Assembly: GCA_002842285.1 (NCBI GenBank)
Contig: PHCJ01000002.1
Coordinates: 1-64,000 of the forward strand
DNA length: 64,000 nucleotides
Reading direction: 5' to 3'
From: Betaproteobacteria bacterium HGW-Betaproteobacteria-22
GTDB lineage: Bacteria > Pseudomonadota > Gammaproteobacteria > Burkholderiales > Methylophilaceae
Part shown: positions 1 to 64,000 of the stretch, in pieces
How positions within the stretch are numbered: position 1 is the first letter of the stretch
Layout of the letters: every line of letters starts with the position of its first letter
Program-made: the position numbers and the translations under genes
Notes under the pieces: model-generated
Told to the model about the DNA's origin: nothing
Seen by the model: only the letters and a program-made list of their open reading frames with translations
The model's database searches: none

Positions 1-1
1 C

Positions 2-73
2 CCTGCACGCCAAAAAGTCTGGGAAGATATAGACCGCAATTGCAAGTTTCCACCTGCAGAACTGCTGGACTAG
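2..73 (+). CDS. C-terminal fragment of an unidentified protein (cut by window edge)
   Basis: Frame 2 is open from the window edge to a TAG at 71-73. Its last 23 codons read like a normal protein tail, including VWEDIDRNCKFPPAELLD, with mixed charged and hydrophobic residues. I do not recognise the family, and the piece is too short to exclude a chance open frame. No terminator is obvious after it. Confidence 0.25.
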   Translation, partial: PARQKVWEDIDRNCKFPPAELLD

Positions 74-499
74 CTAGTCTCAATTGAAGGGGTATGCAAA
101 AGCCTGCGCTTAAAGAAAATTCGTAGCCTCGCTATATACCGCGTACTATGGCTACAGCCGCTACGCTTAACATCGCAACGCGCGTTAGCCTGCGTCAAAA
201 CACTGCGTTGGTTTTCTCGGCTGCAGCAAGCCAAACACCTATCAAGTGTGAGCCAGTATTTGGCCTCCGCAATTGGATTAAAGCTGCTAGCGCAGCAAGT
301 CACTAAATTGGCAAGGCGCTACATGTGGTAAGGCTCCAGATTGGTAAGGCCATGGTGAAATAACGTGCTTTTCGCACCAATCTGGGTTAAAGCAGCACTA
401 GATTGGTGGTGATGATCTTTACGGTTAAGCGCAGATATTCCAAGGTCTTGCCCCCTGCGGCTACACCTCATTGCACCTAGTCACTTATTCGGTGTTTCC
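74..499. other. Non-coding stretch, 426 bp
   Basis: No convincing gene is present. A 77-codon frame on the minus strand has a Cys- and Arg-rich composition, no ribosome-binding site and no family resemblance, so I do not call it. The right part (366-430) holds a repeat that recurs near 12.95 kb and is listed separately. The stretch lies downstream of the stop codons of both flanking genes. Confidence 0.5.
366..430. repeat. Dispersed repeat copy A with NtrC-like half-sites
   Basis: The segment shares TGCTTTTCGCACCA, a 16-17 nt variable middle, CACTAGATTGGTGGTGATG, and a tail resembling CTTTA-CG-TTAAGC with positions 12938-13004. Inside it GCACCAATCTGGGTT (374-388) and GCACTAGATTGGTGG (395-409) resemble NtrC boxes (GCAC-N-GTGC type, compare the glnA enhancer). 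The two boxes start 21 bp apart, about two helical turns. CACCAATCT and AGATTGGTG also form a 9-bp inverted repeat. No sigma-54 promoter was found next to it. The repeat is seen; the NtrC reading is inference. Confidence 0.5.
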
Positions 500-1075
500 T
501 TATCCATAAAAGATCACTGCAATGATTACCAACCCTACCGTAGCCCAGCCGATGCGATCCACATATCGGTGCAAACTCGCCTCCATACGCGCACCGCCCC
601 ATTTCATTAACCCCGCTACCATAAAAAACCGCAAGCCACGGCCAATGGTTGAAGCAATCACAAATGGCAACAACGGCATGGCAAGTGAACCAGCCGCAAT
701 GGTAAACACTTTATACGGAACTGGTGAGAAACCAGCAACAAATATTGCCCAAAAACCCCATTCACCAAACCACTGCACCGCAGTTTGATAGGGCTGCCAG
801 TAATGACTCGCGCTTAAAGCAGGAGCAATCAAATCAAACAAGCTCATACCTATCAAATAACCAAGCATGCCGCCTGCTACCGAAGCCGATGTGGTGATAA
901 ACGCAAAATGCCAGGCTTTTTTAGGGTTGGCCAGGCTCATTGGTGCCAACATCACATCAGGAGGGATAGGGAAAAACGAAGACTCGGCAAAGCTCAACCC
1001 ACCTAGATACCATGGCGCTTTTGGCAAGCGCGCCCATCGCATTGCCCGTTCAAATAAACTTGAAAATAATTTCAT
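500..1075 (-). CDS. yqaA: YqaA family membrane protein (DedA/VTT superfamily)
   Basis: A 191-residue inner-membrane protein of the YqaA branch of the DedA/VTT (SNARE-associated) superfamily. Visible hallmarks are ESSFFPIPPDV at residues 31-41, FSPVPYKVFTIAAG at 116-129 and GRGLRFF at 145-151, among several hydrophobic segments. DedA relatives have been linked to lipid translocation and membrane homeostasis; the substrate of the YqaA branch is not established. The gene stands alone on the minus strand. Only about 70 bp separate its start from the end of the AddA-like gene upstream, so it may be the last gene of that transcription unit. Confidence 0.9.
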   Translation of the reverse strand: MKLFSSLFERAMRWARLPKAPWYLGGLSFAESSFFPIPPDVMLAPMSLANPKKAWHFAFITTSASVAGGMLGYLIGMSLFDLIAPALSASHYWQPYQTAVQWFGEWGFWAIFVAGFSPVPYKVFTIAAGSLAMPLLPFVIASTIGRGLRFFMVAGLMKWGGARMEASLHRYVDRIGWATVGLVIIAVIFYG

Positions 1076-1144
1076 TTATCAGCTTTTAATAAAAGTTAAT
1101 GTCATTTTAGCAGGATATTCATCCTTTACTTGTGCCTGCAATGG

Positions 1145-4100
1145 TTATAAGGTAATGAGCCTGCCCAATCTCAAGAAATAGATAGCCTGCTTAACAGGAA
1201 TCCCCTCGTCTGCAAACAGCATGGCGTAGTTATCCAGCTGTGATTGATATTGTTGTGCTATCACCTTGAGTTCATCATCCGTGAGATGATTTTCCAAAGC
1301 CACCGATTTATAATCAACAATCCAGCGCACCCCATCTTCAATGAACGTTCTGTCAATCACATAACTCATTACGTCACTCTGATGACAGTGTGTGATGCCA
1401 AGCTCTGTTCCTGCATCCGGCCTCACTTTCAGCACCCACTGACCATCCACGCTGCTCACTGTTTGTATTAACATTTCCTGCACAGCCGCAACGGCCGCTT
1501 TTACCTCCTGCCCGGCATGTCCCTGTTGATGCAGCCAATGTTGCATTGCATACTCAAGGCTTGCAATTTTATCAACTGTCCACTGCATAACCCCTTGCTG
1601 CGCAATCATTTCCAGATACCGGTGCACCAATGTGCCGACATCTGCATCCAGGCTACTTTGATAACTCGGCTTGGTATTCACACGCGTGTCTGTGTGCGTG
1701 TTAAATTGCGTAGGTATCGCACGTGACTGTTCACCACGTAAGATCGCAGGAATACCAGGCTGAGCCAGGCGCACCAGCTGCGGCGTAAAATCGGCAATAT
1801 CATCTGGTGCTGTTGCCGTGCCGGCGACTTGTACATCTTGCTTGAATGTTTCACCAATGGTAGGCCATAATAAATCCAGATAGGTGTTCTTGGCAGGCTT
1901 AACCTCACCCTTGGCATTCTGATTAGCCACCCCGACCAAATGCAGTTTGCGTTCTGCACGTGTAGCGGCCACATAGAGCACGCGGGCAGACTCATTGGCA
2001 TCGCGTTCATGCTCACGCGCCTCCAGATAATCATATGGACTGACCTTCTCTTTATCACGTGCACCCTTAGGCACAAATGGCGCAGCTAGCAACTCACGCT
2101 GATGCGCTATCACTACTTCTTCCCAGAGCACCAGCGGTTTATCGTCATGATTCCCTCCAGTAGCCGCGCCTAAACCGGGCAGAATCACCGTATCAAACTC
2201 CAGGCCTTTGGATTTGTGTATTGTCATCATCTGCAAATTGCCACCGCGACTGTCCGGTGCGGCAAACAGCTTGGTAATTTCGCTTTCCATGCGCTCGGGG
2301 GAGAACTGGTTGCTGCGATCTAAACGGTCCAAACAGCTGAAGAATGCCTGTACATCAACCACATCACTCTGCGCCCACAGACAGGCAGCACCATTGAGCA
2401 TTAACCATAGGCCACGTACCCAGCGGCTGACATTCATGCGCCCCTGCGCTGCAAAAGCCTCGGCGAGTATATCGCGCATATGCAGCAAGCGGGCTTTGCC
2501 ATCCAACTGACTCACCAATGCATCATTTTGCATCAGTGACCATAGCGTGCTTTGGTGGTCATGGCCTGCCAGCGTGTGCAAATCTTTCAGGGTCAGGCCA
2601 CACCAAGGCGCACGCAGAGTCGCCAGCCAATGTACACGGTCGGCGCGATGATGCAAGGCGTGTGTCAGCGAAAGTAAATCCTGCACAATCTGCCGCCCCT
2701 GCAACGCTTCGATTTCCACCGCTTGAAAAGGAACATCTCTGAAATCCCTGCGCAATCTGCTCACCAGCGCTGACAGATGTTTTTTGGAGCGCACCAGCAC
2801 GGCTATTTTTCTTTCTGGGTCTGCGCCACGCTCGGCCTGAATAATGCTAATCACCGCTTCAGCCTCGCGCTGGCTGGCAAGCTCGGTTGTTTCATCTGCC
2901 GGGCTAATTACAGGATGCACCTCCACGCCGGATTGCGGCATCTCCTGTTTGGTTGCAATAAACGGACGATAATGAATCGCCCCCTGAACCACCTCATCAT
3001 CAGGCGGGAAAACGGGCGCAAAGGTATGATTAATCCAATCCACCACAGCAGGACAGGAGCGGTTATTGCGATACAGCTGCAAACGCTCCAGCCGGACATT
3101 GCCAACCCCATGTCTGGCGGCATCAATAAACAACCCGACATTGGCCTTGCGGAAGCGGTAAATAGACTGCATTGGGTCGCCTACCGTGAACAGGGTACGA
3201 CCATCGTCTGGCTGCCAGCCCAGTGTCAGCTGCTCGAGCAAGGCAATCTGGCTGGGGCTGGTATCCTGAAACTCATCTACCAGCAGATGCTGAATCTGGT
3301 AATCGAGCTTTAAGGCCAGCTCCGTTGGTTCACCAAAGTGATTGGTCAGGGCATGCGTCGCACGCTGGGCTATTTCCGAAAAGTCCACCTCTCCGGCACG
3401 CTGAAAAGTCAGCCATAGCTCGGCAACAGCCAGATTCAGCAGTTTGGAAAGCATAGTGATGATTTGCCAGCCGGTACTTTCATGACTGAAGTCGGGCAGG
3501 CTGCGCACACGATGCAAGACACTTAAATCAGCGATTGACGCTATCACATCAGCCAAGACCTGCTTTTGCGCACGCCCATCATCAGTAGCAGGAAAACCCA
3601 CCTTGACATTCAAGCCGCCCAATTTGCGCGGCTCGCCTTTATCTGTCAGCATCAAATCCGCCAGCGCACGCCACATTGGCAGGCACGCCTGCTTGTTTGT
3701 TATCGGCGTCTCCCAGTCCGTCAGTAAAGCTACCGGATGATCACAAGGCAGATTAGATGCGGCAAAACGCGCCACCGGCATCAATGCATGCTGCACTCTG
3801 GCGTTAATGGCCAGCTCAACGGCGGCCAAGTCTTGCTCTACCAGATACTGCAGTGTCAGCTGCAATGCATCCGCATCGACCTCGTACTGCGCGTGATGCA
3901 GCCACTGATCACGTTTTTCCAGCATGGCAATCAGCAGTTTTTTCAACTTGCTGGCATCGTTATCCACATAACGCAAGGCAGCTTTGACTATTTCACTATG
4001 CGTTTTATTTTCACTATGCGTTTTATCTTCCAGCAGCGCCAGCGTCTGTTCCGCGGCCTGCGCATACAGACTGTCTGCATCTTCCGTCACGCGTGGCTGC

Positions 4101-4555
4101 GCACCAAAGCGACTCATCAGCGGCATTTGTCTGGCCAGATGCGCACATAAGCTGTCAATGGTAAAAATACGCAGCCGGGATGGGTTCTCAATCAGCTGCC
4201 AATCCTTTAACTGCGCATGTTGCAAAGCTTGCAGACTTAAATTATAGGTAATCTGCTTATGCGCTTGCTGTGGTTTTTCCTGATTAGCCGCTTTCATCAG
4301 GCTATCCAGAATGCGCGCGCGCATCTCTGCAGCGGCTTTATTTGTGAAGGTAATCGCGATGATTTCTTCAGGCGCATTCACCGTTGTCAGCAATTTCAGG
4401 TAACGCTGAGTCAGCAGCTCGGTTTTACCCGCACCTGCCGGAGCCTCTACGATAAATGACTTCAGCTCCAGTGCACGCAAACGGTTGTGCGCATCGGCAG
4501 CAAGATCAAAGTATGGATGTGCGGTATGCTCGGTATATGCAGCATCTAGGGTCAT
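1145..4555 (-). CDS. AddA-like UvrD-family helicase-nuclease
   Basis: A 1136-residue superfamily 1A helicase. Walker A (EAPAGAGKT) is at residues 38-46, followed by ITFTNKAAAEMRAR. Walker B VDEFQDTSPSQ lies about a third of the way in, and GDPMQSIYRFR follows. LQMMTIHKSKGLEFDTVI and RVLYVAATRAERKL are motifs V and VI. Near the C-terminus IDRTFIEDGVRWIVDYKS matches the core of a RecB/AddA PD-(D/E)XK nuclease. The role would be end resection of double-strand breaks for RecA recombination. The start overlaps the end of the AddB-like gene by 4 bp, so the two are translationally coupled. It is usually annotated as exodeoxyribonuclease V beta-like or AddA-like, and it differs from canonical RecB and AddA. 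A direct 18-bp duplication at about 3988-4023 adds a repeated KTHSE motif. Confidence 0.92.
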   Translation of the reverse strand: MTLDAAYTEHTAHPYFDLAADAHNRLRALELKSFIVEAPAGAGKTELLTQRYLKLLTTVNAPEEIIAITFTNKAAAEMRARILDSLMKAANQEKPQQAHKQITYNLSLQALQHAQLKDWQLIENPSRLRIFTIDSLCAHLARQMPLMSRFGAQPRVTEDADSLYAQAAEQTLALLEDKTHSENKTHSEIVKAALRYVDNDASKLKKLLIAMLEKRDQWLHHAQYEVDADALQLTLQYLVEQDLAAVELAINARVQHALMPVARFAASNLPCDHPVALLTDWETPITNKQACLPMWRALADLMLTDKGEPRKLGGLNVKVGFPATDDGRAQKQVLADVIASIADLSVLHRVRSLPDFSHESTGWQIITMLSKLLNLAVAELWLTFQRAGEVDFSEIAQRATHALTNHFGEPTELALKLDYQIQHLLVDEFQDTSPSQIALLEQLTLGWQPDDGRTLFTVGDPMQSIYRFRKANVGLFIDAARHGVGNVRLERLQLYRNNRSCPAVVDWINHTFAPVFPPDDEVVQGAIHYRPFIATKQEMPQSGVEVHPVISPADETTELASQREAEAVISIIQAERGADPERKIAVLVRSKKHLSALVSRLRRDFRDVPFQAVEIEALQGRQIVQDLLSLTHALHHRADRVHWLATLRAPWCGLTLKDLHTLAGHDHQSTLWSLMQNDALVSQLDGKARLLHMRDILAEAFAAQGRMNVSRWVRGLWLMLNGAACLWAQSDVVDVQAFFSCLDRLDRSNQFSPERMESEITKLFAAPDSRGGNLQMMTIHKSKGLEFDTVILPGLGAATGGNHDDKPLVLWEEVVIAHQRELLAAPFVPKGARDKEKVSPYDYLEAREHERDANESARVLYVAATRAERKLHLVGVANQNAKGEVKPAKNTYLDLLWPTIGETFKQDVQVAGTATAPDDIADFTPQLVRLAQPGIPAILRGEQSRAIPTQFNTHTDTRVNTKPSYQSSLDADVGTLVHRYLEMIAQQGVMQWTVDKIASLEYAMQHWLHQQGHAGQEVKAAVAAVQEMLIQTVSSVDGQWVLKVRPDAGTELGITHCHQSDVMSYVIDRTFIEDGVRWIVDYKSVALENHLTDDELKVIAQQYQSQLDNYAMLFADEGIPVKQAIYFLRLGRLITL

Positions 4556-7233
4556 TCTGCATCCCCCTGAAAACGCTCGAATTGCAGCTTGCGTTCAGGC
4601 AAGCGCAGCAATGGCAACACTTCACAATACATCAGCTCACTTTCATTCGAGAACCTTACGGCAGATGCTCCGCTTTTCAGTTCTTCTGCAATGGCCTCGA
4701 TACTGCTTTTCCAGTGTGCTAGCAGACTAGCCCAATCGCTAAATTCCTGGATAAAAGCCGGTTTGCGCTTAGCGGACTCCGCTGAGAAAATGTCTTCGTC
4801 CACACCTGAAAAAGCATGCTCCGCCGTTTTTACCATGCCAAAGTACACCCCTGAAACGCGTGCATCCTCCTCCTGCGGGTAAAAAATGGCATAAATGGGC
4901 AGTTGAGGCTCGGTGATACGGTCTTCACCCCAGCTGCTGGTCTTGGGCACTTGTCCGGTTTTGTAATCCACGAACACCAGACCACCTTCTGCCAGCGCAT
5001 GAATCCTGTCAATTTTTAGCGTCACCTCAATGCCGCGAATATAGACTTTCTTCTCTGCCTCGCAAGCAACTATCCTGAATGACACACCGTTATTTTTCTC
5101 AAACTGTAGCCAGTCGCCAACCAGTTTCGTCAGCCGCTCCTGCTCAAGTGCCAGCACGGCATCTGAAACAACATCGTTTTCTGCCACAAAAGCCTGTATG
5201 GCATGCTGTACGGCCTGCGCTAGCGATTTAGCCAAATCATCACTGCTCATATCACGCAGATCTGCATAATGGCGCTTACGCCAGAAATGCTCCAGCACCC
5301 CATGCACCAGGGAACCACGCGCCATGCTATCCAAGCCAGCAGTCGGCGCTTTAAGCGCCTTGGCTCCTAAACGATACTGATAAAATGCCCACGCAGGGCA
5401 AACTGCCTGCGCTTTCAGCAACCCCGTGCCGCCAGACACGTGCTCACCCTCCCTAACCGCAGGCGCGATATGATCATCAACATGCTCCAACTCGCGTTGC
5501 GCATGCGTCAACTGTTCAGCCAGCGTCTCAGCCAAAGGTAACACACTGCCAATAACCGGAATACCCTTCATCAGTGGTGACACACGCAGCTCACTCTCGC
5601 CTTCCATCCTGCTACTGGAGAAAATAATGGTGCTTGCTGAATGCAGAAGCCTGTGATGTATGGTTGCAGCAAATGCAGCCTGCACGCTGTTATCTGCATT
5701 AGGCACGGCGGCGGCACGCTGTACGAAAGCCGGCAGCAATGGATTGGGTCTGGCAGGCAACGGCCAGATATGGTCATTCATATGCATGCACCAGATTGCG
5801 TCAACAGGCCGACTTAACCCTTCCATGATGCCCAATATCTGAATCACGGGGGTTTTTTCGGTTTCTGGCTGAAACACCTGCTCGGTGCAAATCTGCTGTA
5901 AATAAGCAACGGCCTGACCTGCCGAGAGGCGCTTACCCAACACATCAAGCTGCGCCAACTGCTGCAATGCCTTTTGCCAGGCATTCATCGCCTGATACTC
6001 CAGGCTGGCAATATTACGCGCACCCGGCCAGCGCAAATGATTCAGCAGATTATCCAACAAACTTCCCCAGCGCGAGGCTTGCGCTGTATTGTCAGGGATG
6101 GCGGCCACTGCGGTTTTGAGGTCATGCAGGAGTTGCGCTACGTTCAACCCTTCATCGTGCTGCGCTTGCAAAAATGTAATAAACCGGGATAAAGTAAACT
6201 GCATAGGCAGCTTTTCACGCATGCGCACATCTAGCATCGCCCTAGCGTCGGCTTCTTCGTTGCTGGCCGACCAAAACGGTGACAGCAGCATCGCAGAAAC
6301 ATCCATGTAGGCTAATTGATGCGATGTCACCAGCCGTAACAGGTTCAAAGCCGCCTGAATAACCGGTTGCTGCGTTAATGCTGTACCTAATGAAAAATTA
6401 TAGCGTCGCGGTAATGCCGCCAAAACAGGACGTGTGCTTTCTGGATAAAAAACATCATCCAGCAAATCAGCAAGCCGGTTCCTCACCTCGCTTAACCTGG
6501 GAGTGACGATAGCAATGTTGGCCTGCGGGAACGCATTGAGATAAGCCTCAGCCCACGCAACCGCAGCCCTGCATTCCGCTTCTTCATTTTCCAGACACAG
6601 CTGGGTGGTTTGCGCTAATTCGCTTGCTGTCGTGGCATAGTCGGCCACTGTAACGCCAAGTTCTATTAAAACATCGCGTAAACGCTGCTCTTGCGGCGCG
6701 GTTTGGTCAAACCCTGCAAACGCGATACATGAAGGTAAACCATCACCTAATTGTGCAAGCTGCGATAACTGCCAATCAAAGTAACGCACGCTTTCCAAAA
6801 CATTTAATTCAGCACAACGCGCTCGAAAGGCCTGCTGCCACAGCATAAACTGGCGCGACTCCTCAGCCTGATGCTCGCGTGGCACATGCAGATTCCAGGC
6901 AACGACATAACGGTTGGCCTCCACCGCCACCTTCGCCATGCCAGCCGCATCAAACAGTTCACCCAGTGCGTGTTTCTTGAGCGACTGCGTAATCACCTCT
7001 TGCCATAGCGATTGCTCATTAAAAGCGCTTAAAGCATAAGGGGCCGACTGCGCTACAATCAAACCTGCCAGCAGACCCTCTTCTATCACCAGATTCAACC
7101 ATTGCGATAAAGTCTGTACTTTCGGGCTAAGCCACTGGCTTTTTTCTGACTGAATATACTGCTGAGCAATATCATTTTGGATGCTGCGCGCCAAGCGGGC
7201 TGAAGGGCAGAGTATAATCGGCTTTGAAGTCAT
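4552..7233 (-). CDS. AddB-like PD-(D/E)XK nuclease (probable DNA repair protein)
   Basis: An 893-residue protein matching the AddB-related family of about 900 residues annotated as 'probable DNA repair protein' (TIGR03623 type). The N-terminal two thirds resemble an inactive helicase-like scaffold (PIILCPSARLARSIQ at the start; ILGIMEGLSRPVDAIW mid-protein). The C-terminal nuclease domain shows GSLVHGVLEHFWRKR and then IDRIHALAEGGLVFVDYKTG, whose D and D-x-K residues are the expected metal-binding and catalytic set. It is the first gene of a two-gene operon with the AddA-like partner (4-bp overlap). Divergent small genes start 40-75 bp away. The pairing strongly suggests an AddAB-type complex replacing RecBCD; this is inference from the pair. 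Confidence 0.88.
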   Translation of the reverse strand: MTSKPIILCPSARLARSIQNDIAQQYIQSEKSQWLSPKVQTLSQWLNLVIEEGLLAGLIVAQSAPYALSAFNEQSLWQEVITQSLKKHALGELFDAAGMAKVAVEANRYVVAWNLHVPREHQAEESRQFMLWQQAFRARCAELNVLESVRYFDWQLSQLAQLGDGLPSCIAFAGFDQTAPQEQRLRDVLIELGVTVADYATTASELAQTTQLCLENEEAECRAAVAWAEAYLNAFPQANIAIVTPRLSEVRNRLADLLDDVFYPESTRPVLAALPRRYNFSLGTALTQQPVIQAALNLLRLVTSHQLAYMDVSAMLLSPFWSASNEEADARAMLDVRMREKLPMQFTLSRFITFLQAQHDEGLNVAQLLHDLKTAVAAIPDNTAQASRWGSLLDNLLNHLRWPGARNIASLEYQAMNAWQKALQQLAQLDVLGKRLSAGQAVAYLQQICTEQVFQPETEKTPVIQILGIMEGLSRPVDAIWCMHMNDHIWPLPARPNPLLPAFVQRAAAVPNADNSVQAAFAATIHHRLLHSASTIIFSSSRMEGESELRVSPLMKGIPVIGSVLPLAETLAEQLTHAQRELEHVDDHIAPAVREGEHVSGGTGLLKAQAVCPAWAFYQYRLGAKALKAPTAGLDSMARGSLVHGVLEHFWRKRHYADLRDMSSDDLAKSLAQAVQHAIQAFVAENDVVSDAVLALEQERLTKLVGDWLQFEKNNGVSFRIVACEAEKKVYIRGIEVTLKIDRIHALAEGGLVFVDYKTGQVPKTSSWGEDRITEPQLPIYAIFYPQEEDARVSGVYFGMVKTAEHAFSGVDEDIFSAESAKRKPAFIQEFSDWASLLAHWKSSIEAIAEELKSGASAVRFSNESELMYCEVLPLLRLPERKLQFERFQGDAE

Positions 7234-7308
7234 TTCACAATTCTATTGGATTATTTGCAATAGGCAAATAAAATGGGCAGATTCATAAGTGAAAGCGCCG
7301 GAACCATC

Positions 7309-7686
7309 ATGATCGATCGACTGAAAAAAATCCTGGCTTATGCAGTATTTTTGTTACTGCTTCCTGTCGGCCTGTTAGCGCTATATACGTGGGCGTCATT
7401 GAGCTGGGTGTATTCCTCTGGTGAGCGTGCGGGCTACGTACAGAAACTTTCGCAAAAAGGCTGGGTATGCAAAACCTATGAAGGTGAGTTGATACTGGTT
7501 TCCATGCCAGGCACACAGGCAGAAAAGTTCTTCTTTACCGTGCGCGATGAACATATAGCCAAAAAAATTAATGAAACCGTCGGAGAACGTGTGCGCCTGA
7601 TCTATGAAGAACACAAAGGCGTACCCACCAACTGCTTTGGTGAAACCGGCTATTTCGTTCACGATGTTCAACTGCTGGATAAATAA
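7309..7686 (+). CDS. Small membrane-anchored protein of unknown function
   Basis: About 125 residues from the ATG at 7309. An in-frame ATG at 7273 would add 12 residues, and neither start has a strong ribosome-binding site. I prefer 7309 because MIDRLKK followed directly by a hydrophobic helix (residues 8-28) is a typical signal-anchor. The rest is a soluble domain with two cysteines (WVCKTYEG and TNCFGE) and KINETVGERVRLIYEEH. I do not recognise a named family. Its stop overlaps the start of the next gene (TAATG), and greB follows, so the three form a tight operon. Export to the periplasm is inferred from the anchor only. Confidence 0.75.
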   Translation: MIDRLKKILAYAVFLLLLPVGLLALYTWASLSWVYSSGERAGYVQKLSQKGWVCKTYEGELILVSMPGTQAEKFFFTVRDEHIAKKINETVGERVRLIYEEHKGVPTNCFGETGYFVHDVQLLDK

Positions 7687-7964
7687 TGGAAAAAGACAAT
7701 CGCAAGCTGTTTTATCCGGCTTTTCTGCTGATGGTGTGTTTTCCGCTCTATATAGCGAGCGATGTCTGGTTTAACGGTACTCAAACTTACTGCACCCGCA
7801 AAAACAACAAACCAACTGGCGCATTTTGCGACTGGGGCCCAGACTTAGGTACGTTATTGTTTGGTGAAACAGACGCACACCGTGGCTTTTCCCTATTAAT
7901 GCTGCTAGTGGCATTGATATTAGGCTGCTTTCTCTACTACATTGCCAAACCAATCACAAATTAA
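7686..7964 (+). CDS. Small membrane protein of unknown function
   Basis: A 92-residue protein with two predicted membrane helices, residues about 9-25 and 70-88. Between them is an extracytoplasmic loop with TYCTRKNNKPTGAFCDWG, whose two cysteines could form a disulfide. The start codon overlaps the stop of the upstream anchored protein by one base, and greB begins 2 bp after its stop, so co-expression is very likely. No family is recognised. It may act with its upstream neighbour, since both are small membrane proteins with paired cysteines facing the periplasm; this is inference. Confidence 0.75.
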   Translation: MEKDNRKLFYPAFLLMVCFPLYIASDVWFNGTQTYCTRKNNKPTGAFCDWGPDLGTLLFGETDAHRGFSLLMLLVALILGCFLYYIAKPITN

Positions 7965-7966
7965 AT

Positions 7967-8470
7967 ATGGCTGCCAGCGACGAAAAAAACTACATCACTC
8001 CAGAGGGCTTTGGTACACTCAAGGCAGAGTTCGATCAACTGTACAAAATAGAACGTCCTGAAGTTGTACGTACTGTTTCCTGGGCAGCCGGAAACGGTGA
8101 CCGCAGTGAAAATGGCGACTATATCTATGGTAAACGTCGCTTACGCCAGATTGACAGCCGCTGCCGCCATCTCATGCGTCGCATGGATTTAGCTGAAATT
8201 GTAGACGCAGGCCAACAGCAGCATCTGGAAAAAGTCTACTTTGGCGCATGGGTCACTTTATACAATCCGGATAATGATACTGAACACACCTACCGCATTG
8301 TAGGCAAAGATGAGCTTGATCCAGGCAAAGGCTATATCAGCTGGGTTTCACCACTGGGAAAATCCATGATAGGTAAAACCATAGGTGACACCATACGCGT
8401 CAGCACCCCGCAAGGTGAAGCCTCTTTTGAAGTCATTAACATTCAATATCACGCACCTCAAGTGCAGTGA
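7967..8470 (+). CDS. greB: Transcription elongation factor GreB
   Basis: A 167-residue Gre factor that binds the secondary channel of RNA polymerase and stimulates cleavage of backtracked transcripts. It begins KNYITPEGFGTLKAEFDQL and contains NGDRSENGDYIYGKRRLR, the coiled-coil tip region typical of GreB rather than GreA. The acidic tip residues are present (D and E of GDRSENGD). The C-terminal FKBP-like domain includes ISWVSPLGKSMIGKTIGD. Length fits GreB (about 160 residues). It starts 2 bp after the preceding small membrane protein, and the DUF3147 gene follows after 31 bp. Confidence 0.97.
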   Translation: MAASDEKNYITPEGFGTLKAEFDQLYKIERPEVVRTVSWAAGNGDRSENGDYIYGKRRLRQIDSRCRHLMRRMDLAEIVDAGQQQHLEKVYFGAWVTLYNPDNDTEHTYRIVGKDELDPGKGYISWVSPLGKSMIGKTIGDTIRVSTPQGEASFEVINIQYHAPQVQ

Positions 8471-8501
8471 TTCACAAAAAATATTGCTGGAGTAAATTCT
8501 C

Positions 8502-8852
8502 ATGAAATTTATTATCCTCAAATACCTAATCACCGCGCTACTGGTTGTGCTCGCCTCTGAGCTTGCAAAATTCAGTGACAAATTAGGCGCGCTGGTGACG
8601 GCATTACCCATGGTCACCATCCTCACTTTAATCTGGCTGTTTATAGAAAAACAAGCCCCAGCCAAGATTGCCAACCATGCCTATTACACCTTCTGGTATG
8701 TGATTCCCACTTTACCCATGTTTCTATTATTTCCTTTTCTGCTTCCCAAGTGGGGGTTCTGGCCCACTTTAGCCGCATCTGGCATATTCACTCTGTGTCT
8801 ATTTTATGTATATGGCCTGATACTCAAGCAATTTAACATTCATTTGTGGTAG
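8502..8852 (+). CDS. DUF3147-type membrane protein
   Basis: A 116-residue, very hydrophobic protein with four likely membrane helices. It has the pattern LASELAKFSDKLGALVTALPMVTILTLIW split over the first two helices, and a conserved-looking TLPMFLLFPFLLPKWGFW. This fits the DUF3147 family of small inner-membrane proteins of unknown function. A ribosome-binding site (TGGAG) precedes the ATG. The stop lies just before the earP start, so co-transcription with greB and earP is plausible. Nothing points to a specific role. Confidence 0.8.
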   Translation: MKFIILKYLITALLVVLASELAKFSDKLGALVTALPMVTILTLIWLFIEKQAPAKIANHAYYTFWYVIPTLPMFLLFPFLLPKWGFWPTLAASGIFTLCLFYVYGLILKQFNIHLW

Positions 8853-8860
8853 CACACATC

Positions 8861-9970
8861 ATGCAACACCAGGCTATTGCCAAACAAGCAAGAAAATGGG
8901 ACATTTTTTGCAAAATAGTAGATAACTTCGGCGATATTGGCATATGCTGGCGATTGGCAAAACAGTTAAAAACCGAACATAAACTGGCAATCCGGCTTTA
9001 CATAGATGATTTAAACGCTGCAAAAAAGCTCATCCCAACACTCGACCCCACCCTGCAATCACAGGTCATTAAAGAAATCACCATTACCGCATGGAATGCC
9101 AACACGACGTTCACACCCAAAGCCGATGTGGTGATTGAAGCATTCGCCTGCGGGCTGCCTAGCCTCTATAAGGCAGCCATGCAACCCGGCATCGCGTGGA
9201 TTAATCTGGAATACTTATCAGCCGAAACATGGGTAGAAGACTTTCACGCCAAGAGCGCAACTTACGGAAAACTGACCCGGCATTTTTTCTTTCCGGGATT
9301 TACCCCCAACACTGGAGGACTGATGAGAGAGGCCAGTTATCCCACTCTCGTTCAAAATGGCACCCGCGCTGACAATTTATTATCCCTTTCGCTGTTTTGC
9401 TACCCGCATGCGCCCATATCCACACTATTAGCAACACTCGCCAATGGTCAAAAAACTACCCACTGCCACGTGCCCGCAACCGGCATTTTGCCCGAGATTG
9501 CACAGTTCTTTAATCTAGACCAAGTCAGCGCCGGCAACACCTACATTAAAAACAAACTACACCTGCATGTGCTGCCGTTTTTAAGCCAGGATGACTACGA
9601 CACACTGCTTGCAAGCTGTGACATCAATTTTGTGCGCGGCGAAGATAGCTGGATACGCGCCATTTGGGCAGGTAAACCTTTTATCTGGCAGCCATATTTA
9701 CAAAGTGAAGACACACACATCATCAAGCTCGAAGCATTTTTGACAGCATTTTATCGCGGCCTAGATCAGTCGGCACAAACTGCCGTCCGCGCCCTGCATC
9801 ACGCGTGGCAGGCAGACGCCACCGTGCACGACAATATGCAGCAGCACTGGGGAAACTACTTACAACAGTTAGCCGCAATCCAAAAACACACTTTACAGCA
9901 TTCGTCAGCACTGGCAGCCCATACCGATCTTGCCACTAAGTTAGTGATTTTTAGTGAAAAAATCACCTAA
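8861..9970 (+). CDS. earP: EF-P arginine rhamnosyltransferase EarP
   Basis: About 369 residues from the ATG at 8861; a GTG at 8846 would add five residues and overlap the previous stop. EarP transfers rhamnose from dTDP-rhamnose to Arg32 of elongation factor P, which relieves ribosome stalling at polyprolines. Signature parts are the N-terminal KIVDNFGDIGICWRLAKQL with the catalytic aspartates, ADVVIEAFACGLP in the middle, and FVRGEDSWIRAIWAGKPF near the C-terminus, where the RGEDS loop binds the nucleotide sugar. The substrate gene efp follows 63 bp downstream, and its Arg32 is present, so the pair is functionally consistent. The former name is DUF2331. Confidence 0.96.
   Translation: MQHQAIAKQARKWDIFCKIVDNFGDIGICWRLAKQLKTEHKLAIRLYIDDLNAAKKLIPTLDPTLQSQVIKEITITAWNANTTFTPKADVVIEAFACGLPSLYKAAMQPGIAWINLEYLSAETWVEDFHAKSATYGKLTRHFFFPGFTPNTGGLMREASYPTLVQNGTRADNLLSLSLFCYPHAPISTLLATLANGQKTTHCHVPATGILPEIAQFFNLDQVSAGNTYIKNKLHLHVLPFLSQDDYDTLLASCDINFVRGEDSWIRAIWAGKPFIWQPYLQSEDTHIIKLEAFLTAFYRGLDQSAQTAVRALHHAWQADATVHDNMQQHWGNYLQQLAAIQKHTLQHSSALAAHTDLATKLVIFSEKIT
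9944..9966 (+). terminator. Hairpin overlapping the end of earP
   Basis: GTGATTTTT and AAAAATCAC form a perfect 9-bp stem with a 5-nt loop just before the earP stop codon. The stem is A/T-rich and no clear U-tract follows, so its strength as a terminator is doubtful. It separates earP from the efp promoter. Confidence 0.35.
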
Positions 9971-9990
9971 AACATCGTAAAAAAATAAGG

Positions 9991-9996
9991 TATAAT
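9991..9996 (+). promoter_or_regulatory. Candidate -10 element of efp
   Basis: A perfect TATAAT sits 37 bp before the efp start. The -35 region 17 bp upstream is A-rich and poor, so promoter strength is uncertain. Position and the hairpin before it suggest efp can be transcribed independently of earP. Confidence 0.4.
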
Positions 9997-10033
9997 GCCC
10001 GGTTTTATGCATATAGACTTTTAAGGGCAAGCT

Positions 10034-10594
10034 ATGAAAACAGCACAAGAACTCCGCGCCGGTAACGTGATCATGGTGGATAACGTTCCACTCGTCGTAG
10101 TCAAGGCAGAATACAACAAATCAGGTCGCAGCACAGCGGTGGTTAAAATGAAGTTCAAAAACCTACTGACAGAAGCACCAAGCGAGAGCATCTACGGTGC
10201 GGGCGACAAGTTCGACGTCATTATCCTAGAAAAAAAAGAAGTAACTTACTCTTACTTTGCTGATCCTACTTACGTATTTATGGATGCTGAATACAACCAA
10301 TACGATGTTGACGCAGAGTTTATGGAAGACGCACTTCCCTACTTGGAAGATGGCATGCCTGCTGATTTACGCTTTTATGAAGGCAAGGCGATTACCGTTG
10401 AACTGCCAACTACCGTTGTACGCGAAATCACCTACACCGAACCCGCTGTGAAGGGCGACACTTCAGGCAAAGTGATGAAACCGGCAAAAATTGCCTCTGG
10501 TTTTGAAATTTCAGTGCCCTTATTCTGTGCACAAGGTGACAAAATTGAAATCGATACACGCACTGGCGAATACCGTAACCGCGTCATGAAATAA
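10034..10594 (+). CDS. efp: Translation elongation factor P
   Basis: A 186-residue EF-P with the three beta-barrel domains of normal length. It binds ribosomes stalled between P and E sites and promotes peptide bond formation at consecutive prolines. The tip of domain I reads [10 protein letters not shown], placing Arg at position 32, the residue rhamnosylated by EarP. Lysine-type modification (EpmA/EpmB) is therefore not expected. The C-terminal [26 protein letters not shown] is typical. AAGGGC precedes the ATG by a suitable distance. An intrinsic terminator follows at 10626-10649. earP lies directly upstream. Confidence 0.98.
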
Positions 10595-10625
10595 TTGCCG
10601 GGTTTTAAGCAATGTTTCACAAATC

Positions 10626-10649
10626 GGGAGCCATACGCTCCCTTTTTTT
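10626..10649 (+). terminator. Intrinsic terminator after efp
   Basis: GGGAGC and GCTCCC form a 6-bp G/C-rich stem around a short loop, followed directly by seven T residues. It lies 32 bp after the efp stop. Confidence 0.9.
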
Positions 10650-10728
10650 ATCCCTAAAAAAACTAAAATCACGTTAATATAGTCAAATATCTCAATCATA
10701 AAAAATCAGAACAATCAGGAGCGCAGAG

Positions 10729-11400
10729 ATGGACGACAAACAACTGGTCGCACTGCACGCTGCAAGATATGTCAAACAGGGCATGCTCGTAGGCCTGGGC
10801 ACAGGTTCAACCGCCAACTACTTTATTGAAGAGCTTGCCCGCTTGGCGCGAGAGGAGCGTCTGAAATTCACCACTGTCGCCAGTTCCACCATCAGTGCAC
10901 AAAACGCACAATCTCTTAATTTACCTATTGTTGCACTGGAACATATCAGCAGCATTGATCTTTATGTCGATGGCGCTGACGAAATCACCCCGGACAAAAC
11001 ACTGCTCAAAGGCCGCGGCAGTGATTTAGTGAAAGAAAAACTTCTTGCCAAAGCCGCAGAGCGATTTATTGCCGTCGCCGATGCCAGCAAACTGGTCACA
11101 CACATTGGCGAGAATTTCCCCATTCCCATCGAAGTCATGCCATTTGCCTGGAAACTCGCAAAAGAAAGTCTAGCGCAAATTGGGGCAGTGGGTGACTTGC
11201 GCCCCAATGCAGCAAAAGATGGTTACTGGATTACCTCTCACGGCAGTTACGTGTTGGACATGAAATTTGCACAAAACACCAATGCAAAGGATTTAAATGC
11301 GCTCATCAACAATGTTCCTGGCGTAGTAGAACATGGTATTTTTCACAATCTGGCTGACATTGTGCTCATTGCCAGAGATGGCCAGGTGAGTGAGCAGTAA
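10729..11400 (+). CDS. rpiA: Ribose-5-phosphate isomerase A
   Basis: A 223-residue RpiA that interconverts ribose 5-phosphate and ribulose 5-phosphate. In methylotrophs this also serves the rearrangement part of the ribulose monophosphate cycle. Family motifs are VGLGTGSTANYF near residue 20, DGADEI around residue 80 and KGRGSDLVKEK just after. The catalytic Asp/Glu and Lys positions are intact and the length is normal. AGGAG precedes the ATG by 8 bp. The MltF-like gene starts 2 bp after its stop, suggesting a shared transcript although the functions are unrelated. Confidence 0.97.
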   Translation: MDDKQLVALHAARYVKQGMLVGLGTGSTANYFIEELARLAREERLKFTTVASSTISAQNAQSLNLPIVALEHISSIDLYVDGADEITPDKTLLKGRGSDLVKEKLLAKAAERFIAVADASKLVTHIGENFPIPIEVMPFAWKLAKESLAQIGAVGDLRPNAAKDGYWITSHGSYVLDMKFAQNTNAKDLNALINNVPGVVEHGIFHNLADIVLIARDGQVSEQ

Positions 11401-11402
11401 CC

Positions 11403-12827
11403 TTGATTGACACAATCAAAAAATATGTAAGGCTGGCAATCATGACGGCCGCGGTAACCTGCATATCAGCATGCAGCGCACCCGATGATGAAACAGACAT
11501 TCCCGCTCTGGACTCCAACAAAAAAGAAATTGTGTTCGTTACCCACAACGGCCCATCCACCTACTATCTCAACAACGAAAACGAAGCGGCAGGCATTGAA
11601 AACGATCTTGCCGTTCTGTTTGTTAAAAACCATTATCCAGACTACGCAATTCGTTTTGTAGTGGTTAAAAGCATCAGCGATGTGATCCCCACCCTGCTCA
11701 AAGGAAAAGCCCATATTGCAGCGGCTAATTTAAGCATCACGCATCTGCGCGAACATCTCGTGTTGTTTTCACCTCCCTACCAGGAAACGCAGCAGCAACT
11801 GATATTTAACAGTGACGTTAACAAAAAACCCAACAATATCAATCAAGTCATAGGTAAGAAAATTGCCGTACCGGATGGCACCAGCTACGCTGAACGCCTT
11901 ACTGAATTGCAACAGCAACATCCCGCACTGCAATGGCATGCCGCCAACCACACCAACACTGAATCCCTGCTTGAAGAAGTCGCAGACGGATTGTTAGACT
12001 ACACCGTTGCCGATAGCCACCTGGTAGCACTCATGCAAAATTATCACCCGAACTTAAAAGTTGCAATGCCGCTTGGAAAACCAGATAAAATTGCCTGGGC
12101 CATGTCTAAAAACTCCCCTGCGGAACTCACTAAGAATGTAGATGTTTTTTTTAAAAAAATCCGGCAGGACGGCACATTGCGCAACCTGCTCGATCGCTAT
12201 TATGGACATAATAAACGCTTAAACAGTTTGGATGTGACTACTTTCCTCGCCCGCATCAATACTCTGCTCCCAAAATACATACATTTATTCAAAGAAGCAC
12301 AAGTGCTCACAGGGCTGGACTGGCGCCTGCTAGCTGCACTTAGCTACCGCGAGTCGCACTGGGACACCTACAACACCTCCCCCACCAACGTGCGCGGACT
12401 CATGATGCTTACAGAAAGTACTGCTGACTTAATGGGTGTCACTGATCGGCTAGACCCCAAACAAAGCATTCCTGCAGGGGCTAAATATTTATTAAGACTA
12501 ATTGAAAAGATCCCTGAGCGCATTCCGGAGCCAGACAGAACCTATATGGCACTGGCTGCCTATAACATTGGCTATGCGCATGTAGAGGATGCACGCGTAC
12601 TGGCCAAACGACTTAACCTCAACCCTGATAGCTGGGCTGACGTTAAAAAGACCTTGGTGATGTTAAGAGACCCTGAATACTACACCACCTTGAAGTATGG
12701 CTATGCCAGCGGTGGCGCACCTGTGATTTTTGTGGAATCTGTACGCAGTTACCTGCGTATTTTAGAGCGCTATCAACCCAAACATACAGAAGAATTTAAC
12801 GCATTTAAAATAGCGAGTAACAACTAG
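11403..12827 (+). CDS. mltF: MltF-like membrane-bound lytic transglycosylase
   Basis: A 474-residue protein with two modules. Residues about 40-265 form a solute-binding protein family 3 domain (EIVFVTHNGPSTYY to LRNLLDRYYGHN). Residues about 295-440 form an SLT lysozyme-like domain with the catalytic Glu in LSYRESHWD and LAAYNIGYAH. This is the MltF architecture: cleavage of the MurNAc-GlcNAc bond to anhydro-muropeptides, regulated by the N-terminal domain. The start is a TTG at 11403, chosen because it gives a charged n-region (IDTIKKYVR) before a short hydrophobic stretch and a lipobox-like ISAC. An ATG at 11442 would remove the charged part. Outer-membrane lipoprotein location is likely. 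Confidence 0.9.
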   Translation: MIDTIKKYVRLAIMTAAVTCISACSAPDDETDIPALDSNKKEIVFVTHNGPSTYYLNNENEAAGIENDLAVLFVKNHYPDYAIRFVVVKSISDVIPTLLKGKAHIAAANLSITHLREHLVLFSPPYQETQQQLIFNSDVNKKPNNINQVIGKKIAVPDGTSYAERLTELQQQHPALQWHAANHTNTESLLEEVADGLLDYTVADSHLVALMQNYHPNLKVAMPLGKPDKIAWAMSKNSPAELTKNVDVFFKKIRQDGTLRNLLDRYYGHNKRLNSLDVTTFLARINTLLPKYIHLFKEAQVLTGLDWRLLAALSYRESHWDTYNTSPTNVRGLMMLTESTADLMGVTDRLDPKQSIPAGAKYLLRLIEKIPERIPEPDRTYMALAAYNIGYAHVEDARVLAKRLNLNPDSWADVKKTLVMLRDPEYYTTLKYGYASGGAPVIFVESVRSYLRILERYQPKHTEEFNAFKIASNN

Positions 12828-12855
12828 CCTTTAACCACAAAAAATACTAAAGGCT
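12826..12855 (+). terminator. Hairpin at the end of the mltF-like gene
   Basis: AGCCTTTA and TAAAGGCT form a perfect 8-bp stem whose left arm overlaps the stop codon. The loop is A-rich and no U-tract follows, so it may stabilise the mRNA end rather than terminate. Confidence 0.4.
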
Positions 12856-12884
12856 CGCACAAAACAAACACGCATTGGGGTTTC

Positions 12885-12925
12885 AACCCAGATTTTCCAT
12901 TACGCGGATTTTCAATCCTATCAGG
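12885..12925. repeat. Fragment of the TAATCCCAGATTTTCCATTAGG element family
   Basis: AACCCAGATTTTCCATTA at 12885-12902 matches one terminal repeat of the elements at 34911-35142, 54753-54903 and 57281-57457. It is followed by GCGGATTTTCAATCC, itself a TIR-like sequence in the same direction. No internal part of the other elements is recognisable, so I read it as a degraded or truncated copy. Confidence 0.5.
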
Positions 12926-12937
12926 CATGAATTAAGC

Positions 12938-13004
12938 TGCTTTTCGCACCAGTTTTGTTGCTTTGCAACACTAGATTGGTGGTGATGCGCTTTAACGCTT
13001 AAGC
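12938..13004. repeat. Dispersed repeat copy B with NtrC-like half-sites
   Basis: This is the partner of the repeat at 366-430. TGCTTTTCGCACCA and CACTAGATTGGTGGTGATG are identical between the copies, and the distance between them differs by one base. The rest of the 12828-13141 gap shows no gene. It contains the mltF hairpin, a TIR fragment and this repeat, so it is a repeat-rich junction between two transcription units that end towards each other. Confidence 0.55.
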
Positions 13005-13141
13005 AGGTATGTTCTGCGGGCAAGATGTTTACGATCTCGGAAATACTGGTGGCCGTTTTTCGGTGGCTTTGCTGTTTATTTGTCGTCCATGGCCAGCTAT
13101 GGGCGCCTCATAAGCCACGAAATCACCTTAAAAACCGGCCA

Positions 13142-13717
13142 CTACCATTTCACGTTTTTATGCAAAGTCTGGGTTAGATCAACGTTACACCAACGCGTCT
13201 TACAAGCCAGAATATCCATATCTAGCAAAGTGTCCGGACAATTTTCAACGTAAAACACTGCCTCTTCGCATGCGCTCAAGTCCGCACAGCTTTTTTTACC
13301 TTCACACTCAAAGCGTGTATCAACATTAGGCCTTTGATTTTCCTGACTACCCGCATTTTCCTGACGACCCGACTCTATCGCATCAGGCAAGTTATGTGGC
13401 GCCATGAAGTTAAGTACAAAAAAACCAAATACCATCATGATAACCAAGGAAGAAAAATTCTTTTTTCTTGGTTTCACGTCAATTCTTGCCGGCTTAATCA
13501 CAAAATGCGGACGATTCACATACTGCAATCGAACTGCATGCATCCCACTCTCAGAGAGTTGCAGCTCAAAACTAACCAACTCGCCCAATCTGGGTGCATC
13601 TTGCCGTTGTGGCAAGGCTTGAGCTTCAACAAAAATCTCTTCTTCAGTTTCGTTGCACTTGATCAAACCGTGGCCTTCGCCATCCAACCATTGAATAATT
13701 CTGCCTTGAGAACGCAC
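13142..13717 (-). CDS. Cold-shock domain / membrane helix / Excalibur-like protein
   Basis: A 191-residue protein of three parts. Residues about 3-70 resemble a cold-shock OB fold (GRIIQWLDGEGHGLIKCNE...IFVEAQAL). Residues about 88-106 form a membrane helix after a basic stretch (RKKNFSSLVIMMVFGFF). The C-terminal part has FECEGKKSCADLSACEEAVFYVENC, the Excalibur-type spacing of cysteines. The calcium-loop signature DxDxDGxxC of canonical Excalibur domains is not clear here; CKTRWCN stands at that position. The gene begins 2 bp after mutL ends, so it is probably co-transcribed with mutL. The arrangement puts a nucleic-acid-binding fold in the cytosol and a Cys-rich domain in the periplasm. 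Function unknown. Confidence 0.8.
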   Translation of the reverse strand: MRSQGRIIQWLDGEGHGLIKCNETEEEIFVEAQALPQRQDAPRLGELVSFELQLSESGMHAVRLQYVNRPHFVIKPARIDVKPRKKNFSSLVIMMVFGFFVLNFMAPHNLPDAIESGRQENAGSQENQRPNVDTRFECEGKKSCADLSACEEAVFYVENCPDTLLDMDILACKTRWCNVDLTQTLHKNVKW

Positions 13718-13719
13718 GT

Positions 13720-15573
13720 CTACTTGCCCCGCATAAACATCTTATCCAAATCACTCAAGCTCACCTGAAACCAGGTTGGACGCCCGTGATTACATTGGCC
13801 GGAGCGCTCGGTGGCCTCCATGTCGCGTAATAAAGCATTCATCTCAGGAATCGTTAAAATGCGATTGGCGCGCACCGCTGCATGGCAGGCCATGGTCCCC
13901 AGCAATTCATTTCTGCGTTCAGTCAGCGCTCGGCTTGCACCGTACTCACGTAAATCGTGCAATACATCGCGCGCCAGTGTCACGGCATCGGCATGTTGCA
14001 GCATGTTTGGCACCGCGCGCACTGCCAAGGTATTGGGGGAAATCACCGCAATATCAAATCCCAGTCGCGTTAAACTGTCATCTCCGGCACTCAGCACTTC
14101 TTGTACGGTGGCAACTTCCAGCTTATCTGCATTAAAACTCAGGGGGATCAGCAAAGGCTGCATGGATACAGCTTGATGATCCAGTGCCTTCTTAAGCGCT
14201 TCATACATAATGCGCTCGTGTGCGGCATGCATATCCACCACTACCATGCCTAAGGCATTTTGTGCCAATATATAAATGCCATGAATTTGCCCTACCGCAA
14301 AACCCAATGGATGCACTTGTGGCTCGCCTGTATGTTGATGATTCAAGTTACCGGCACTTGGTACGTACTCAGCATCGCTTGGCTTGAAAGCACCACCTTG
14401 CAAACCGCCAAACATGGTTTGATAAAAGCCCGCATGTTCATTCACACTTAAATTGATTTGCGACTGATAAGTCGGATACGTTGCAATGGACGCAGAGCCT
14501 GTCCCATATTCGGCACGAGTTTGAAAAGAATCCTGTGGGGAAAACGGGTTGTAGCCTGCCTGCCCCGCGCTCACCGCATTAGATGCACCTGTTGGCGCTG
14601 CCAGCGCCTTATGTAATGAATGGAAGATAAAGCGATGAATTGCCTGCGCATCTCTAAACCGGACTTCAGTCTTGGCCGGGTGTACATTAACATCCACCAG
14701 AGCAGGATCCAACTCCAGGAACAGCACAAAAGCAGGATGCCGGTCGTGATGCAGCACATCCTGATATGCCTGACGAATAGCATGTGAAATGAGCTTGTCA
14801 CGCACAAAGCGGCCGTTAACATAAACATATTGCGTATCGCGCGTGTTGCGGTTAAAAGTCGGCTTGGCCGCCATACCCCATAGGTGTAGCCCCGCACTGG
14901 ACTCATCCACACTAAATGATTCTGCTGCAAACTCACGGCCAAGCACATCGGCAAAGCGGCGCTCAGGTGGCGCAATCACATAGCGGCTTAGCGCACGACC
15001 GTTATGCTGCAGCATAAAACTCACGTCAGGCCGTGATAGCGCAATACGGTTAAAAGCCTCTTCGCAATGGCCAAACTCGGTCGCATCTGTCTTTAAAAAT
15101 TTACGGCGCGCAGGCGTGTTGAAATACAAATCAGTCACATCTACGATTGTGCCAAAATCGAGCGCAGTCGGCTCAATAAGTGAAATCTCGCTGCCTTCTG
15201 AGGCGATTTTCCATGCATGCCTGGCCTCACGTTGGCGACTTAGCAATTGTGTGCGTGATATTGAGGCAATACTCGCCAATGCTTCACCACGAAAACCTAA
15301 GCTAGCCACTGACTCCAAATCCTCAAGACTGGATATTTTGCTGGTAGCATGGCGTGTCAGCGCCAATGCCAAATCTTCTTTAGCCACGCCCGCACCATTG
15401 TCTGTCACACGCAATTGCTTAACTCCTCCTTGCAGCAAAGCCACCTGAATATCTGTGCTTCCTGCATCCAGGCTGTTTTCAAGCAACTCCTTTAACGCAG
15501 AAGCAGGTCGCTCGACGACTTCACCCGCTGCAATCTGGCTAATAAGTTGATCAGGGAGTAATTGAATAGGCAT
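13720..15573 (-). CDS. mutL: DNA mismatch repair protein MutL
   Basis: A 617-residue MutL. The GHKL ATPase domain carries ENSLDAGST (Mg-binding Asn in motif I), VTDNGAGV, TRHATSKI and GFRGEALASI. The C-terminal dimerisation domain has VDMHAAHERIMYE, which fits the endonuclease motif DQHA-x2-E-x4-E with Met for Gln. ACHAAVRAN and CNHGRPTWF complete the metal site. This MutL therefore probably nicks DNA itself, as expected in bacteria without MutH. The gene starts 63 bp from the divergent SUV3-like helicase. The CSD/Excalibur gene follows. Confidence 0.97.
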   Translation of the reverse strand: MPIQLLPDQLISQIAAGEVVERPASALKELLENSLDAGSTDIQVALLQGGVKQLRVTDNGAGVAKEDLALALTRHATSKISSLEDLESVASLGFRGEALASIASISRTQLLSRQREARHAWKIASEGSEISLIEPTALDFGTIVDVTDLYFNTPARRKFLKTDATEFGHCEEAFNRIALSRPDVSFMLQHNGRALSRYVIAPPERRFADVLGREFAAESFSVDESSAGLHLWGMAAKPTFNRNTRDTQYVYVNGRFVRDKLISHAIRQAYQDVLHHDRHPAFVLFLELDPALVDVNVHPAKTEVRFRDAQAIHRFIFHSLHKALAAPTGASNAVSAGQAGYNPFSPQDSFQTRAEYGTGSASIATYPTYQSQINLSVNEHAGFYQTMFGGLQGGAFKPSDAEYVPSAGNLNHQHTGEPQVHPLGFAVGQIHGIYILAQNALGMVVVDMHAAHERIMYEALKKALDHQAVSMQPLLIPLSFNADKLEVATVQEVLSAGDDSLTRLGFDIAVISPNTLAVRAVPNMLQHADAVTLARDVLHDLREYGASRALTERRNELLGTMACHAAVRANRILTIPEMNALLRDMEATERSGQCNHGRPTWFQVSLSDLDKMFMRGK

Positions 15574-15636
15574 TGCAAAAAATCTAGTGTTAAGTGTGTT
15601 GGTATTTTACCTGTTTTAGGCTAAATTCCTGAAAGT

Positions 15637-17172
15637 ATGCATTCAAACCCGCAAGATTTACGCGCTGAAGACTATCTGGATGGTTTTAAACTAGCCCGCA
15701 GCCTAAAACGCCATCACCAACTTTACTTAGGGCCGACCAACTCAGGTAAAACCTACCAGGCGCTACTGACACTGGAACGCGCCAAATCAGGGGTGTATCT
15801 CGCCCCGTTACGTCTTTTGGCGATGGAAATCCGAGACCGCCTGGTATCCGCAGGCATCCCTTGCAACCTCATCACAGGCGAAGAGCGCGTGCTGATGCAT
15901 GGCGCACAGCATACCGCCTCTACAATTGAAATGATGAACCCAGGCAAACTGGTCGAAGTCGCTATTATTGACGAGATTCAGATGCTACAGGATCCCGACC
16001 GTGGTGCGGCGTGGACAGCCGCATTGCTTGGCGTACCTGCATCACAAGTACTCATTTGCGGCTCAACAGCCGTTACCCTGCCATGTCTTAATGCAATCCA
16101 AGCGCTTAATGAAACATATGAGATTCATTACCTGGCCAGAAAAACCCCCTTGATACTGGAAGAAAAAAGCCTGTGCGGTAAGCGCTATCACAAACAAGCA
16201 CTCAAACCGCATTTGCAAAAAGGCGATGCGATTATTGCCTTCAGCCGCAAAGACGTGCTAACACTTAGCGCACGCTTCAGACAATGGGGTTACCGCGTAG
16301 CCAGCATTTACGGTGCTTTGGCACCTGAAGTGCGCCGCACCGAATCAGAACGGTTTAATCTGGGCACAGCAGATATTTTAGTGGCTACCGACGCCATCGG
16401 CATGGGCTTGAACTTACCGATTAGGCGCGTTATTTTTTCAAATATCCATAAATTTGACGGCATCGCTTCACGCCCGCTCAACGCGACAGAAGTCAGGCAG
16501 ATTGCCGGCCGCGCAGGCAGGTTTGGCATTTACGACACAGGCTATGTGAACGTGCTGGAAGACGATGAACGCATTCATATTGAGCACATGTTAACTACCG
16601 ACGACACAGCAGATTTGATCAAGTTACCTGTGAATGTCAACTTTAACAAAATTAGCGCGCTTGCAGCAAAGCTCCATACCCGCAAAATTTCAGAAGTGCT
16701 GATCTACCATCAAGAAAGAACCGCATTTAATCACGCTTTATTTGAACAGGCATCGCAAACAAGCCAGATCTTACAGGCATTGATAGTAGATGAATATGCA
16801 CCAAACATGTCGCTAAAAGACAAGTTCATCTTCGTATACGCCCCTATCTCGCTCAATGTCGCGTTTGAGAAAGACTACTATCTCATGTGCCTGCAAAGCG
16901 TCGCTGAATCAAAAGTCCGCCTACTGCCCCCAGCGCCAACATGGCTTAATTCACCTAGCCCCAAACATTTAGAAGCAGCAGAATTACTGAGCCACAACTT
17001 AAGCCTATACGCCTGGTTAAGCTTCAAGTTTCCCCAGTATTTTACTGAGGGCAAAAACGTAGATGCACTGCGACGCAGCGTAAGCCGCTATATTGAGCAA
17101 GCACTCCTCACACAGGCAGGATTTGGCGACACCTGCCGCGACATCGACTACCTGATGTCACACAGAAAGTAA
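15637..17172 (+). CDS. SUV3-like DExH/D RNA helicase
   Basis: A 511-residue superfamily 2 helicase of the SUV3 type, best known from the mitochondrial degradosome. Walker A GPTNSGKT is at residues 32-39. Motif II is DEIQM at 112-116 in IIDEIQMLQDPDRGAAW, which is a SUV3 hallmark. VATDAIGMGLNLPIRRVIF and QIAGRAGRFG are motifs V and VI. The C-terminal half carries the SUV3 helical region and ends without extra domains. It would unwind RNA or RNA/DNA with ATP. It starts 63 bp from mutL (divergent) and converges on a beta-CASP nuclease gene 48 bp away, so two RNA-metabolism genes face each other. No direct evidence shows that they cooperate. Confidence 0.9.
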   Translation: MHSNPQDLRAEDYLDGFKLARSLKRHHQLYLGPTNSGKTYQALLTLERAKSGVYLAPLRLLAMEIRDRLVSAGIPCNLITGEERVLMHGAQHTASTIEMMNPGKLVEVAIIDEIQMLQDPDRGAAWTAALLGVPASQVLICGSTAVTLPCLNAIQALNETYEIHYLARKTPLILEEKSLCGKRYHKQALKPHLQKGDAIIAFSRKDVLTLSARFRQWGYRVASIYGALAPEVRRTESERFNLGTADILVATDAIGMGLNLPIRRVIFSNIHKFDGIASRPLNATEVRQIAGRAGRFGIYDTGYVNVLEDDERIHIEHMLTTDDTADLIKLPVNVNFNKISALAAKLHTRKISEVLIYHQERTAFNHALFEQASQTSQILQALIVDEYAPNMSLKDKFIFVYAPISLNVAFEKDYYLMCLQSVAESKVRLLPPAPTWLNSPSPKHLEAAELLSHNLSLYAWLSFKFPQYFTEGKNVDALRRSVSRYIEQALLTQAGFGDTCRDIDYLMSHRK

Positions 17173-17220
17173 GCTGTCAGTTAGCAAGCAATCTCACACG
17201 GTCAAAACCCAAAGCGCTGA

Positions 17221-18582
17221 CTAAACCAGCCTCACCGTTTCAAGGTAATCTGGCACATCCACCTGCCAATTGAGTTTTTCTTCAATATGGTGACGCATCG
17301 CATCTGCCGCCACAGGCTCACCATGCACGATAAACGTGCGTTTCGGGGGCGTTTCAAACCCGCTAAGCCAGGCTAAAATCTCAGCATAATCTGCATGTGC
17401 GGAAAGATTTGAAATCAATTGCACCTCTGCACGAACGGGGATATATTCACCATGAATCTTGATGCTTTCAGCGCCATCTATCATTGCTGCGCCACGCGTG
17501 CCTGCAGCCTGAAAACCTGCAAACAGAACAGTATTATTGGGATTAGGCGCAAATGCCTTCAAATGATGCACAACGCGCCCACCCGAAGCCATGCCGCTGG
17601 CAGACAGGATAATCATCGGGCCCGCCATTTCATTCAGGGCTTTAGACTCTTCTACACTATTGACCATATGCGCTACGCGACTGAGTCCATGACATTGCTC
17701 AGAAGAAAGTCTATGCTCACCCTGATGACGCATGAATATCTCGGTAGCATCTACGGCCATCGGGCTATTGAGGTAAACCGGAATATCCTGAGAAATTGCT
17801 CCTGAAGATTTCAGCAAGTGAATGTAATAAAGCAATTCCTGCGCCCTGCCCACGGCAAACACCGGAATCAGCACAATGCCCCTGCGTTTGACGGTTTTGT
17901 TAATGATCGCAGCGAGTTTTGCCTGCGGATCATCTGTTTCATGCAGGCGATTGCCATAAGTAGATTCAAGCAATAGATAGTCTGCCTGCTTAATCTGTGC
18001 TGGCGGCTTCATCAAAACATCCTGGCTGCGACCTATATCGCCAGAAAACAGCACGGATGTATGTTGATCATGAATGCGTACGAACGCGGAGCCTAGAATA
18101 TGCCCATTAGGCGAGAAGCGAAGCGTCAGATCTTCAGCTAGTAGCACATCCTGCCCATAATCCACCGCTACGATTTGACTCAGCGCATTTTTTGCATCCT
18201 CTTGTGTATACAGTGGCAGCGCAGGATGATGTTTGGAAAAGCCTCGCCGATTAGCGTATTCAGCTTCCTCTTCCTGCAAATGTGCCGAATCCGGCAGCAG
18301 AATCTCACATAAATCGCGTGTGGCTTCTGTGCAGTAAACTCGCCCTGTAAAGCCATTTTTAACTAATAATGGCAAATAACCGCTGTGATCAATGTGCGCA
18401 TGCGTCAGCACGACTGCATCTATTCGCCTTGGATTCACAGGCAGCTTTTCCCAGTTTTTAAGCCGCAAGTGCTTTAGGCCCTGAAACAAGCCGCAATCGA
18501 CCAGAATGTGTTTTTCTCCGCTTTTGAGCAGATATTTTGAGCCGGTCACAGTGCCTGTTGCACCAAGAAATGTCAGTTCCAT
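17221..18582 (-). CDS. MBL-fold beta-CASP RNA nuclease
   Basis: A 453-residue metallo-beta-lactamase fold nuclease of the beta-CASP/RMMBL group, related to CPSF73/YSH1-like RNA exonucleases. The zinc-binding motif THAHIDHSG is at residues 60-68. FSGDIGRSQD supplies the next ligand Asp, and LSAHADYAEI contains the late beta-CASP His. The beta-CASP insert is visible in IPVFAVGRAQELLYYI and LSASGMASGGRVVHHL. The C-terminal RMMBL part has TFIVHGEP. The predicted role is maturation or decay of RNA. The gene converges on the SUV3-like helicase and lies 24 bp downstream of the amiC-like stop strand-wise. Confidence 0.92.
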   Translation of the reverse strand: MELTFLGATGTVTGSKYLLKSGEKHILVDCGLFQGLKHLRLKNWEKLPVNPRRIDAVVLTHAHIDHSGYLPLLVKNGFTGRVYCTEATRDLCEILLPDSAHLQEEEAEYANRRGFSKHHPALPLYTQEDAKNALSQIVAVDYGQDVLLAEDLTLRFSPNGHILGSAFVRIHDQHTSVLFSGDIGRSQDVLMKPPAQIKQADYLLLESTYGNRLHETDDPQAKLAAIINKTVKRRGIVLIPVFAVGRAQELLYYIHLLKSSGAISQDIPVYLNSPMAVDATEIFMRHQGEHRLSSEQCHGLSRVAHMVNSVEESKALNEMAGPMIILSASGMASGGRVVHHLKAFAPNPNNTVLFAGFQAAGTRGAAMIDGAESIKIHGEYIPVRAEVQLISNLSAHADYAEILAWLSGFETPPKRTFIVHGEPVAADAMRHHIEEKLNWQVDVPDYLETVRLV

Positions 18583-18606
18583 TATTGTCCCCTTCCAGGT
18601 GAATAT

Positions 18607-20031
18607 TTAGTCTAATGCCACTTTCGTTTTAGCCAGCGCCGGATTGGTCGCGAAATATTTTTTAATCCCACTCAGAATAGACATGACCAATTTATCCTGA
18701 TAAGCGTCATCGTTAAGCTTACGCTCTTCTTCAGGATTGCTGATAAAAGCGGTTTCGACAAGAATTGACGGAACATCGGGCGACTTCAGCACGGCAAAAC
18801 CCGCCTGCTCGACATGATTTTTATGTAGCTTGTTAATATCGCCTATATAACCCAACACCGCCTTACCCAGTTTGAGGCTATCGTTAATGGTGGCTGTTTG
18901 TGATAAATCCAGCAAGGTTCTAGCCAGTAAAGGATCTTTCACATTCAGGCTCACGCCACCGATTAAATCGGATTCATTTTCTTTTTTAGCCAGATAGCGT
19001 GCACTGGCACTGGTAGCGCCTTTTTCGGACAGTGCAAATACCGAAGAGCCTCGTGCTGCAGGATTGGTAAAAGCATCAGCATGAATGGAAATAAACAGAT
19101 CAGCCTGAAATTTACGCGCCTTGAGTACGCGTCCATGTAATGGTATAAAATAATCCCCATCACGCGTTAATATTGCGCGCATGGCAGGCTCTTGATCAAT
19201 TCTGGCCTTGAGTTTTTTTGAAATGGCCAGCGTAATGTCTTTCTCACGACTGCCGCTGGCGCCAATCGCACCCGGATCTTCACCGCCATGGCCGGGATCA
19301 ATCACAATTATAATTTTTCGCAAATCGTTGCCTGAGGGGATTAACGGCTCTGGTTGATTGCCTATCGCGTGTACTGGTTTTGTTGCTGAAGTGGGGTTGG
19401 CTTCTGTTGGCTTAACATCGGGCTGGTCAGAAGCTGCCTGTAGCACCTCTTCTGTCGACTTAGTTTCTGTCGGCTTAGTTTCTGCCAAAACCGACACTTC
19501 AGGCGTCGTTGCCTCCTGCTGTACAAACGATGCCACATCTGAATCTGGGGGCAAAGCATTCAATGACTTTTCCCGCTCTTCCAGCAAAGCCATGATAGAG
19601 TCTTTGAGCGGGTAAATATCCAACACCAAACGGTGCTTATACTCACCCGCCGGAGGCAAAGTAAATATGGCTGGTTTCACCTCTGCCTTTACATCCACAA
19701 CCACACGCACAACAGTGGGCTTGAACTGCCCCACCCTGACCTGCGAGATATAGGGGTCATTGGTTGATATTTTTTCACTCAATGTTTTTAAAACCTGGTT
19801 GAGCTCCACATTCTCAATATCCACCACAACCCGTTCAGGATTTTTAAGCAAGATCATTTTAGAGACAATCGCGCCGCCAGACTCCAGCGTTATTCGTGTG
19901 TAATCCTGCGACGGCCAAACCCGCACCGCGGTGATGATATTGCTATCGGCAAGCGCGTTGCCTATAGCAGCATATTGCAAAAAAACAAAAAAAACCAATT
20001 GACTTGCAGCTAATAAACAACGTTTAATCAT
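18607..20031 (-). CDS. amiC: N-acetylmuramoyl-L-alanine amidase, AmiC type
   Basis: A 474-residue exported amidase that splits peptide stems from peptidoglycan during daughter-cell separation. A signal peptide (KRCLLAASQLVFFVFLQY) is followed by an AMIN domain (residues about 35-150; ITAVRVWPSQDYTRITLES). A Thr/Pro/Glu-rich linker spans about 165-235, and the Amidase_3 catalytic domain runs from about 240 to 465. Zinc ligands and catalytic residues show in VIDPGHGGEDPGA, SIHADAF and ILVETAFISN. The gene starts 4 bp before the end of tsaE, with overlapping codons, a pairing seen in many proteobacteria. Confidence 0.95.
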   Translation of the reverse strand: MIKRCLLAASQLVFFVFLQYAAIGNALADSNIITAVRVWPSQDYTRITLESGGAIVSKMILLKNPERVVVDIENVELNQVLKTLSEKISTNDPYISQVRVGQFKPTVVRVVVDVKAEVKPAIFTLPPAGEYKHRLVLDIYPLKDSIMALLEEREKSLNALPPDSDVASFVQQEATTPEVSVLAETKPTETKSTEEVLQAASDQPDVKPTEANPTSATKPVHAIGNQPEPLIPSGNDLRKIIIVIDPGHGGEDPGAIGASGSREKDITLAISKKLKARIDQEPAMRAILTRDGDYFIPLHGRVLKARKFQADLFISIHADAFTNPAARGSSVFALSEKGATSASARYLAKKENESDLIGGVSLNVKDPLLARTLLDLSQTATINDSLKLGKAVLGYIGDINKLHKNHVEQAGFAVLKSPDVPSILVETAFISNPEEERKLNDDAYQDKLVMSILSGIKKYFATNPALAKTKVALD

Positions 20032-20528
20032 TGCGTTACTTTAAATAAATTTGCATTGAATTTCTGTAAACATTTTTCTGCATGTGCTGAATGCCCGGTG
20101 ATTGTCACGCGCCGCCCCGGTTCGTTGAGCGCGAGCTGAATATCAATATCGGGGATGGGTAAAATATGTGCAGCCTTCTCTGGCCACTCAATCAGGCACA
20201 CACTGCCCGCGTTGAAATAATCCCTGAAACCTGCTGACTCCCATTCCTCTTCATCATTAAACCGATACAGGTCGAAATGATATAGATTAAATAACGGTTC
20301 ACCATCCCGTATTATTTCATAAGGCTCTACGATCGTATAGGTCGGGCTTTTCACTTTACCGACAAAACCCAAACCATGCAACAAGCCACGTACCAAAGTC
20401 GTTTTACCTGCTCCCAAATCACCATGCAGATAGATGGTCAAATTTGGCATCATGCAGGTCGCCAGGTGAGCACCCAACGCGAGAGTCGCCGCCTCATCAG
20501 TCAAATCAAGTGTAAAATCCTTATCCAT
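20028..20528 (-). CDS. tsaE: tRNA threonylcarbamoyladenosine biosynthesis ATPase TsaE
   Basis: A 166-residue P-loop ATPase that works with TsaB and TsaD to put t6A on tRNAs reading ANN codons. The Walker A motif LHGDLGAGKTTLVRG lies at residues about 34-48. FNLYHFDLYRFNDEEEWESAGF and LIEWPEKA are family motifs. Length is normal. The 3' end overlaps amiC by 4 bp. The start codon at 20526-20528 overlaps the divergent queG start by two bases, and no Shine-Dalgarno is visible on this strand. Confidence 0.96.
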   Translation of the reverse strand: MDKDFTLDLTDEAATLALGAHLATCMMPNLTIYLHGDLGAGKTTLVRGLLHGLGFVGKVKSPTYTIVEPYEIIRDGEPLFNLYHFDLYRFNDEEEWESAGFRDYFNAGSVCLIEWPEKAAHILPIPDIDIQLALNEPGRRVTITGHSAHAEKCLQKFNANLFKVTQ

Positions 20529-21633
20529 GAGTCATTCTACTAAAATCACAGCCCAATTGAACAACATGGCGCAACTGAGTGCAGAAATTAAACGCTGGGG
20601 CCTGTCGCTGGGGTTCAATCAAATAGGCATCACCGATACCGATTTGCAGACAGCAGAAGCGAAACATCAGGCATGGGTTGAAAAAGGTTTTCATGGTGAA
20701 ATGGATTATATGGCAAAACATGGTGTTAAACGCACCCGGCCTGCTGAATTAGTGCCGAATACCTTGCGCGTCATCTCTGTCAGGCTGGATTACCTACCAC
20801 CTAACGCGACAGACAGTGAAGCAATACTGCATCACAAACACAAGGCCTTTATCTCGCGTTATGCGCTTGGGCGCGATTACCACAAAGTCATGCGTCAGAA
20901 ATTGCAGAAGTTATGCGATAAAATTCAAAGTGAACTCGGCAATTACAACACCGCAGATTTTGAATATCGTGTATTTACAGACAGTGCACCGGTGCTGGAA
21001 GTTGCATTGGCAGAAAAAGCAGGTTTAGGTTGGCGTGGTAAACACACCTTACTCATCAACAAATCGCATGGCTCATGGTTCTTTTTGGGCGAAATTTACA
21101 CTAATCTGCCATTAAAGATTGATTCCCCTGCCGGCAATCACTGTGGCACCTGCACCAGCTGTCTGAATATCTGCCCCACCCAAGCCATTACAGCGCCTTA
21201 TGAAGTCGATGCCAGGCGCTGTATTTCGTATCTGACAATTGAGCTCAAGGGCAGCATTCCGCTTGAGTTCAGACCTATGATTGGGAACCGTGTATACGGC
21301 TGTGATGACTGCCAGCTCTACTGCCCATGGAACAAGTTTGCAGAAACCACCAAAGAACCGGATTTTGCAGTGAAGCATGGTCTAGATGATATTGATTTAA
21401 TCGACTGCTTTCGCTGGGGGGAGGTAGAATTCAAATCAAAAATGGCAGGCAGCGCAATTTACAGAATCGGCTATGCACAATGGCTGCGCAATATTGCAGT
21501 AGGCTTGGGTAATGCTGAACCTTCGGCCGATATAATCAATATACTGCAAACGCGCGTGCATGACCCCGATGCCACTGTCCGTGAGCACGTTGCATGGGCA
21601 CTGGACAGGCAATTAAAAAACGTGCTCAAGTGA
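20527..21633 (+). CDS. queG: Epoxyqueuosine reductase QueG
   Basis: A 368-residue cobalamin-dependent enzyme that reduces epoxyqueuosine to queuosine in tRNA anticodons. Two [4Fe-4S] motifs are clear: CGTCTSCLNICPTQAI and GCDDCQLYCPWNKF. KHTLLINKSHGSWFFLGEI is a conserved block before them. A HEAT-like C-terminus (VREHVAWALDRQL) ends the protein. An internal ATG at 20566 (MAQLSAEIKRWG) is an alternative start that would clear the tsaE coding region; I keep 20527 because neither has a good ribosome-binding site. The end overlaps the convergent arsC by 8 bp. Confidence 0.95.
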   Translation: MSHSTKITAQLNNMAQLSAEIKRWGLSLGFNQIGITDTDLQTAEAKHQAWVEKGFHGEMDYMAKHGVKRTRPAELVPNTLRVISVRLDYLPPNATDSEAILHHKHKAFISRYALGRDYHKVMRQKLQKLCDKIQSELGNYNTADFEYRVFTDSAPVLEVALAEKAGLGWRGKHTLLINKSHGSWFFLGEIYTNLPLKIDSPAGNHCGTCTSCLNICPTQAITAPYEVDARRCISYLTIELKGSIPLEFRPMIGNRVYGCDDCQLYCPWNKFAETTKEPDFAVKHGLDDIDLIDCFRWGEVEFKSKMAGSAIYRIGYAQWLRNIAVGLGNAEPSADIINILQTRVHDPDATVREHVAWALDRQLKNVLK

Positions 21634-22099
21634 GCTGTGCGATTTCTCCTAGTTGCTTTGCAAGTAAATTTTTATCAGTCAGGATATTCACGTCTAAACG
21701 TAAAAACGCTTCTATCCTTTTGCGTAAAACCGCATAAGCATGTTCAAAGCTTGCATTGATTTCATCTTCAGCACCCACGGCTTTTGCCGGGTCGTACACC
21801 CCCCAGTGTGCTCGCATCACGTTACCAAGGTAGGCGGGGCAAGCCTCCCCGGCCGCACCGGCACACACTGTGATCACGATATCTGGCACCACAGGCAACT
21901 CATTCCAGGATTTGCTGTAGTAACCTGCAGCCGAAATCCCCTTGCTTTTTAACAACGCAATCGAGCGCGGATGCACCTCCCCCGTGGGCTGGCTACCTGC
22001 GCTCAGCGCCCGCATCCCTTTGGGGGCCAGCGCATTGAAAGTCGCTTCTGCCAAAATTGATCGGCAAGAATTACCCGTACATAGAAATAAAATGTTCAT
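21626..22099 (-). CDS. arsC: Arsenate reductase ArsC (LMW-phosphatase type)
   Basis: A 157-residue arsenate reductase of the low-molecular-weight tyrosine-phosphatase fold, thioredoxin- or mycothiol-coupled. The P-loop FLCTGNSCRSILAEA is at residues 5-19 and contains the nucleophilic Cys and Arg. VYDPAKAVG near residue 100 holds the general acid Asp. A cysteine pair in TVCAGAAGEACP fits the redox relay of this class. It is the last gene of arsR-arsI-acr3-arsC. It reduces As(V) to As(III), which Acr3 exports. Six bp separate it from acr3. Confidence 0.95.
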   Translation of the reverse strand: MNILFLCTGNSCRSILAEATFNALAPKGMRALSAGSQPTGEVHPRSIALLKSKGISAAGYYSKSWNELPVVPDIVITVCAGAAGEACPAYLGNVMRAHWGVYDPAKAVGAEDEINASFEHAYAVLRKRIEAFLRLDVNILTDKNLLAKQLGEIAQLT

Positions 22100-22104
22100 T
22101 TTGT

Positions 22105-23166
22105 TTATCCCTCACGCTCATACCAATGCCTGCTACGATTCACAATCGCCACAATCGACAGCATCACAGGCACCTCAATCAAGACACCTACGACAGTGGC
22201 TAAAGCCGCTCCGGAGTCAAAGCCGAATAAGGCAATCGCAGTTGCCACCGCTAATTCAAAAAAATTAGAAGCGCCAATCAAGGCGGAAGGCCCAGCCACG
22301 CAATGCGCTACTTTAAATTTCTTGTTCAGCCAGTAAGCCAGCATTGAATTGAAATACACCTGAATCAGGATGGGTACGGCCAGTAAAAAAATAATCACAG
22401 GCTGATGGATGATTTGCTCTCCCTGAAATGCAAACAGCAACACCAATATCAGGAGTAAAGCACTTAACGATACAGGCTGCAATGCTTTAAGCGTTGTATC
22501 GATTGCGCCTGCAGCGCCTTGCTGCAACAACAGTGCTCTTAATATCTGACTAGCAATCACAGGCACTACCACAAACAGCACTACCGACACCAGCAAGGTA
22601 TCCCATGGCACTACAATACTGGATAATCCAAGTAGCAACGCTACAATCGGGGCAAAGGCAAACAGCATGACAGTGTCATTAATGGCCACCTGAGACAGCG
22701 TAAACCTTGGCTCACCACCGCAAAGATTGCTCCACACAAACACCATGGCGGTGCAAGGTGCTGCCGCCAATAAAATCAAGCCTGCAATATAACTATCCAC
22801 CTGCTCAGCGGGCAGCCACTCCACAAAGAGATGGCGAATAAACACCCAAGCCAGCAAGGCCATAGAAAAAGGTTTTACCAGCCAGTTAATCAACAAAGTG
22901 ACCGCTATGCCCCTGCCATGCTGAAAAACCTCACCCATGCCCGAAAAGTCTATTTTCAGCAACATGGGTATGATCATTAGCCATATCAGCACTGCAACAG
23001 GCAGATTTACCTCAGCTACTTTTAGAGCGGCAATCGCCTGGAACAAGCCAGGCTCAGCCTTACCCAGCGTAATGCCAACGATGATGCAGGCCAATACCCA
23101 CCAAGTAAGATTACGCTCAAAACTGCTGATTGCCGATTGAGCTGCTTCAACTTGACTGATTGTCAT
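22105..23166 (-). CDS. arsB: ACR3-family arsenite efflux permease
   Basis: A 353-residue permease with ten predicted membrane helices. The ACR3 signature LAAAPCTAMVFVWSNLCGGEP carries the conserved Cys in helix four thought to bind arsenite. LLINWLVKPFSM and LIGASNFFELAVATAIALFG are other family blocks. It exports As(III) across the inner membrane using the proton gradient. It belongs to the ACR3 (bile acid transporter-like) type and not the E. coli ArsB type. Only 1 bp separates it from arsI upstream, and arsC follows. Confidence 0.95.
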   Translation of the reverse strand: MTISQVEAAQSAISSFERNLTWWVLACIIVGITLGKAEPGLFQAIAALKVAEVNLPVAVLIWLMIIPMLLKIDFSGMGEVFQHGRGIAVTLLINWLVKPFSMALLAWVFIRHLFVEWLPAEQVDSYIAGLILLAAAPCTAMVFVWSNLCGGEPRFTLSQVAINDTVMLFAFAPIVALLLGLSSIVVPWDTLLVSVVLFVVVPVIASQILRALLLQQGAAGAIDTTLKALQPVSLSALLLILVLLFAFQGEQIIHQPVIIFLLAVPILIQVYFNSMLAYWLNKKFKVAHCVAGPSALIGASNFFELAVATAIALFGFDSGAALATVVGVLIEVPVMLSIVAIVNRSRHWYEREG

Positions 23167-23167
23167 G

Positions 23168-23632
23168 CTAAGACTTCACCTTACGTGACACCAACTGCAC
23201 ATTTTGCAAATTTTGCACAGTTGGCGTGCAGCAGGCGCTGCTTGAATGTTCATTTACATCATTGAACGTAGGTGCACTATCCAATGTATGGTAAGTTTCC
23301 CAAGCGATACCAGATGGATCGACCACCCAATGTTTGTCAGATTTTGCATAGCAGCAGGTCGCTCCTTGCTGAGAAACAATACGCATATCTGCAGCATCCA
23401 GCCTTGTTTTGATTTCATCAAGCTCATCAGTGTTATCTACCTGAATACCAACATGATCCAACCCTGCCTTCGCGCCGCGCTGGCTAATGGCAAAATTCAC
23501 ATAAGGATCATCCAGCATCCACTTGGCGTAATCCGGTTTCTCTACCGCGGGCCTTACACCAAATAAAACACTGTAAAAGTCTATGCTTTTAGCCAGATCA
23601 TCGACTGACACGTGTAAATGTAAACGCTTCAT
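23168..23632 (-). CDS. arsI: ArsI/CadI-family vicinal oxygen chelate protein (C-As lyase-like)
   Basis: A 154-residue glyoxalase/dioxygenase-fold protein. ArsI members use Fe(II) and oxygen to cleave the carbon-arsenic bond of trivalent organoarsenicals such as methylarsenite. Expected residues are present: His in KRLHLHVSV, His in GLDHVGIQV, the vicinal cysteines in GATCCYAKSDK, and Glu in GIAWETYHT. The C-terminal tail adds another SACCT pair. CadI-type relatives are only linked to cadmium or arsenic induction, so true C-As lyase activity is likely but unproven. Its place between arsR and acr3 supports an arsenic role. Confidence 0.9.
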   Translation of the reverse strand: MKRLHLHVSVDDLAKSIDFYSVLFGVRPAVEKPDYAKWMLDDPYVNFAISQRGAKAGLDHVGIQVDNTDELDEIKTRLDAADMRIVSQQGATCCYAKSDKHWVVDPSGIAWETYHTLDSAPTFNDVNEHSSSACCTPTVQNLQNVQLVSRKVKS

Positions 23633-23968
23633 TTAACCTTCCTCACTTTTTGTGTAGCAATCCAGATCCGGGCGGCAAGCTTGCTCCCCTGTACAGCAGT
23701 TTTCAGTTAAAAATGCCAGCAGGCGATTCATTGCCTCATAATTGGCAGCATAATAAATAAAACGGCTTTCCTGTCTGGCTGTAAGCAAACCCGCATGACT
23801 TAGCGCTTTAAGATGAAACGACAACGTACTGCCCGGTATACCTAACTTTGTAGCAATCGCACCCGCAGCAAGCCCCTGCCTGCCTGCCTGCACCAGCAAC
23901 CTAAAAACATCCAGTCGCGCTTCCTGCGCTATCGAAGACAAAAGCGTTACAGCCAAACGGTTATCCAT
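23633..23968 (-). CDS. arsR: ArsR-family transcriptional repressor
   Basis: About 111 residues from the ATG at 23968. A start at 23986 is possible but would lie inside the candidate operator, so I reject it. The winged-helix fold is visible in ARLDVFRLLVQAG and IPGSTLSFHLKALSHAGLL. Canonical E. coli-type ELCVCDL cysteines are missing. Instead the C-terminus carries ENCCTGEQACRPDLDC, which fits the ArsR subgroup with C-terminal cysteine ligands. As(III) binding would release the operator and induce the four-gene operon. arsI begins immediately after its stop. Confidence 0.93.
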   Translation of the reverse strand: MDNRLAVTLLSSIAQEARLDVFRLLVQAGRQGLAAGAIATKLGIPGSTLSFHLKALSHAGLLTARQESRFIYYAANYEAMNRLLAFLTENCCTGEQACRPDLDCYTKSEEG

Positions 23969-23983
23969 ACATTTATATTTCCA

Positions 23984-24000
23984 CAATTATCGAAATATTG
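23984..24000. promoter_or_regulatory. Candidate ArsR operator
   Basis: CAATTATCGAAATATTG is an imperfect dyad (CAAT/ATTG ends, ATCGAAAT core) 15 bp before the arsR start. ATCGAAAT-type half-sites are common in ArsR operators. Position is right for autorepression; binding is inferred. Confidence 0.45.
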
Positions 24001-24111
24001 CAATAAAAAAAAGCCACGATGACAAGTTAAATCTGATGCAGTGCCTAAAAAACGCAACCACCACGAATTAGCAAGATAACTCACTACCTAACTAGGACAC
24101 AGCCAAAAAAA

Positions 24112-25050
24112 TTACGCCGTCGCCAACATTGCCGCACCCAGCATACCAGCCTGATCTCCGACTGTGGAAACACGCACGTGCACATGTCCGCGCAGCACAG
24201 GGATCAAATCCGCATCCAATTGTGTAGTAAAAGCAGACTGCATAAAAGTCCAGCCGGCACTCATGCCGCCACCAATAATAACGTCCGTCACGTCAATCAC
24301 TTTTAAAATGTGGGCTAACGCCTTCCCCAGCATTTTTCCTGCCATCTGGTAAGCCTGCTCCGCACTTTGGTCACCCGCTCCGGCGCGCGATGCAATCTCT
24401 GCCGCAGTCAATCGTTGCCGTGTTGCATCAAAATAACTTTTTACCACACCGCTTGCTGAAGCATACTGCTCCATACACCCGAAGTTCCCGCAACCACATG
24501 GTCTGCCACCCTCTTCAACAATGATATGCCCTACTTCCATCGCCACACCATGCTGGCCCTGAAATGGCTTGCCATTAAGAACCAAACCACCACCCACCCC
24601 TGTACCCAGGCCTAAATAAATCAGGTTGCCTGTTTGATTAGGCTGCAATACATATTCACCAAAAGCGGCAGCCAGCGCATCATTCTCCACCACGACAGGC
24701 AACTTGATTAAAGCGCTCAAATCCGCACTTAAATCAACACCATGCAAACCAGGCAAGTTAGGCGAAAGCGCAATACACTGCGTTAATGGGTCAATAAAGC
24801 CAGGAAAACCGATGCCAACCGCAGTTATGCCAGCATGCTGATTACGTACTGCACCAATAGCATCTGCCATCACAGCCAATATCTCCCGCCAGGCCCGCTC
24901 AGGGGTGTGCGATTTACATAATCCAGAAAAATCAGCCTGAAAGCGTATCTCGTCCACCAAGCGCGGCGTAAGCGAGGGCGAATACTCAACCACGCCTACG
25001 CGCAGATTCGTTCCACCTACATCGATTCCAACAAGCTTCACCATCATCAC
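24112..25050 (-). CDS. ROK-family sugar kinase (probable glucokinase)
   Basis: A 312-residue ROK kinase. The phosphate-binding GIDVGGTNLRVGV opens the protein. The catalytic Asp is in VENDALAAAFGEY. GLGTGVGGGLVLNGK and the zinc-binding GHIIVEEGGRPCGCGNFGCMEQY follow. GGGMSAGW forms the adenosine site. The likely reaction is ATP-dependent phosphorylation of glucose, feeding pgi in the same cluster. Glucose would come from malQ disproportionation of maltodextrins. The start overlaps the malQ stop by 4 bp, so it is coupled to malQ. The substrate is inferred from context; other ROK kinases use fructose or N-acetyl sugars. Three successive ATG codons leave the exact start uncertain. Confidence 0.9.
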   Translation of the reverse strand: MMMVKLVGIDVGGTNLRVGVVEYSPSLTPRLVDEIRFQADFSGLCKSHTPERAWREILAVMADAIGAVRNQHAGITAVGIGFPGFIDPLTQCIALSPNLPGLHGVDLSADLSALIKLPVVVENDALAAAFGEYVLQPNQTGNLIYLGLGTGVGGGLVLNGKPFQGQHGVAMEVGHIIVEEGGRPCGCGNFGCMEQYASASGVVKSYFDATRQRLTAAEIASRAGAGDQSAEQAYQMAGKMLGKALAHILKVIDVTDVIIGGGMSAGWTFMQSAFTTQLDADLIPVLRGHVHVRVSTVGDQAGMLGAAMLATA

Positions 25051-26540
25051 TGCGCGCGTCCTGTACGCAGGATGGCCACACTAATGCTGGCGACTTGCTC
25101 TGGACGCAATTGTTGCCAGCTAAAACGCCAATGCCAATTACCCGTAGCCGTACCAGGTATATTCATGCGATGCGCGCCATCCAACTGCAAAATATCCTGC
25201 ATCGGGATAATGGCCAAATTAGCCTGCGTCGCCAAGACCATATCAATCAGATCATTGGGCATTGCAGGCACATAACCTTCAGCATGCGTGGCGTATAAAT
25301 AGGCATGTACATGTTCGCGCTGCTGCTCATCCAGTGCGTTATACCAGCCTAGCGTAGTATCATTGTCATGTGTGCCGGTGTAAACCACGCTATTAGACGT
25401 GATATGTTGCGGCAAATAAGGGTTATCACTGCTGCCACTAAAAGCAAACTGCAGTATTTTCATCCCTGGCATATGATATTTGTTTCGTAGTGCTTCCACT
25501 TCTACCGTGATAATGCCTAAATCCTCCGCAACCAGACTCACCCCCGGCAAAGCCTGTGTAATTGCTGCGAGCAATGCATCCCCCGGTGCCAGCACCCAGA
25601 CACCATTCATCGCAGTTTCTTCATTAGCCGGTATTTCCCAGGCAGCTTCCAACCCTCTGAAATGATCAATGCGCACGATATCAAACAAGGCACTCTGTGT
25701 TGCCATGCGTGAAACCCACCAGGCAAAGTTATCGGCCGCCATCGCCTCCCAGTTGTAATGGGGGTTTCCCCAACGCTGCCCTGTTTCTGAAAAATAATCT
25801 GGCGGCACACCTGCTACCACCGTCATATTCTTGTCATCATCCAACTTAAACAAATGCGGCTGAGCCCATACATCGGCACTGTCATAAGCCACAAATATTG
25901 GTATATCGCCAAACAACGCAACCTGCTGAGTTTGTGCATATTCCTTAAGCTCATGCCATTGCTTAAAAAACACATACTGCGTAAATTTAATTGCCGCAAC
26001 CTGCTCAGCAAGCTCAAGCTGTGCATGCTTTAAGGTTTTTTTATCACGATTTTTATACAACACAGGCCAAAATGCCCAAGCTGCCTGATTAAATTTCTCG
26101 CGCAAGGCCAAAAACAAGGCAAAATCATCTAGCCAGTCACTTTGTTTTTTACAAAAAGCCAAAAATGCTTGCTGCGACTTTTTGTCCGCCTGCTCAACAT
26201 GCTTGGCATAAGCCTTGGCAAGCAAGGATATTTTGCTAGTTATAAGACCGCCTAGATCATCTTTGGATAAAAGCCCCTCCGCTTGCAAAGCCTCTAAACT
26301 GATAAAGTCCGGATTCCCCGCATGCGCGGACAAACACTGATAAGGTGAGTTGTCAGCATGCGGCATGTTAATTGGCAAAGTTTGCCAGACACGTGCGCCA
26401 ATCTGATGCAAAAAATCTACAAAGCGGTAAGCATTGGCACCTAAGTCACCCGTATAAAAAGCACTTGGCAACGAGTTGATGTGCAACAGCACGCCTGCAC
26501 TGCGCAGATCTAAAATTGATGCCTTTTTTTGTAACGTCAT
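25047..26540 (-). CDS. malQ: 4-alpha-glucanotransferase (amylomaltase)
   Basis: A 497-residue GH77 enzyme that transfers alpha-1,4-glucan segments and releases glucose, part of glycogen and maltodextrin turnover. Family blocks are RSAGVLLHINSLPSAFYTGDLG at the N-terminus (written in two parts here: RSAGVLLHINSLPS and YTGDLG), ALFGDIPIFVAYDSADVW, IVRIDHFRGLEAAWEIP with the nucleophile Asp, LVAEDLGIITVEV with the acid/base Glu, and VVYTGTHDNDTTLGWY. Length is normal for bacterial amylomaltase. It lies between the GH57 gene and the ROK kinase on the minus strand, and overlaps the kinase start. Confidence 0.96.
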   Translation of the reverse strand: MTLQKKASILDLRSAGVLLHINSLPSAFYTGDLGANAYRFVDFLHQIGARVWQTLPINMPHADNSPYQCLSAHAGNPDFISLEALQAEGLLSKDDLGGLITSKISLLAKAYAKHVEQADKKSQQAFLAFCKKQSDWLDDFALFLALREKFNQAAWAFWPVLYKNRDKKTLKHAQLELAEQVAAIKFTQYVFFKQWHELKEYAQTQQVALFGDIPIFVAYDSADVWAQPHLFKLDDDKNMTVVAGVPPDYFSETGQRWGNPHYNWEAMAADNFAWWVSRMATQSALFDIVRIDHFRGLEAAWEIPANEETAMNGVWVLAPGDALLAAITQALPGVSLVAEDLGIITVEVEALRNKYHMPGMKILQFAFSGSSDNPYLPQHITSNSVVYTGTHDNDTTLGWYNALDEQQREHVHAYLYATHAEGYVPAMPNDLIDMVLATQANLAIIPMQDILQLDGAHRMNIPGTATGNWHWRFSWQQLRPEQVASISVAILRTGRAQ

Positions 26541-26644
26541 AACACCCTATTCTATAAAAACCAACCAAGACATCAACGCTCTAATGCAAAACATGAATTA
26601 AGCAGGCACTATCCTTTTCCGAGGGCCTGCTCACTTAATTCAGA

Positions 26645-28378
26645 TCATGACTGACCACGCCGCATGGTCCCAGCATTTTCTGCATTACCGCCACCTAAGC
26701 TAATCGCAACGTGTAAGGCTTCCGGTACAGGTTGCCCCAGCAACACGTACAGATTAATCAGATTACGGCGGTACAGTAAATCAAAACTCGCCACACTGTC
26801 CGATGCATTGTAATCGCCAAACCACCAAAACCAGTCCGACCCCTCACAAATAGCCAACTGATGCTCACAAGCCTCAAGCTGTTGAGCATCTAAACTTCCG
26901 TCTGCGACTGCCTTATCGTAAACCTTCTTGGCCTCGCATAATAAATCCCAGGCTAAATTCTTATCCTGGCTGCCTATCCATGTGCTAAAAGTACCATATA
27001 CCCAGCTCCCTGCCGCCACCTGCGGCAATATTGGCGCAGAAAATCCCGCTTTTTCTGCATGTTCAGATTGATAAAAATCCACGATATCACTGAATGTCGT
27101 CATTTCAATATCCGGATGATTAACCAGCGCCTCATATAACTCGCTAATAAAGTGATAGCCATTGTAAGGATAATATTCCCAGGCATTTTCACCATCCAGA
27201 ATTACACTCACCACCTGAGCCCCGTCGCTTGGATTAGATTGGTGTATATGTTCTAAACTTTGTATAAAATCATTCACTGCATCGCGCGCAAACATCCCGG
27301 AATATTCGAAGCCGATTTTGTCTGAAAGGTTATCATCTCTAAAGAAACATAAAATATCGTGCTTGCCATTGGTCACCCGATAAGGCTGATACAGATAAGT
27401 GTTTTGATCTTCCGCACTTAAATGCGATTTTCTCAGGCTATTCGCCAATACAGCCTGCCCTGTGGCCGCCCACTCTACGCCACTCTCCGCCATAAGCGAG
27501 AGCGCTGCATGAGAAACAGCGCCCTCAGCCGGCCACATGCCACGGGACTCCTTACCAAAATGCACCTTATGGTAGGCATTGGCAGACTCGACGTGCGCTA
27601 CAGCCCGGCGATACCCACCTTTATATTGCGAGTTCTCAGGCAGGGGGGCATTCGGCATTGCGTCTAAAGTCGATTTAAAATCCAGCAATAATGGCAAAAT
27701 CGGATGGTAGTAAGGCGTTGTCGAAATCTCTATCTGCTTAGCGTCCATTAGCGCCTTATAGCGTGGAATAAGCCCTGCCACTGTATCACCCACCACTTTA
27801 AACAAGGCCATGCGTTCTTCAAAAGTAAACAGCACGCCCTTGTTCATCAAGGCCTGCACAGTGGGATTATTGCGACGCAAGCTCTCGCCACACCAAGCCA
27901 AGTGGTACCACACCAGTAAGTCCGCTTTATACTGTGCGTCCAGATAGTGCAACCTGTCATGGCCATTAATGGTATCAACCAACTTATAAAGCTGGAATAA
28001 ACGCTGATAATGCGGAAACGGACTCAACATCTTTTCATGATGACTTTTAAAGCAACTTTCCACAATTAAAAGGCACTGCTCATCACTGACACCGCCCAAA
28101 TCCTTCTCTGCCAACAAAGCCAGTAGCGGGTCACGAATTTTATTTTGCCTGAACTGCGCTGTGTAATCTTCAAGCTGTTCAATCAGAATAGGCACAAAAT
28201 TAAATGTCACGCGCGCCTTGGGGTTGGCTTCAAGATGAAACGCCATGTCACTGTAGTCCTTAATCGCATGCAGATAAGTCCAGGGCAGCACGTACTCATT
28301 GGTTGCCAGGTCACGATAGTCCGGCTGATGCATATGCCAGTAAAGATTAAGATACAACTTAGAACGACGGGTAATCAC
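26645..28378 (-). CDS. GH57 family glycoside hydrolase
   Basis: A 577-residue GH57 protein. It opens LNLYWHMHQPDYRD, the first GH57 conserved region. TTPYYHPILPLLLD is region two. GMWPAEGAVSHAAL contains the nucleophile Glu, and SVILDGENAWEYYPYNG contains the acid/base Asp region. GH57 enzymes act on alpha-glucans as amylase, amylopullulanase, 4-alpha-glucanotransferase or branching enzyme. Together with malQ and glgB this one is probably an alpha-glucan-degrading enzyme of stored glycogen. No signal peptide is seen, so it acts in the cytosol. It lies between glgC and malQ, 104 bp before malQ. Confidence 0.92.
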   Translation of the reverse strand: MITRRSKLYLNLYWHMHQPDYRDLATNEYVLPWTYLHAIKDYSDMAFHLEANPKARVTFNFVPILIEQLEDYTAQFRQNKIRDPLLALLAEKDLGGVSDEQCLLIVESCFKSHHEKMLSPFPHYQRLFQLYKLVDTINGHDRLHYLDAQYKADLLVWYHLAWCGESLRRNNPTVQALMNKGVLFTFEERMALFKVVGDTVAGLIPRYKALMDAKQIEISTTPYYHPILPLLLDFKSTLDAMPNAPLPENSQYKGGYRRAVAHVESANAYHKVHFGKESRGMWPAEGAVSHAALSLMAESGVEWAATGQAVLANSLRKSHLSAEDQNTYLYQPYRVTNGKHDILCFFRDDNLSDKIGFEYSGMFARDAVNDFIQSLEHIHQSNPSDGAQVVSVILDGENAWEYYPYNGYHFISELYEALVNHPDIEMTTFSDIVDFYQSEHAEKAGFSAPILPQVAAGSWVYGTFSTWIGSQDKNLAWDLLCEAKKVYDKAVADGSLDAQQLEACEHQLAICEGSDWFWWFGDYNASDSVASFDLLYRRNLINLYVLLGQPVPEALHVAISLGGGNAENAGTMRRGQS

Positions 28379-28521
28379 TTATAAAAAACCTTGACTAAAA
28401 AATTAAGACTACATTAAACACTTTTTCGAGATGGTCACGTTAAAGCGCGCACATGTTAAATACCTCAACGCACAGCCACCTGAAAAAAATCGAATCAGTT
28501 TGCCTGAAATATGCGCACGAA

Positions 28522-29814
28522 TTAAACGACGCGATACAAATCCTGCCCAAGCATATCAGGCGTAACCAGCACGATGCCCTTTTCTGAAACATAAAAACGT
28601 TTGGCATCCAACGCGAGATCCACCCCAATGGCCATGCCTTCTGGAATCACGCACCCACGATCAATCACTACATTTTTCAGTACCACATTACGATTCACAG
28701 TCACTTTGGGCAAAATCACCGCACCTGAAACTTCGCAATAGCTGTGCACACGCACATCGGAAAACAAAACCGTATTGGTCACCGCCGAGCCGCTAATCAA
28801 ACAACCACCGGAAACCAAAGAGTCAGTGGCTTTGCCCGTACGTCCTTCGTCATTAAATACAAATTTCGCGGGCGGTAACTGCTCCTGATAAGTCCAGATT
28901 GGCCAATCTCTATCGTATAAATTAAGCTCCGGCACCACCTTTGTGAGCTCCATATTGGCTTCCCAATAAGCATCAATCGTGCCCACATCACGCCAATAGA
29001 AATTACCATTTTTAGCACCCACACAACTATCTGTAAAACGGTGCGCCTGCACTTTATATTTATTGATGATGTAAGGGATGATATCACCACCAAAATCATG
29101 GCTTGAATGTGGGTCATCGGCATCGCGTATCAACTGTTCATACAGGAACTTCGCGTTAAACACATAAATGCCCATGCTGGCAAACGCTTTGGTGGGATCA
29201 TCAGGCATATGCTTAGGGTTAGCCGGCTTCTCAGCAAACTCCACCACACGGTCTGTACCATCTACGGCCAGCACACCAAAGCCTTTAGCATCTTCCAATG
29301 GCACATTAATACAGGCCACCGTCATATCCGCATTGTTACGCACATGCGTAGCCAGCATTTTGCCGTAATCCATTTTGTAAATATGATCGCCAGCCAGAAT
29401 CAATACATAATCAGCCCCACCCTCACGTAATAAGTCAATGTTCTGATACACCGCATCCGCGGTCCCCTTGTACCAGTCTTCAGAAATACGCTGCTGCGCA
29501 GGAATAATATTGACGTACTCATTAAACTCACCGCGCAAAAACCCCCAGCCACGCTGAATATGCTGAATCAGGCTTTGCGCCTTATATTGCGTTGCCACAT
29601 TAATGCGACGGATACCTGAGTTAATGCAATTGGATAATGGAAAATCAATGATACGGAACTTGCCGCCAAACTGCACCGCCGGTTTTGCACGCCAATCCGT
29701 TAAATTCTTCAAGCGACTACCGCGTCCGCCTGCTAAAATGATTGCGACAGTATTTTTGGTTAATGTACTAATAAAACGATCTGAATGCTGGTCTGTATGT
29801 TGATGCTGAGACAT
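28522..29814 (-). CDS. glgC: Glucose-1-phosphate adenylyltransferase
   Basis: A 430-residue ADP-glucose pyrophosphorylase, the committed step of glycogen synthesis. Signatures are [24 protein letters not shown], here noted as [12 protein letters not shown] and [35 protein letters not shown], and VEFAEKP with the sugar-phosphate Lys. A left-handed beta-helix C-terminus follows ([16 protein letters not shown]). Allosteric control by a glycolytic metabolite is expected for the family. A strong AGGAGGG ribosome-binding site precedes the ATG. It is divergent from glgB across a 172-bp A/T-rich gap with two TATAAT hexamers. No glgA is in the window. Confidence 0.97.
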
Positions 29815-29986
29815 GATGCCCTCCTGAAGTTTTTATTTAGTTGCTAAATATCCTGCTAGCTGGGCTAACTAGCTTTTTTTACTACGATTGCCATTGATTA
29901 CATTATAATCAGCTTAAAGCACTATAATCTAGCTAAAATGGTTTAAATTTAATAAATAGCTAAAAAATAATTGGGGAAGAGATATT

Positions 29987-32209
29987 TTGGCAAAATCAAA
30001 AACAACTCATGCACCATCCAACATGCACAATCAGGCATTAAACCGCATACTGGAGGCACGTCATCACGACCCTTTTAGCTTCTTAGGCCAGCATGTCACA
30101 CACATTGATGACGAAAAATACTACGTATACCGCACGTTCCTGCCTTACGCGAGTGAAGTCAAAATCAAAACAGAGGATGACTGGGTCGATCTCGAAAAAA
30201 CACATCAGGACGGCCTGTTTGAATATACCAGTCCGGTGGCTTTCAAAACACCCTGCCTTCTGAAGATCAGCACTGGTGAACAGTGTTACGAAACAAATGA
30301 CCCCTACACCTTCAGTTCCAGCATTACGCAAGACGATCTGTATTTATTTGGTGAAGGGCGTCTTAAATTAGCCTATAAAATGTTAGGTGCCCATCTGATG
30401 ACGCAAGAAGGTGTAGCAGGTGTGCGCTTTGCCGTCTGGGCACCCAATGCTGAGCGCGTCAGTGTAATCGGCAGCTTTAACAACTGGGATGGGCGCATCC
30501 ACTCTATGCGCACTCATGGCTCAAGCGGTGTGTGGGATATCTTCATCCCCGGGCTCACCAACAGTGACACCTATAAATTTGAAATTCGCAACCGCCATAC
30601 AGGTGGAATCTTGGTTAAAACCGATCCGTATGGTTTCGAGTTTGAACAGCGCCCGGGCACCGCTGCAAAAATCAGCGACAGCCACCATCAATGGGAGGAT
30701 CGTCAATGGCTGGAGGCGCGCAAACAGCGCGATTGGTTGCATGCACCGTTCAACTGTTACGAAGTACACCTGGGCTCATGGCAACGCAACAAAAAAGGAC
30801 ACTTTCTTACCTACCGTGAACTAGCAAAAACGCTGGTGCCGCATGTGGTTGCCATGGGTTACACTCACGTTGAATTATTACCCATTTCCGAGCATCCGCT
30901 TAACGAATCCTGGGGCTATCAGACCACGGGTTACTTTGGCGTCACCAACCGATTTGGCTCGCCGGATGATCTGCGTTTTCTGATAGATGCATTCCATCAG
31001 GCCAATATCGGCGTTATTCTAGACTGGGTACCGGGCCACTTTCCTAAAGATGACTGGGCACTTGCACGCTTCGACGGCACTGCACTTTATGAACACGAAG
31101 ACCCACGCCTGGGCGAGCATCAGGACTGGGGCACTTATATATTCAATTACGGCCGCAACGAGGTGCGTAACTTTCTAATTTCCAACGCCTATTACTGGTT
31201 ACAGGAATTCCACATTGATGGCTTGCGTGTTGATGCCGTTGCTTCAATGCTCTACCTGGACTACTCACGCAACCCTGGCGAATGGATTCCCAACAAGTTT
31301 GGCGGACGCGAAAATCTTGATGTCATCGACTTCCTGAAACAACTGAACATGATGGTCGGTGAAGATTTCACTGGGGTGCTCACGATTGCGGAAGAATCCA
31401 CCGCATGGCCTATGGTATCCCGCCCAATCTACCTGGGTGGCCTAGGCTTCAGTATGAAATGGAACATGGGGTGGATGAATGACACGCTAAGCTACATCGA
31501 AAACGACCCCGTGCACAGACGCTACTACCACGACAAACTTACCTTTGGGCAACTGTACGCGTATTCTGAAAACTTTGTTTTACCTTTCTCGCACGACGAA
31601 GTCGTCCATGGTAAAAAATCACTGTTAGACAAAATGCCCGGTGATGCCTGGCAAAAATTCGCCAATTTGCGTTTGTTAACGACTTACCAAATGACATCTC
31701 CCGGAAAAAAACTCAATTTCATGGGAAATGAAATAGGTCAAGGTCGGGAATGGAACGTCAATACCAGCCTGGATTGGCATTTAGTCGACAATCAGTACGC
31801 AGGCCATGAATGGCATCGAGGTATACAAAAGACGCATACCGACTTGAACAATCTCTATAAAACGCTGCCCGCACTGCATACCCTGGATTTTGAACATCAG
31901 GGATTTGAGTGGATTGACTGTCACGACACTGAACAATCCATTATCAGCTACGTTAGGCGCGGGCTTGACAATAGTTTTGTTATAATAGTGCTGAACTTTA
32001 CACCGGTGTTGCGTAACCAGTATCGCATTGGGATGCCGCAGGCAGGAACCTACCATGAAATATTCAACAGCGATGCAAGCTGTTACGGCGGAAGCAATCA
32101 GGGCAACAGTGACAGCCTACACACAGAGAATGTGCCTTGGATGCACCATGCGCAGTCACTTGTGATTAAATTACCACCACTCGCTGCTATCATTTTGCAA
32201 ATAAAATAA
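29987..32209 (+). CDS. glgB: 1,4-alpha-glucan branching enzyme
   Basis: A 740-residue GH13 branching enzyme that makes alpha-1,6 branches in glycogen. An N-terminal beta-sandwich (HHDPFSFLGQH) and a CBM48 domain (VRFAVWAPNAERVSVIGSFN) precede the catalytic barrel. The nucleophile Asp is in GLRVDAVASMLYLDYSR, the acid/base Glu in LTIAEESTAWP, and the transition-state Asp in LPFSHDEVVHGKKSL. The start is TTG at 29987, chosen because GGGGAAG stands 9 bp upstream and the frame is closed soon before; an ATG 36 bp on is the alternative. pgi follows after 33 bp in the same direction. Confidence 0.96.
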   Translation: MAKSKTTHAPSNMHNQALNRILEARHHDPFSFLGQHVTHIDDEKYYVYRTFLPYASEVKIKTEDDWVDLEKTHQDGLFEYTSPVAFKTPCLLKISTGEQCYETNDPYTFSSSITQDDLYLFGEGRLKLAYKMLGAHLMTQEGVAGVRFAVWAPNAERVSVIGSFNNWDGRIHSMRTHGSSGVWDIFIPGLTNSDTYKFEIRNRHTGGILVKTDPYGFEFEQRPGTAAKISDSHHQWEDRQWLEARKQRDWLHAPFNCYEVHLGSWQRNKKGHFLTYRELAKTLVPHVVAMGYTHVELLPISEHPLNESWGYQTTGYFGVTNRFGSPDDLRFLIDAFHQANIGVILDWVPGHFPKDDWALARFDGTALYEHEDPRLGEHQDWGTYIFNYGRNEVRNFLISNAYYWLQEFHIDGLRVDAVASMLYLDYSRNPGEWIPNKFGGRENLDVIDFLKQLNMMVGEDFTGVLTIAEESTAWPMVSRPIYLGGLGFSMKWNMGWMNDTLSYIENDPVHRRYYHDKLTFGQLYAYSENFVLPFSHDEVVHGKKSLLDKMPGDAWQKFANLRLLTTYQMTSPGKKLNFMGNEIGQGREWNVNTSLDWHLVDNQYAGHEWHRGIQKTHTDLNNLYKTLPALHTLDFEHQGFEWIDCHDTEQSIISYVRRGLDNSFVIIVLNFTPVLRNQYRIGMPQAGTYHEIFNSDASCYGGSNQGNSDSLHTENVPWMHHAQSLVIKLPPLAAIILQIK

Positions 32210-32242
32210 CTTAAACCTAATACATAAAGCTCGATCATCAAC

Positions 32243-33901
32243 ATGGCTAGACTAAATCAATTACCGGTGTGGCAAAAGCTTTGCCAGCACCAGCAAGCAA
32301 TCAGCGATTTACATATGCGGGACATTTTTGCGAACGACCCCAATCGCTTTGAAAAATACCACCTGAAATTTGCCGACATACTGTTTGATTACTCCAAGCA
32401 TCGCATCACCGATGCAACACTGCCGCTGTTATTTCAACTTGCGCGTGAAGCCAATATTGAGCAATGGCGCGATAAAATGTTTTCCGGTGAAAAAATCAAT
32501 ATCACAGAAAATCGTGCTGTATTGCATACTGCTCTGCGCAACCGTGCCAATACACCCGTCTATGTGGACGGCCATGATGTGATGCCTGATGTGAATGCCG
32601 TATTGGCACAGATGCGTGAATTTACAACCAAGGTGCGCAACGGCGCATGGCTAGGCTATACCGGTAAACGTATTACCGACATTGTCAATATTGGCATTGG
32701 CGGCTCTGATTTAGGCCCCGTAATGGTGTGTGATGCATTAAAACCCTACGCCAGCCCTGATTTAAGCGTACATTTTGTTTCAAATATAGATGGTGCACAT
32801 TTAATGCGTGCCCTAAATGTATGCAACCCTGAAACCACCCTGTTTATTGTGGCCTCAAAAACATTTACCACACAAGAAACCATGACCAATGCGACGTCTG
32901 CCCGCGCATGGTTCTTGGATGCAGCCAAAGACAATGCTTTTGTCGCCAAACATTTTGTTGCACTGTCGACCAACATCAAAGCCGTGCAGGCGTTTGGCAT
33001 TGATACCGCCAATATGTTTGCTTTCTGGGACTGGGTGGGTGGCCGCTATTCACTGTGGTCTGCGATTGGATTGTCAATTGCCTTGTATATCGGCATGGAT
33101 AATTTTGAAGATCTGCTCCAGGGCGCATTTGAAATGGACGAGCACTTCAAAACTGCACCATTAGAGCAGAATATGCCCGTCATCATGGCGCTGATTGGCT
33201 TGTGGTACAACAATTTCTTCCATGTGGACTCTCAGGTCATATTGCCATACGACCAAGGCTTGGCGAGATTTCCCGCCTATTTACAACAGGCCGACATGGA
33301 AAGTAACGGTAAATTCATTTGCCGTGATGGCAGCCGCGTCCCCTACAAGACTGGCCCCGTCATCTGGGGTGAAGCTGGCACCAATGGTCAGCACGCTTTC
33401 TACCAGCTCATTCATCAGGGCACACAAATCGTGCCTGCCGACTTTTTAATGCCTGTACATAGTCATTACAAAGTGAGCAGCAACGGGCATGCACATCATA
33501 AAATTCTTTTAGCTAACTTTTTAGCACAGACCCAATCACTCATGCTAGGTAAAACCAGAGAACAGGCGCGTGCCGAGCTTGAACAACAAGGACTCTCTGG
33601 TGAAGCGCTGGAAAACCTGTTACCGCATAAAATGTTTGAAGGTAACCGCCCTACTACTTCTATTCTATTTGACAAATTAACACCCAATACACTGGGAAAA
33701 CTGATTGCACTGTATGAGCACAAAATATTTGTACAGGGCATCATCTGGGACATTAACAGTTACGACCAATGGGGCGTTGAATATGGCAAACAGATTGCAC
33801 AGCAAATTCTACCTCAACTAAGCAACGAAGAGGTTGTAACTGACTATGACAGCTCAACCAACGGCCTCATCAACTATACCAAAACACTTAAAATTGAATA
33901 A
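32243..33901 (+). CDS. pgi: Glucose-6-phosphate isomerase
   Basis: A 552-residue phosphoglucose isomerase that converts glucose 6-phosphate and fructose 6-phosphate. Signature blocks are [64 protein letters not shown] with catalytic Glu and His, and [11 protein letters not shown] near the end with the catalytic Lys. It is downstream of glgB by 33 bp and connects hexose phosphate from formaldehyde fixation or from glycogen to both directions of metabolism. An intrinsic terminator follows at 33960-33991. Confidence 0.98.
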
Positions 33902-33959
33902 GGCATGATAATGCGCATTCAACGCTTATTGAAGTTTGGTGACTAAAATTTTAACCTTT

Positions 33960-33991
33960 AAGCCCGATGAGAAATCTCATTGGGCTTTTTT
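33960..33991 (+). terminator. Intrinsic terminator after pgi
   Basis: AAGCCC-G-ATGAG and CTCAT-T-GGGCTT form an 11-12 bp stem with one internal mismatch, followed by a T-run. It closes the glgB-pgi unit. Confidence 0.9.
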
Positions 33992-34028
33992 ATCGCACAT
34001 TATTTAACAAAATTAAGCGGCAATAAAC

Positions 34029-34841
34029 ATGTTCAACTTCGACAAATATAAAGTAAATCCTAAAAAATTTTCGCTCAAGGATTATGATGCGAGAGACAAA
34101 TCTGAGCGCACTGGCACAAAAGAGCAAAATGCGGCTGACCTTGCGGCACTGGCAAGTGAGATTAATCAATTGCAGGATATCCTGCATGCAGAGGGCAAAC
34201 GCAAAGTGCTGCTTGTACTGCAAGGAATGGATGCAAGCGGCAAAGACGGTACTGTACGTCATGTGTTTCGCGAAACTGACCCCTTGGGCATACGCCTTGC
34301 CAGTTTCAAGGCGCCAAGCAAGGAAGAACTTGCACATGATTATCTATGGCGCGTACATCAGCAGGTGCCCGGTGTGGGAGAGTTAGTGATTTTCAACCGC
34401 AGTCACTATGAAGACGTATTAATTGTAAAAGTGCATGACTGGATTGATGATGCAGAATGCAAACGCCGCTATGCACAAATCAACGACTTTGAACGGCTTT
34501 TGACAGAAACAGGTACAACCATCATCAAGTGTTTTCTGCACATCACCAAAGAGGAACAAAAAAAACGCATGCAGGAACGCTTGGACAACCCGGAAAAAAG
34601 CTGGAAATTCAACCCAGCAGACCTTGATGAACGCACTTTATGGCCTAATTACATGCAAGCCTATGAGCAGGCAATCAAAGCCACCTCTACTGATTATGCG
34701 CCCTGGTATATCATTCCTGCTGATTCAAAAACCAATCGCAATCTGCTCGTATCAAGATTATTACTCAGCACCTTAAAGCGCATGAAGTTAACGTACCCAG
34801 TCAGTCCGCCGAATTACCAATCGATTGTTATTCAAGACTAA
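34029..34841 (+). CDS. ppk2: PPK2-family polyphosphate kinase
   Basis: A 270-residue PPK2 protein. Walker A is in LQGMDASGKDGTVRHVF at about residues 63-79, and the lid and Walker B regions show NRSHYEDVLIVKV and ITKEEQKKRMQERL. Single-domain PPK2 enzymes of this kind move phosphate between polyphosphate and nucleotides. Sequence flavour (KFSLKDYDARD start, WKFNPADLDERTLW) is like the class that phosphorylates AMP and ADP. It has its own start after the pgi terminator. A role in regenerating ADP or ATP from polyphosphate beside a glycogen cluster is inference. The repeat region follows. Confidence 0.93.
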   Translation: MFNFDKYKVNPKKFSLKDYDARDKSERTGTKEQNAADLAALASEINQLQDILHAEGKRKVLLVLQGMDASGKDGTVRHVFRETDPLGIRLASFKAPSKEELAHDYLWRVHQQVPGVGELVIFNRSHYEDVLIVKVHDWIDDAECKRRYAQINDFERLLTETGTTIIKCFLHITKEEQKKRMQERLDNPEKSWKFNPADLDERTLWPNYMQAYEQAIKATSTDYAPWYIIPADSKTNRNLLVSRLLLSTLKRMKLTYPVSPPNYQSIVIQD

Positions 34842-34910
34842 AAAACAGTCGACGCTTGCCATATTGCGAGTTTCCTGAAATGAAAAATACAAACGCCTCA
34901 TGCTTGAAAT

Positions 34911-35142
34911 TAACCCAAATTTTCCATTAGGATATTACCAGCGGCTGATAATCAGCACTAAAGGCAACAAGTTGGCAAGTGTTGCTAAAAATGACACCCC
35001 CGCACAGTTTGATGGATTTTTTGTGCAAATTTTATGATCGAAAGTCATTACTATTGGCAGAAAATTTGTACAAAAAAGACGCAGAATGGGCAAGTTGACA
35101 TTCAAGTAGATGTAAAATCGCCTAATTGAAAATCTGGGATTA
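34911..35142. repeat. Small inverted-repeat element, copy X1
   Basis: The left end TAACCCAAATTTTCCATTAG and the right end CTAATTGAAAATCTGGGATTA are imperfect inverted repeats of about 21 bp. The interior contains CAGTTTGATGG, a T-rich stretch, TTTGTACAAAAAAGACGCA, AATGGGCAAGTTGACAT and GTAGATGTAAAATC. The same blocks in the same order occur in the element at 54753-54903. No coding frame is inside. Size and inverted ends with flanking TA suggest a MITE-like element. It occupies the first half of the 511-bp gap between ppk2 and sppA. Confidence 0.65.
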
Positions 35143-35308
35143 CTAGGAACAAACCTATAACCCTGTAAACTTGATAGAAAGGGTAGTCTAGAGAGTTTGT
35201 ATTGCAGTAAAGTTTTATGGCAACCTCATGCTGAGTCCTAAATAAATCAAAAGGTTGCTCTAAAATGGTTTCCATTAAAAATGGCTGCTAATGAAAGATC
35301 CCGGTTAA
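35143..35308. repeat. Second inverted-repeat element fused to X1 (copy X2)
   Basis: AAGGGTAGTCTAGAG, TGGCAACCTCATGC, AAATAAATCAAAAG-TTGCTC, TGGTTTCCA and GGCTGCTAATG follow each other here and correspond to AAGGGTAGTCTAGAG, TGGTAACCTCATACC, ATAAATCAAAAGATTGCTC, GATTTCCA and TTGCTGCTAATGG at 57318-57445. The right end (CTGCTAATGAAAGATCCCGG) matches the right end of that element. Its left end abuts X1 directly, so the two appear nested or tandem. Confidence 0.6.
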
Positions 35309-35352
35309 AAGCACGCATGCAAAATCTGTCCACCGCGTTTATTTAAACAGCA

Positions 35353-36381
35353 TTAACGCAATTTCACTTCACCCGCGTTCACCAGCTGTTTCGCTAGCAT
35401 CTCACCGATTGTGGCACTCACACTCGCCCCGATACGTTTTGCGATTCGACTGGCAAGGTCATCCTGATAAGTAAAATCAACGATGTGTTCCTGCTTGATT
35501 ACCTCACGCGCCACATAATCAGTACTGCCAATCGCATCGGCTAAACCAATTTTGATACTCTGCTCACCGCTCCAGAACAAACCGCTAAAAGTTTCATCAT
35601 TCTCTTTAAGCCGTGCACCACGCCCTTCTCTGACAACGGTTTTAAATTGTTCGTGAATTTCATTGAGCATCGCCTGCGCCAAAGCCTGATGTTTAGGATT
35701 CACCGGAGAAAAAGGGTCTAACATGGCTTTATTCTCGCCCGCTGTCATCAAGCGGCGCTCGACGCCAACTTTCTGCATTGCTTCTGTAAAGCCATAGCCA
35801 TCCATAAGTACACCGATAGAACCCACGATGCTCGCTTTATCAACGTAGATTTTGTCCGCTGCAGCGGCAATGTAATAGCCACCAGATGCACAGATATCCT
35901 CAACTACGGCATACACAGGAATATCCGCATGCAATTTCTTTTGGCGCTTGATTTCATCATTAATGATGCCAGCCTGCACAGGGCTACCGCCAGGGCTGTT
36001 AATCCGCAGGATAATACCCTTGGTGCCTTTGTTTTCGTAAGCATCCCGCAAGCTACTCATTACTGCATCGGCATTAACATCTCCCCCTGCCTGAATCACA
36101 CCTGAAATTTCAATCAATGCCGTATGCGCTTTAAAATCTTTCTTTGCCCCACCGACAAGTCCTAAAGCCACTAACATCAATACAAAAAGATAAAGAAACG
36201 TCAGGCTTTTGAAAAACACACTCCAGCGCCTAGCTGTACGCTGCTCCGTAAGCGCACTCGATGCAAGGCGCTCGAGCGCATCACGTTGCCACTGCGTGTC
36301 CTGAGGTTTGTCGACAACTGATGCCGAATGCAAATTCGCGGTGTGCTGCTGCGCTGTGTTCTGTTGGTTTTCTTCTGCCAT
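35353..36381 (-). CDS. sppA: Signal peptide peptidase SppA
   Basis: A 342-residue membrane-anchored serine protease that degrades signal peptides left in the inner membrane. A membrane helix lies at about residues 62-80 (FFKSLTFLYLFVLMLVALG). The catalytic Ser is in DICASGGYYIAAAADKIY, and the Lys of the Ser/Lys dyad is in MTAGENKAMLDPFSPV. ILRINSPGGSPVQAG is the oxyanion region. Length fits the short single-domain SppA type. It is the last gene of the rluC - HAD - Rieske - sppA run. The catalytic part faces the periplasm. Confidence 0.95.
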   Translation of the reverse strand: MAEENQQNTAQQHTANLHSASVVDKPQDTQWQRDALERLASSALTEQRTARRWSVFFKSLTFLYLFVLMLVALGLVGGAKKDFKAHTALIEISGVIQAGGDVNADAVMSSLRDAYENKGTKGIILRINSPGGSPVQAGIINDEIKRQKKLHADIPVYAVVEDICASGGYYIAAAADKIYVDKASIVGSIGVLMDGYGFTEAMQKVGVERRLMTAGENKAMLDPFSPVNPKHQALAQAMLNEIHEQFKTVVREGRGARLKENDETFSGLFWSGEQSIKIGLADAIGSTDYVAREVIKQEHIVDFTYQDDLASRIAKRIGASVSATIGEMLAKQLVNAGEVKLR

Positions 36382-36400
36382 CTTACTTACTTTCTAATAA

Positions 36401-36763
36401 TTACATTACAGATGCTGTATTGATAATGATTTTTTGATTTTGTTCAACTACCTCAATAGGTTTCAGGCTTTTTCCTTTACACGGCCCAAACACACAAAAT
36501 CCGTTATCAGGTCGATAATGTGCGCCATGCGTTGAGCATATTAAAAAATCCTGCTGAGCGGTATAAAAATCGCCCTCATTCCAGTCCAATTCTACAGAAA
36601 CGTGTGCACATTGATTTACATAAGCATAAGGCTTGCCCTTGTAGCGCACCACAAAACCCGTAACGTGCTCACCCAGCATGGGCAGGGCAAACCTAAGTCC
36701 TTTTCCTGACTCTGCCAATGCCGCACTCTCTAGGATAATAAGATTTTCGTTTATTTTAAGCAT
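36401..36763 (-). CDS. Rieske [2Fe-2S] ferredoxin-like protein
   Basis: A 120-residue soluble Rieske protein. The two cluster motifs are NQCAHVSVELDW (Cys-x-His) and LICSTHGAHYRPD (Cys-x-x-His), giving the usual Cys2His2 ligation. A non-heme oxygenase ferredoxin or small electron carrier role would fit, but no partner oxygenase is nearby. Its position after the HAD phosphatase (8-bp overlap) and before sppA is the usual betaproteobacterial order. The substrate is unknown. Confidence 0.9.
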   Translation of the reverse strand: MLKINENLIILESAALAESGKGLRFALPMLGEHVTGFVVRYKGKPYAYVNQCAHVSVELDWNEGDFYTAQQDFLICSTHGAHYRPDNGFCVFGPCKGKSLKPIEVVEQNQKIIINTASVM

Positions 36764-37412
36764 GTGTCAACAGCCACGCACTCAAGCTATTAAAATCATC
36801 AAACTGCTGTATCGGATTTAAATGCTGCCATTGCTCGGCAGGTTGCGCACCATAACTAACACCTACGGCATGCACCCCTGCATTTTTTGCCATATGCAGA
36901 TCATAGCTGGTATCTCCTATCATCAGGGTACGCGCAGGTAAGGTGATCAAATCATCCATTAATTCATTTAGCATCTGTGGGTGCGGTTTTGAAAAACACT
37001 CATCTACCGTACGTGTCGCATGAAAATAATGCCCAAGCCCTGTATGTTCAAGTGCAAAATTAAGCCCACGCCTGCTTTTGCCGGTTGCAACTGCCAACTT
37101 GTAACCACGCTTATTGAGTTCAATAATCGTATTAGCCGCTTCCGCAAATAGAGGGATCTCATGCTCACCGGCATAGTAATTAAGATTATATTGCTGAGCA
37201 AGCGCCTGCGCCTGGACTACAGGCAGATTGCCATACAGAGTTTCTATAGATTCACGCAAACCCAACCCTATGATGCTGCTTGCCTTTTGGGCGCTTAGTG
37301 CAGGCAGCCCGACCTGTTCTGCTGCCTTTAAAATTGCATTGGTAATCATACCTGTGGAATCGGCCAATGTGCCGTCCCAATCCCAGACAATTAAATCGAA
37401 CTGCTTTGCCAT
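36756..37412 (-). CDS. HAD-family hydrolase, phosphoglycolate phosphatase-like
   Basis: A 218-residue HAD phosphatase. Motif I is VWDWDGTLADSTG at residues 9-21 with both catalytic aspartates. Motif II lies in LAVATGKSRRGLNFAL, and motif IV in MIGDTSYDLHMAKNAGVHAVGVSYG. The Gph/YcjU-type alpha-helical cap follows motif I. A phosphoglycolate or sugar-phosphate phosphatase is plausible; the substrate cannot be assigned. It starts 19 bp after the end of rluC and overlaps the Rieske gene by 8 bp. Confidence 0.9.
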   Translation of the reverse strand: MAKQFDLIVWDWDGTLADSTGMITNAILKAAEQVGLPALSAQKASSIIGLGLRESIETLYGNLPVVQAQALAQQYNLNYYAGEHEIPLFAEAANTIIELNKRGYKLAVATGKSRRGLNFALEHTGLGHYFHATRTVDECFSKPHPQMLNELMDDLITLPARTLMIGDTSYDLHMAKNAGVHAVGVSYGAQPAEQWQHLNPIQQFDDFNSLSAWLLTHA

Positions 37413-37431
37413 ACTTCAATCATTCTCTTTC

Positions 37432-38448
37432 TCATGCTAATTTTTGTAAAAATCTGTCTAACTCCAGTGGAGTCGGCGCGCTGAGATCCAGCTTTTCACC
37501 TGTCAATGGATGTCGTATTTTTGTCACGGATGAATGTAGAAACATACGTTTCAGCCCGTGCTTCACCAAGGCTTTGTTTAAGGAAAAATCCCCGTATTTA
37601 TCATCTCCGACAATCGGATAACCCAAGTGTGCCAGTTGTACGCGCAGCTGATGCGTGCGGCCTGTGACCAACTGCGCTTCTAACAGGCTAAATTTACCGA
37701 TGGCAGGACTATGATAGTGTTTTAACAATCTAAACAGAGACTCAGAATTCTGACGTTCACCGAATTTATCTTTTGATGCGTCAGTAACTACATTCACACG
37801 GCGCTCGCCATTGGGCAGGACATACTTCTGCAAATCCAGCACCACGCGCTTTTTCGCTTCCGTCCACTCACCCTGCACTAGCATTACATAACGTTTATCT
37901 GTCTGATTGTTACGGATAGCTTCATGTAGCGCCACTAGCGCACTTCTTTTTTTAGCCAGCATCAACACGCCTGAGGTTTCCCTATCCAGACGATGCACAA
38001 GCTCAAGGAACTTGGCACGCGGACGCTCTAAACGCAGCTGCTCAATCACACCGCGGCTAACGCCACTACCACCATGCACAGCATATCCGGCAGGTTTATT
38101 AATCACCAGCATAGCATCATCTTCATAGAGAATGGCCTGGTCAAACTTGGCACTCACAGCAGCTACAGATTCAGGTTTATCTACAGCAGATGAACGCGTT
38201 GGTGGCACGCGCACCTCGTCACCCAGACTCAATCGAAAATCGGCATCAATACGTTTTTTATTCACGCGCACTTCGCCACTACGCAAAATGCGGTAAACAT
38301 GGCTTTTAGGCACGCCTTTTAGTGTTTTCGTAAGGAAGTTATCAATACGCTGTCCTTCACTGGCCTCGTCGATCGTCAAAAAAGACGCCGCTGACTCACT
38401 CACTTTACTCGGTTTATTGATCGACTTTGTTGCAATTAAATTATTCAT
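37432..38448 (-). CDS. rluC: 23S rRNA pseudouridine synthase RluC
   Basis: A 338-residue pseudouridine synthase. An S4 RNA-binding domain at residues 30-80 (RIDNFLTKTLKGVPKSHVYRIL) precedes the RluA-type catalytic domain. The catalytic Asp is in ELVHRLDRETSGVLMLAKK. GRTHQLRVQLAHLGYPIVGDDKYG is the conserved late block. RluC modifies positions 955, 2504 and 2580 of 23S rRNA in E. coli. Its divergent position relative to rne is conserved in many proteobacteria. It is the first gene of the minus-strand unit. Confidence 0.96.
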   Translation of the reverse strand: MNNLIATKSINKPSKVSESAASFLTIDEASEGQRIDNFLTKTLKGVPKSHVYRILRSGEVRVNKKRIDADFRLSLGDEVRVPPTRSSAVDKPESVAAVSAKFDQAILYEDDAMLVINKPAGYAVHGGSGVSRGVIEQLRLERPRAKFLELVHRLDRETSGVLMLAKKRSALVALHEAIRNNQTDKRYVMLVQGEWTEAKKRVVLDLQKYVLPNGERRVNVVTDASKDKFGERQNSESLFRLLKHYHSPAIGKFSLLEAQLVTGRTHQLRVQLAHLGYPIVGDDKYGDFSLNKALVKHGLKRMFLHSSVTKIRHPLTGEKLDLSAPTPLELDRFLQKLA

Positions 38449-39272
38449 GCGTAGCTTTTATGAAAGATGTAGCTTATACTCTGCGAATTCTTGTTAGGTT
38501 GCGATTGAATTAACACTTAAACTCCTGATAAGGATACACTTAATTATGATAATCACATCACATTGTGGCAATTATTTATGTCACTGATGTTTATCTTAAA
38601 CTTAATGATTAAGTGAAAAAATACCTGGTTAATACCGCTCGCCACTCAACAAAGTAGCGGTAAGTAGAATTAGCGCTCAAGCCGCCGCAGACAAATAAAC
38701 ACAAAGCGCGACTTAATGTGATAGTTAAATTTGACAGTCTAGTCAATCGACTTAAATTACAGTCATTGATTAGTCCATCAAATGAGAATGACTAAAAGAA
38801 TAGAATTTTAACGAATTTAAGTGACGAGTGGTTAACAATAACCACTTTGAAACAAAAAATTTACAATGCACTTGCTTTAACGAACAATTTACTCAAGTAA
38901 GATACAATCCGAGCCTTAACGTTGATTGAACCATTCTGCTTGAATAATTTAATATGATTGAATGAGCCTATGACCACTGTGCCACCTTTGCCACTGGTCT
39001 AGTAAAGCAAAATAAGCGCGCGTATAGACACATCGTGTTTTAATCGCCCTAAGATAGCTACTATCATGCGTTAATTGCGGCATTGTTAACATGACCCTCG
39101 TTAAAATGTTCATTGCATTGGCAAACAACTCGCCCATGTAATTCTATGCAGGCATGCCCTGCCTCTTTAGTCATTTAGCCAAATTAATGGCACTCTCACC
39201 TTAAAACCTGCTTTGTATTGATGTACAGAAAATGTATCAAGCTGGCTTTCCTGAGCGCTTCAGGAGCAAACA
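38449..39272 (+). other. Long rluC-rne intergenic region with rne leader
   Basis: This A/T-rich gap of 824 bp has no convincing gene; a 62-codon minus-strand frame near 38949-39137 lacks a ribosome-binding site and homology. It probably holds promoters in both directions and a long rne leader, as in E. coli where a 361-nt leader carries autoregulation. AGTGGTTA and TAACCACT (38827-38848) form a perfect 8-bp stem. A hairpin over the rne ribosome-binding site is listed separately. No exact promoter can be fixed. Confidence 0.6.
39249..39265 (+). promoter_or_regulatory. Hairpin covering the rne ribosome-binding site
   Basis: TCCTGA and TCAGGA form a perfect 6-bp stem around GCGCT. The AGGAG of the ribosome-binding site (39262-39266) lies almost fully in the right arm, 6 bp before the ATG. 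Translation could depend on opening or cleaving this hairpin, in line with RNase E autoregulation. Direct evidence is lacking. Confidence 0.5.
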
Positions 39273-41951
39273 ATGAAACGCATGTTATTTAATGCAACGC
39301 AGTCAGAAGAATTGCGCGTTGCCATCGTAGATGGCCAAAAACTAATCGATTTAGATATCGAACACGCAGGTAAGGAACAACGAAAAAGCAACATTTACAA
39401 AGGTGTGATTACCCGCATAGAACCATCACTTGAGGCCGCATTTGTAGATTACGGCCAGGATCGTCACGGTTTTTTACCCTTCAAGGAAGTTGCACGCAGC
39501 TATTATAAAGAAGGCGCCGATGGGCGCGCGCGTATTCAAGACGCCTTGAAAGAAGGCCAGGAACTCATCGTTCAGGTTGATAAAGATGAGCGTGGCAACA
39601 AAGGCGCTGCACTCACGACTTTCATCTCGCTGGCAGGACGTTATTTAGTGCTCATGCCGAACAACCCTCGCGGAGGTGGTGTATCACGTCGTATCGAAGG
39701 CGAAGACCGTAACGAGTTACGCGACGTACTGGCCCAGCTGGAAGTGCCGCAAGGAATGAGTATCATCGCCCGAACTGCGGGCATAGGTCGCTCTGCAGAA
39801 GAATTGCAATGGGATTTAAACTACCTTACGCAACTATGGGCAGCGATTGATGGCGCCTCTACAATGCAGGCTGGCGCTTACTTGATTTACCAGGAAGGCA
39901 GCTTGGTCATCCGTGCAATCCGTGATTATTTCAGCTCTGATATTGGCGAGATCCTCATCGACACGCCAGATATTCACGAACAAGCAGTGCAGTTTATGAA
40001 TCACGTAATGCCAGGCAATGTTGCTCGCGTAAAGCTGTATCAGGATGAAATCCCGCTTTTCACACGTTTCCAAATTGAGCACCAGATTGAATCTGCTTTT
40101 GCACGTGAAGTTCGCCTCCCTTCTGGCGGTGCCATTGTCATTGACCATACGGAAGCATTAGTTTCTGTTGACGTCAACTCCGGCCGCGCTACACGTGGCA
40201 GCGATATTGAGCAAACGGCATTTAATACCAACCTGGAAGCAGCAGAAGAAGTTGCTCGCCAATTGCGATTACGCGACTTGGGCGGGCTGGTGGTAATTGA
40301 CTTTATTGATATGGAAAGCCAACGTAACCAGCGCGAAGTTGAGAACGCACTGCGTGATGCATTGCATGCAGACCGTGCACGCGTTCAAACCGGCAAAATC
40401 TCACGCTTTGGCTTACTCGAACTGTCACGCCAGCGCTTGCGTCCAAGCCTGGGTGAATCAAACCACATCCCATGTCCACGTTGCCATGGCACAGGCCATA
40501 TCCGCGGCATTGAATCAACGGCATTGCATATCCTGCGCATCACACAAGAGGATGCAATGAAAGAAAACAGCGCTATTATTCAGGTGCAATTACCTGTTGA
40601 GGTTGCGACATTCCTGCTTAACGAAAAACGTGCTGACATTCATAAAATTGAGCAGCGTATGGGGGTTGAAGTCGTTTTAGTCCCCAATATTCACTTAGAA
40701 ACACCCAACTACAACATCGTGCGTGTGAAGCATGATGATGTCAACGATGAAACAAATCGCGCAAGTTATCAAATGGTAGAGCTACCGACAGAGATCAACT
40801 ACGTGACAAACGCGGCGGAAGAAGCAAAGGCCATTAAACCGGTTGCAGCTGTGAAAGGCATCACACCTGCTGCACCAGCACCTGTGTCTGTAGAAAAAGC
40901 AGTTGCTAAAGATTCTATTTTTGCGCGCGTCAAGAAGTTCTTCTCCAGTTTTTTTACATCCAGCCAGGATGAATCTACTAAAGATCACAAAAAGGCGAGT
41001 GATGCCCGTAGCGAAAATGGTCGTAACCGCAACCGCAACGAACGCAACCGCAACCGTAACGAGCGCAACCGCAACGAACGCACAGAAAAAAATGCCAATC
41101 ACGAGCAGCGCCAGCCCCGCCCACAGGAAGCGCGCGCGGCTGACAGCAAAACACATGACGCGCGCCCACAAAAAACACAACAGCGTCCAGACCAGTCGCG
41201 CAACGACCAGCCTCGCAATCAGCAGCCTGCTAATGTGGCGCAAACACCTGACGTAAGCACAAACGAGACATCAGAACAACGCAACGAACGCAGTGGCCGT
41301 CGCAATCGTAACAACCGCCGTGGCCGTCGCGATCGTGATGAAACACGTGCATTTGTACCTAACGAAGAAATTAACGCCAGCCAGACTGCATCTGCTGAAA
41401 ATACATCGGTAGACAAAGCCCAAACAACAGAGAAGCCAACTGAAAATATTCAGGCTGAAAATATCGCAAGCAATACAGTCTTGGCAAGCAAAGAAGCTCC
41501 TGCGGAACAAGCCAAAAATCACGTTGAGCCCACAAAAACCGCAGAGAACTCGCAAAAAGCAACCGCAGGTGAAGTTGCGGCAGGTGAAGTTGCGGCAAGC
41601 AAAGAGGTTAAACAAAAAAACCAACGTAACTCATCGAGCAAAACAGCGGAAAATAACGAAGTTACAGAAACAAGTAGCAAGGACGCAGAACCTGCAGCAA
41701 ATGAAACTAAAGCTAAAACTGAGAAAAAACGCCCAGCCCGCGCGCGCAAACCAAAAGCTGAGGCTAAAACTTTGGATTTGGCAGCAACTGGTCTACAGCT
41801 TGTGGAAACTAAAGCAGATACACCTAAAGTAACCGCACCTGTTGCAACAGAAAAACCACGCACGCCACGCAGGGCTGCTTCCTGGCAAAAGCAATCTAAA
41901 GAAGAAACTACCGCAGAGCCATTAGTGATGATTGAAACACTAAACAAGTAA
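39273..41951 (+). CDS. rne: Ribonuclease E
   Basis: An 892-residue RNase E, the main endonuclease of mRNA decay and rRNA/tRNA maturation and scaffold of the degradosome. The N-terminal catalytic half contains the S1 domain ([23 protein letters not shown] split: [16 protein letters not shown] and [13 protein letters not shown]). [22 protein letters not shown] supplies a metal-site Asp, and [14 protein letters not shown] the other. The zinc-link [13 protein letters not shown] follows. From about residue 510 the protein is low-complexity: Arg/Asn-rich ([18 protein letters not shown]), then Glu/Lys/Ala-rich, with a 5-codon duplication [10 protein letters not shown]. The tail should bind RNA and partner proteins and is not conserved in sequence between species. 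Confidence 0.96.
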
Positions 41952-42016
41952 ATATTCAGGACTCGCATGTGCACCCCCCTGATTCCTCACTTGCACTTTA
42001 GCTAATCAAATTAATA

Positions 42017-42052
42017 TGGTGGAGTACTGTTATGTCAAACAGAACTCCACCC
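42017..42052 (+). terminator. Hairpin after rne
   Basis: GGTGGAGTACTG and CAGAACTCCACC pair over 11 of 12 positions with a 12-nt loop, 65 bp after the rne stop. The sequence after the stem (CTCTCTTAATTGG) has only a weak T content. Termination or end protection is possible; the arms might instead be part of the degraded insertion element that follows. Confidence 0.45.
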
Positions 42053-42102
42053 TCTCTTAATTGGTTAATTGATAAACGCACACGAATCTCTGGGGGAATT
42101 AC

Positions 42103-42315
42103 CTGGCTATGACTGTTATTCAGAATGCCCTAGCTGAGCGCGTAAATGGTATTTAAAATAATGAGTGCCTATTAACCAAACCCAAAGATCTGGACGAGGC
42201 CAGAAAGATGGTCAAACAATCCATCAAGATTTACAATGAGGTCAGGCCACAAAAAAGCCTTAAATACAAAACGCCCGGTGAAGTTCATCAGGTGTTTCTA
42301 AAACAACCTAAATAG
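42103..42315 (+). pseudogene. Remnant of an IS3-family transposase (OrfB C-terminus)
   Basis: The frame reads QNALAERVNGI, then a stop at 42154-42156, then in the same frame NNECLLTKPKDLDEARK through IYNEVRPQKSLKYKTPGEVHQ to a TAG at 42313. This is the end of the DDE integrase domain of IS3-type OrfB, including the YN-x2-RP-x-SL-x4-TPGEVH block. The catalytic Glu region is in ALAERVNG. The catalytic DD part upstream is missing. The sequence after the stop (AACCTATTTTGGACGGGAC, to about 42351) looks like an IS3-type right end. The element is non-functional. The rest of the 41952-42560 gap shows no gene. Confidence 0.8.
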
Positions 42316-42560
42316 ATGAATAACTGCCAACCTATTTTGGACGGGACGTGTCATTGAACTGCAATCTTAACCAACTTAAAATCATTGATTGGAAGCCTGG
42401 CATAATTCCATACTTTCCATTAGTCGATTCACGTCTACTTGAATGACAACTTGTTGAATGACAACTTGCCAACTTGTTGGCTTTAGTGTTGACTATTAAC
42501 CGCTGGCAAGTCCCTATAGAAAATATGGATTCAAATAGCATTTGAAGTAAAATAACACTC

Positions 42561-42767
42561 ATGAATACTCAAGATAACAATCTGGAAAATTGTGTCATGT
42601 GTGACTGCAGTGGCACTACACGGTCAAATATTCAAAACTTATTTGAACAAGGCATGGATATGGAAGCTATCTCAAGGTGGACAGGTGCAATCTCCGGCTG
42701 TGGAGGGTGCGAGTGGGATATTGCTGAATTTCTCAGTACACTTGCAGAACAGAAAATAAACAGCTGA
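42561..42767 (+). CDS. Small BFD-type [2Fe-2S] ferredoxin-like protein
   Basis: A 68-residue protein. CDC at residues 14-16 and CGGC near 47-50, with 30 residues between, match the Cys-x-Cys and Cys-x2-Cys pattern of BFD-like [2Fe-2S] domains (bacterioferritin-associated ferredoxin, nitrite reductase small domain). SNIQNLFEQGMDMEAISRWTGAISG fits the helical part between them (quoted in two: SNIQNLFEQGMD and MEAISRWTGAISG). An extra Cys (CVMCDC) precedes. Bacterioferritin is not adjacent, so a Bfd role in iron release is only possible. Its neighbours are an IS3 remnant and tRNA-Pro; it is a single-gene unit. The same domain opens the fusion protein at 51777. Confidence 0.75.
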   Translation: MNTQDNNLENCVMCDCSGTTRSNIQNLFEQGMDMEAISRWTGAISGCGGCEWDIAEFLSTLAEQKINS

Positions 42768-42994
42768 CATTGCTAATACTGACCTATGCTGTCAATCAAA
42801 GAGTCGAACGGGTCGAGCGACAGCAATTTTTTTATAGTATTGCTGCGTAAAAATAGCAGGGGATAAATATCAGCTTAGCTCAGTTGTACTAGCTCAGACC
42901 GCCCGAAAAAACCAGCGCGACATCACCTCAATTGAGGCTGTTTTATACGTAAGAGAGCTTATCTGGGGCAGCAGTGAGGTTAAGTCTAAAAAAT

Positions 42995-43020
42995 CAAAAA
43001 AGTCAGCGCATGGCTGACTT
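42995..43020 (-). terminator. Intrinsic terminator after tRNA-Pro
   Basis: On the minus strand AAGTCAGC and GCTGACTT form an 8-bp stem with a short loop, followed by TTTT-GATTTTTT. It begins about 27 bp after the tRNA-Pro 3' end. Confidence 0.85.
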
Positions 43021-43046
43021 GATTATTTATAACCCGTTGATTTATT

Positions 43047-43123
43047 TGGTCGGGACGGTGTGATTCGAACACACGACCCCTTGCACCCCATGCAAGTACG
43101 CTACCAGGCTGCGCTACGCCCCG
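43047..43123 (-). tRNA. tRNA-Pro (anticodon GGG)
   Basis: 77 nt including an encoded CCA. Acceptor arms CGGGGCG and CGTCCCG pair with one G-U. The D arm (GCGC...GCGT region), anticodon stem CTTGC/GCAAG with loop ATGGGGT, and TTCGAAT T-loop are all present. The central loop bases GGG read CCC and CCU proline codons. The terminator follows. Confidence 0.96.
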
Positions 43124-43211
43124 AACCTTGTCACAATTAATTGCAACAGCGCGTATTATAACGCAAATGGACACCTATCATAAAACATCAGCACAAAATC
43201 TTTGTACACAC

Positions 43212-43673
43212 TTAAGACAACACCGTATCATGACGTAATAGTTTTAATATTTGCTGCAACTCCAGTTTAATGGCTGAAAAATCAACCTGAGGATTCACTG
43301 CTTCAAGCGGCAAGCTCGACTGTAATACAGGCTGATTGTCAGGAGCTTCCGCTTGCGCCGGCAATCGAGTCGCGCTTGACTTGTCAGGATCTGTCGCTCC
43401 TGCGTCGTGGCTATCCAGGCGATTGCGCGCTCCAGTTATAGTGAACCCTTGTTCATAAAGCAATTCACGGATACGTCTAACTAACAGTACTTCATGATGC
43501 TGGTAATAACGGCGGTTGCCACGGCGTTTTACAGGCTTAAGCTGCGTAAACTCCTGCTCCCAGTATCTCAGCACGTGCGGCTTGACGCCACACAGTTCAC
43601 TTACTTCACCGATGGTAAAGTATCGCTTTGCCGGTATTGGTGGCAACTGCACCTTGTTCACCTGCTCACTCAT
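43212..43673 (-). CDS. MerR-family transcriptional regulator
   Basis: About 153 residues from the ATG at 43673 (MSEQVNK), chosen over an upstream ATG at 43700 because of AGGAAAG and ACAGG ahead of it. The MerR winged helix-turn-helix is clear: [25 protein letters not shown] and [23 protein letters not shown] (shown in parts: [20 protein letters not shown] and [17 protein letters not shown]). No C-terminal metal cysteines are present. The C-terminal part is Pro/Ala-rich. This gene regularly follows ihfA in betaproteobacteria; its regulon is unknown. Confidence 0.9.
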
Positions 43674-43747
43674 CCTGTTAGCTTTCCTAGATCCTATCAC
43701 CTACATGAATAAAACATCTACAGCTCTAAAGCCAGATTTGCTACAAA

Positions 43748-44044
43748 CTACAACACCGCGTAGTTGGCATCTACCTTACTTTTTAGTTTTTGGCTGGCAT
43801 GAAAAGTCACTACACGGCGGGCCGTAATAGGAATTTCCTCGCCTGTTTTTGGGTTACGGCCCGGCCGCTCAGATTTTTTACGTAATTCAAAATTACCAAA
43901 ACCTGACAATTTGACACTATCCCCTGCTTCTAAAGCAATACGTACCTCTTCAAAAAAGGCTTCCACCATATCTTTAGCTTCACGTTTATTTAACCCAACT
44001 TGCTCATAGAGTAAATCTGCAAGTTCAGCCTTTGTTAAAGTCAT
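43748..44044 (-). CDS. ihfA: Integration host factor subunit alpha
   Basis: A 98-residue HU/IHF protein from the ATG at 44044; a longer start at 44062 is rejected because a GGGAG ribosome-binding site lies just ahead of 44044. It forms a heterodimer with IhfB and bends DNA by about 160 degrees at specific sites. [25 protein letters not shown] (quoted as [14 protein letters not shown] and [11 protein letters not shown]) is the DNA-binding arm, with Pro at the tip. [21 protein letters not shown] is the dimer helix part. It is downstream of pheT by 100 bp, the conserved arrangement. Confidence 0.97.
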
Positions 44045-44144
44045 ATACCACTCCCATTTCATTTAAAGCTGTTATCGCTTTTTTACGTATTGCCGTTTAA
44101 GCATAATACAAAATGCTAAGCCACCAAATCGCCCGTTAAGGGGG

Positions 44145-46499
44145 TTAGTTTCTTAGCGCTGCATCAAAATTATTCTTTAGCAATTCTAGCAGGTTAGCGA
44201 TCGTTGAATCAGCATCGCTGTCTGTTAAAGTTTTTTGAGTATCGTGCATAAGTACTGATAATGCAAGGCTTTTTTTGTTTTCTGCAACACCTTTTCCTTG
44301 GTATAAATCAAACAAACTGACATCAGTCACCAGCGGAATATTGGCGTTTTTTATCGCATTTAACACTGCGGATGCGGTAACCTGCTGATCCAGCACAATT
44401 GCGATATCGCGACGTACGGGCAATAGTTTTGAAACTTCCTGATAACGTGGCAGTGGACGCTTTAACACAGCGTTAGCATCAAGTTCAAACAGGTAAGTAT
44501 TTTTTTGCAAACCATAGTGCTGTTGCCACCTCGGATGAAGCTTGCCTAAGTAACCAATGGCACTGTCACCAAGAAAAATACGTGCGGTTTGCCCAGGATG
44601 CAACGTAGCATGCGTGTCTTTTTCATAGCGCGCATGCGCGCCTAACAATCTGTCGACATGTGCTTTTACATCAAAAAAATCCACATCCACATTGCTCGCA
44701 GCCCATTGCTCAGGCCTTGCACTACCATAGGCCAAGCCGGAAATACGCGTTGATTCTTCAAATGCGCCAACTGCCTGTTGATACACCGCGCCTATTTCAA
44801 ACAAATAAGCACGGTCTTGCTTACGATTCAAGTTATAGCTCAGCGTGTCTAGTAAACCACCCCACAGGCTTGTACGCATCACACTCAGATTGCTCGCAAT
44901 CGGGTTTTTCAGGCGGATTGGCGCATGGTTACCCAACAGGTCGCGCTCCCAGCGCTCATCCACAAAGCTGTAGGTTACCACTTCCTGATAGCCGGCAGAA
45001 ACCAAACCGTCTCTAATCTTGTTTAGATGCAATTGCTGCTCAGGTGCCGCCAGCATCGTTAACTCAGCTACAGGCGGCGTTGCCGGAATATGGTCGTAGC
45101 CATGCAGACGTGCAACCTCCTCAATCAAGTCTTCTTCAATCGTGATATCAAAACGGTAGCTGGGTGGTGTCACTGTGAATACCGCATCAGCCGTACTGAA
45201 TGCAAAACCAAGCTGCGTTAGAAGCTGTGCTACTGCCTGTTCTTCAAAAGCTATACCCAATACAGACAGCAGCCTTGCCATTCTCAGTTTAACCGGATGT
45301 CGCACCGGTAAAGCGCCAGACACCTCAGTGATCGCACCAGCCTTGCCGCCGCAAATTTGCTGTATCAGTGTTGTCGCATACTCGATTGCATTGCGCGTAT
45401 TGCCAAAATCAACCCCGCGCTCAAAACGATAGGATGAGTCGGTGCTTAAACCCAGCCTGCGCGCTTTACCTGCAATCACTGACGGCACAAAGAATGCGCT
45501 CTCCAGGAAAACATCCGCAGTGCCCTCATCTACCGAAGTGGGTTTGCCACCCATAATGCCCGCCAAAGCAACAGCGCCTTGCGCATCCGCAATCACCAGA
45601 TCATCGGCTTTGAGTTCCACCGTCTGGTCATTCAACAAGCTTAACGCTTCGCCTGCTTTTGCATAGCGCACATTGATATCACCTGTGAGTTTGGCAGCAT
45701 CAAAGGCATGCAAAGGTTGCCCTAACTCAAGTAGCACGTAATTGGTGATATCCACTACCGCACTGATGCTGCGAAGCCCGCTACGCTCTAAACGCTTCAT
45801 CATCCAGGCCGGGGTAACCGCTTTTGCATTGATGCCGCTGACCAGGCGGCCACAGTAGCGTGGACAAGCCGCCGGCTCATTCACCGTAACATTCTTCGCT
45901 TCTGCCAACTCAACCGGAACAGGTGTAATCTTCGCAAAGTTTGTTACAGCACCAGTAATGGCGGCAACATCGCGGGCAATCCCTGTAATGCTTAAACAGT
46001 CACTGCGGTTCGGTGTCAGTTTCAGCGTGAATAAATGGTCATCCAGATCCAGATGCTCACGGATGCTCTGACCGACAACCGCACCACTGTCCAGCTCAAG
46101 CAGGCCTGTAGCCTCTGCGCTGATGCCCAGCTCTTTAGATGAGCACATCATGCCGAATGACTCAACGCCGCGTACTTTAGCCTGCTTGATCGAAATGCCC
46201 GGCAAATCGGCGCCCACCATCGCACAAGGTGCCAGCAGGCCTGCGCGCGCATTCGGCGCGCCACAGACAATCTGCAAAGGCTCAGCCAAACCGACATCTA
46301 CCTTACACACCTGCAAGCGGTCCGCATCAGGATGTTTCTCTGCGGACAGAATTTTCCCCACCACCACTTTACTAAATGGCGCGGCAACCTGCTGCATTTC
46401 TTCCACCTCAAGCCCGGCCATTGTCAAGGCGTGACTTAAAGCCTCGCTATCCAGGTTTGTATCAACTAAACTTCGTAACCAGTTTTCTGAGAATTGCAT
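44145..46499 (-). CDS. pheT: Phenylalanyl-tRNA synthetase beta subunit
   Basis: A 784-residue PheT. The EMAP-like tRNA-binding domain (KVVVGKILSAEKHPDADRLQVCKVDVG in part: VVVGKILSAEKHPDADRLQ) is at residues 40-150. The B3/B4 editing domain comes next, then B5 (YRFDITIEEDLIEEVARLHGY, here ITIEEDLIEEVARLHGY). The C-terminal FDX-ACB domain (SKLLPVRRDIAIVLDQQV) binds the tRNA anticodon stem. It forms the alpha2-beta2 enzyme with PheS and hydrolyses Tyr-tRNA-Phe. A 117-bp gap with a large inverted repeat separates it from pheS. Confidence 0.97.
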   Translation of the reverse strand: MQFSENWLRSLVDTNLDSEALSHALTMAGLEVEEMQQVAAPFSKVVVGKILSAEKHPDADRLQVCKVDVGLAEPLQIVCGAPNARAGLLAPCAMVGADLPGISIKQAKVRGVESFGMMCSSKELGISAEATGLLELDSGAVVGQSIREHLDLDDHLFTLKLTPNRSDCLSITGIARDVAAITGAVTNFAKITPVPVELAEAKNVTVNEPAACPRYCGRLVSGINAKAVTPAWMMKRLERSGLRSISAVVDITNYVLLELGQPLHAFDAAKLTGDINVRYAKAGEALSLLNDQTVELKADDLVIADAQGAVALAGIMGGKPTSVDEGTADVFLESAFFVPSVIAGKARRLGLSTDSSYRFERGVDFGNTRNAIEYATTLIQQICGGKAGAITEVSGALPVRHPVKLRMARLLSVLGIAFEEQAVAQLLTQLGFAFSTADAVFTVTPPSYRFDITIEEDLIEEVARLHGYDHIPATPPVAELTMLAAPEQQLHLNKIRDGLVSAGYQEVVTYSFVDERWERDLLGNHAPIRLKNPIASNLSVMRTSLWGGLLDTLSYNLNRKQDRAYLFEIGAVYQQAVGAFEESTRISGLAYGSARPEQWAASNVDVDFFDVKAHVDRLLGAHARYEKDTHATLHPGQTARIFLGDSAIGYLGKLHPRWQQHYGLQKNTYLFELDANAVLKRPLPRYQEVSKLLPVRRDIAIVLDQQVTASAVLNAIKNANIPLVTDVSLFDLYQGKGVAENKKSLALSVLMHDTQKTLTDSDADSTIANLLELLKNNFDAALRN

Positions 46500-46510
46500 A
46501 AAAATCCTTA

Positions 46511-46599
46511 AGCGGCAGATTATCGCGGATGTACGCAGATAAAAACTGGATACTTATTTCGTATTCAATATCTGCGTACATCCGCGTCTATCTGCGGCT
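46511..46599. repeat. Large inverted repeat between pheS and pheT
   Basis: Two 30-nt arms (46511-46540 and 46570-46599) pair at 26 positions, with a 29-nt loop. Each arm carries GCGGATGTACGCAGAT in its inner half and a GCGGCAGAT-like outer part. In mRNA this would be a very stable hairpin within the pheS-pheT transcript. Such GCGGAT-GCAGAT sequences resemble dispersed extragenic repeats of other proteobacteria. It might limit read-through or protect the pheS message. Confidence 0.75.
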
Positions 46600-46616
46600 A
46601 ATAAAAAAGTCCTGAT

Positions 46617-47636
<1,020 letters not shown>

Positions 47637-47714
47637 TTATAAATTAACCGGCAATAACCCGGATTTATTTCATAATGCTTTGATTTTGTGCAAAAAATCA
47701 AAAAGAGAATTTTA

Positions 47715-47746
47715 CCGCAAAAAAAAGAGGCCGAAGCCTCTTTTTT
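47715..47746 (-). terminator. Intrinsic terminator after rplT
   Basis: AAAAAAGAGGC-CGAA-GCCTCTTTTTT is a perfect hairpin with a tetraloop (UUCG on the rplT strand), flanked by A and T runs on each side. It lies 43 bp after the rplT stop and could work in either direction. Confidence 0.93.
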
Positions 47747-47789
47747 CGTTCAAACCTAGTAATAAGTCTGAAATTTTCAGCTTGACAAG

Positions 47790-48149
47790 TTATGCGCTCA
47801 AACCAGCTTTTGCTAATTCAACGAATTTTGCAAATGCCGCTTTATCGAACACAGCCAGGTCAGCCAATACTTTACGATCCACCTCGATCGCAGCTTTTTT
47901 CAAGCCATTCATGAAGCGGCTATATGTCAAGCCACACTCACGCGCACCGGCATTGATACGTGCAATCCACAATGTGCGGAATTGACGTTTCTTTTGACGG
48001 CGGTCACGGTAAGCGTACTGACCCGCTTTCATTACCGCTTGTTTGGCAACGCGGTAAACGTTTTTACGACGGCCACGATAGCCTTTAGCTGCTTTTAATA
48101 CTTTTTTGTGTCTAGCGCGAGCGATGACACCACGTTTTACTCTAGGCAT
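47790..48149 (-). CDS. rplT: 50S ribosomal protein L20
   Basis: A 119-residue L20 with the basic N-terminal extension ([25 protein letters not shown], quoted here as [18 protein letters not shown]) and the compact helical C-terminus ([14 protein letters not shown]). It binds 23S rRNA early in assembly. L20 represses its own operon in many bacteria by binding mRNA. It starts 9 bp after rpmI. Confidence 0.98.
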
Positions 48150-48158
48150 GTTTTACTC

Positions 48159-48356
48159 CTATTGTGTTGGCATCATAGCGCGGACGCGCTTGACATCAGT
48201 TGCAGAAATGATCGCCGTGCCGCGTAATTTACGCTTTTGCTTGGTGGTCTTTTTCGTTAGGATATGGCGCAAGTGAGAGTGCGTACGCTTCACTTTACCA
48301 TTACCCAAGAATTTGAAGCGCTTTTTAGCGCCACTCTTGGTTTTCATCTTTGGCAT
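48159..48356 (-). CDS. rpmI: 50S ribosomal protein L35
   Basis: A 65-residue, very basic L35 ([20 protein letters not shown] start). Its place between infC and rplT is the universal order. AAAGGAG precedes the ATG. The 124-nt gap to infC is where L20 autoregulatory structure lies in E. coli; no specific element was traced here. Confidence 0.98.
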
Positions 48357-48480
48357 TTTGTTCTCCTTTAGAGTTGTTTAAGAGTGCTTAGGCATGCCTT
48401 TTAGCCGTATCACTCAGGGGTACTACTACTTCACACTATTACTGCAGAATTTGCAGCAATACATGTTTTTATCAGAAAAC

Positions 48481-49005
48481 TTATTTAGCTTTCTTAATCG
48501 GGCCAAGCACCATTACCATCTGACGGCCTTCCATCTTGGGATACTGCTCAACCATTGCGTATTCTTTCAAATCAGCTTCCACACGTTTCAATAGCGCCAT
48601 ACCAAATTCCTGGTGTGTAATCTCACGCCCTCTGAAGCGCAAAGTGATTTTTGCCTTATCGCCATCCTGAATAAAGCGGATGATATTGCGCACTTTAATC
48701 GCATAATCACCATCATCGGTGCCGGGGCGGAATTTAATCTCTTTGACTACAACCTGCTTTTGCTTAAGCTTAACTTCATGCTGCCTTTTGCTTTCCGCAT
48801 ATTTAAACTTGCCATAATCCATCAACCTGCATACCGGAGGCGCTGCATTAGGTGCGATTTCAACAAGATCGATGTCTGCCTCTTCAGCCTTAGCAAACGC
48901 TTCGGCAAGAGACACAATGCCCAAAGGCTCACCCTCTATACCCACCAGACGAACCTGTGGCGCTGTAATATCGCCGTTAATTCGTGTTTCTTTATCCTGT
49001 GCTAT
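48481..49005 (-). CDS. infC: Translation initiation factor IF-3
   Basis: About 174 residues when started at an ATA codon (49003-49005). From there the frame reads [20 protein letters not shown], the normal IF-3 N-terminus, and no ATG, GTG or TTG stands in frame before a GTG 60 bases later that would delete this conserved part. GGAG lies 8 bp ahead of the ATA. IF-3 proofreads start codons and represses infC itself when its start is non-standard (AUU in E. coli). Other family blocks are [16 protein letters not shown] and [25 protein letters not shown] (given as [12 protein letters not shown]). Start assignment is inference from homology. Confidence 0.93.
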
Positions 49006-49070
49006 ATCAAATTCTCCAAATTAATCACGCGTGATGACGCTAAAATAGTTAAGCCGTGCACCTAAGTGGA

Positions 49071-50978
49071 TTAAACCTTAGCTTCAATCTCTGCTTTTAG
49101 GCGTTCAATCAACGCGCTAATCGGCATAGAACCTAGGTCTTCACCTTTTCTGGTACGCACGGCCAAATGTCCCGTCTGCATTTCACGCTCACCCGCCACT
49201 AGCAGGTAAGGCAATTTTTGCATGCTATGTTCGCGTATTTTATAGGTAATCTTCTCATTTCTCAAGTCAAATTCGCATCGAATACCATTTTTCTTCAAAG
49301 TTTCAACCACTTGGCGCACATAATCGGCTTGGTTTTCTGAAATATTCAACACCATGACCTGCACTGGTGCTAACCATAAAGGCATTGCGCCTGCGTAATG
49401 CTCGATTAGAATGCCGATAAAACGCTCCATTGAACCCACGATGGCACGGTGCAGCATCACAGGACGCTGACGTGAATTATCCTCGGCCACATACTCTGCA
49501 TCCAAACGCTCTGGCAGGTTAAAGTCTAGCTGGATCGTACCACATTGCCATAAACGGCCTAGGCTATCTTTTAATGTAAACTCAATTTTAGGGCCATAGA
49601 ATGCACCTTCACCCGGCTGCAAGTCAAATGCCAGGTTGTTTTTGTTAAGTGCATTTGCAAGCGCCGTTTCCGCTTTATCCCAGGTATCGTCTTTACCCAC
49701 GCGCTTCTCCGGACGGGTAGACAATTTCACCAGTACGTTATCAAAGCCAAAATTGCCATATACTTTGTATAACATCTGAATAAAATCAGCCACTTCCGCT
49801 TCGATTTGTGCTTCTGTACAGAAAATGTGTGCATCATCCTGCGTAAAACCACGCACACGCATCAAACCATGCAAGGAGCCGGATGGCTCATTACGGTGAC
49901 ACGAACCAAACTCAGCCAGACGCAAAGGCAAATCGCGGTAGCTATGCAAATCATGATTAAATATCTGCACATGCCCCGGACAGTTCATCGGCTTAACCGC
50001 GTAATCACGGTTTTCTGATGCGGTTACAAACATATTGTCACGATAGTTTTGCCAGTGACCGGACTTCTCCCACAAGGTCTTATCCATCACGGTAGGTGTG
50101 CGCACTTCCTGATAGTTATACTCCCTGAACATCTGGCGCATGTATTGCTCAACTTCCTGCCAGATGCTCCAGCCACGCGGATGCCAGAACACCATACCAG
50201 GCGCATCATCCTGCATGTGGAAGTAATCCAGTTGCTTGCCCAGTTTGCGGTGGTCGCGTTTCTCAGCTTCTTCCAACTGGAACAAATAGGCTTCCAACTC
50301 CTCTTTATTACGCCATGCAGTACCATACACGCGCTGCAACATCTCGTTATTGCTGTCACCGCGCCAGTACGCACCAGCCAACTTCATTAACTTAAACACC
50401 TTGAGCTTGCCTGTGTTGGGCACGTGCGGGCCGCGACAAAGGTCAGTAAAGTTGCCCTCGGTATAAAGCGAAACATCTTCACCTTCTGGAATTGCGCCTA
50501 TCAACTCAGCCTTGTAAGCTTCTCCGATGCTTTTGAAATACGCAATCGCCTCATCACGCGGCAGCACCTTACGGGTCACTGGCTCATCTCTTTTGGCTAA
50601 TTCTGCCATTTTCTTTTCGATGACAGCCAGGTCTTCAGGAGTAAAGGGACGCTTGTAGGAAAAGTCATAATAAAAGCCATTCTCAATTACAGGGCCTATC
50701 GTCACCTGTGCATCTGGGAACAACTCCTTGACCGCATAAGCCAGCAAGTGCGCGGTTGAATGGCGAATCACCTCCAGGCCTTCTGGCGATTTGTCCGTGA
50801 TAATCGCCAGATCACTGTCAGCTTCTATTAAAAAGCTTGTGTCAACCAACTTATCATTCACCTTGCCAGCCAAAGCTGCCTTGGCCAGGCCTGCGCCTAT
50901 ATTCATCGCAACCTCGGCCACGGTGACAGGCAAATCAAATTGACGTTGTGAACCATCTGGCAAGCGTATATTAGGCAT
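49071..50978 (-). CDS. thrS: Threonyl-tRNA synthetase
   Basis: A 635-residue ThrRS. The TGS domain ([21 protein letters not shown], noted as [19 protein letters not shown]) is followed by the editing domain with [17 protein letters not shown] and YCDF-type residues ([13 protein letters not shown]). The class II core has zinc ligands in [10 protein letters not shown] and later His residues. [15 protein letters not shown] is motif 2. The C-terminal anticodon domain ends with [12 protein letters not shown]. It is the first gene of thrS-infC-rpmI-rplT, with a 65-nt gap to infC. Confidence 0.98.
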
Positions 50979-51200
50979 TTTCTTCTCGCATCAAAACAAC
51001 AAAAGCCGCAAGCGGCTCATAATCAAGGTGCAGATTATCTCACAACGCATAGCGTCACTGCAATTTATTGCCAGCAACTAGCGTAAGAAATGGTGAGAAA
51101 AGTGGTTGATCAGGATAAAGTGCCCCGCAAGCCCAATACTGACCAATACGCCAAAGGCGTTTGGCTTGCGTAAACTGCGATAGTCCATATTATACGGCAA
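50979..51200 (-). promoter_or_regulatory. thrS upstream region with candidate promoter and hairpins
   Basis: On the minus strand a TATAAT occurs at 51194-51189, about 210 nt before thrS. Downstream of it AACGCC-TTT-GGCGT and AGCCGC-TT-GCGGCT form hairpins, the second ending about 23 nt before the start codon. In E. coli ThrRS represses its mRNA by binding tRNA-like leader hairpins; these structures are candidates for such control but no tRNA-Thr anticodon mimic was demonstrated. The -35 region is weak. Confidence 0.4.
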
Positions 51201-51519
51201 GCTTACCAGCACCTCGCAACTCAGCAATGCGTCGACGCAGATACGCAAAAAGCGCTTCCGTAAAAATAAATTAGTCTTGCTTGATATAAATTGAATAGGT
51301 TACATTAACCCTTTCGGGTGGTTTTTTTGGCTTTTACTTTAAAATGATTATACAAGAAGCCAACTCAATGCCCTGTAGCAGCGCAGATGCAAACCTAGAG
51401 ATAAGGCAATCAATATGCCAATAGTAAAAATCAACTCCGTGTCTCCAATCGATGACACATTCTCTACCAGCATCTTCACGAATAGCACCTATGTCACTGT
51501 TTTAGTTGACTAATAATTT
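51201..51519. other. Non-coding region upstream of the sigma-54 promoter
   Basis: No gene is visible. Two dyads face the sigma-54 promoter: GTGTC-N10-GACAC at 51439-51458 and GTCA-N10-TGAC at 51493-51510. They are the best candidates for an activator binding site, though the second lies unusually close to the promoter. A weak ACCC-GGGT hairpin with a T-run near 51308-51328 could be a weak terminator. Confidence 0.4.
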
Positions 51520-51536
51520 TTGGCACAAGTTTTGCT
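51520..51536 (+). promoter_or_regulatory. Sigma-54 (-24/-12) promoter
   Basis: TTGGCACAAGTTTTGCT matches the sigma-54 consensus TGGCAC-N5-TTGC, with the invariant GG and GC exactly 10 bp apart. A start of transcription near 51547 is predicted. The first large downstream gene is the BFD-reductase-cytochrome fusion at 51777, leaving a leader of about 230 nt. Expression would need an enhancer-binding activator; none is encoded in the window. Confidence 0.75.
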
Positions 51537-51776
51537 TAATCCTAACAAAGTGGCTTGCGACGCCATACATTTTTATCCATCACCTCAACTGTGAGCAATT
51601 GCCATGTTCAATACAAATCATCCTATCTCATATTTTTATTCATCACGTGTCTATTGGGCAGACCATGAAAAACTAAATCATTAAATTACGCCTGATTTCA
51701 GTGTTGCATAAATTCTAAGCAATCAAAACGAGCAAGTTATAACGAGTAAAACCAATTCAACAAGGCTACAAGATTA

Positions 51777-53354
51777 ATGTTAAAAGATAAAAAGTCCCGC
51801 TTCGTATGCGTTTGCGCGCGTGTAACAGAAGAAGATATTGCCCAGAAAGTCAACAACAATAAGTGCTCACTGCAGGAACTGCAACAGTCGCTGGGCTGCG
51901 GTATTGAATGCGGAAGTTGCGTACCCGAATTGCAGGAGATATTAGGTATCAAGGCATGGCATCCTGCATATGCTTTCTGCCGGATTGTGGAATGTACAAA
52001 ATCACTGAAAGATTCGTCCAGGTTTTTTGAAATCAAACTTTTTCCTGAAGATGTATCATCTTACCCAGACCCTGTACTGGGGCAAAACGTTATTATTCGC
52101 CTTACCGAAAATGATGGTCAGGCCATAGAACGCACTTACACGATTGTAGATTTTGACCCAATACTGCGCTCGCTAACCGTCATTGCTAAACACCGTGTTG
52201 ACGGTAAACTCACCCCAGTTTTTGCACAAAACGCTAGCAACGAATCCCCCCTTAAAATCGAGATTAGCGAACCAATAGGGGGCAGCTTGGTTGTTGCGGA
52301 ACAACAACCGATTGTGTTTTATGTAGCAGGGTCAGGCATCACTCCAGCGCTTGCATATCTGAGAAAATATACGGGCACTCATCCGATTTATCTGGACTAT
52401 AGCGCCAGCAGCCAAGAGGAGTTTTTATTTAAAGACTTCTTTGCTTCAATAAAAGAACAGTCTACCTCTTTTGATTACACATTAAGGGATACATCAATTT
52501 CAGGACGCATTGATGCTGACGATATATCGAAAACAGCCGCAAAGCATCCTAATGTACAGTATTTAATATGTGGCCCTGACGCTTATACGCAAATGGTATC
52601 CAATGTCTTGAGGCGCATGGACATCCCTGCTGCAAATATTCACGCAGAGGCTTTCTCAGTAGTGCATGCGCCACAGAAAAAAACATCTTCAATCAAGCAC
52701 TTTGCTTACGCAATGGCGCTTTTTATTAGCTTAATCCCCTTGCTTTTACTTTTTGACAAAACAGAGCATTATCGCCCGCACGGACAAGCCAACGTAGGTC
52801 ACGAAAAGCTGAAATGCGCAGCCTGCCATCAGGCATCTACGGGGTCATTCAGACAGCAAATACAAGCCAAGGTAGCTTACTTTCTGGGTAACAGAAAAAC
52901 CAACCCTCACTTTGGCAATAAACCAGTGAACACCAGAACTTGCATCGAGTGTCACGCCAACCCTGACGATCGCCACCCTGCGCAGAGGTTTCTGGAGCCG
53001 AAATATGAAGAAGCAAGGCAGACACTTGGTGCACATCAATGCATCAAATGCCATCGTGAGCACTCGAGACGCCGCGTCACATTGAGCGACACAAGTTTCT
53101 GTCTGCATTGCCATTCAAAAACCATCGTGAAGAACGATCCTACCGCACCAACACATCAATCTCTCATCAGAAACAAACAATGGAATAGCTGTTTGCAATG
53201 CCACGATTATCATGGGAATCATAAAGCAAAAATACCGATCAAGCTTGAGGATGCGCACAAAATCAATGCAATCAATGCTTATTTCAATCTAGCCAAGAAT
53301 CCATATGGCTCAGTGATATACAAGGCTAAACTACAAAAAAAGGATGAAAAATGA
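51777..53354 (+). CDS. Fusion: BFD [2Fe-2S] - FAD/NAD(P)H reductase - membrane helix - pentaheme cytochrome c
   Basis: A 525-residue fusion. Residues 11-48 form a BFD-type [2Fe-2S] domain (C11-x-C13 and C45-x2-C48). Residues about 75-298 form a ferredoxin-NAD(P)H reductase module: RTYT at 119-122 for FAD, GSGITPALAYLR at 185-196 for the nicotinamide, CGPDAYTQ at 265-272 and a final EAF at 291-293. A single helix spans about 309-327, preceded by basic residues, so the N-terminus should stay in the cytosol. The C-terminal part has five CxxCH motifs, at 347, 389, 422, 442 and 472, and should be periplasmic. The likely task is to move electrons from NAD(P)H outward, with help from the di-heme protein two genes on. 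The DUF3365 gene overlaps its stop. I know of no named family with this whole architecture. Confidence 0.9.
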   Translation: MLKDKKSRFVCVCARVTEEDIAQKVNNNKCSLQELQQSLGCGIECGSCVPELQEILGIKAWHPAYAFCRIVECTKSLKDSSRFFEIKLFPEDVSSYPDPVLGQNVIIRLTENDGQAIERTYTIVDFDPILRSLTVIAKHRVDGKLTPVFAQNASNESPLKIEISEPIGGSLVVAEQQPIVFYVAGSGITPALAYLRKYTGTHPIYLDYSASSQEEFLFKDFFASIKEQSTSFDYTLRDTSISGRIDADDISKTAAKHPNVQYLICGPDAYTQMVSNVLRRMDIPAANIHAEAFSVVHAPQKKTSSIKHFAYAMALFISLIPLLLLFDKTEHYRPHGQANVGHEKLKCAACHQASTGSFRQQIQAKVAYFLGNRKTNPHFGNKPVNTRTCIECHANPDDRHPAQRFLEPKYEEARQTLGAHQCIKCHREHSRRRVTLSDTSFCLHCHSKTIVKNDPTAPTHQSLIRNKQWNSCLQCHDYHGNHKAKIPIKLEDAHKINAINAYFNLAKNPYGSVIYKAKLQKKDEK

Positions 53355-54214
53355 GAATAATGGTCACCAATCTCAAATACTGGGTCGCAATACTGTGCCT
53401 GGCCGTGCTTGGCATCTATCTATTTGCCAGTGCGCCTGACAAGCTTCCTGACACCACTGGCGGGGGTAGCAGTATTATTTCTGCAGAAAAAGCGATTGCA
53501 ATACTCGCAGCAGAGCAAAGCGCCATCAGAGGTTTATATACTACGGAAATTGTAGCGGCAGGACTCAAAAGCGGACTCAAGTTCAGCGAGTTATGGAAAG
53601 ATGAAAATGTACATGCTGGGCCATTGCCAGCTCTATTGCTGAGAGAAACCTCCAATCGCATGTTCATTAAATCACCTGACTTGAGTTTTTTTCTGGGTTC
53701 AGATTATCCGATTGTAAAGGAAAATTTGTTTGATGCCGAGCAGATGAAACATTTTGACGAACTCAAACGCACAGGCAAGCCTGTTTTCTTCTACGACAAT
53801 AAGCTAAAACGGGTTGTAGGGATGTTTCCTGACTTTGCATCAGGCCAAGCTTGTGTCACTTGCCACAATGAGCATAAAACATCCCCAAAAAAGGATTGGA
53901 AACTGAACGATATCATGGGAGCGACCACATGGTCTTACACCGAAAGAAACATGAGCTCAGAAGACCTAGCGATTCTTATCAAGAATCTGCGGCAATCATC
54001 TTATGAGTCATATGCCGCATATATCGAAAAAGTAAAGAAATTCAATAAAAATGAAATGATCAAAATCGGAGAAAAATGGCCGTCAGAAGGTAAGCACTTG
54101 CCCGACGTAAGAACTTTTGAGCACGCGGTAGAAAAAAATAACTCTCGCAGAACCTTGACCAGTTTACTGTCAATTTACGACCAAAACAGCCAGATTGCTG
54201 AATTTGATAAATAA
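53351..54214 (+). CDS. DUF3365/Tll0287-like monoheme c-type protein
   Basis: A 287-residue protein with an N-terminal signal-anchor (residues about 8-28) and a periplasmic domain of the DUF3365 (Tll0287-like) type. One CxxCH (CVTCHNEH, about residue 172) binds a c-heme. LLRETSNRMFIKSPDL, FFYDNKLKRVVGMFPDF and GDIMGATTWSY-like text (DIMGATTWSYTE) are family-like. Related domains act as heme-based sensors or small redox modules. Here it follows the pentaheme fusion (start overlaps its stop as ATGA), so it is probably an electron acceptor or sensor of the same system. The C-terminal 80 residues are charged and not assigned. Confidence 0.85.
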   Translation: MRIMVTNLKYWVAILCLAVLGIYLFASAPDKLPDTTGGGSSIISAEKAIAILAAEQSAIRGLYTTEIVAAGLKSGLKFSELWKDENVHAGPLPALLLRETSNRMFIKSPDLSFFLGSDYPIVKENLFDAEQMKHFDELKRTGKPVFFYDNKLKRVVGMFPDFASGQACVTCHNEHKTSPKKDWKLNDIMGATTWSYTERNMSSEDLAILIKNLRQSSYESYAAYIEKVKKFNKNEMIKIGEKWPSEGKHLPDVRTFEHAVEKNNSRRTLTSLLSIYDQNSQIAEFDK

Positions 54215-54248
54215 ACTAATCAGACCACTTAATACGTTTCGGATTATT

Positions 54249-54755
54249 ATGCAGACACAACGCCAAAAAATCTATTTTCATCTATCTTGCACCGCCGCCA
54301 GCTTAGCTTTAATCCTTTACATAAGTCTTTTGATCATGCCAGCAAGCATGCGACTGCCTAACTACCCGAACTCGGATACCTTTATGCAAATTACAGGGTA
54401 TCTGCAACTTACCCTACTGCTAGCACTAGTTTCGTTCCACCCCATCAAGCAATCACTTTCCAGCAGTGTCAGCATGCTCAGTCTAAATATCATTCATGCA
54501 TTATTGGGCATGAGTTTTATGATGCTGAATATCTTTCACGTGACCAAACTACCCTCTGGATATTTGCTCATACTACATCTGGTATTACATTTAACTGTAA
54601 TATCTGGGGCTGGGTTGCTGGTACTTAAAAGCTACATTTCACCCCAACTGAGAAACATCACGCTCAACCTGCATATTGCATCGTCTTTTTTCACGTTAGC
54701 TGCTAGCTTAGTGCATATTTACTTCGTCTATGTCTACACCAGCACGGTGCAATAA
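54249..54755 (+). CDS. Five-helix membrane protein with two His-x13-His pairs (probable di-heme b)
   Basis: About 168 residues from the ATG at 54249; a TTG at 54195 would add 18 residues and overlap the previous gene. Five hydrophobic helices are evident. Helix 3 holds H-ALLGMSFMMLNIF-H and helix 5 holds H-IASSFFTLAASLV-H: each pair is 14 residues apart, the spacing that ligates two b-hemes in NOX and ferric-reductase membrane domains. Helix 4 adds two more His (LHLVLHL). I infer a di-heme cytochrome b carrying electrons across the membrane between the flavin module and the c-hemes of its neighbours. The TAA stop is formed by the first bases of the repeat element starting at 54753. Confidence 0.75.
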   Translation: MQTQRQKIYFHLSCTAASLALILYISLLIMPASMRLPNYPNSDTFMQITGYLQLTLLLALVSFHPIKQSLSSSVSMLSLNIIHALLGMSFMMLNIFHVTKLPSGYLLILHLVLHLTVISGAGLLVLKSYISPQLRNITLNLHIASSFFTLAASLVHIYFVYVYTSTVQ

Positions 54756-54903
54756 TCCCAGATTTTTTCATTAGGACTTGCAGTGGCTACGCTGCAAAGT
54801 TTGATGGGGTTTTTGTACATATTAATATGTACAAAAAAGACGCAAAATGGGTAAGTTGACATGCACGTAGAGGCAAAATCATCTAATAGAAAAACTCGGA
54901 TTA
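54753..54903. repeat. Small inverted-repeat element, copy Y
   Basis: Ends TAATCCCAGATTTTTTCATT and CTAATAGAAAAACTCGGATTA are inverted repeats of about 22 bp. Inside, TTTTTGTACAT-ATTAAT-ATGTACAAAAA includes a perfect 28-bp palindrome (54810-54837). AAAAAAGACGCA-AATGGG-AAGTTGACAT and AAAATC follow as in copy X1. The 151-bp element sits between convergent genes. Its left end gives the stop codon of the di-heme protein; its right end lies 9 bp from the stop of the PqqD-like gene. TA flanks both ends. Confidence 0.7.
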
Positions 54904-54911
54904 TGTCATCA

Positions 54912-55331
54912 TTACCTGCGGACAAAGATGGTAGATAAAAATGACAGTGGCGCCCCCAACTTGAGCATATAACCTGAGATGCTTTTTACAGCGTGCGAGG
55001 ATTTGGCGTTTGAATCGCTATCTAACTGCAACAAATCAAGTCCATATAATTGATCTAGCAATGCGATGACTTCCTGCTGAGTAACCGTGGTTGCGACCTT
55101 AGCACGCTGAATTTCATCCCATATATGCTGCACTGTATTTAAACCATTACATCTACCGATAAACTGGTATGCCGCGGTGTTGATAACTTGCTTATGGCGC
55201 GTGCTTGATTCTTTCAGTAAATAGCAGAACTCACCATGCTTGAATTCGCGGCTCACACTCACGGCAATGTTCAATTGCGGCTTTAAATGAGCGATACTAT
55301 TCCACTCGGCATTATAAGTTGTATGTGTCAT
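54912..55331 (-). CDS. Stand-alone PqqD-like (RRE) protein, probably truncated
   Basis: A 139-residue protein whose residues about 8-100 look like the PqqD-like winged-helix region at the N-terminus of large M50-type peptidase/transport proteins: WNSIAHLKPQL, GEFCYLLKESSTRHKQVINTAAYQFIGRCNG (noted as GEFCYLLKES and INTAAYQFIGRCNG), TVQHIWDEIQRA, and TQQEVIALLDQLYGLDLLQLD. In that family a large metalloprotease or membrane part follows a PLS-type block; here APLSFLSTIFVRR ends at a stop. It is therefore likely a truncated remnant, or a reduced RRE acting alone. TAAGGA precedes the ATG well, so translation seems intact. A palindrome lies 36 bp upstream. Confidence 0.65.
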   Translation of the reverse strand: MTHTTYNAEWNSIAHLKPQLNIAVSVSREFKHGEFCYLLKESSTRHKQVINTAAYQFIGRCNGLNTVQHIWDEIQRAKVATTVTQQEVIALLDQLYGLDLLQLDSDSNAKSSHAVKSISGYMLKLGAPLSFLSTIFVRR

Positions 55332-55641
55332 GCATTAATCCTTACATTACAAATCATGTCTACGTTACCAATTAAAATTGGTCCTACACAATGACAGCAA
55401 AACTCATACCAAATTAATAGTGCTTTATAATCAGAATGTTATGGAAAATTATCACATTTAACCTAGTGCATTAAGACAAAACATCGACAACATCATTCAA
55501 AAACTCATCAATACTGACAAAACCAAGCTTATTCTGGAAACAAAAAGACGTGCTTTATAAAGCATGGCTGACCTGATTCTCGTTTACCATACCTGCGTGT
55601 TCTACACCCACAAGACCAATCAAACCATCCTACGTAAACAA
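55332..55641. other. Intergenic region between pqqD-like gene and selO
   Basis: No gene is supported. A perfect palindrome (55367-55382) stands near the PqqD-like start. A short minus-strand frame just after selO (about 55556-55627) reads GLVGVEHAGMVNENQVSHAL before a stop; it looks protein-like but is too short to call. TGCTTTATAAAGCA (55550-55563) is another small palindrome. Confidence 0.4.
55367..55382. promoter_or_regulatory. Perfect 16-bp palindrome, candidate operator
   Basis: ACCAATTAAAATTGGT is a perfect palindrome 36 bp upstream of the PqqD-like start codon. Size and place suit a dimeric regulator site. No regulator can be named. Confidence 0.4.
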
Positions 55642-57126
55642 TCAAGTACCGCAGTATGTTTTATATTGCCGATCAAACACTTCGCCAGGTGGCTGCATGA
55701 AACGTGATGGGTGATCTAAATCCGTGTAAGGGTCAGCCAGAGCAGCTACCAATGTGTGAAACTGTGTGATATCCGCTTCATCCACTGCGGCCGCAAGCGC
55801 CTCTTCTACCAGATGATTACGCGGGATTACACTGGGGTTGGCTGAGCGTCTTAATTGTTTTGATTGATTTATATGCTCTTTTTGCCTGGCTAATCTCGCT
55901 TCCCATCGTCTAAGCCAGTGCTGAAAACCTGCATCCTGATACATCGCTTCGTGCATCTCTGCATCACCACCTAGCGCTCTGAAACCATTTGTAAAATCCA
56001 CTTGATGCTTCTGCATATACATCAGCAAATCTTCTGCCAGTTTCTGGTCTTCAGCTTCTTGATTGAATAGCCCAAGTTTCTTTCGCATGCCGGCTAGCCA
56101 ATAAGCGAAAAACTGCGCAGGAAAGGCATCCAAACATTCTGCTGCCAGAGTGATTGATTTTTTCTCCGAAACATCAATCAAAGGCAAGAGTGTTTCTGCA
56201 AACCTGATGAGATTCCAGTGTGCAACTTTTGGCTGACGACCGAATGCATACCGTCCATTCACATCCACAGAGCTAAATACCGTTTCAGGATGATAGATAT
56301 TGATAAATGCACATGGTCCATAGTCTATGGTTTCACCAGCAATGCTCATGTTATCGGTATTCATCACGCCATGCATAAACCCGACATTCATCCACTGCGC
56401 AATCAAGGATGCCTGTAAATCAACGACCCGTTCCAGCAATGCCAGATAGCGATGCTCCGCTTCAGCAATTTCCGGAAAATGCCGTAATATCGTATAGTCT
56501 GCCAAGGCTTGTAATTGCTGATTATTGTGCGTCACGGCTGCAAATTGAAATGTGCCAACACGTATATGACTTGAGGCCACACGCGTTAATACCGCCCCAG
56601 GCTGTATACCTTCGCGATACACAACTTCACCCGTATCAATTACCGCAAGACTTCTGGTTGTTGGAATCCCCAGTGCATGCATGGCTTCACTCATCAGGTA
56701 TTCTCGCATCATGGGACCTAGCGCCGCCCTGCCATCTCCTCTGCGCGAATATGGTGTACGACCTGCGCCCTTCAGCTGAATATCATAACGCTGATCATGC
56801 TGAGCGATATGCTCCCCCAACAGTATCGCACGACCATCGCCCAACATATTAAAGCCACCAAACTGGTGCCCTGCGTAGGCCTGTGCAATAGGTTCCGAGC
56901 CCGGGCAAATAGTATTGCCTGCCAGCAGCCAACCGCCCTTACGATTGAGCGCTTCAGCATCCAGATTAAGTGATGTGGCCAGTACATCATTCACTATCAC
57001 TATACGCGGATTTTTAACAGCTGTAGGTAACTGCCGTCGATAAAAAACCGGGGGCAATTGCAGATAACTGTTGTCGAAGTTAAAACCAAAACTTTCAGAG
57101 ATTAAAGCTTGTTCTAAACTCATCAT
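55642..57126 (-). CDS. selO: Protein adenylyltransferase SelO
   Basis: A 494-residue SelO/YdiU pseudokinase that attaches AMP to Ser, Thr or Tyr of target proteins, linked to redox stress (glutaredoxin is a known substrate in E. coli). Blocks are AYAGHQFGGFNMLGDGRAILLGE (shown as YAGHQFGGFNMLGDGRA), DIQLKGAGRTPYSRRGDGRAALG (shown as LKGAGRTPYSRRGDGRA), TDNMSIAGETIDYGPCAF and ANPSVIPRNHLVEEAL. The catalytic HGVMNTDNMSI and DYGPC metal site are intact. This is the non-selenocysteine bacterial form ending in YCGT. The start codon and ribosome-binding site lie in a strong hairpin. Confidence 0.96.
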   Translation of the reverse strand: MMSLEQALISESFGFNFDNSYLQLPPVFYRRQLPTAVKNPRIVIVNDVLATSLNLDAEALNRKGGWLLAGNTICPGSEPIAQAYAGHQFGGFNMLGDGRAILLGEHIAQHDQRYDIQLKGAGRTPYSRRGDGRAALGPMMREYLMSEAMHALGIPTTRSLAVIDTGEVVYREGIQPGAVLTRVASSHIRVGTFQFAAVTHNNQQLQALADYTILRHFPEIAEAEHRYLALLERVVDLQASLIAQWMNVGFMHGVMNTDNMSIAGETIDYGPCAFINIYHPETVFSSVDVNGRYAFGRQPKVAHWNLIRFAETLLPLIDVSEKKSITLAAECLDAFPAQFFAYWLAGMRKKLGLFNQEAEDQKLAEDLLMYMQKHQVDFTNGFRALGGDAEMHEAMYQDAGFQHWLRRWEARLARQKEHINQSKQLRRSANPSVIPRNHLVEEALAAAVDEADITQFHTLVAALADPYTDLDHPSRFMQPPGEVFDRQYKTYCGT

Positions 57127-57163
57127 GACTAATATCCTACCAAATTAGTAGGATATTAGTCAT
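57125..57163 (-). promoter_or_regulatory. Perfect 16-bp hairpin hiding the selO start
   Basis: ATGACTAATATCCTAC and its exact complement flank a 7-nt loop. On the selO strand the AGGA of the ribosome-binding site and the AU of the first start codon lie in the 3' arm. If the 5' arm is transcribed, initiation would be blocked until the hairpin opens. It could equally be a protein operator. Structure is seen; regulation is inference. Confidence 0.6.
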
Positions 57164-57280
57164 TTAGCACTAAATAAGCAATCTTTGCAGACTTGTGTAC
57201 AAGATAAGCCTCACTAGACATCACTAGAAATCAAATCGTCATACAGGTTGCATGTGTTTGAAGTAATAGTCAAAAGTTGA

Positions 57281-57457
57281 ACCTAGATTTTTCCATCATT
57301 AGGTAAAAACCTAATAAAAAGGGTAGTCTAGAGCGTTTATTTTGCACCAAAATTCCATGGTAACCTCATACCAACCTCACCCTGAACTCTATATAAATCA
57401 AAAGATTGCTCAAATGATTTCCAGTAGAAATTGCTGCTAATGGATAACCTGGGATTA
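57281..57457. repeat. Small inverted-repeat element, copy Z
   Basis: Ends ACCTAGATTTTTCCATCATT and CTGCTAATGGATAACCTGGG (then ATTA) are imperfect inverted repeats. The interior matches 35143-35308 (AAGGGTAGTCTAGAG, AACCTCAT, ATAAATCAAAAG, TTGCTC, GCTGCTAATG). No coding frame is inside. It lies between selO and tRNA-Val in a 398-bp gap that otherwise holds only the selO hairpin and the tRNA terminator. Confidence 0.6.
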
Positions 57458-57479
57458 ATGGCTGCGATTTGGGTACGGT

Positions 57480-57514
57480 ATGAAAAAGTAAAGGGCTAGC
57501 ATTTAGCTAACCCC
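57480..57514 (-). terminator. Intrinsic terminator after tRNA-Val
   Basis: On the minus strand GGGTTAGC and GCTAGCCC pair (one G-U) around a short loop, then TTTACTTTTTC. It follows the tRNA 3' end by about 11 bp. Confidence 0.8.
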
Positions 57515-57524
57515 TTGATAAATT

Positions 57525-57601
57525 TGGTAGGCAGTACCAGATTCGAACTGGTGACCTCTTGGATGTCGACCAAGCGCTCTAACCAACTGAGCTAACCGCC
57601 T
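57525..57601 (-). tRNA. tRNA-Val (anticodon GAC)
   Basis: 77 nt with encoded CCA. Acceptor AGGCGGT pairs with ACTGCCT. The D arm GCTC...GAGC, anticodon stem CTTGG/CCAAG with loop TCGACAT, variable AGGTC, and T arm ACCAG-TTCGAAT-CTGGT are complete. GAC reads GUC and GUU. Confidence 0.96.
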
Positions 57602-57690
57602 TGAAATTCCCGTCAAATTTTGTACTGCAATATTTAACAGAACGCGATTTTAGCTGATTGTGACCGTTGGCGCAAACCAAACGCTCAAAA

Positions 57691-58956
57691 TCAGTATGAT
57701 AATTCCGCACCAACAAGCTCCATCACTTGCGGCAACAAGCTTTCGTACAAGCTGGGGCTTGCGTAGCCGTCGGCAGGCAAATGTCTAGAGCGCTGATACG
57801 CACGCACTGCAGACTGCGTTTTTAGGCCGGGCAACCCATCAGGTATGCCCGCATCAAAACCAAGGGTGTTAAGGGCATGTTGCAGATGCAACATTTGCTG
57901 ATAAGTTAAGGCGCCTTGCTCAGCGTGTTTTCCACCCACTAAGCGCGGCTCACCTTTGAGCCGTTTAGCCAACTGTGCTACCGACAGTGCGTAATTGACA
58001 GACCGGTTCCAATCAAGAATCACATCAAAATTACCAAACACCATAAAAGCTGGCCCTAACGCCCCTTGTGGTAGTATGATGGCCGCCTCCGAGTCAGTCT
58101 CAGGTAGCCCAGCTAAAAACTGCACCCCTTTGCCTGCACCGGACGCATCGCTGCCGCCAACAGCGGCTTTAACCCCTGACTGCGCCCAGTCTAAGGTAGA
58201 TTTCCGTAATGTCAGCTGTGCACTTTGCCAATCAAAATCAGGCGGTAGCTCGACTTCCAGCATGACAGGCTGTTTTGCATGCCACCCAACACGTGCAAGA
58301 TAGTTGGCAGCAGAGGCAAACGCATCGGCTAACGAACCAGCCACATCCACACGTCCGTCGCCATCGCCGTCCACTGCATAAAACATAAAGGTAGTTGGCA
58401 TAAACTGCATATTGCCAAACGCACCTGCCCACGACCCTTTAAAGCGATCAATACTGACATGCCCTAAATCCACCATACGCATGGCATCCAGCAACTGGCT
58501 CCTAAAAAAATCTGCCCTACGCCCCTCAAAGGCCAGCGTTGCTAATGTAGACAGCACATCAATCTTGCCTTGATAAGCACCGTACTGTGTTTCCATCCCC
58601 CAAAATGCAACCAAGGTGTATTTGGATACGCCATACTGCGCTTCAATCGCATCGAACAGTGCACTATGCGTCTGCAATAGCGCGCGTCCCTTTTGAATTT
58701 TTTTTGCATCTACACGTTTTAAATAATACTCAATAAAAGGGCTCACAAACTCAGGCTGAGCCCTATCAAGCTTAATGGTGTTGGGTAAAAATGCTATTTG
58801 GTTAACGACCACATCAGCGACTTGATCTGATATTCCCTGCTGCCTGGCTTCATGTCTTAGGTCGGCCAACCACAGGGCGAAAGCATCTTGGGCCGCGGCA
58901 GGGCGGGCAAGTATGGAAGCGATAAAAATTAAGCCATAAGAGAGTAATTGACGCAT
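57691..58956 (-). CDS. mltB: MltB-like lytic murein transglycosylase with peptidoglycan-binding domain
   Basis: A 421-residue exported enzyme. A signal peptide (residues 1-22, LLSYGLIFIASILARPAAAQ) leads into an SLT_2 (MltB) domain at about 27-320. The catalytic Glu lies in VAFWGMETQYGAYQGK. GAFGNMQFMPTTFM and AVDGDGDGRVDV follow. A PG_binding_1 domain at about 355-410 (LQHALNTLGFDAGIPDGLPG) ends the protein. No lipobox is seen, so it is probably periplasmic. It cleaves glycan strands to 1,6-anhydro products. It starts 3 bp after the SDR gene stop. Confidence 0.94.
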   Translation of the reverse strand: MRQLLSYGLIFIASILARPAAAQDAFALWLADLRHEARQQGISDQVADVVVNQIAFLPNTIKLDRAQPEFVSPFIEYYLKRVDAKKIQKGRALLQTHSALFDAIEAQYGVSKYTLVAFWGMETQYGAYQGKIDVLSTLATLAFEGRRADFFRSQLLDAMRMVDLGHVSIDRFKGSWAGAFGNMQFMPTTFMFYAVDGDGDGRVDVAGSLADAFASAANYLARVGWHAKQPVMLEVELPPDFDWQSAQLTLRKSTLDWAQSGVKAAVGGSDASGAGKGVQFLAGLPETDSEAAIILPQGALGPAFMVFGNFDVILDWNRSVNYALSVAQLAKRLKGEPRLVGGKHAEQGALTYQQMLHLQHALNTLGFDAGIPDGLPGLKTQSAVRAYQRSRHLPADGYASPSLYESLLPQVMELVGAELSY

Positions 58957-58959
58957 GAT

Positions 58960-59823
58960 TTAACTAGAAGATAGATTTTCGAGTATCCTTTTATAGCCCG
59001 TCTGATAATCAGGATACTGCAACTTAAAGCCTGTTGCCAGCATCGCGGCATTACTTAAGCGCTTGCCTCCAGACACAGTTATCAACTCAGGCTCGTTGAG
59101 ATTTAAATAGCTAGCAATCCAGGCAATGACTTCAAGCTGAGGCACGGGTGCAGAGTCTGTCACAATATAGCAATTGGCAGGTAAAGTACCCTGCAAAAGC
59201 ATCTCAATTAAAAACACAACAAAAGCAGCGGCATCATCACGATGAATCCTATTGCTCCAGTTATTCTGCGCTGGCCATACCCCAGTTTTTGCCAGATTAA
59301 TCATGCGCAATCTGCCTGGCCCATATATGCCAGATAAGCGCAGCACTGTGGATGAAACAGATAGTTCATTGAGCACAGACTCTGCCTCAAGCAAGCGAAC
59401 ACCACCAAAATCATCCGGATTGGGCACTGAATCAACGTCTAAAATCTCAGTGTCAGTTTCTGCATTACCCCGGCCATAAACCCGCGTGCTGGAAACAAAA
59501 AACACATGTTGCAAATGCACGTTATCACGCTGTGTTGCTAGTACGTTGCGTAGGCCATCAACATATGCCGCCTGATACGCCGCATCGGTCTGCCCGTCAG
59601 CAGAAACACAGTACACGATAATTTGCGGCTTGATTGTCGCAAGTTTCGATAAAGTCTCGGGCTGTGTAACATCTGCGTGTATCAAGTCCACATTAGGCGT
59701 GTTTTTTAAACTTCTTGAAACCCCATAAATGGGGATATGCAACTGGTTTAGTCCGTTTGCAATCGCGCCACCTAAATCGCCAAAACCGACAATCAGCACA
59801 CTACTTAATAATGCATCAGCCAT
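58960..59823 (-). CDS. NAD-dependent epimerase/SDR family protein (YeeZ-like)
   Basis: A 287-residue extended-type Rossmann protein. The nucleotide motif LIVGFGDLGGAIANGL is at residues 11-26. HVFFVSSTRVYGRGN contains the Ser and Tyr region, though a clear YxxxK is not obvious. LRLSGIYGPGRLRM is the substrate-side block. It resembles YeeZ-like sugar epimerase relatives of unknown substrate. The start overlaps the end of the NUDIX gene by 8 bp. Confidence 0.85.
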   Translation of the reverse strand: MADALLSSVLIVGFGDLGGAIANGLNQLHIPIYGVSRSLKNTPNVDLIHADVTQPETLSKLATIKPQIIVYCVSADGQTDAAYQAAYVDGLRNVLATQRDNVHLQHVFFVSSTRVYGRGNAETDTEILDVDSVPNPDDFGGVRLLEAESVLNELSVSSTVLRLSGIYGPGRLRMINLAKTGVWPAQNNWSNRIHRDDAAAFVVFLIEMLLQGTLPANCYIVTDSAPVPQLEVIAWIASYLNLNEPELITVSGGKRLSNAAMLATGFKLQYPDYQTGYKRILENLSSS

Positions 59824-60373
59824 ATTGCGCTAAATATTTTTCAGCCAAAAATAAGGCATTGATGGTTTTTCCATCTGTAATCTCACCCGACTGAATCTTA
59901 TCAATACACATAGGCAGGCTCAGGTCAAATACTTGCAGCATTTCATCTTCATCACGCTGATGCATGCCTGCGCATAAACCTCGCGCGAGATAAATGTGGA
60001 TAATCTCATCCGAATAGCCAATGCAAGGGTGCTGCAAACCAAGCTTAACCCACTCGGTCGCGGTGTATCCTGTTTCCTCCTGCAGCTCGCGCTGACCGGT
60101 GAGCAGCACATCTTCATTCGCATCTATCTTCCCTGCCGGCAACTCGATGAATGTCTGATGCAAAGCGTAACGATATTGTTTTTCCAATACGACATGGCCG
60201 TTTGTTAATATTGGCACTACGACAACGGCGCCGGGATGTATCACATACTCACGATGACTAGTGCGTCCATTCGGCAAACTTACCAAATCACGTTTGATAG
60301 TAAGCATGTTGCCTGATACAAGCGTTTCTGAACTTAAACAATGTTCGGTTAAATCTTCGGCGTCATACTGCAT
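59816..60373 (-). CDS. NUDIX hydrolase (ADP-ribose pyrophosphatase-like)
   Basis: A 185-residue NUDIX protein. The complete Nudix box runs G-KIDAN-E-DVLLTGQ-REL-Q-EE-TGY in residues about 78-100. RYALHQTFIELPAGK before it is typical of ADP-ribose pyrophosphatases (NudF/NudE-like). It would split ADP-ribose or a related sugar nucleotide to AMP. It is first in NUDIX-SDR-mltB, preceded by a 118-bp gap to DUF2818. Confidence 0.92.
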   Translation of the reverse strand: MQYDAEDLTEHCLSSETLVSGNMLTIKRDLVSLPNGRTSHREYVIHPGAVVVVPILTNGHVVLEKQYRYALHQTFIELPAGKIDANEDVLLTGQRELQEETGYTATEWVKLGLQHPCIGYSDEIIHIYLARGLCAGMHQRDEDEMLQVFDLSLPMCIDKIQSGEITDGKTINALFLAEKYLAQYG

Positions 60374-60491
60374 AAGCTTGTTCGTACATAATGTTTATTG
60401 GAAATGCCGCAACAGAAAAAGCGGTTGCCTGATGTATATCATCGGCGTAGAGCGCTACCAGTGCGCATCAATTACAATACTGCCGGACTGT

Positions 60492-60794
60492 TTACTTCCA
60501 CAAGACCTTATAAATAAAGCCCGGAAAAGCAAACACAAGGAACAGACAGGCAGTCACGGTGTAAAACTCCCAGCCCTGGGGTGCGATATTGCCATAAGTA
60601 GCGTGCTCTGCGTACCTGACAAGCAAGCCCATCAAGAAATAGAGCACAACCAACTCCAGCAAACACCAGGCTAAAGATTTACGATAGTTTGTTTGCTGAG
60701 CGCGATCGAGAGAAACACAATAAAAAAGCTTATTAGAAAACCAAGGCAGATTGGCTGCCAAAATCATAATTGCCAGAAGTGCCAAAGTCGTCAT
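60492..60794 (-). CDS. DUF2818 family membrane protein
   Basis: A 100-residue protein with three predicted helices (LALLAIMILAANLPWFSN; CLLELVVLYFLMGLLVRYAE; GWEFYTVTACLFLVFAFPGF). It is the DUF2818 protein that follows nuoN in betaproteobacteria. The function is unknown; the constant position suggests a complex I accessory or assembly role. It begins 14 bp after the nuoN stop. Confidence 0.88.
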   Translation of the reverse strand: MTTLALLAIMILAANLPWFSNKLFYCVSLDRAQQTNYRKSLAWCLLELVVLYFLMGLLVRYAEHATYGNIAPQGWEFYTVTACLFLVFAFPGFIYKVLWK

Positions 60795-60808
60795 TTAGTA
60801 ACACTCCA

Positions 60809-62269
60809 TTAGCTCAGGCTTCTGATAATGGCATAGCCGCAGAATGTCATCAATGATTGTGGCATGAGTCCTAGCAGCAGCAAACCTAGCGCATTTGCAC
60901 TCAATGCAACGCGCATGTCGATGGGAGCCTCTATCGGCTGCTTATCTTCAGGCTCATCAAAATACATGAGTTTAATCACACGTAGGTAATAGTATGCACC
61001 GATGACCGCCATTAACACCGCGAACACCACCACCCAGACAAAACCCGCTTGCAATGCCGCCTGTAATACCGTGAATTTTGCATAAAAACCAAGTGTAGGT
61101 GGCACGCCCGCCATGCTAAACATGACAATCAACATCAAAAATGCAATCCATGGGCTACGTTGATTAAGACCTTTAAGGTCATCCAATTTTTCTGCTTCAA
61201 AACCTTTACGTGAAAGCAGCAATATCACCCCGAAGCCAGCCAGTGACATCAGCACATAGCTTGCAATATAAAACATCGCGGATATATAGCCATTCATACT
61301 GGCGCTCATGAGACCAAGCAAAACAAAGCCTACGTGCGAAATTGTAGAATATGCCAGCATGCGTTTTAAATTGGTTTGCGCAATTGCCGTAACATTACCA
61401 ATCACAATGGACAACACGGCCATAATGAGTAACATCGACTGCCAATCAATCGCCAGCGTCTGCAAGGACTGCGCCAAGAGCCTAATCACAAAAGCAAACG
61501 CCGCCAATTTAGGCACTGAGCTAATCAGCATGGTTATCGCGGTAGGAGAGCCTTCATAAACATCAGGCACCCACATCTGGAAAGGCACCGCACCTAACTT
61601 GAATGCTAGTCCAGCTACAATAAACACCAAGCCCAATATCAGCACGGAATAAAGTTCACGCGTCGGCTGTGGTGCATTCATTAACGCATGGTGGATATCC
61701 GAGATATTCAGGCTGCCTGTCATTCCGTAAATCATACTCATGCCATAGAGCAGCATGCCGGACGCAAGCGCACCCAGTACAAAGTATTTCATGGCGGCCT
61801 CTGTAGCGCGCGCGTTTTCACGATCCAGCGCCACCAAAGCATATAAACTAAGCGAGAGCAGTTCCAAGCCGATGTATAGTGTGAGCATGCTTTGGCCAGA
61901 CACCATAATCATCATGCCCAGCATAGAAAACAGCACGAGGGCATAGAACTCTCCGCGGAACATGTTACGCACCTGCAGATAATGGCGTGAGTAAATAAAA
62001 ATCAATGCAGTACCTGCATAAATCATCAACTTCAACACATCGGACATTGCATCATCAACAAAGGCGCCAGTAAACGCATAACCCACACCGGGTGAGTGTG
62101 TTGTAAACGTGAAATATGCAGCGATTAATAAAGTCAATTGTGCCAGCGCATAAAGCGCAATGCGATTAGACGGTTTCAAGAAAAGGTCCGCCAATAAAAT
62201 GAACATCGCCATGCCCAAAACAATAATTTCAGGCAAAGCGGTGATAAGGTCGTAACGTATATTTTCCAT
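60809..62269 (-). CDS. nuoN: NADH-quinone oxidoreductase subunit N
   Basis: A 486-residue antiporter-like subunit with about 14 helices. ALVALDRENARATEAAMKYFVLGALASGMLLYG (noted as NARATEAAMKYFVLGALASG) contains the conserved Glu and Lys region of the proton path. LKRMLAYSTISHVGFVLLGL and MFSMAGVPPTLGFYAKF are hallmark blocks. It is the last canonical gene of the nuo operon (3-bp gap to nuoM). Confidence 0.97.
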   Translation of the reverse strand: MENIRYDLITALPEIIVLGMAMFILLADLFLKPSNRIALYALAQLTLLIAAYFTFTTHSPGVGYAFTGAFVDDAMSDVLKLMIYAGTALIFIYSRHYLQVRNMFRGEFYALVLFSMLGMMIMVSGQSMLTLYIGLELLSLSLYALVALDRENARATEAAMKYFVLGALASGMLLYGMSMIYGMTGSLNISDIHHALMNAPQPTRELYSVLILGLVFIVAGLAFKLGAVPFQMWVPDVYEGSPTAITMLISSVPKLAAFAFVIRLLAQSLQTLAIDWQSMLLIMAVLSIVIGNVTAIAQTNLKRMLAYSTISHVGFVLLGLMSASMNGYISAMFYIASYVLMSLAGFGVILLLSRKGFEAEKLDDLKGLNQRSPWIAFLMLIVMFSMAGVPPTLGFYAKFTVLQAALQAGFVWVVVFAVLMAVIGAYYYLRVIKLMYFDEPEDKQPIEAPIDMRVALSANALGLLLLGLMPQSLMTFCGYAIIRSLS

Positions 62270-62272
62270 GAA

Positions 62273-63772
62273 TTATAAACCTGCTGGCAACTTGCTTTGT
62301 GCTAGATGAGAAAGGAGTTGAGTAACCGTGGCATTGGTCATATCAGTTAATGGTTGCGGATAGACACCCAAACCAAGCACTAACAACGCCAGCGTCGCTA
62401 AAATCAGAAATTCACGTTTATTGAGATCTTTTAACTCTGCCACATGCTGGTTAGCTACCTCTCCATAAAATACACGTTTAACCATCCATAAGGTATATGC
62501 TGCGCCAAAAATCAAGGTGAACGAAGCTAAAAAGGCATACCAGAAATTGACCTGAATCGCACCCAGTATCACCATAAACTCACCTACAAAACCTGAAGTG
62601 CCAGGTAAACCGCTATTCGCCATGGCAAACAGTACGGCAAATGCAGCAAAAACAGGCATCGTATTTGCCACACCGCCGTAAGCATCGATCTGACGACTAT
62701 GTACACGGTCATAGAGCACACCTACTGCCAGAAACATCGCAGCGGATATAAAGCCGTGAGAGATCATCTGTACAATTGCGCCCTCAAGACCTAAGCTATT
62801 GAAAATGAAAAAGCCTAGCGTCACAAAGCCCATGTGTGAAATCGATGAATAAGCAATGAGCTTTTTCATGTCCTTTTGAACCAATGCCACCAATGCGATA
62901 TAAACAATAGCGATCAGTGATAATGCAATCATAAAGCCTGATAAATGATGTGCAGCATCGGGTGCGATCGGCATCGCAAAACGCAGAAAACTATATCCGC
63001 CCAATTTCAAGGCAATCGCAGCCAACACCACCGAACCGCCAGTTGGTGCTTCCACGTGGGCATCGGGCAACCAGGTGTGTACAGGCCACATAGGAATTTT
63101 CACCGCAAATGCCGCAAAGAATGCCAGGAAAATCAACACTTGCACATGCAATGGCATTGGAAATCTATAGTAATCTACAATTTCAAAACTGCCTGTCTGA
63201 TGAAAGAGGTATATAAAAGCAACCAGCATCAGCAATGAGCCCAGCAAGGTATACAGAAAAAACTTAACCGTCGCATATACACGGTTAGGACCACCCCAAA
63301 TACCAATCACTAAAAACATGGGGATCAGCATCGCCTCCCAGAACACGTAATACAAAATCGCATCAAGTGCACTAAACACGCCTATCATCAAACCACTCAT
63401 GATCAAAAATGAGGCCATATACTGCGCAACGCGCTTTTCAATAACTTCCCACGCTGCAATCACCACAATCACCGTGGTAAAACTGGTAAGCAATATCAGG
63501 GGCACAGCAATGCCATCAGCACCCAAGTGATAATGGATATTAAAAGAGGCTATCCACTGAAAACCTTCTTGAAACTGGAAGCCGCCATCGGCAAAATTAA
63601 ACAGCGTATACAGTGGAATAGTCACCGCAAAACTTGCCAGACTACCCAGCAGCGCCAGCCAGCGCGTCGCACCCGGTTTAGCGTCATTAGCGGTGAACAG
63701 CACCAGAATGCCCGCCAAAATCGGCAGCCAAATGGCAAAACTTAAAATATGCTGGGTAAAAAAATCAACCAT
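62273..63772 (-). CDS. nuoM: NADH-quinone oxidoreductase subunit M
   Basis: A 499-residue antiporter-like membrane subunit. YVFWEAMLIPMFLVIGIWGG carries the conserved Glu. KFFLYTLLGSLLMLVAFIYL contains the Lys of the broken helix. PVHTWLPDAHVEAPTGGSV and KKLIAYSSISHMGFVTLG are family blocks. It pumps protons as part of complex I. It lies between nuoL and nuoN. Confidence 0.98.
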   Translation of the reverse strand: MVDFFTQHILSFAIWLPILAGILVLFTANDAKPGATRWLALLGSLASFAVTIPLYTLFNFADGGFQFQEGFQWIASFNIHYHLGADGIAVPLILLTSFTTVIVVIAAWEVIEKRVAQYMASFLIMSGLMIGVFSALDAILYYVFWEAMLIPMFLVIGIWGGPNRVYATVKFFLYTLLGSLLMLVAFIYLFHQTGSFEIVDYYRFPMPLHVQVLIFLAFFAAFAVKIPMWPVHTWLPDAHVEAPTGGSVVLAAIALKLGGYSFLRFAMPIAPDAAHHLSGFMIALSLIAIVYIALVALVQKDMKKLIAYSSISHMGFVTLGFFIFNSLGLEGAIVQMISHGFISAAMFLAVGVLYDRVHSRQIDAYGGVANTMPVFAAFAVLFAMANSGLPGTSGFVGEFMVILGAIQVNFWYAFLASFTLIFGAAYTLWMVKRVFYGEVANQHVAELKDLNKREFLILATLALLVLGLGVYPQPLTDMTNATVTQLLSHLAQSKLPAGL

Positions 63773-63805
63773 TTTCTTTTTGTACTTTACTTAAAATTTT
63801 TGCAC

Positions 63806-64000
63806 TTAAAATTTGAGTGTATAGAATGAAAGCATGAAGAACACGCCAATAATCATCGCAAATGCATAGTGGTAAATCATGCCAGATTGCAACTTTCTCA
63901 CTACACGGGATAGTCTGCCGATTAAATTAGCAGTACCATTGACTACTACCCCATCTATCAATTTCACGTCACCGATGAGCCATAGCTTGTTACCAATCAA
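63806..64000 (-). CDS. nuoL: NADH-quinone oxidoreductase subunit L (C-terminal end, cut by window edge)
   Basis: The last 64 residues of NuoL: LWLIGDVKLIDGVVVNGTANL, then LSRVVRKLQSGMIYHYAFAM and a final helix. This matches the NuoL C-terminus (GD-x3-IDG-x-VVNG and LQSG-x2-HYA). The rest lies beyond the window. The gap to nuoM is 33 bp. Confidence 0.95.
   Translation of the reverse strand: MIGNKLWLIGDVKLIDGVVVNGTANLIGRLSRVVRKLQSGMIYHYAFAMIIGVFFMLSFYTLKF

Follow-up and report, generated by a model that had tools for sequence, protein, structure and literature searches.

The His pairs of NOX proteins lie in membrane helices 3 and 5 (PMC5676040, consulted sections). For a second family, the stand-alone sCache_heme proteins, redox roles have been suggested in a 2026 preprint (PMC12889525). 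The consulted sections of that preprint describe Cys/His ligation in Tll0287 and in a P. putida protein, and high-affinity NO binding by a P. azotoformans domain without the Cys. They also describe a stand-alone example that binds NO weakly, as does its C59A variant, which has no Cys; lack of the Cys alone thus makes no tight NO site.

We analysed a stretch of 64,000 nucleotides (the window: contig PHCJ01000002.1 of Betaproteobacteria bacterium HGW-Betaproteobacteria-22, positions 1 to 64,000), in which an earlier note had read a three-gene redox cluster. The cluster is confirmed: coordinates, frames and domains are all as first read (Table 1), and the note's interpretation of it is supported. 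The three genes, here A, B and C, appear to build an undescribed electron wire from NAD(P)H through the inner membrane to an external heme protein, kept in distantly related bacteria. Genes A and B share 4 bases (ATGA), and B and C share 20 if C begins at TTG, an ATG at C residue 19 being the alternative. The note knew of no named system with this set; literature searches found no description of the three-gene operon.

Table 1. Features of the three-gene cluster, in window coordinates.
Feature	Coordinates	Strand	Details
Gene A	51777..53354	+	525 aa; BFD + FNR reductase + TM + pentaheme
Gene A BFD-like [2Fe-2S] domain	51804..51944	+	residues 10-56; C11, C13, C45, C48; PF04324
Gene A FNR-type FAD and NAD(P) domain	52005..52661	+	residues about 77-295; PF00175 and family HMM from alignment
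Gene A single membrane helix	52698..52754	+	residues 308-326; Kyte-Doolittle hydropathy 2.14
Gene A pentaheme domain, periplasmic (predicted)	52764..53351	+	residues 330-525; 24/24 sequences
Gene B	53351..54214	+	287 aa; membrane-anchored Tll0287/DUF3365 (sCache_heme) monoheme; PF11845 and alignment
Gene B N-terminal membrane anchor	53378..53434	+	residues 10-28; hydropathy 2.13
Gene B CxxCH heme c site	53852..53866	+	residues 168-172; single site
Gene C	54195..54755	+	186 aa; TTG start, ATG at 54249 possible; five-helix, probable di-heme b
First H-x13-H of C (H101, H115)	54495..54539	+	helix 3; 23/23
Second H-x13-H of C (H160, H174)	54672..54716	+	helix 5; 23/23

Domains and predicted heme ligands of the three proteins

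Gene A had been read as a BFD domain and an FAD/NAD(P)H reductase joined through one helix to a five-CxxCH cytochrome, and both Pfam scores and motifs agree. Fer2_BFD (PF04324) scored 34.5 bits against a cut-off of 26, and the CxC...CxxC pattern of this domain was present in all six window/Ramlibacter-type loci whose N-terminus is present. NAD_binding_1 (PF00175) scored 23.1 bits in the window (cut-off 22) and fell under the cut-off, at 14.2 bits, in the one Ramlibacter-type protein scored (locus L021). The FAD subdomain stayed under the Pfam cut-off in the window and in L021 (19.1 versus 21.1 bits); FAD_binding_6 exceeded its cut-off, with 37.7-48.1 bits, in all three Bacteroidota FNR parts scored (L029, L054 and L067). 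Motifs that we take to be RTYT, GSGITP and CGP are readable in the gene A translation. The claim that the helix spans the membrane is also supported: the one hydrophobic stretch of A is strongly so, with three Lys directly N-terminal and a net-neutral stretch directly C-terminal. These flanking charges point to an N-in/C-out orientation. The predicted model has a helix at residues 308-324 and is poor in the remainder.

The five CxxCH motifs of A (residues 347, 389, 422, 442 and 472) and six further His are invariant in 24/24 sequences, a sufficient number of His for five bis-His hemes to be possible. From heme c maturation it is established that c-type CxxCH motifs imply periplasmic hemes; together with the invariant His, they place the five hemes of A on the predicted periplasmic side, as the note had them. 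The domain may be distantly tied to the nitrite reductase/multiheme cytochrome superfamily. On the window pentaheme, the NrfB-like family PF22678 missed its cut-off (14.6 versus 27 bits), and the predicted model was poor (pLDDT 50). Of ten PDB sequences that matched the pentaheme profile (E 0.0006-0.006), seven are octaheme nitrite reductases; the other three are an ammonia-forming nitrite reductase, a sixteen-heme cytochrome and a putative multiheme cytochrome. We took these matches as common CxxCH patterns only.

Gene B scored 34.8 bits with PF11845 (cut-off 24.1), and its CxxCH for heme c is kept in 22/22 aligned sequences (the frame-broken L028 omitted). Other Cys occur only in or adjoining the N-terminal helix or leader (trimmed positions 12-41), again in 22/22. 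The extra axial Cys of the Cys/His-ligated Tll0287 subtype is accordingly missing in all 22, as judged by the absence of any Cys and not by alignment to Tll0287. In this B departs from Tll0287 and the P. putida protein and resembles the Cys-less, NO-binding P. azotoformans domain. M158 and H175 are invariant, and either could be the second ligand that closes the heme. A search for PDB sequence relatives of B gave one chance-level match, and one relative used as a bridge gave no link to Tll0287. The Flammeovirga protein has a lipobox-like Cys. For DUF3365 in Idiomarina, the literature mention is a table entry only, in the part of the source consulted.

Gene C had no match in a Pfam search of the window protein. 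Its predicted model is confident (mean pLDDT 89) and has five helices, with H101/H115 within helix 91-115 and H160/H174 within helix 150-185. The "NOX-like heme spacing" claimed for C is matched exactly, one H-x13-H pair lying in helix 3 and a second in helix 5. Mean identity is 26% and the only invariant residues in 23/23 sequences are G67 (trimmed numbering) and the four His; both 14-residue spacings are kept throughout, with inter-pair distances from 37 to 52. In VIA comparisons, the model aligned with di-heme b proteins, among them the designed protein 4D2 (Z 11.2, rmsd 2.6, 105 aligned), cytochrome b of the S. pombe III2-IV1 supercomplex (Z 10.1, rmsd 3.1, 126 aligned), cytochrome b561 (Z 9.7, rmsd 2.9, 123 aligned) and the S. 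pneumoniae NADPH oxidase (Z 9.2, rmsd 5.4, 125 aligned). The top rows were unrelated helical bundles, for example talin at Z 12.0, so the fold match is by itself not decisive. A Foldseek search with the model returned nothing at E <= 0.001. Ferric_reduct (PF01794) was absent in the window protein and scored 11.0 and 11.6 bits (cut-off 28) in two relatives.

Recurrence of the set with exchangeable input modules

The three genes are found together in other genomes, in two phyla. We compared 24 loci, 10 from Proteobacteria and 14 from Bacteroidota; in 23 of them (the window and 22 others) the pentaheme, B and C sit together on the same strand. The remaining locus, L026, ends at a contig edge and has no B or C. 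Loci were picked by match to A or B, which leaves the link to C as the sole one unaffected by selection. The scan for relatives was a non-exhaustive one, seeded with six short patterns; the nearly identical L029 and L031 are both counted. Sample sizes were 24 for the pentaheme, 23 for C, 22 for B and 22 for the concatenated tree. Trees of the three parts broadly agree on the main groups, and the window clusters with six Ramlibacter-type loci in the concatenated tree (support 100). Chance or mis-called ORFs are ruled out by this recurrence and by the invariance of the His and Cys.

Five partial B-like matches were excluded from the 24 as other Tll0287-like proteins. Partial matches to A among 101 relatives were also rejected as not the same gene. 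Most of those to the BFD region lie in frames about 900 aa long, which look like NirB because the window BFD has NirB-type NCBIfam similarity. The rest match either the FNR part, in unrelated frames, or some 80 residues of the heme part, in frames of about 530-570 aa. A PHROGs search gave no match.

The reductase varies among loci. The window and Ramlibacter type have a BFD-FNR input and Bacteroidota an FNR-Fer2 input. On plasmid p1 of Flammeovirga kamogawensis, the reductase (FNR-Fer2) and the pentaheme are separate adjoining genes beside B and C, a Rosetta-stone split of the two. Across the 24 loci, an FNR lies in the frame of A in 19, in another frame in 2 and never in C; none was found in 3. 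Of the 23 three-gene loci, 18 have FNR and pentaheme in a single frame; in L028 the two share a broken frame and in L054 the FNR is next door. In the three small-pentaheme loci (L051, L052 and L069, which we take from same-phylum kinship to be probably Alphaproteobacteria), no FNR was found within the 16-18 kb fetched. NAD(P)H is thus not the universal donor. The reductase is an exchangeable add-on to a core of pentaheme, B and C, and this swapping of inputs (BFD-FNR, FNR-Fer2, separate, none) clearly illustrates modular evolution at the point of electron entry.

Neighbouring genes differ as well. An HHE hemerythrin lies upstream in 5/5 Ramlibacter-type loci having upstream sequence, and a globin is a neighbour in Flammeovirga; neither was found near the window operon (45000-60000, globin judged from the ORF list). 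Both kinds of neighbour bind O2 or NO, which speaks for a small oxidant as the target. Among 23 host genomes, Flammeovirga left out, nirK occurs in 4 (3 over cut-off) and nosZ in 3. A search of 18 upstream stretches for FNR/DNR-like sites gave one mismatch at best (L031; 15 of 200 shuffles reach that) and none upstream of the window operon. We rejected a link to NO/denitrification because neither nirK nor nosZ follows the operon across the hosts and there is no clear FNR-like box.

Proposed electron path and alternatives

In the reading that we favour, with a probability of about 0.6, A, B and C work as a single inner-membrane complex, or as a tightly coupled pathway, in which NAD(P)H is spent on reducing a target in the periplasm. 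NAD(P)H would donate hydride to the FAD and [2Fe-2S] cluster in the cytosolic part of A, and electrons would then move one at a time to the cytosol-side b heme of C, its periplasm-side b heme, the five putative bis-His c hemes of A and finally the heme of B. The single helix of A cannot carry electrons, so C would have to be the trans-membrane wire. The path from NAD(P)H to the periplasm that the note had drawn is supported, with two refinements: the reductase is not universal, and C, not the helix of A, would be the wire. The heme of B is the only one without an assured second ligand and has no conserved Cys; it is thus the likely reactive end, where it would meet NO, peroxide, O2 or another small oxidant. 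If electrons run outward, the pathway would consume membrane potential rather than store it, as in NOX, and a protective or housekeeping role would then fit whereas respiration would not.

Could the core be quinol-linked instead? C would then be a HydC/FdnI-type quinol dehydrogenase cytochrome b, the pentaheme and B would be quinol-reduced, and the FNR would be an extra input in some lineages. All three small-pentaheme loci, with pentaheme-B-C and no FNR within 16-18 kb, speak for this. So do the weak b561 similarity of C in L069 (Ni_hydr_CYTB, 19.3 versus 30.1 bits), weak DUF4405 scores in C of L051, L052 and L069 (14.3-23.2 versus 26.7 bits) and CbcL, which unites a HydC/FdnI-like b part with nine c hemes (PMC6295460, consulted sections). 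We consider it rather unlikely, because the frequent placement of the FNR in the pentaheme frame fits direct input and, beyond G67 and the four His, no conserved residue marks a quinone site in C. It is less probable still that B is a sensor or regulator whose Cache heme detects NO or the redox state and either gates a conduit serving another periplasmic acceptor or reports on it. Against this, B has a single N-terminal anchor and lacks an output domain in the cytoplasm, its conservation equals that of the pentaheme (mean identity 45% for each), and no other gene is common to all loci in the ORF lists read. Two precedents in the consulted sections of the literature speak for it: NO binding by an sCache_heme protein that lacks the Cys and has a HAMP domain is like that of known sensors (PMC12889525), and in the GSU0582/GSU0935 sensor domains the heme ligands change with the redox state (PMC8396549).

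A role in extracellular electron transfer or in reducing metals by way of an outer-membrane barrel seems highly improbable, although an Alginate_exp-like barrel is present in 8 of the 14 Bacteroidota loci and lies between A and B in six of these. The barrel was not found in the other 6 Bacteroidota and all 10 proteobacterial loci (including the window, 45000-60000), and it belongs to a porin family (PF13372/PF07396), not to MtrB. None of the 24 loci has a frame of at least 80 aa with two or more CxxCH besides the pentaheme, and the whole window holds no second multiheme frame. The MtrCAB-type pairing of a barrel with a surface multiheme cytochrome was therefore not found in the window, where Alginate_exp-like barrels were sought over 45000-60000. 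Metal, one of the acceptors that the note had offered, is disfavoured by the lack of an outer-membrane partner common to the loci.

More tentatively, and as a possibility we would not call probable, the sCache heme of B may be catalytic and not a sensor. The operon would then represent a new kind of periplasmic heme reductase, tethered to the membrane and driven by NAD(P)H. It would in effect be flavohemoglobin's counterpart facing outward, with a core of pentaheme, Cache heme and di-heme b and lineage-specific input modules. If the pathway is real, a complete and apparently unnamed electron path from NAD(P)H to the periplasm can be read from sequence alone in two phyla, and stand-alone sCache_heme proteins gain a concrete electron donor and an operon in which to probe their redox role.

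Relation to described systems

The operon resembles the NOX/ferric reductase superfamily (SpNOX, PMC5676040, consulted sections) in its cytosolic FNR-type NAD(P)H/FAD donor, in the His pairs of C in helices 3 and 5 for two putative bis-His b hemes, and in sending electrons, as we infer for the operon, outward. NOX differs in having six membrane helices (five in the C model) and a dehydrogenase fused C-terminally to the heme-b domain, whereas the window C ends after helix 5. In the operon, the donor and the membrane part belong to separate chains, a [2Fe-2S] domain is added, the path continues into five c hemes and a Cache heme, and C has no Ferric_reduct match over cut-off.

MsrQ with Fre feeding MsrP (PMC5676040, consulted sections) is likewise a split flavin reductase and membrane heme protein serving a periplasmic reductase. 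The operon reductase is tethered, however, no molybdopterin partner is seen, and a heme c wire and an sCache_heme protein take the place of MsrP. CbcL of Geobacter (PMC6295460, consulted sections) also joins a membrane di-heme b part to a periplasmic multiheme c part. It has its nine c hemes in one polypeptide and is placed among quinol oxidases/quinone reductases, and those sections mention no FNR, Fe-S or Cache heme. B is a member of the sCache_heme/Tll0287 family by Pfam score and CxxCH. The consulted sections of PMC12889525 describe stand-alone, signalling-fused and cytochrome-fused sCache_heme proteins and mention no operon, pentaheme or di-heme b partner.

The best NCBIfam match of the Flammeovirga FNR-Fer2 is PaaE (279 bits, far under the cut-off of 420.8), and that of the window FNR is the reductase part of flavohemoprotein (54 bits, far under 432). 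In most loci, the FNR differs from PaaE/flavohemoglobin-type reductases in being fused to a membrane helix and pentaheme. We thus regard the operon as a variant of a split NOX/MsrQ-like conduit.

Gene layout and recurrence of the set

The earlier note had described gene A as a fusion of a BFD domain, a reductase, a membrane helix and a pentaheme cytochrome, and the domain order of its translation bore this out. The stop codon of A overlaps the start codon of B (ATGA), which suggests that both genes lie on a single transcript and are translationally coupled. B is the only PF11845 match in its own genome. The putative di-heme b protein C had no significant match in Pfam, NCBIfam or PHROGs. One flank carries thrS, named from its translation. 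The small ORF on the other flank resembles PqqD below threshold (15.8 versus 23.4 bits) and had no NCBIfam match; it may be what is left of a peptide-modification gene.

Locations of features in the window and in comparison loci
Feature	Position	Strand	Content
A	window 51777-53354	+	BFD-type [2Fe-2S], FNR-type reductase, single hydrophobic helix, five CxxCH (N to C)
B	window 53351-54214	+	N-terminal helix, Tll0287-like (PF11845) domain with single CxxCH
C	window 54195-54755	+	five helices in confident structure model
thrS		-	flanks the set
Small ORF	window 54912-55331	-	flanks the set
Arsenic cluster	window 21626-23632	-	ArsC-like (under cut-off); ACR3 arsenite efflux transporter and ArsI/CadI family enzyme (both over cut-off)
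nosZ propeller match	G000:C39:49287-49499		own genome, over cut-off
HHE hemerythrin-like genes	L021 7520-7924; L022 1186-1587; L023 7501-7899; L024 7511-7912; L049 5236-5634		Ramlibacter-type loci
Broken A and B	L028 1294-3880		MAG
Plasmid operon	L054 10087-15253		Flammeovirga
Two ORFs upstream of operon	L067 1606-2730	-	one CxxCH each

A pattern-based scan with A, covering one genome per species, returned 11 relatives. Five come from Ramlibacter/Comamonadaceae records (38-44% identity, full length or as far as the contig reaches) and six from Bacteroidota records, with best segments in the heme part (34-43% identity). Profile searches with B gained more loci, and one locus lies on a Flammeovirga plasmid. 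In the host's order the family was found in 1 of 399 genomes, the host itself, and four other matches were partial (E 3e-25 to 3e-22). The genus of Ramlibacter paludis had it in 6 of 60 genomes, centre genome counted, and a Bacteroidota sample in 2 of 395, the query genome and one weak partial match. Further samples gave 2/198, 3/299, 2/198 and 8/180, own or centre genome counted in each. A was also searched against 101 relatives, of which 51, including the own one, belong to the same genus; beyond the host itself, matches covered at most 251 of the 525 residues of A. The family is rare and patchy, a distribution that fits horizontal spread.

We ran pentaheme, B and C HMMs against six-frame translations of 24 loci. 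All three occurred together on one strand in 23, so the gene set for which the earlier note had proposed a search does recur elsewhere. The single miss, L026, has its contig edge soon after A. Since matches to A or B served to select the loci, it is the association with C that counts as the independent finding. The three gene trees broadly share their main groups; some loci (L054, L067) shift with weak support. Concatenation put the window and six Ramlibacter-type loci in one clade (support 100), the three small-pentaheme-type loci in another (100) and the Bacteroidota in a third (81). In L028, A and B are both broken by a frameshift or stop, through assembly error or decay.

Heme ligands and a proposed electron path

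Five CxxCH motifs and six other histidines are invariant in all 24 pentaheme sequences, enough for five bis-His hemes. B has a single CxxCH in 22 of 22 sequences, other cysteines only in or beside its leader helix, and invariant W82, M158, H175, W183, W194 and W243. Passages of PMC12889525 describe weak NO binding by a Cys-ligated stand-alone sCache_heme member and likewise its C59A variant, and sensor-like NO binding by a Cys-lacking, HAMP-linked member; for GSU0582/GSU0935, passages of PMC8396549 report NO binding and a heme ligated by His/water or His/Met.

C is poorly conserved (mean identity 26%, minimum 13%, n=23), and only G67 (trimmed-protein numbering) and four histidines are invariant. 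Each histidine pair is always 14 apart, with 37-52 residues between pairs. The model places the pairs in helices 3 and 5, where a part of PMC5676040 reports those of NOX; this agrees with the five-helix bundle and NOX-like spacing proposed earlier. VIA-align gave Z 9-11 against several di-heme b proteins and up to Z 12 against helical bundles such as talin, so the fold of C alone is not decisive for di-heme b.

Most likely, electrons pass from NAD(P)H through FAD, [2Fe-2S], C and the pentaheme to B. NAD(P)H would reduce FAD, the [2Fe-2S] would split the electron pair, C would carry single electrons across the membrane, the pentaheme would collect and relay them, and B would present them to a periplasmic molecule. 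C is essential to this model because the tether of A is an anchor that cannot conduct alone. Since outward electron flow would use up membrane potential, the operon more probably serves protection or maintenance than energy conservation.

Electron input, neighbours and substrate clues

The BFD Cys pattern opens A in 6 of 6 window/Ramlibacter-type loci with an intact N-terminus (Pfam was run on the window and L021). Among Bacteroidota loci, all 13 in which A is fused or frame-broken have FNR followed by plant-type Fer2, identified by C-x4-C-x2-C in 12 and by Pfam in L067. In Flammeovirga kamogawensis, FNR-Fer2 and pentaheme are separate adjacent genes. The plasmid order is hemA, globin, B, C, FNR-Fer2, pentaheme, and heme synthesis there directly adjoins a heme-rich system. 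L051, L052 and L069 encode a small pentaheme protein whose N-terminus carries a hydrophobic stretch, and the 16-18 kb of sequence examined yielded no FNR.

All five Ramlibacter-type loci whose upstream sequence is available have an HHE hemerythrin-like gene immediately upstream of A; no hemerythrin or globin neighbour was found at the window operon. We favour NO, peroxide or O2 chemistry at B, given its possibly open heme and the hemerythrin and globin neighbours. Neither nirK (4/23 hosts) nor nosZ (3/23) tracks the operon. The own genome has a nosZ propeller match and no detected nirK (Cu nitrite reductase), and upstream of the window operon there is no conspicuous FNR-type box. An Alginate_exp/porin-like barrel gene adjoins the operon in L026, L027, L028, L030, L065, L066, L067 and L068, between A and B in six of these eight; none was found in six other Bacteroidota loci. 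From the ORF list, the two L067 ORFs look like a candidate split di-heme peroxidase.

Comparison with known systems

No published description of this gene set was found in the open literature; subscription papers were outside this scope, leaving absence unproven. As far as tested, the parts are known, and the combination and modular input are new. We rejected filing the operon as NOX because it lacks the fused dehydrogenase and six-helix features. By analogy, it may be likened to a split NOX or to MsrQ/Fre, to which it would add a heme c extension.
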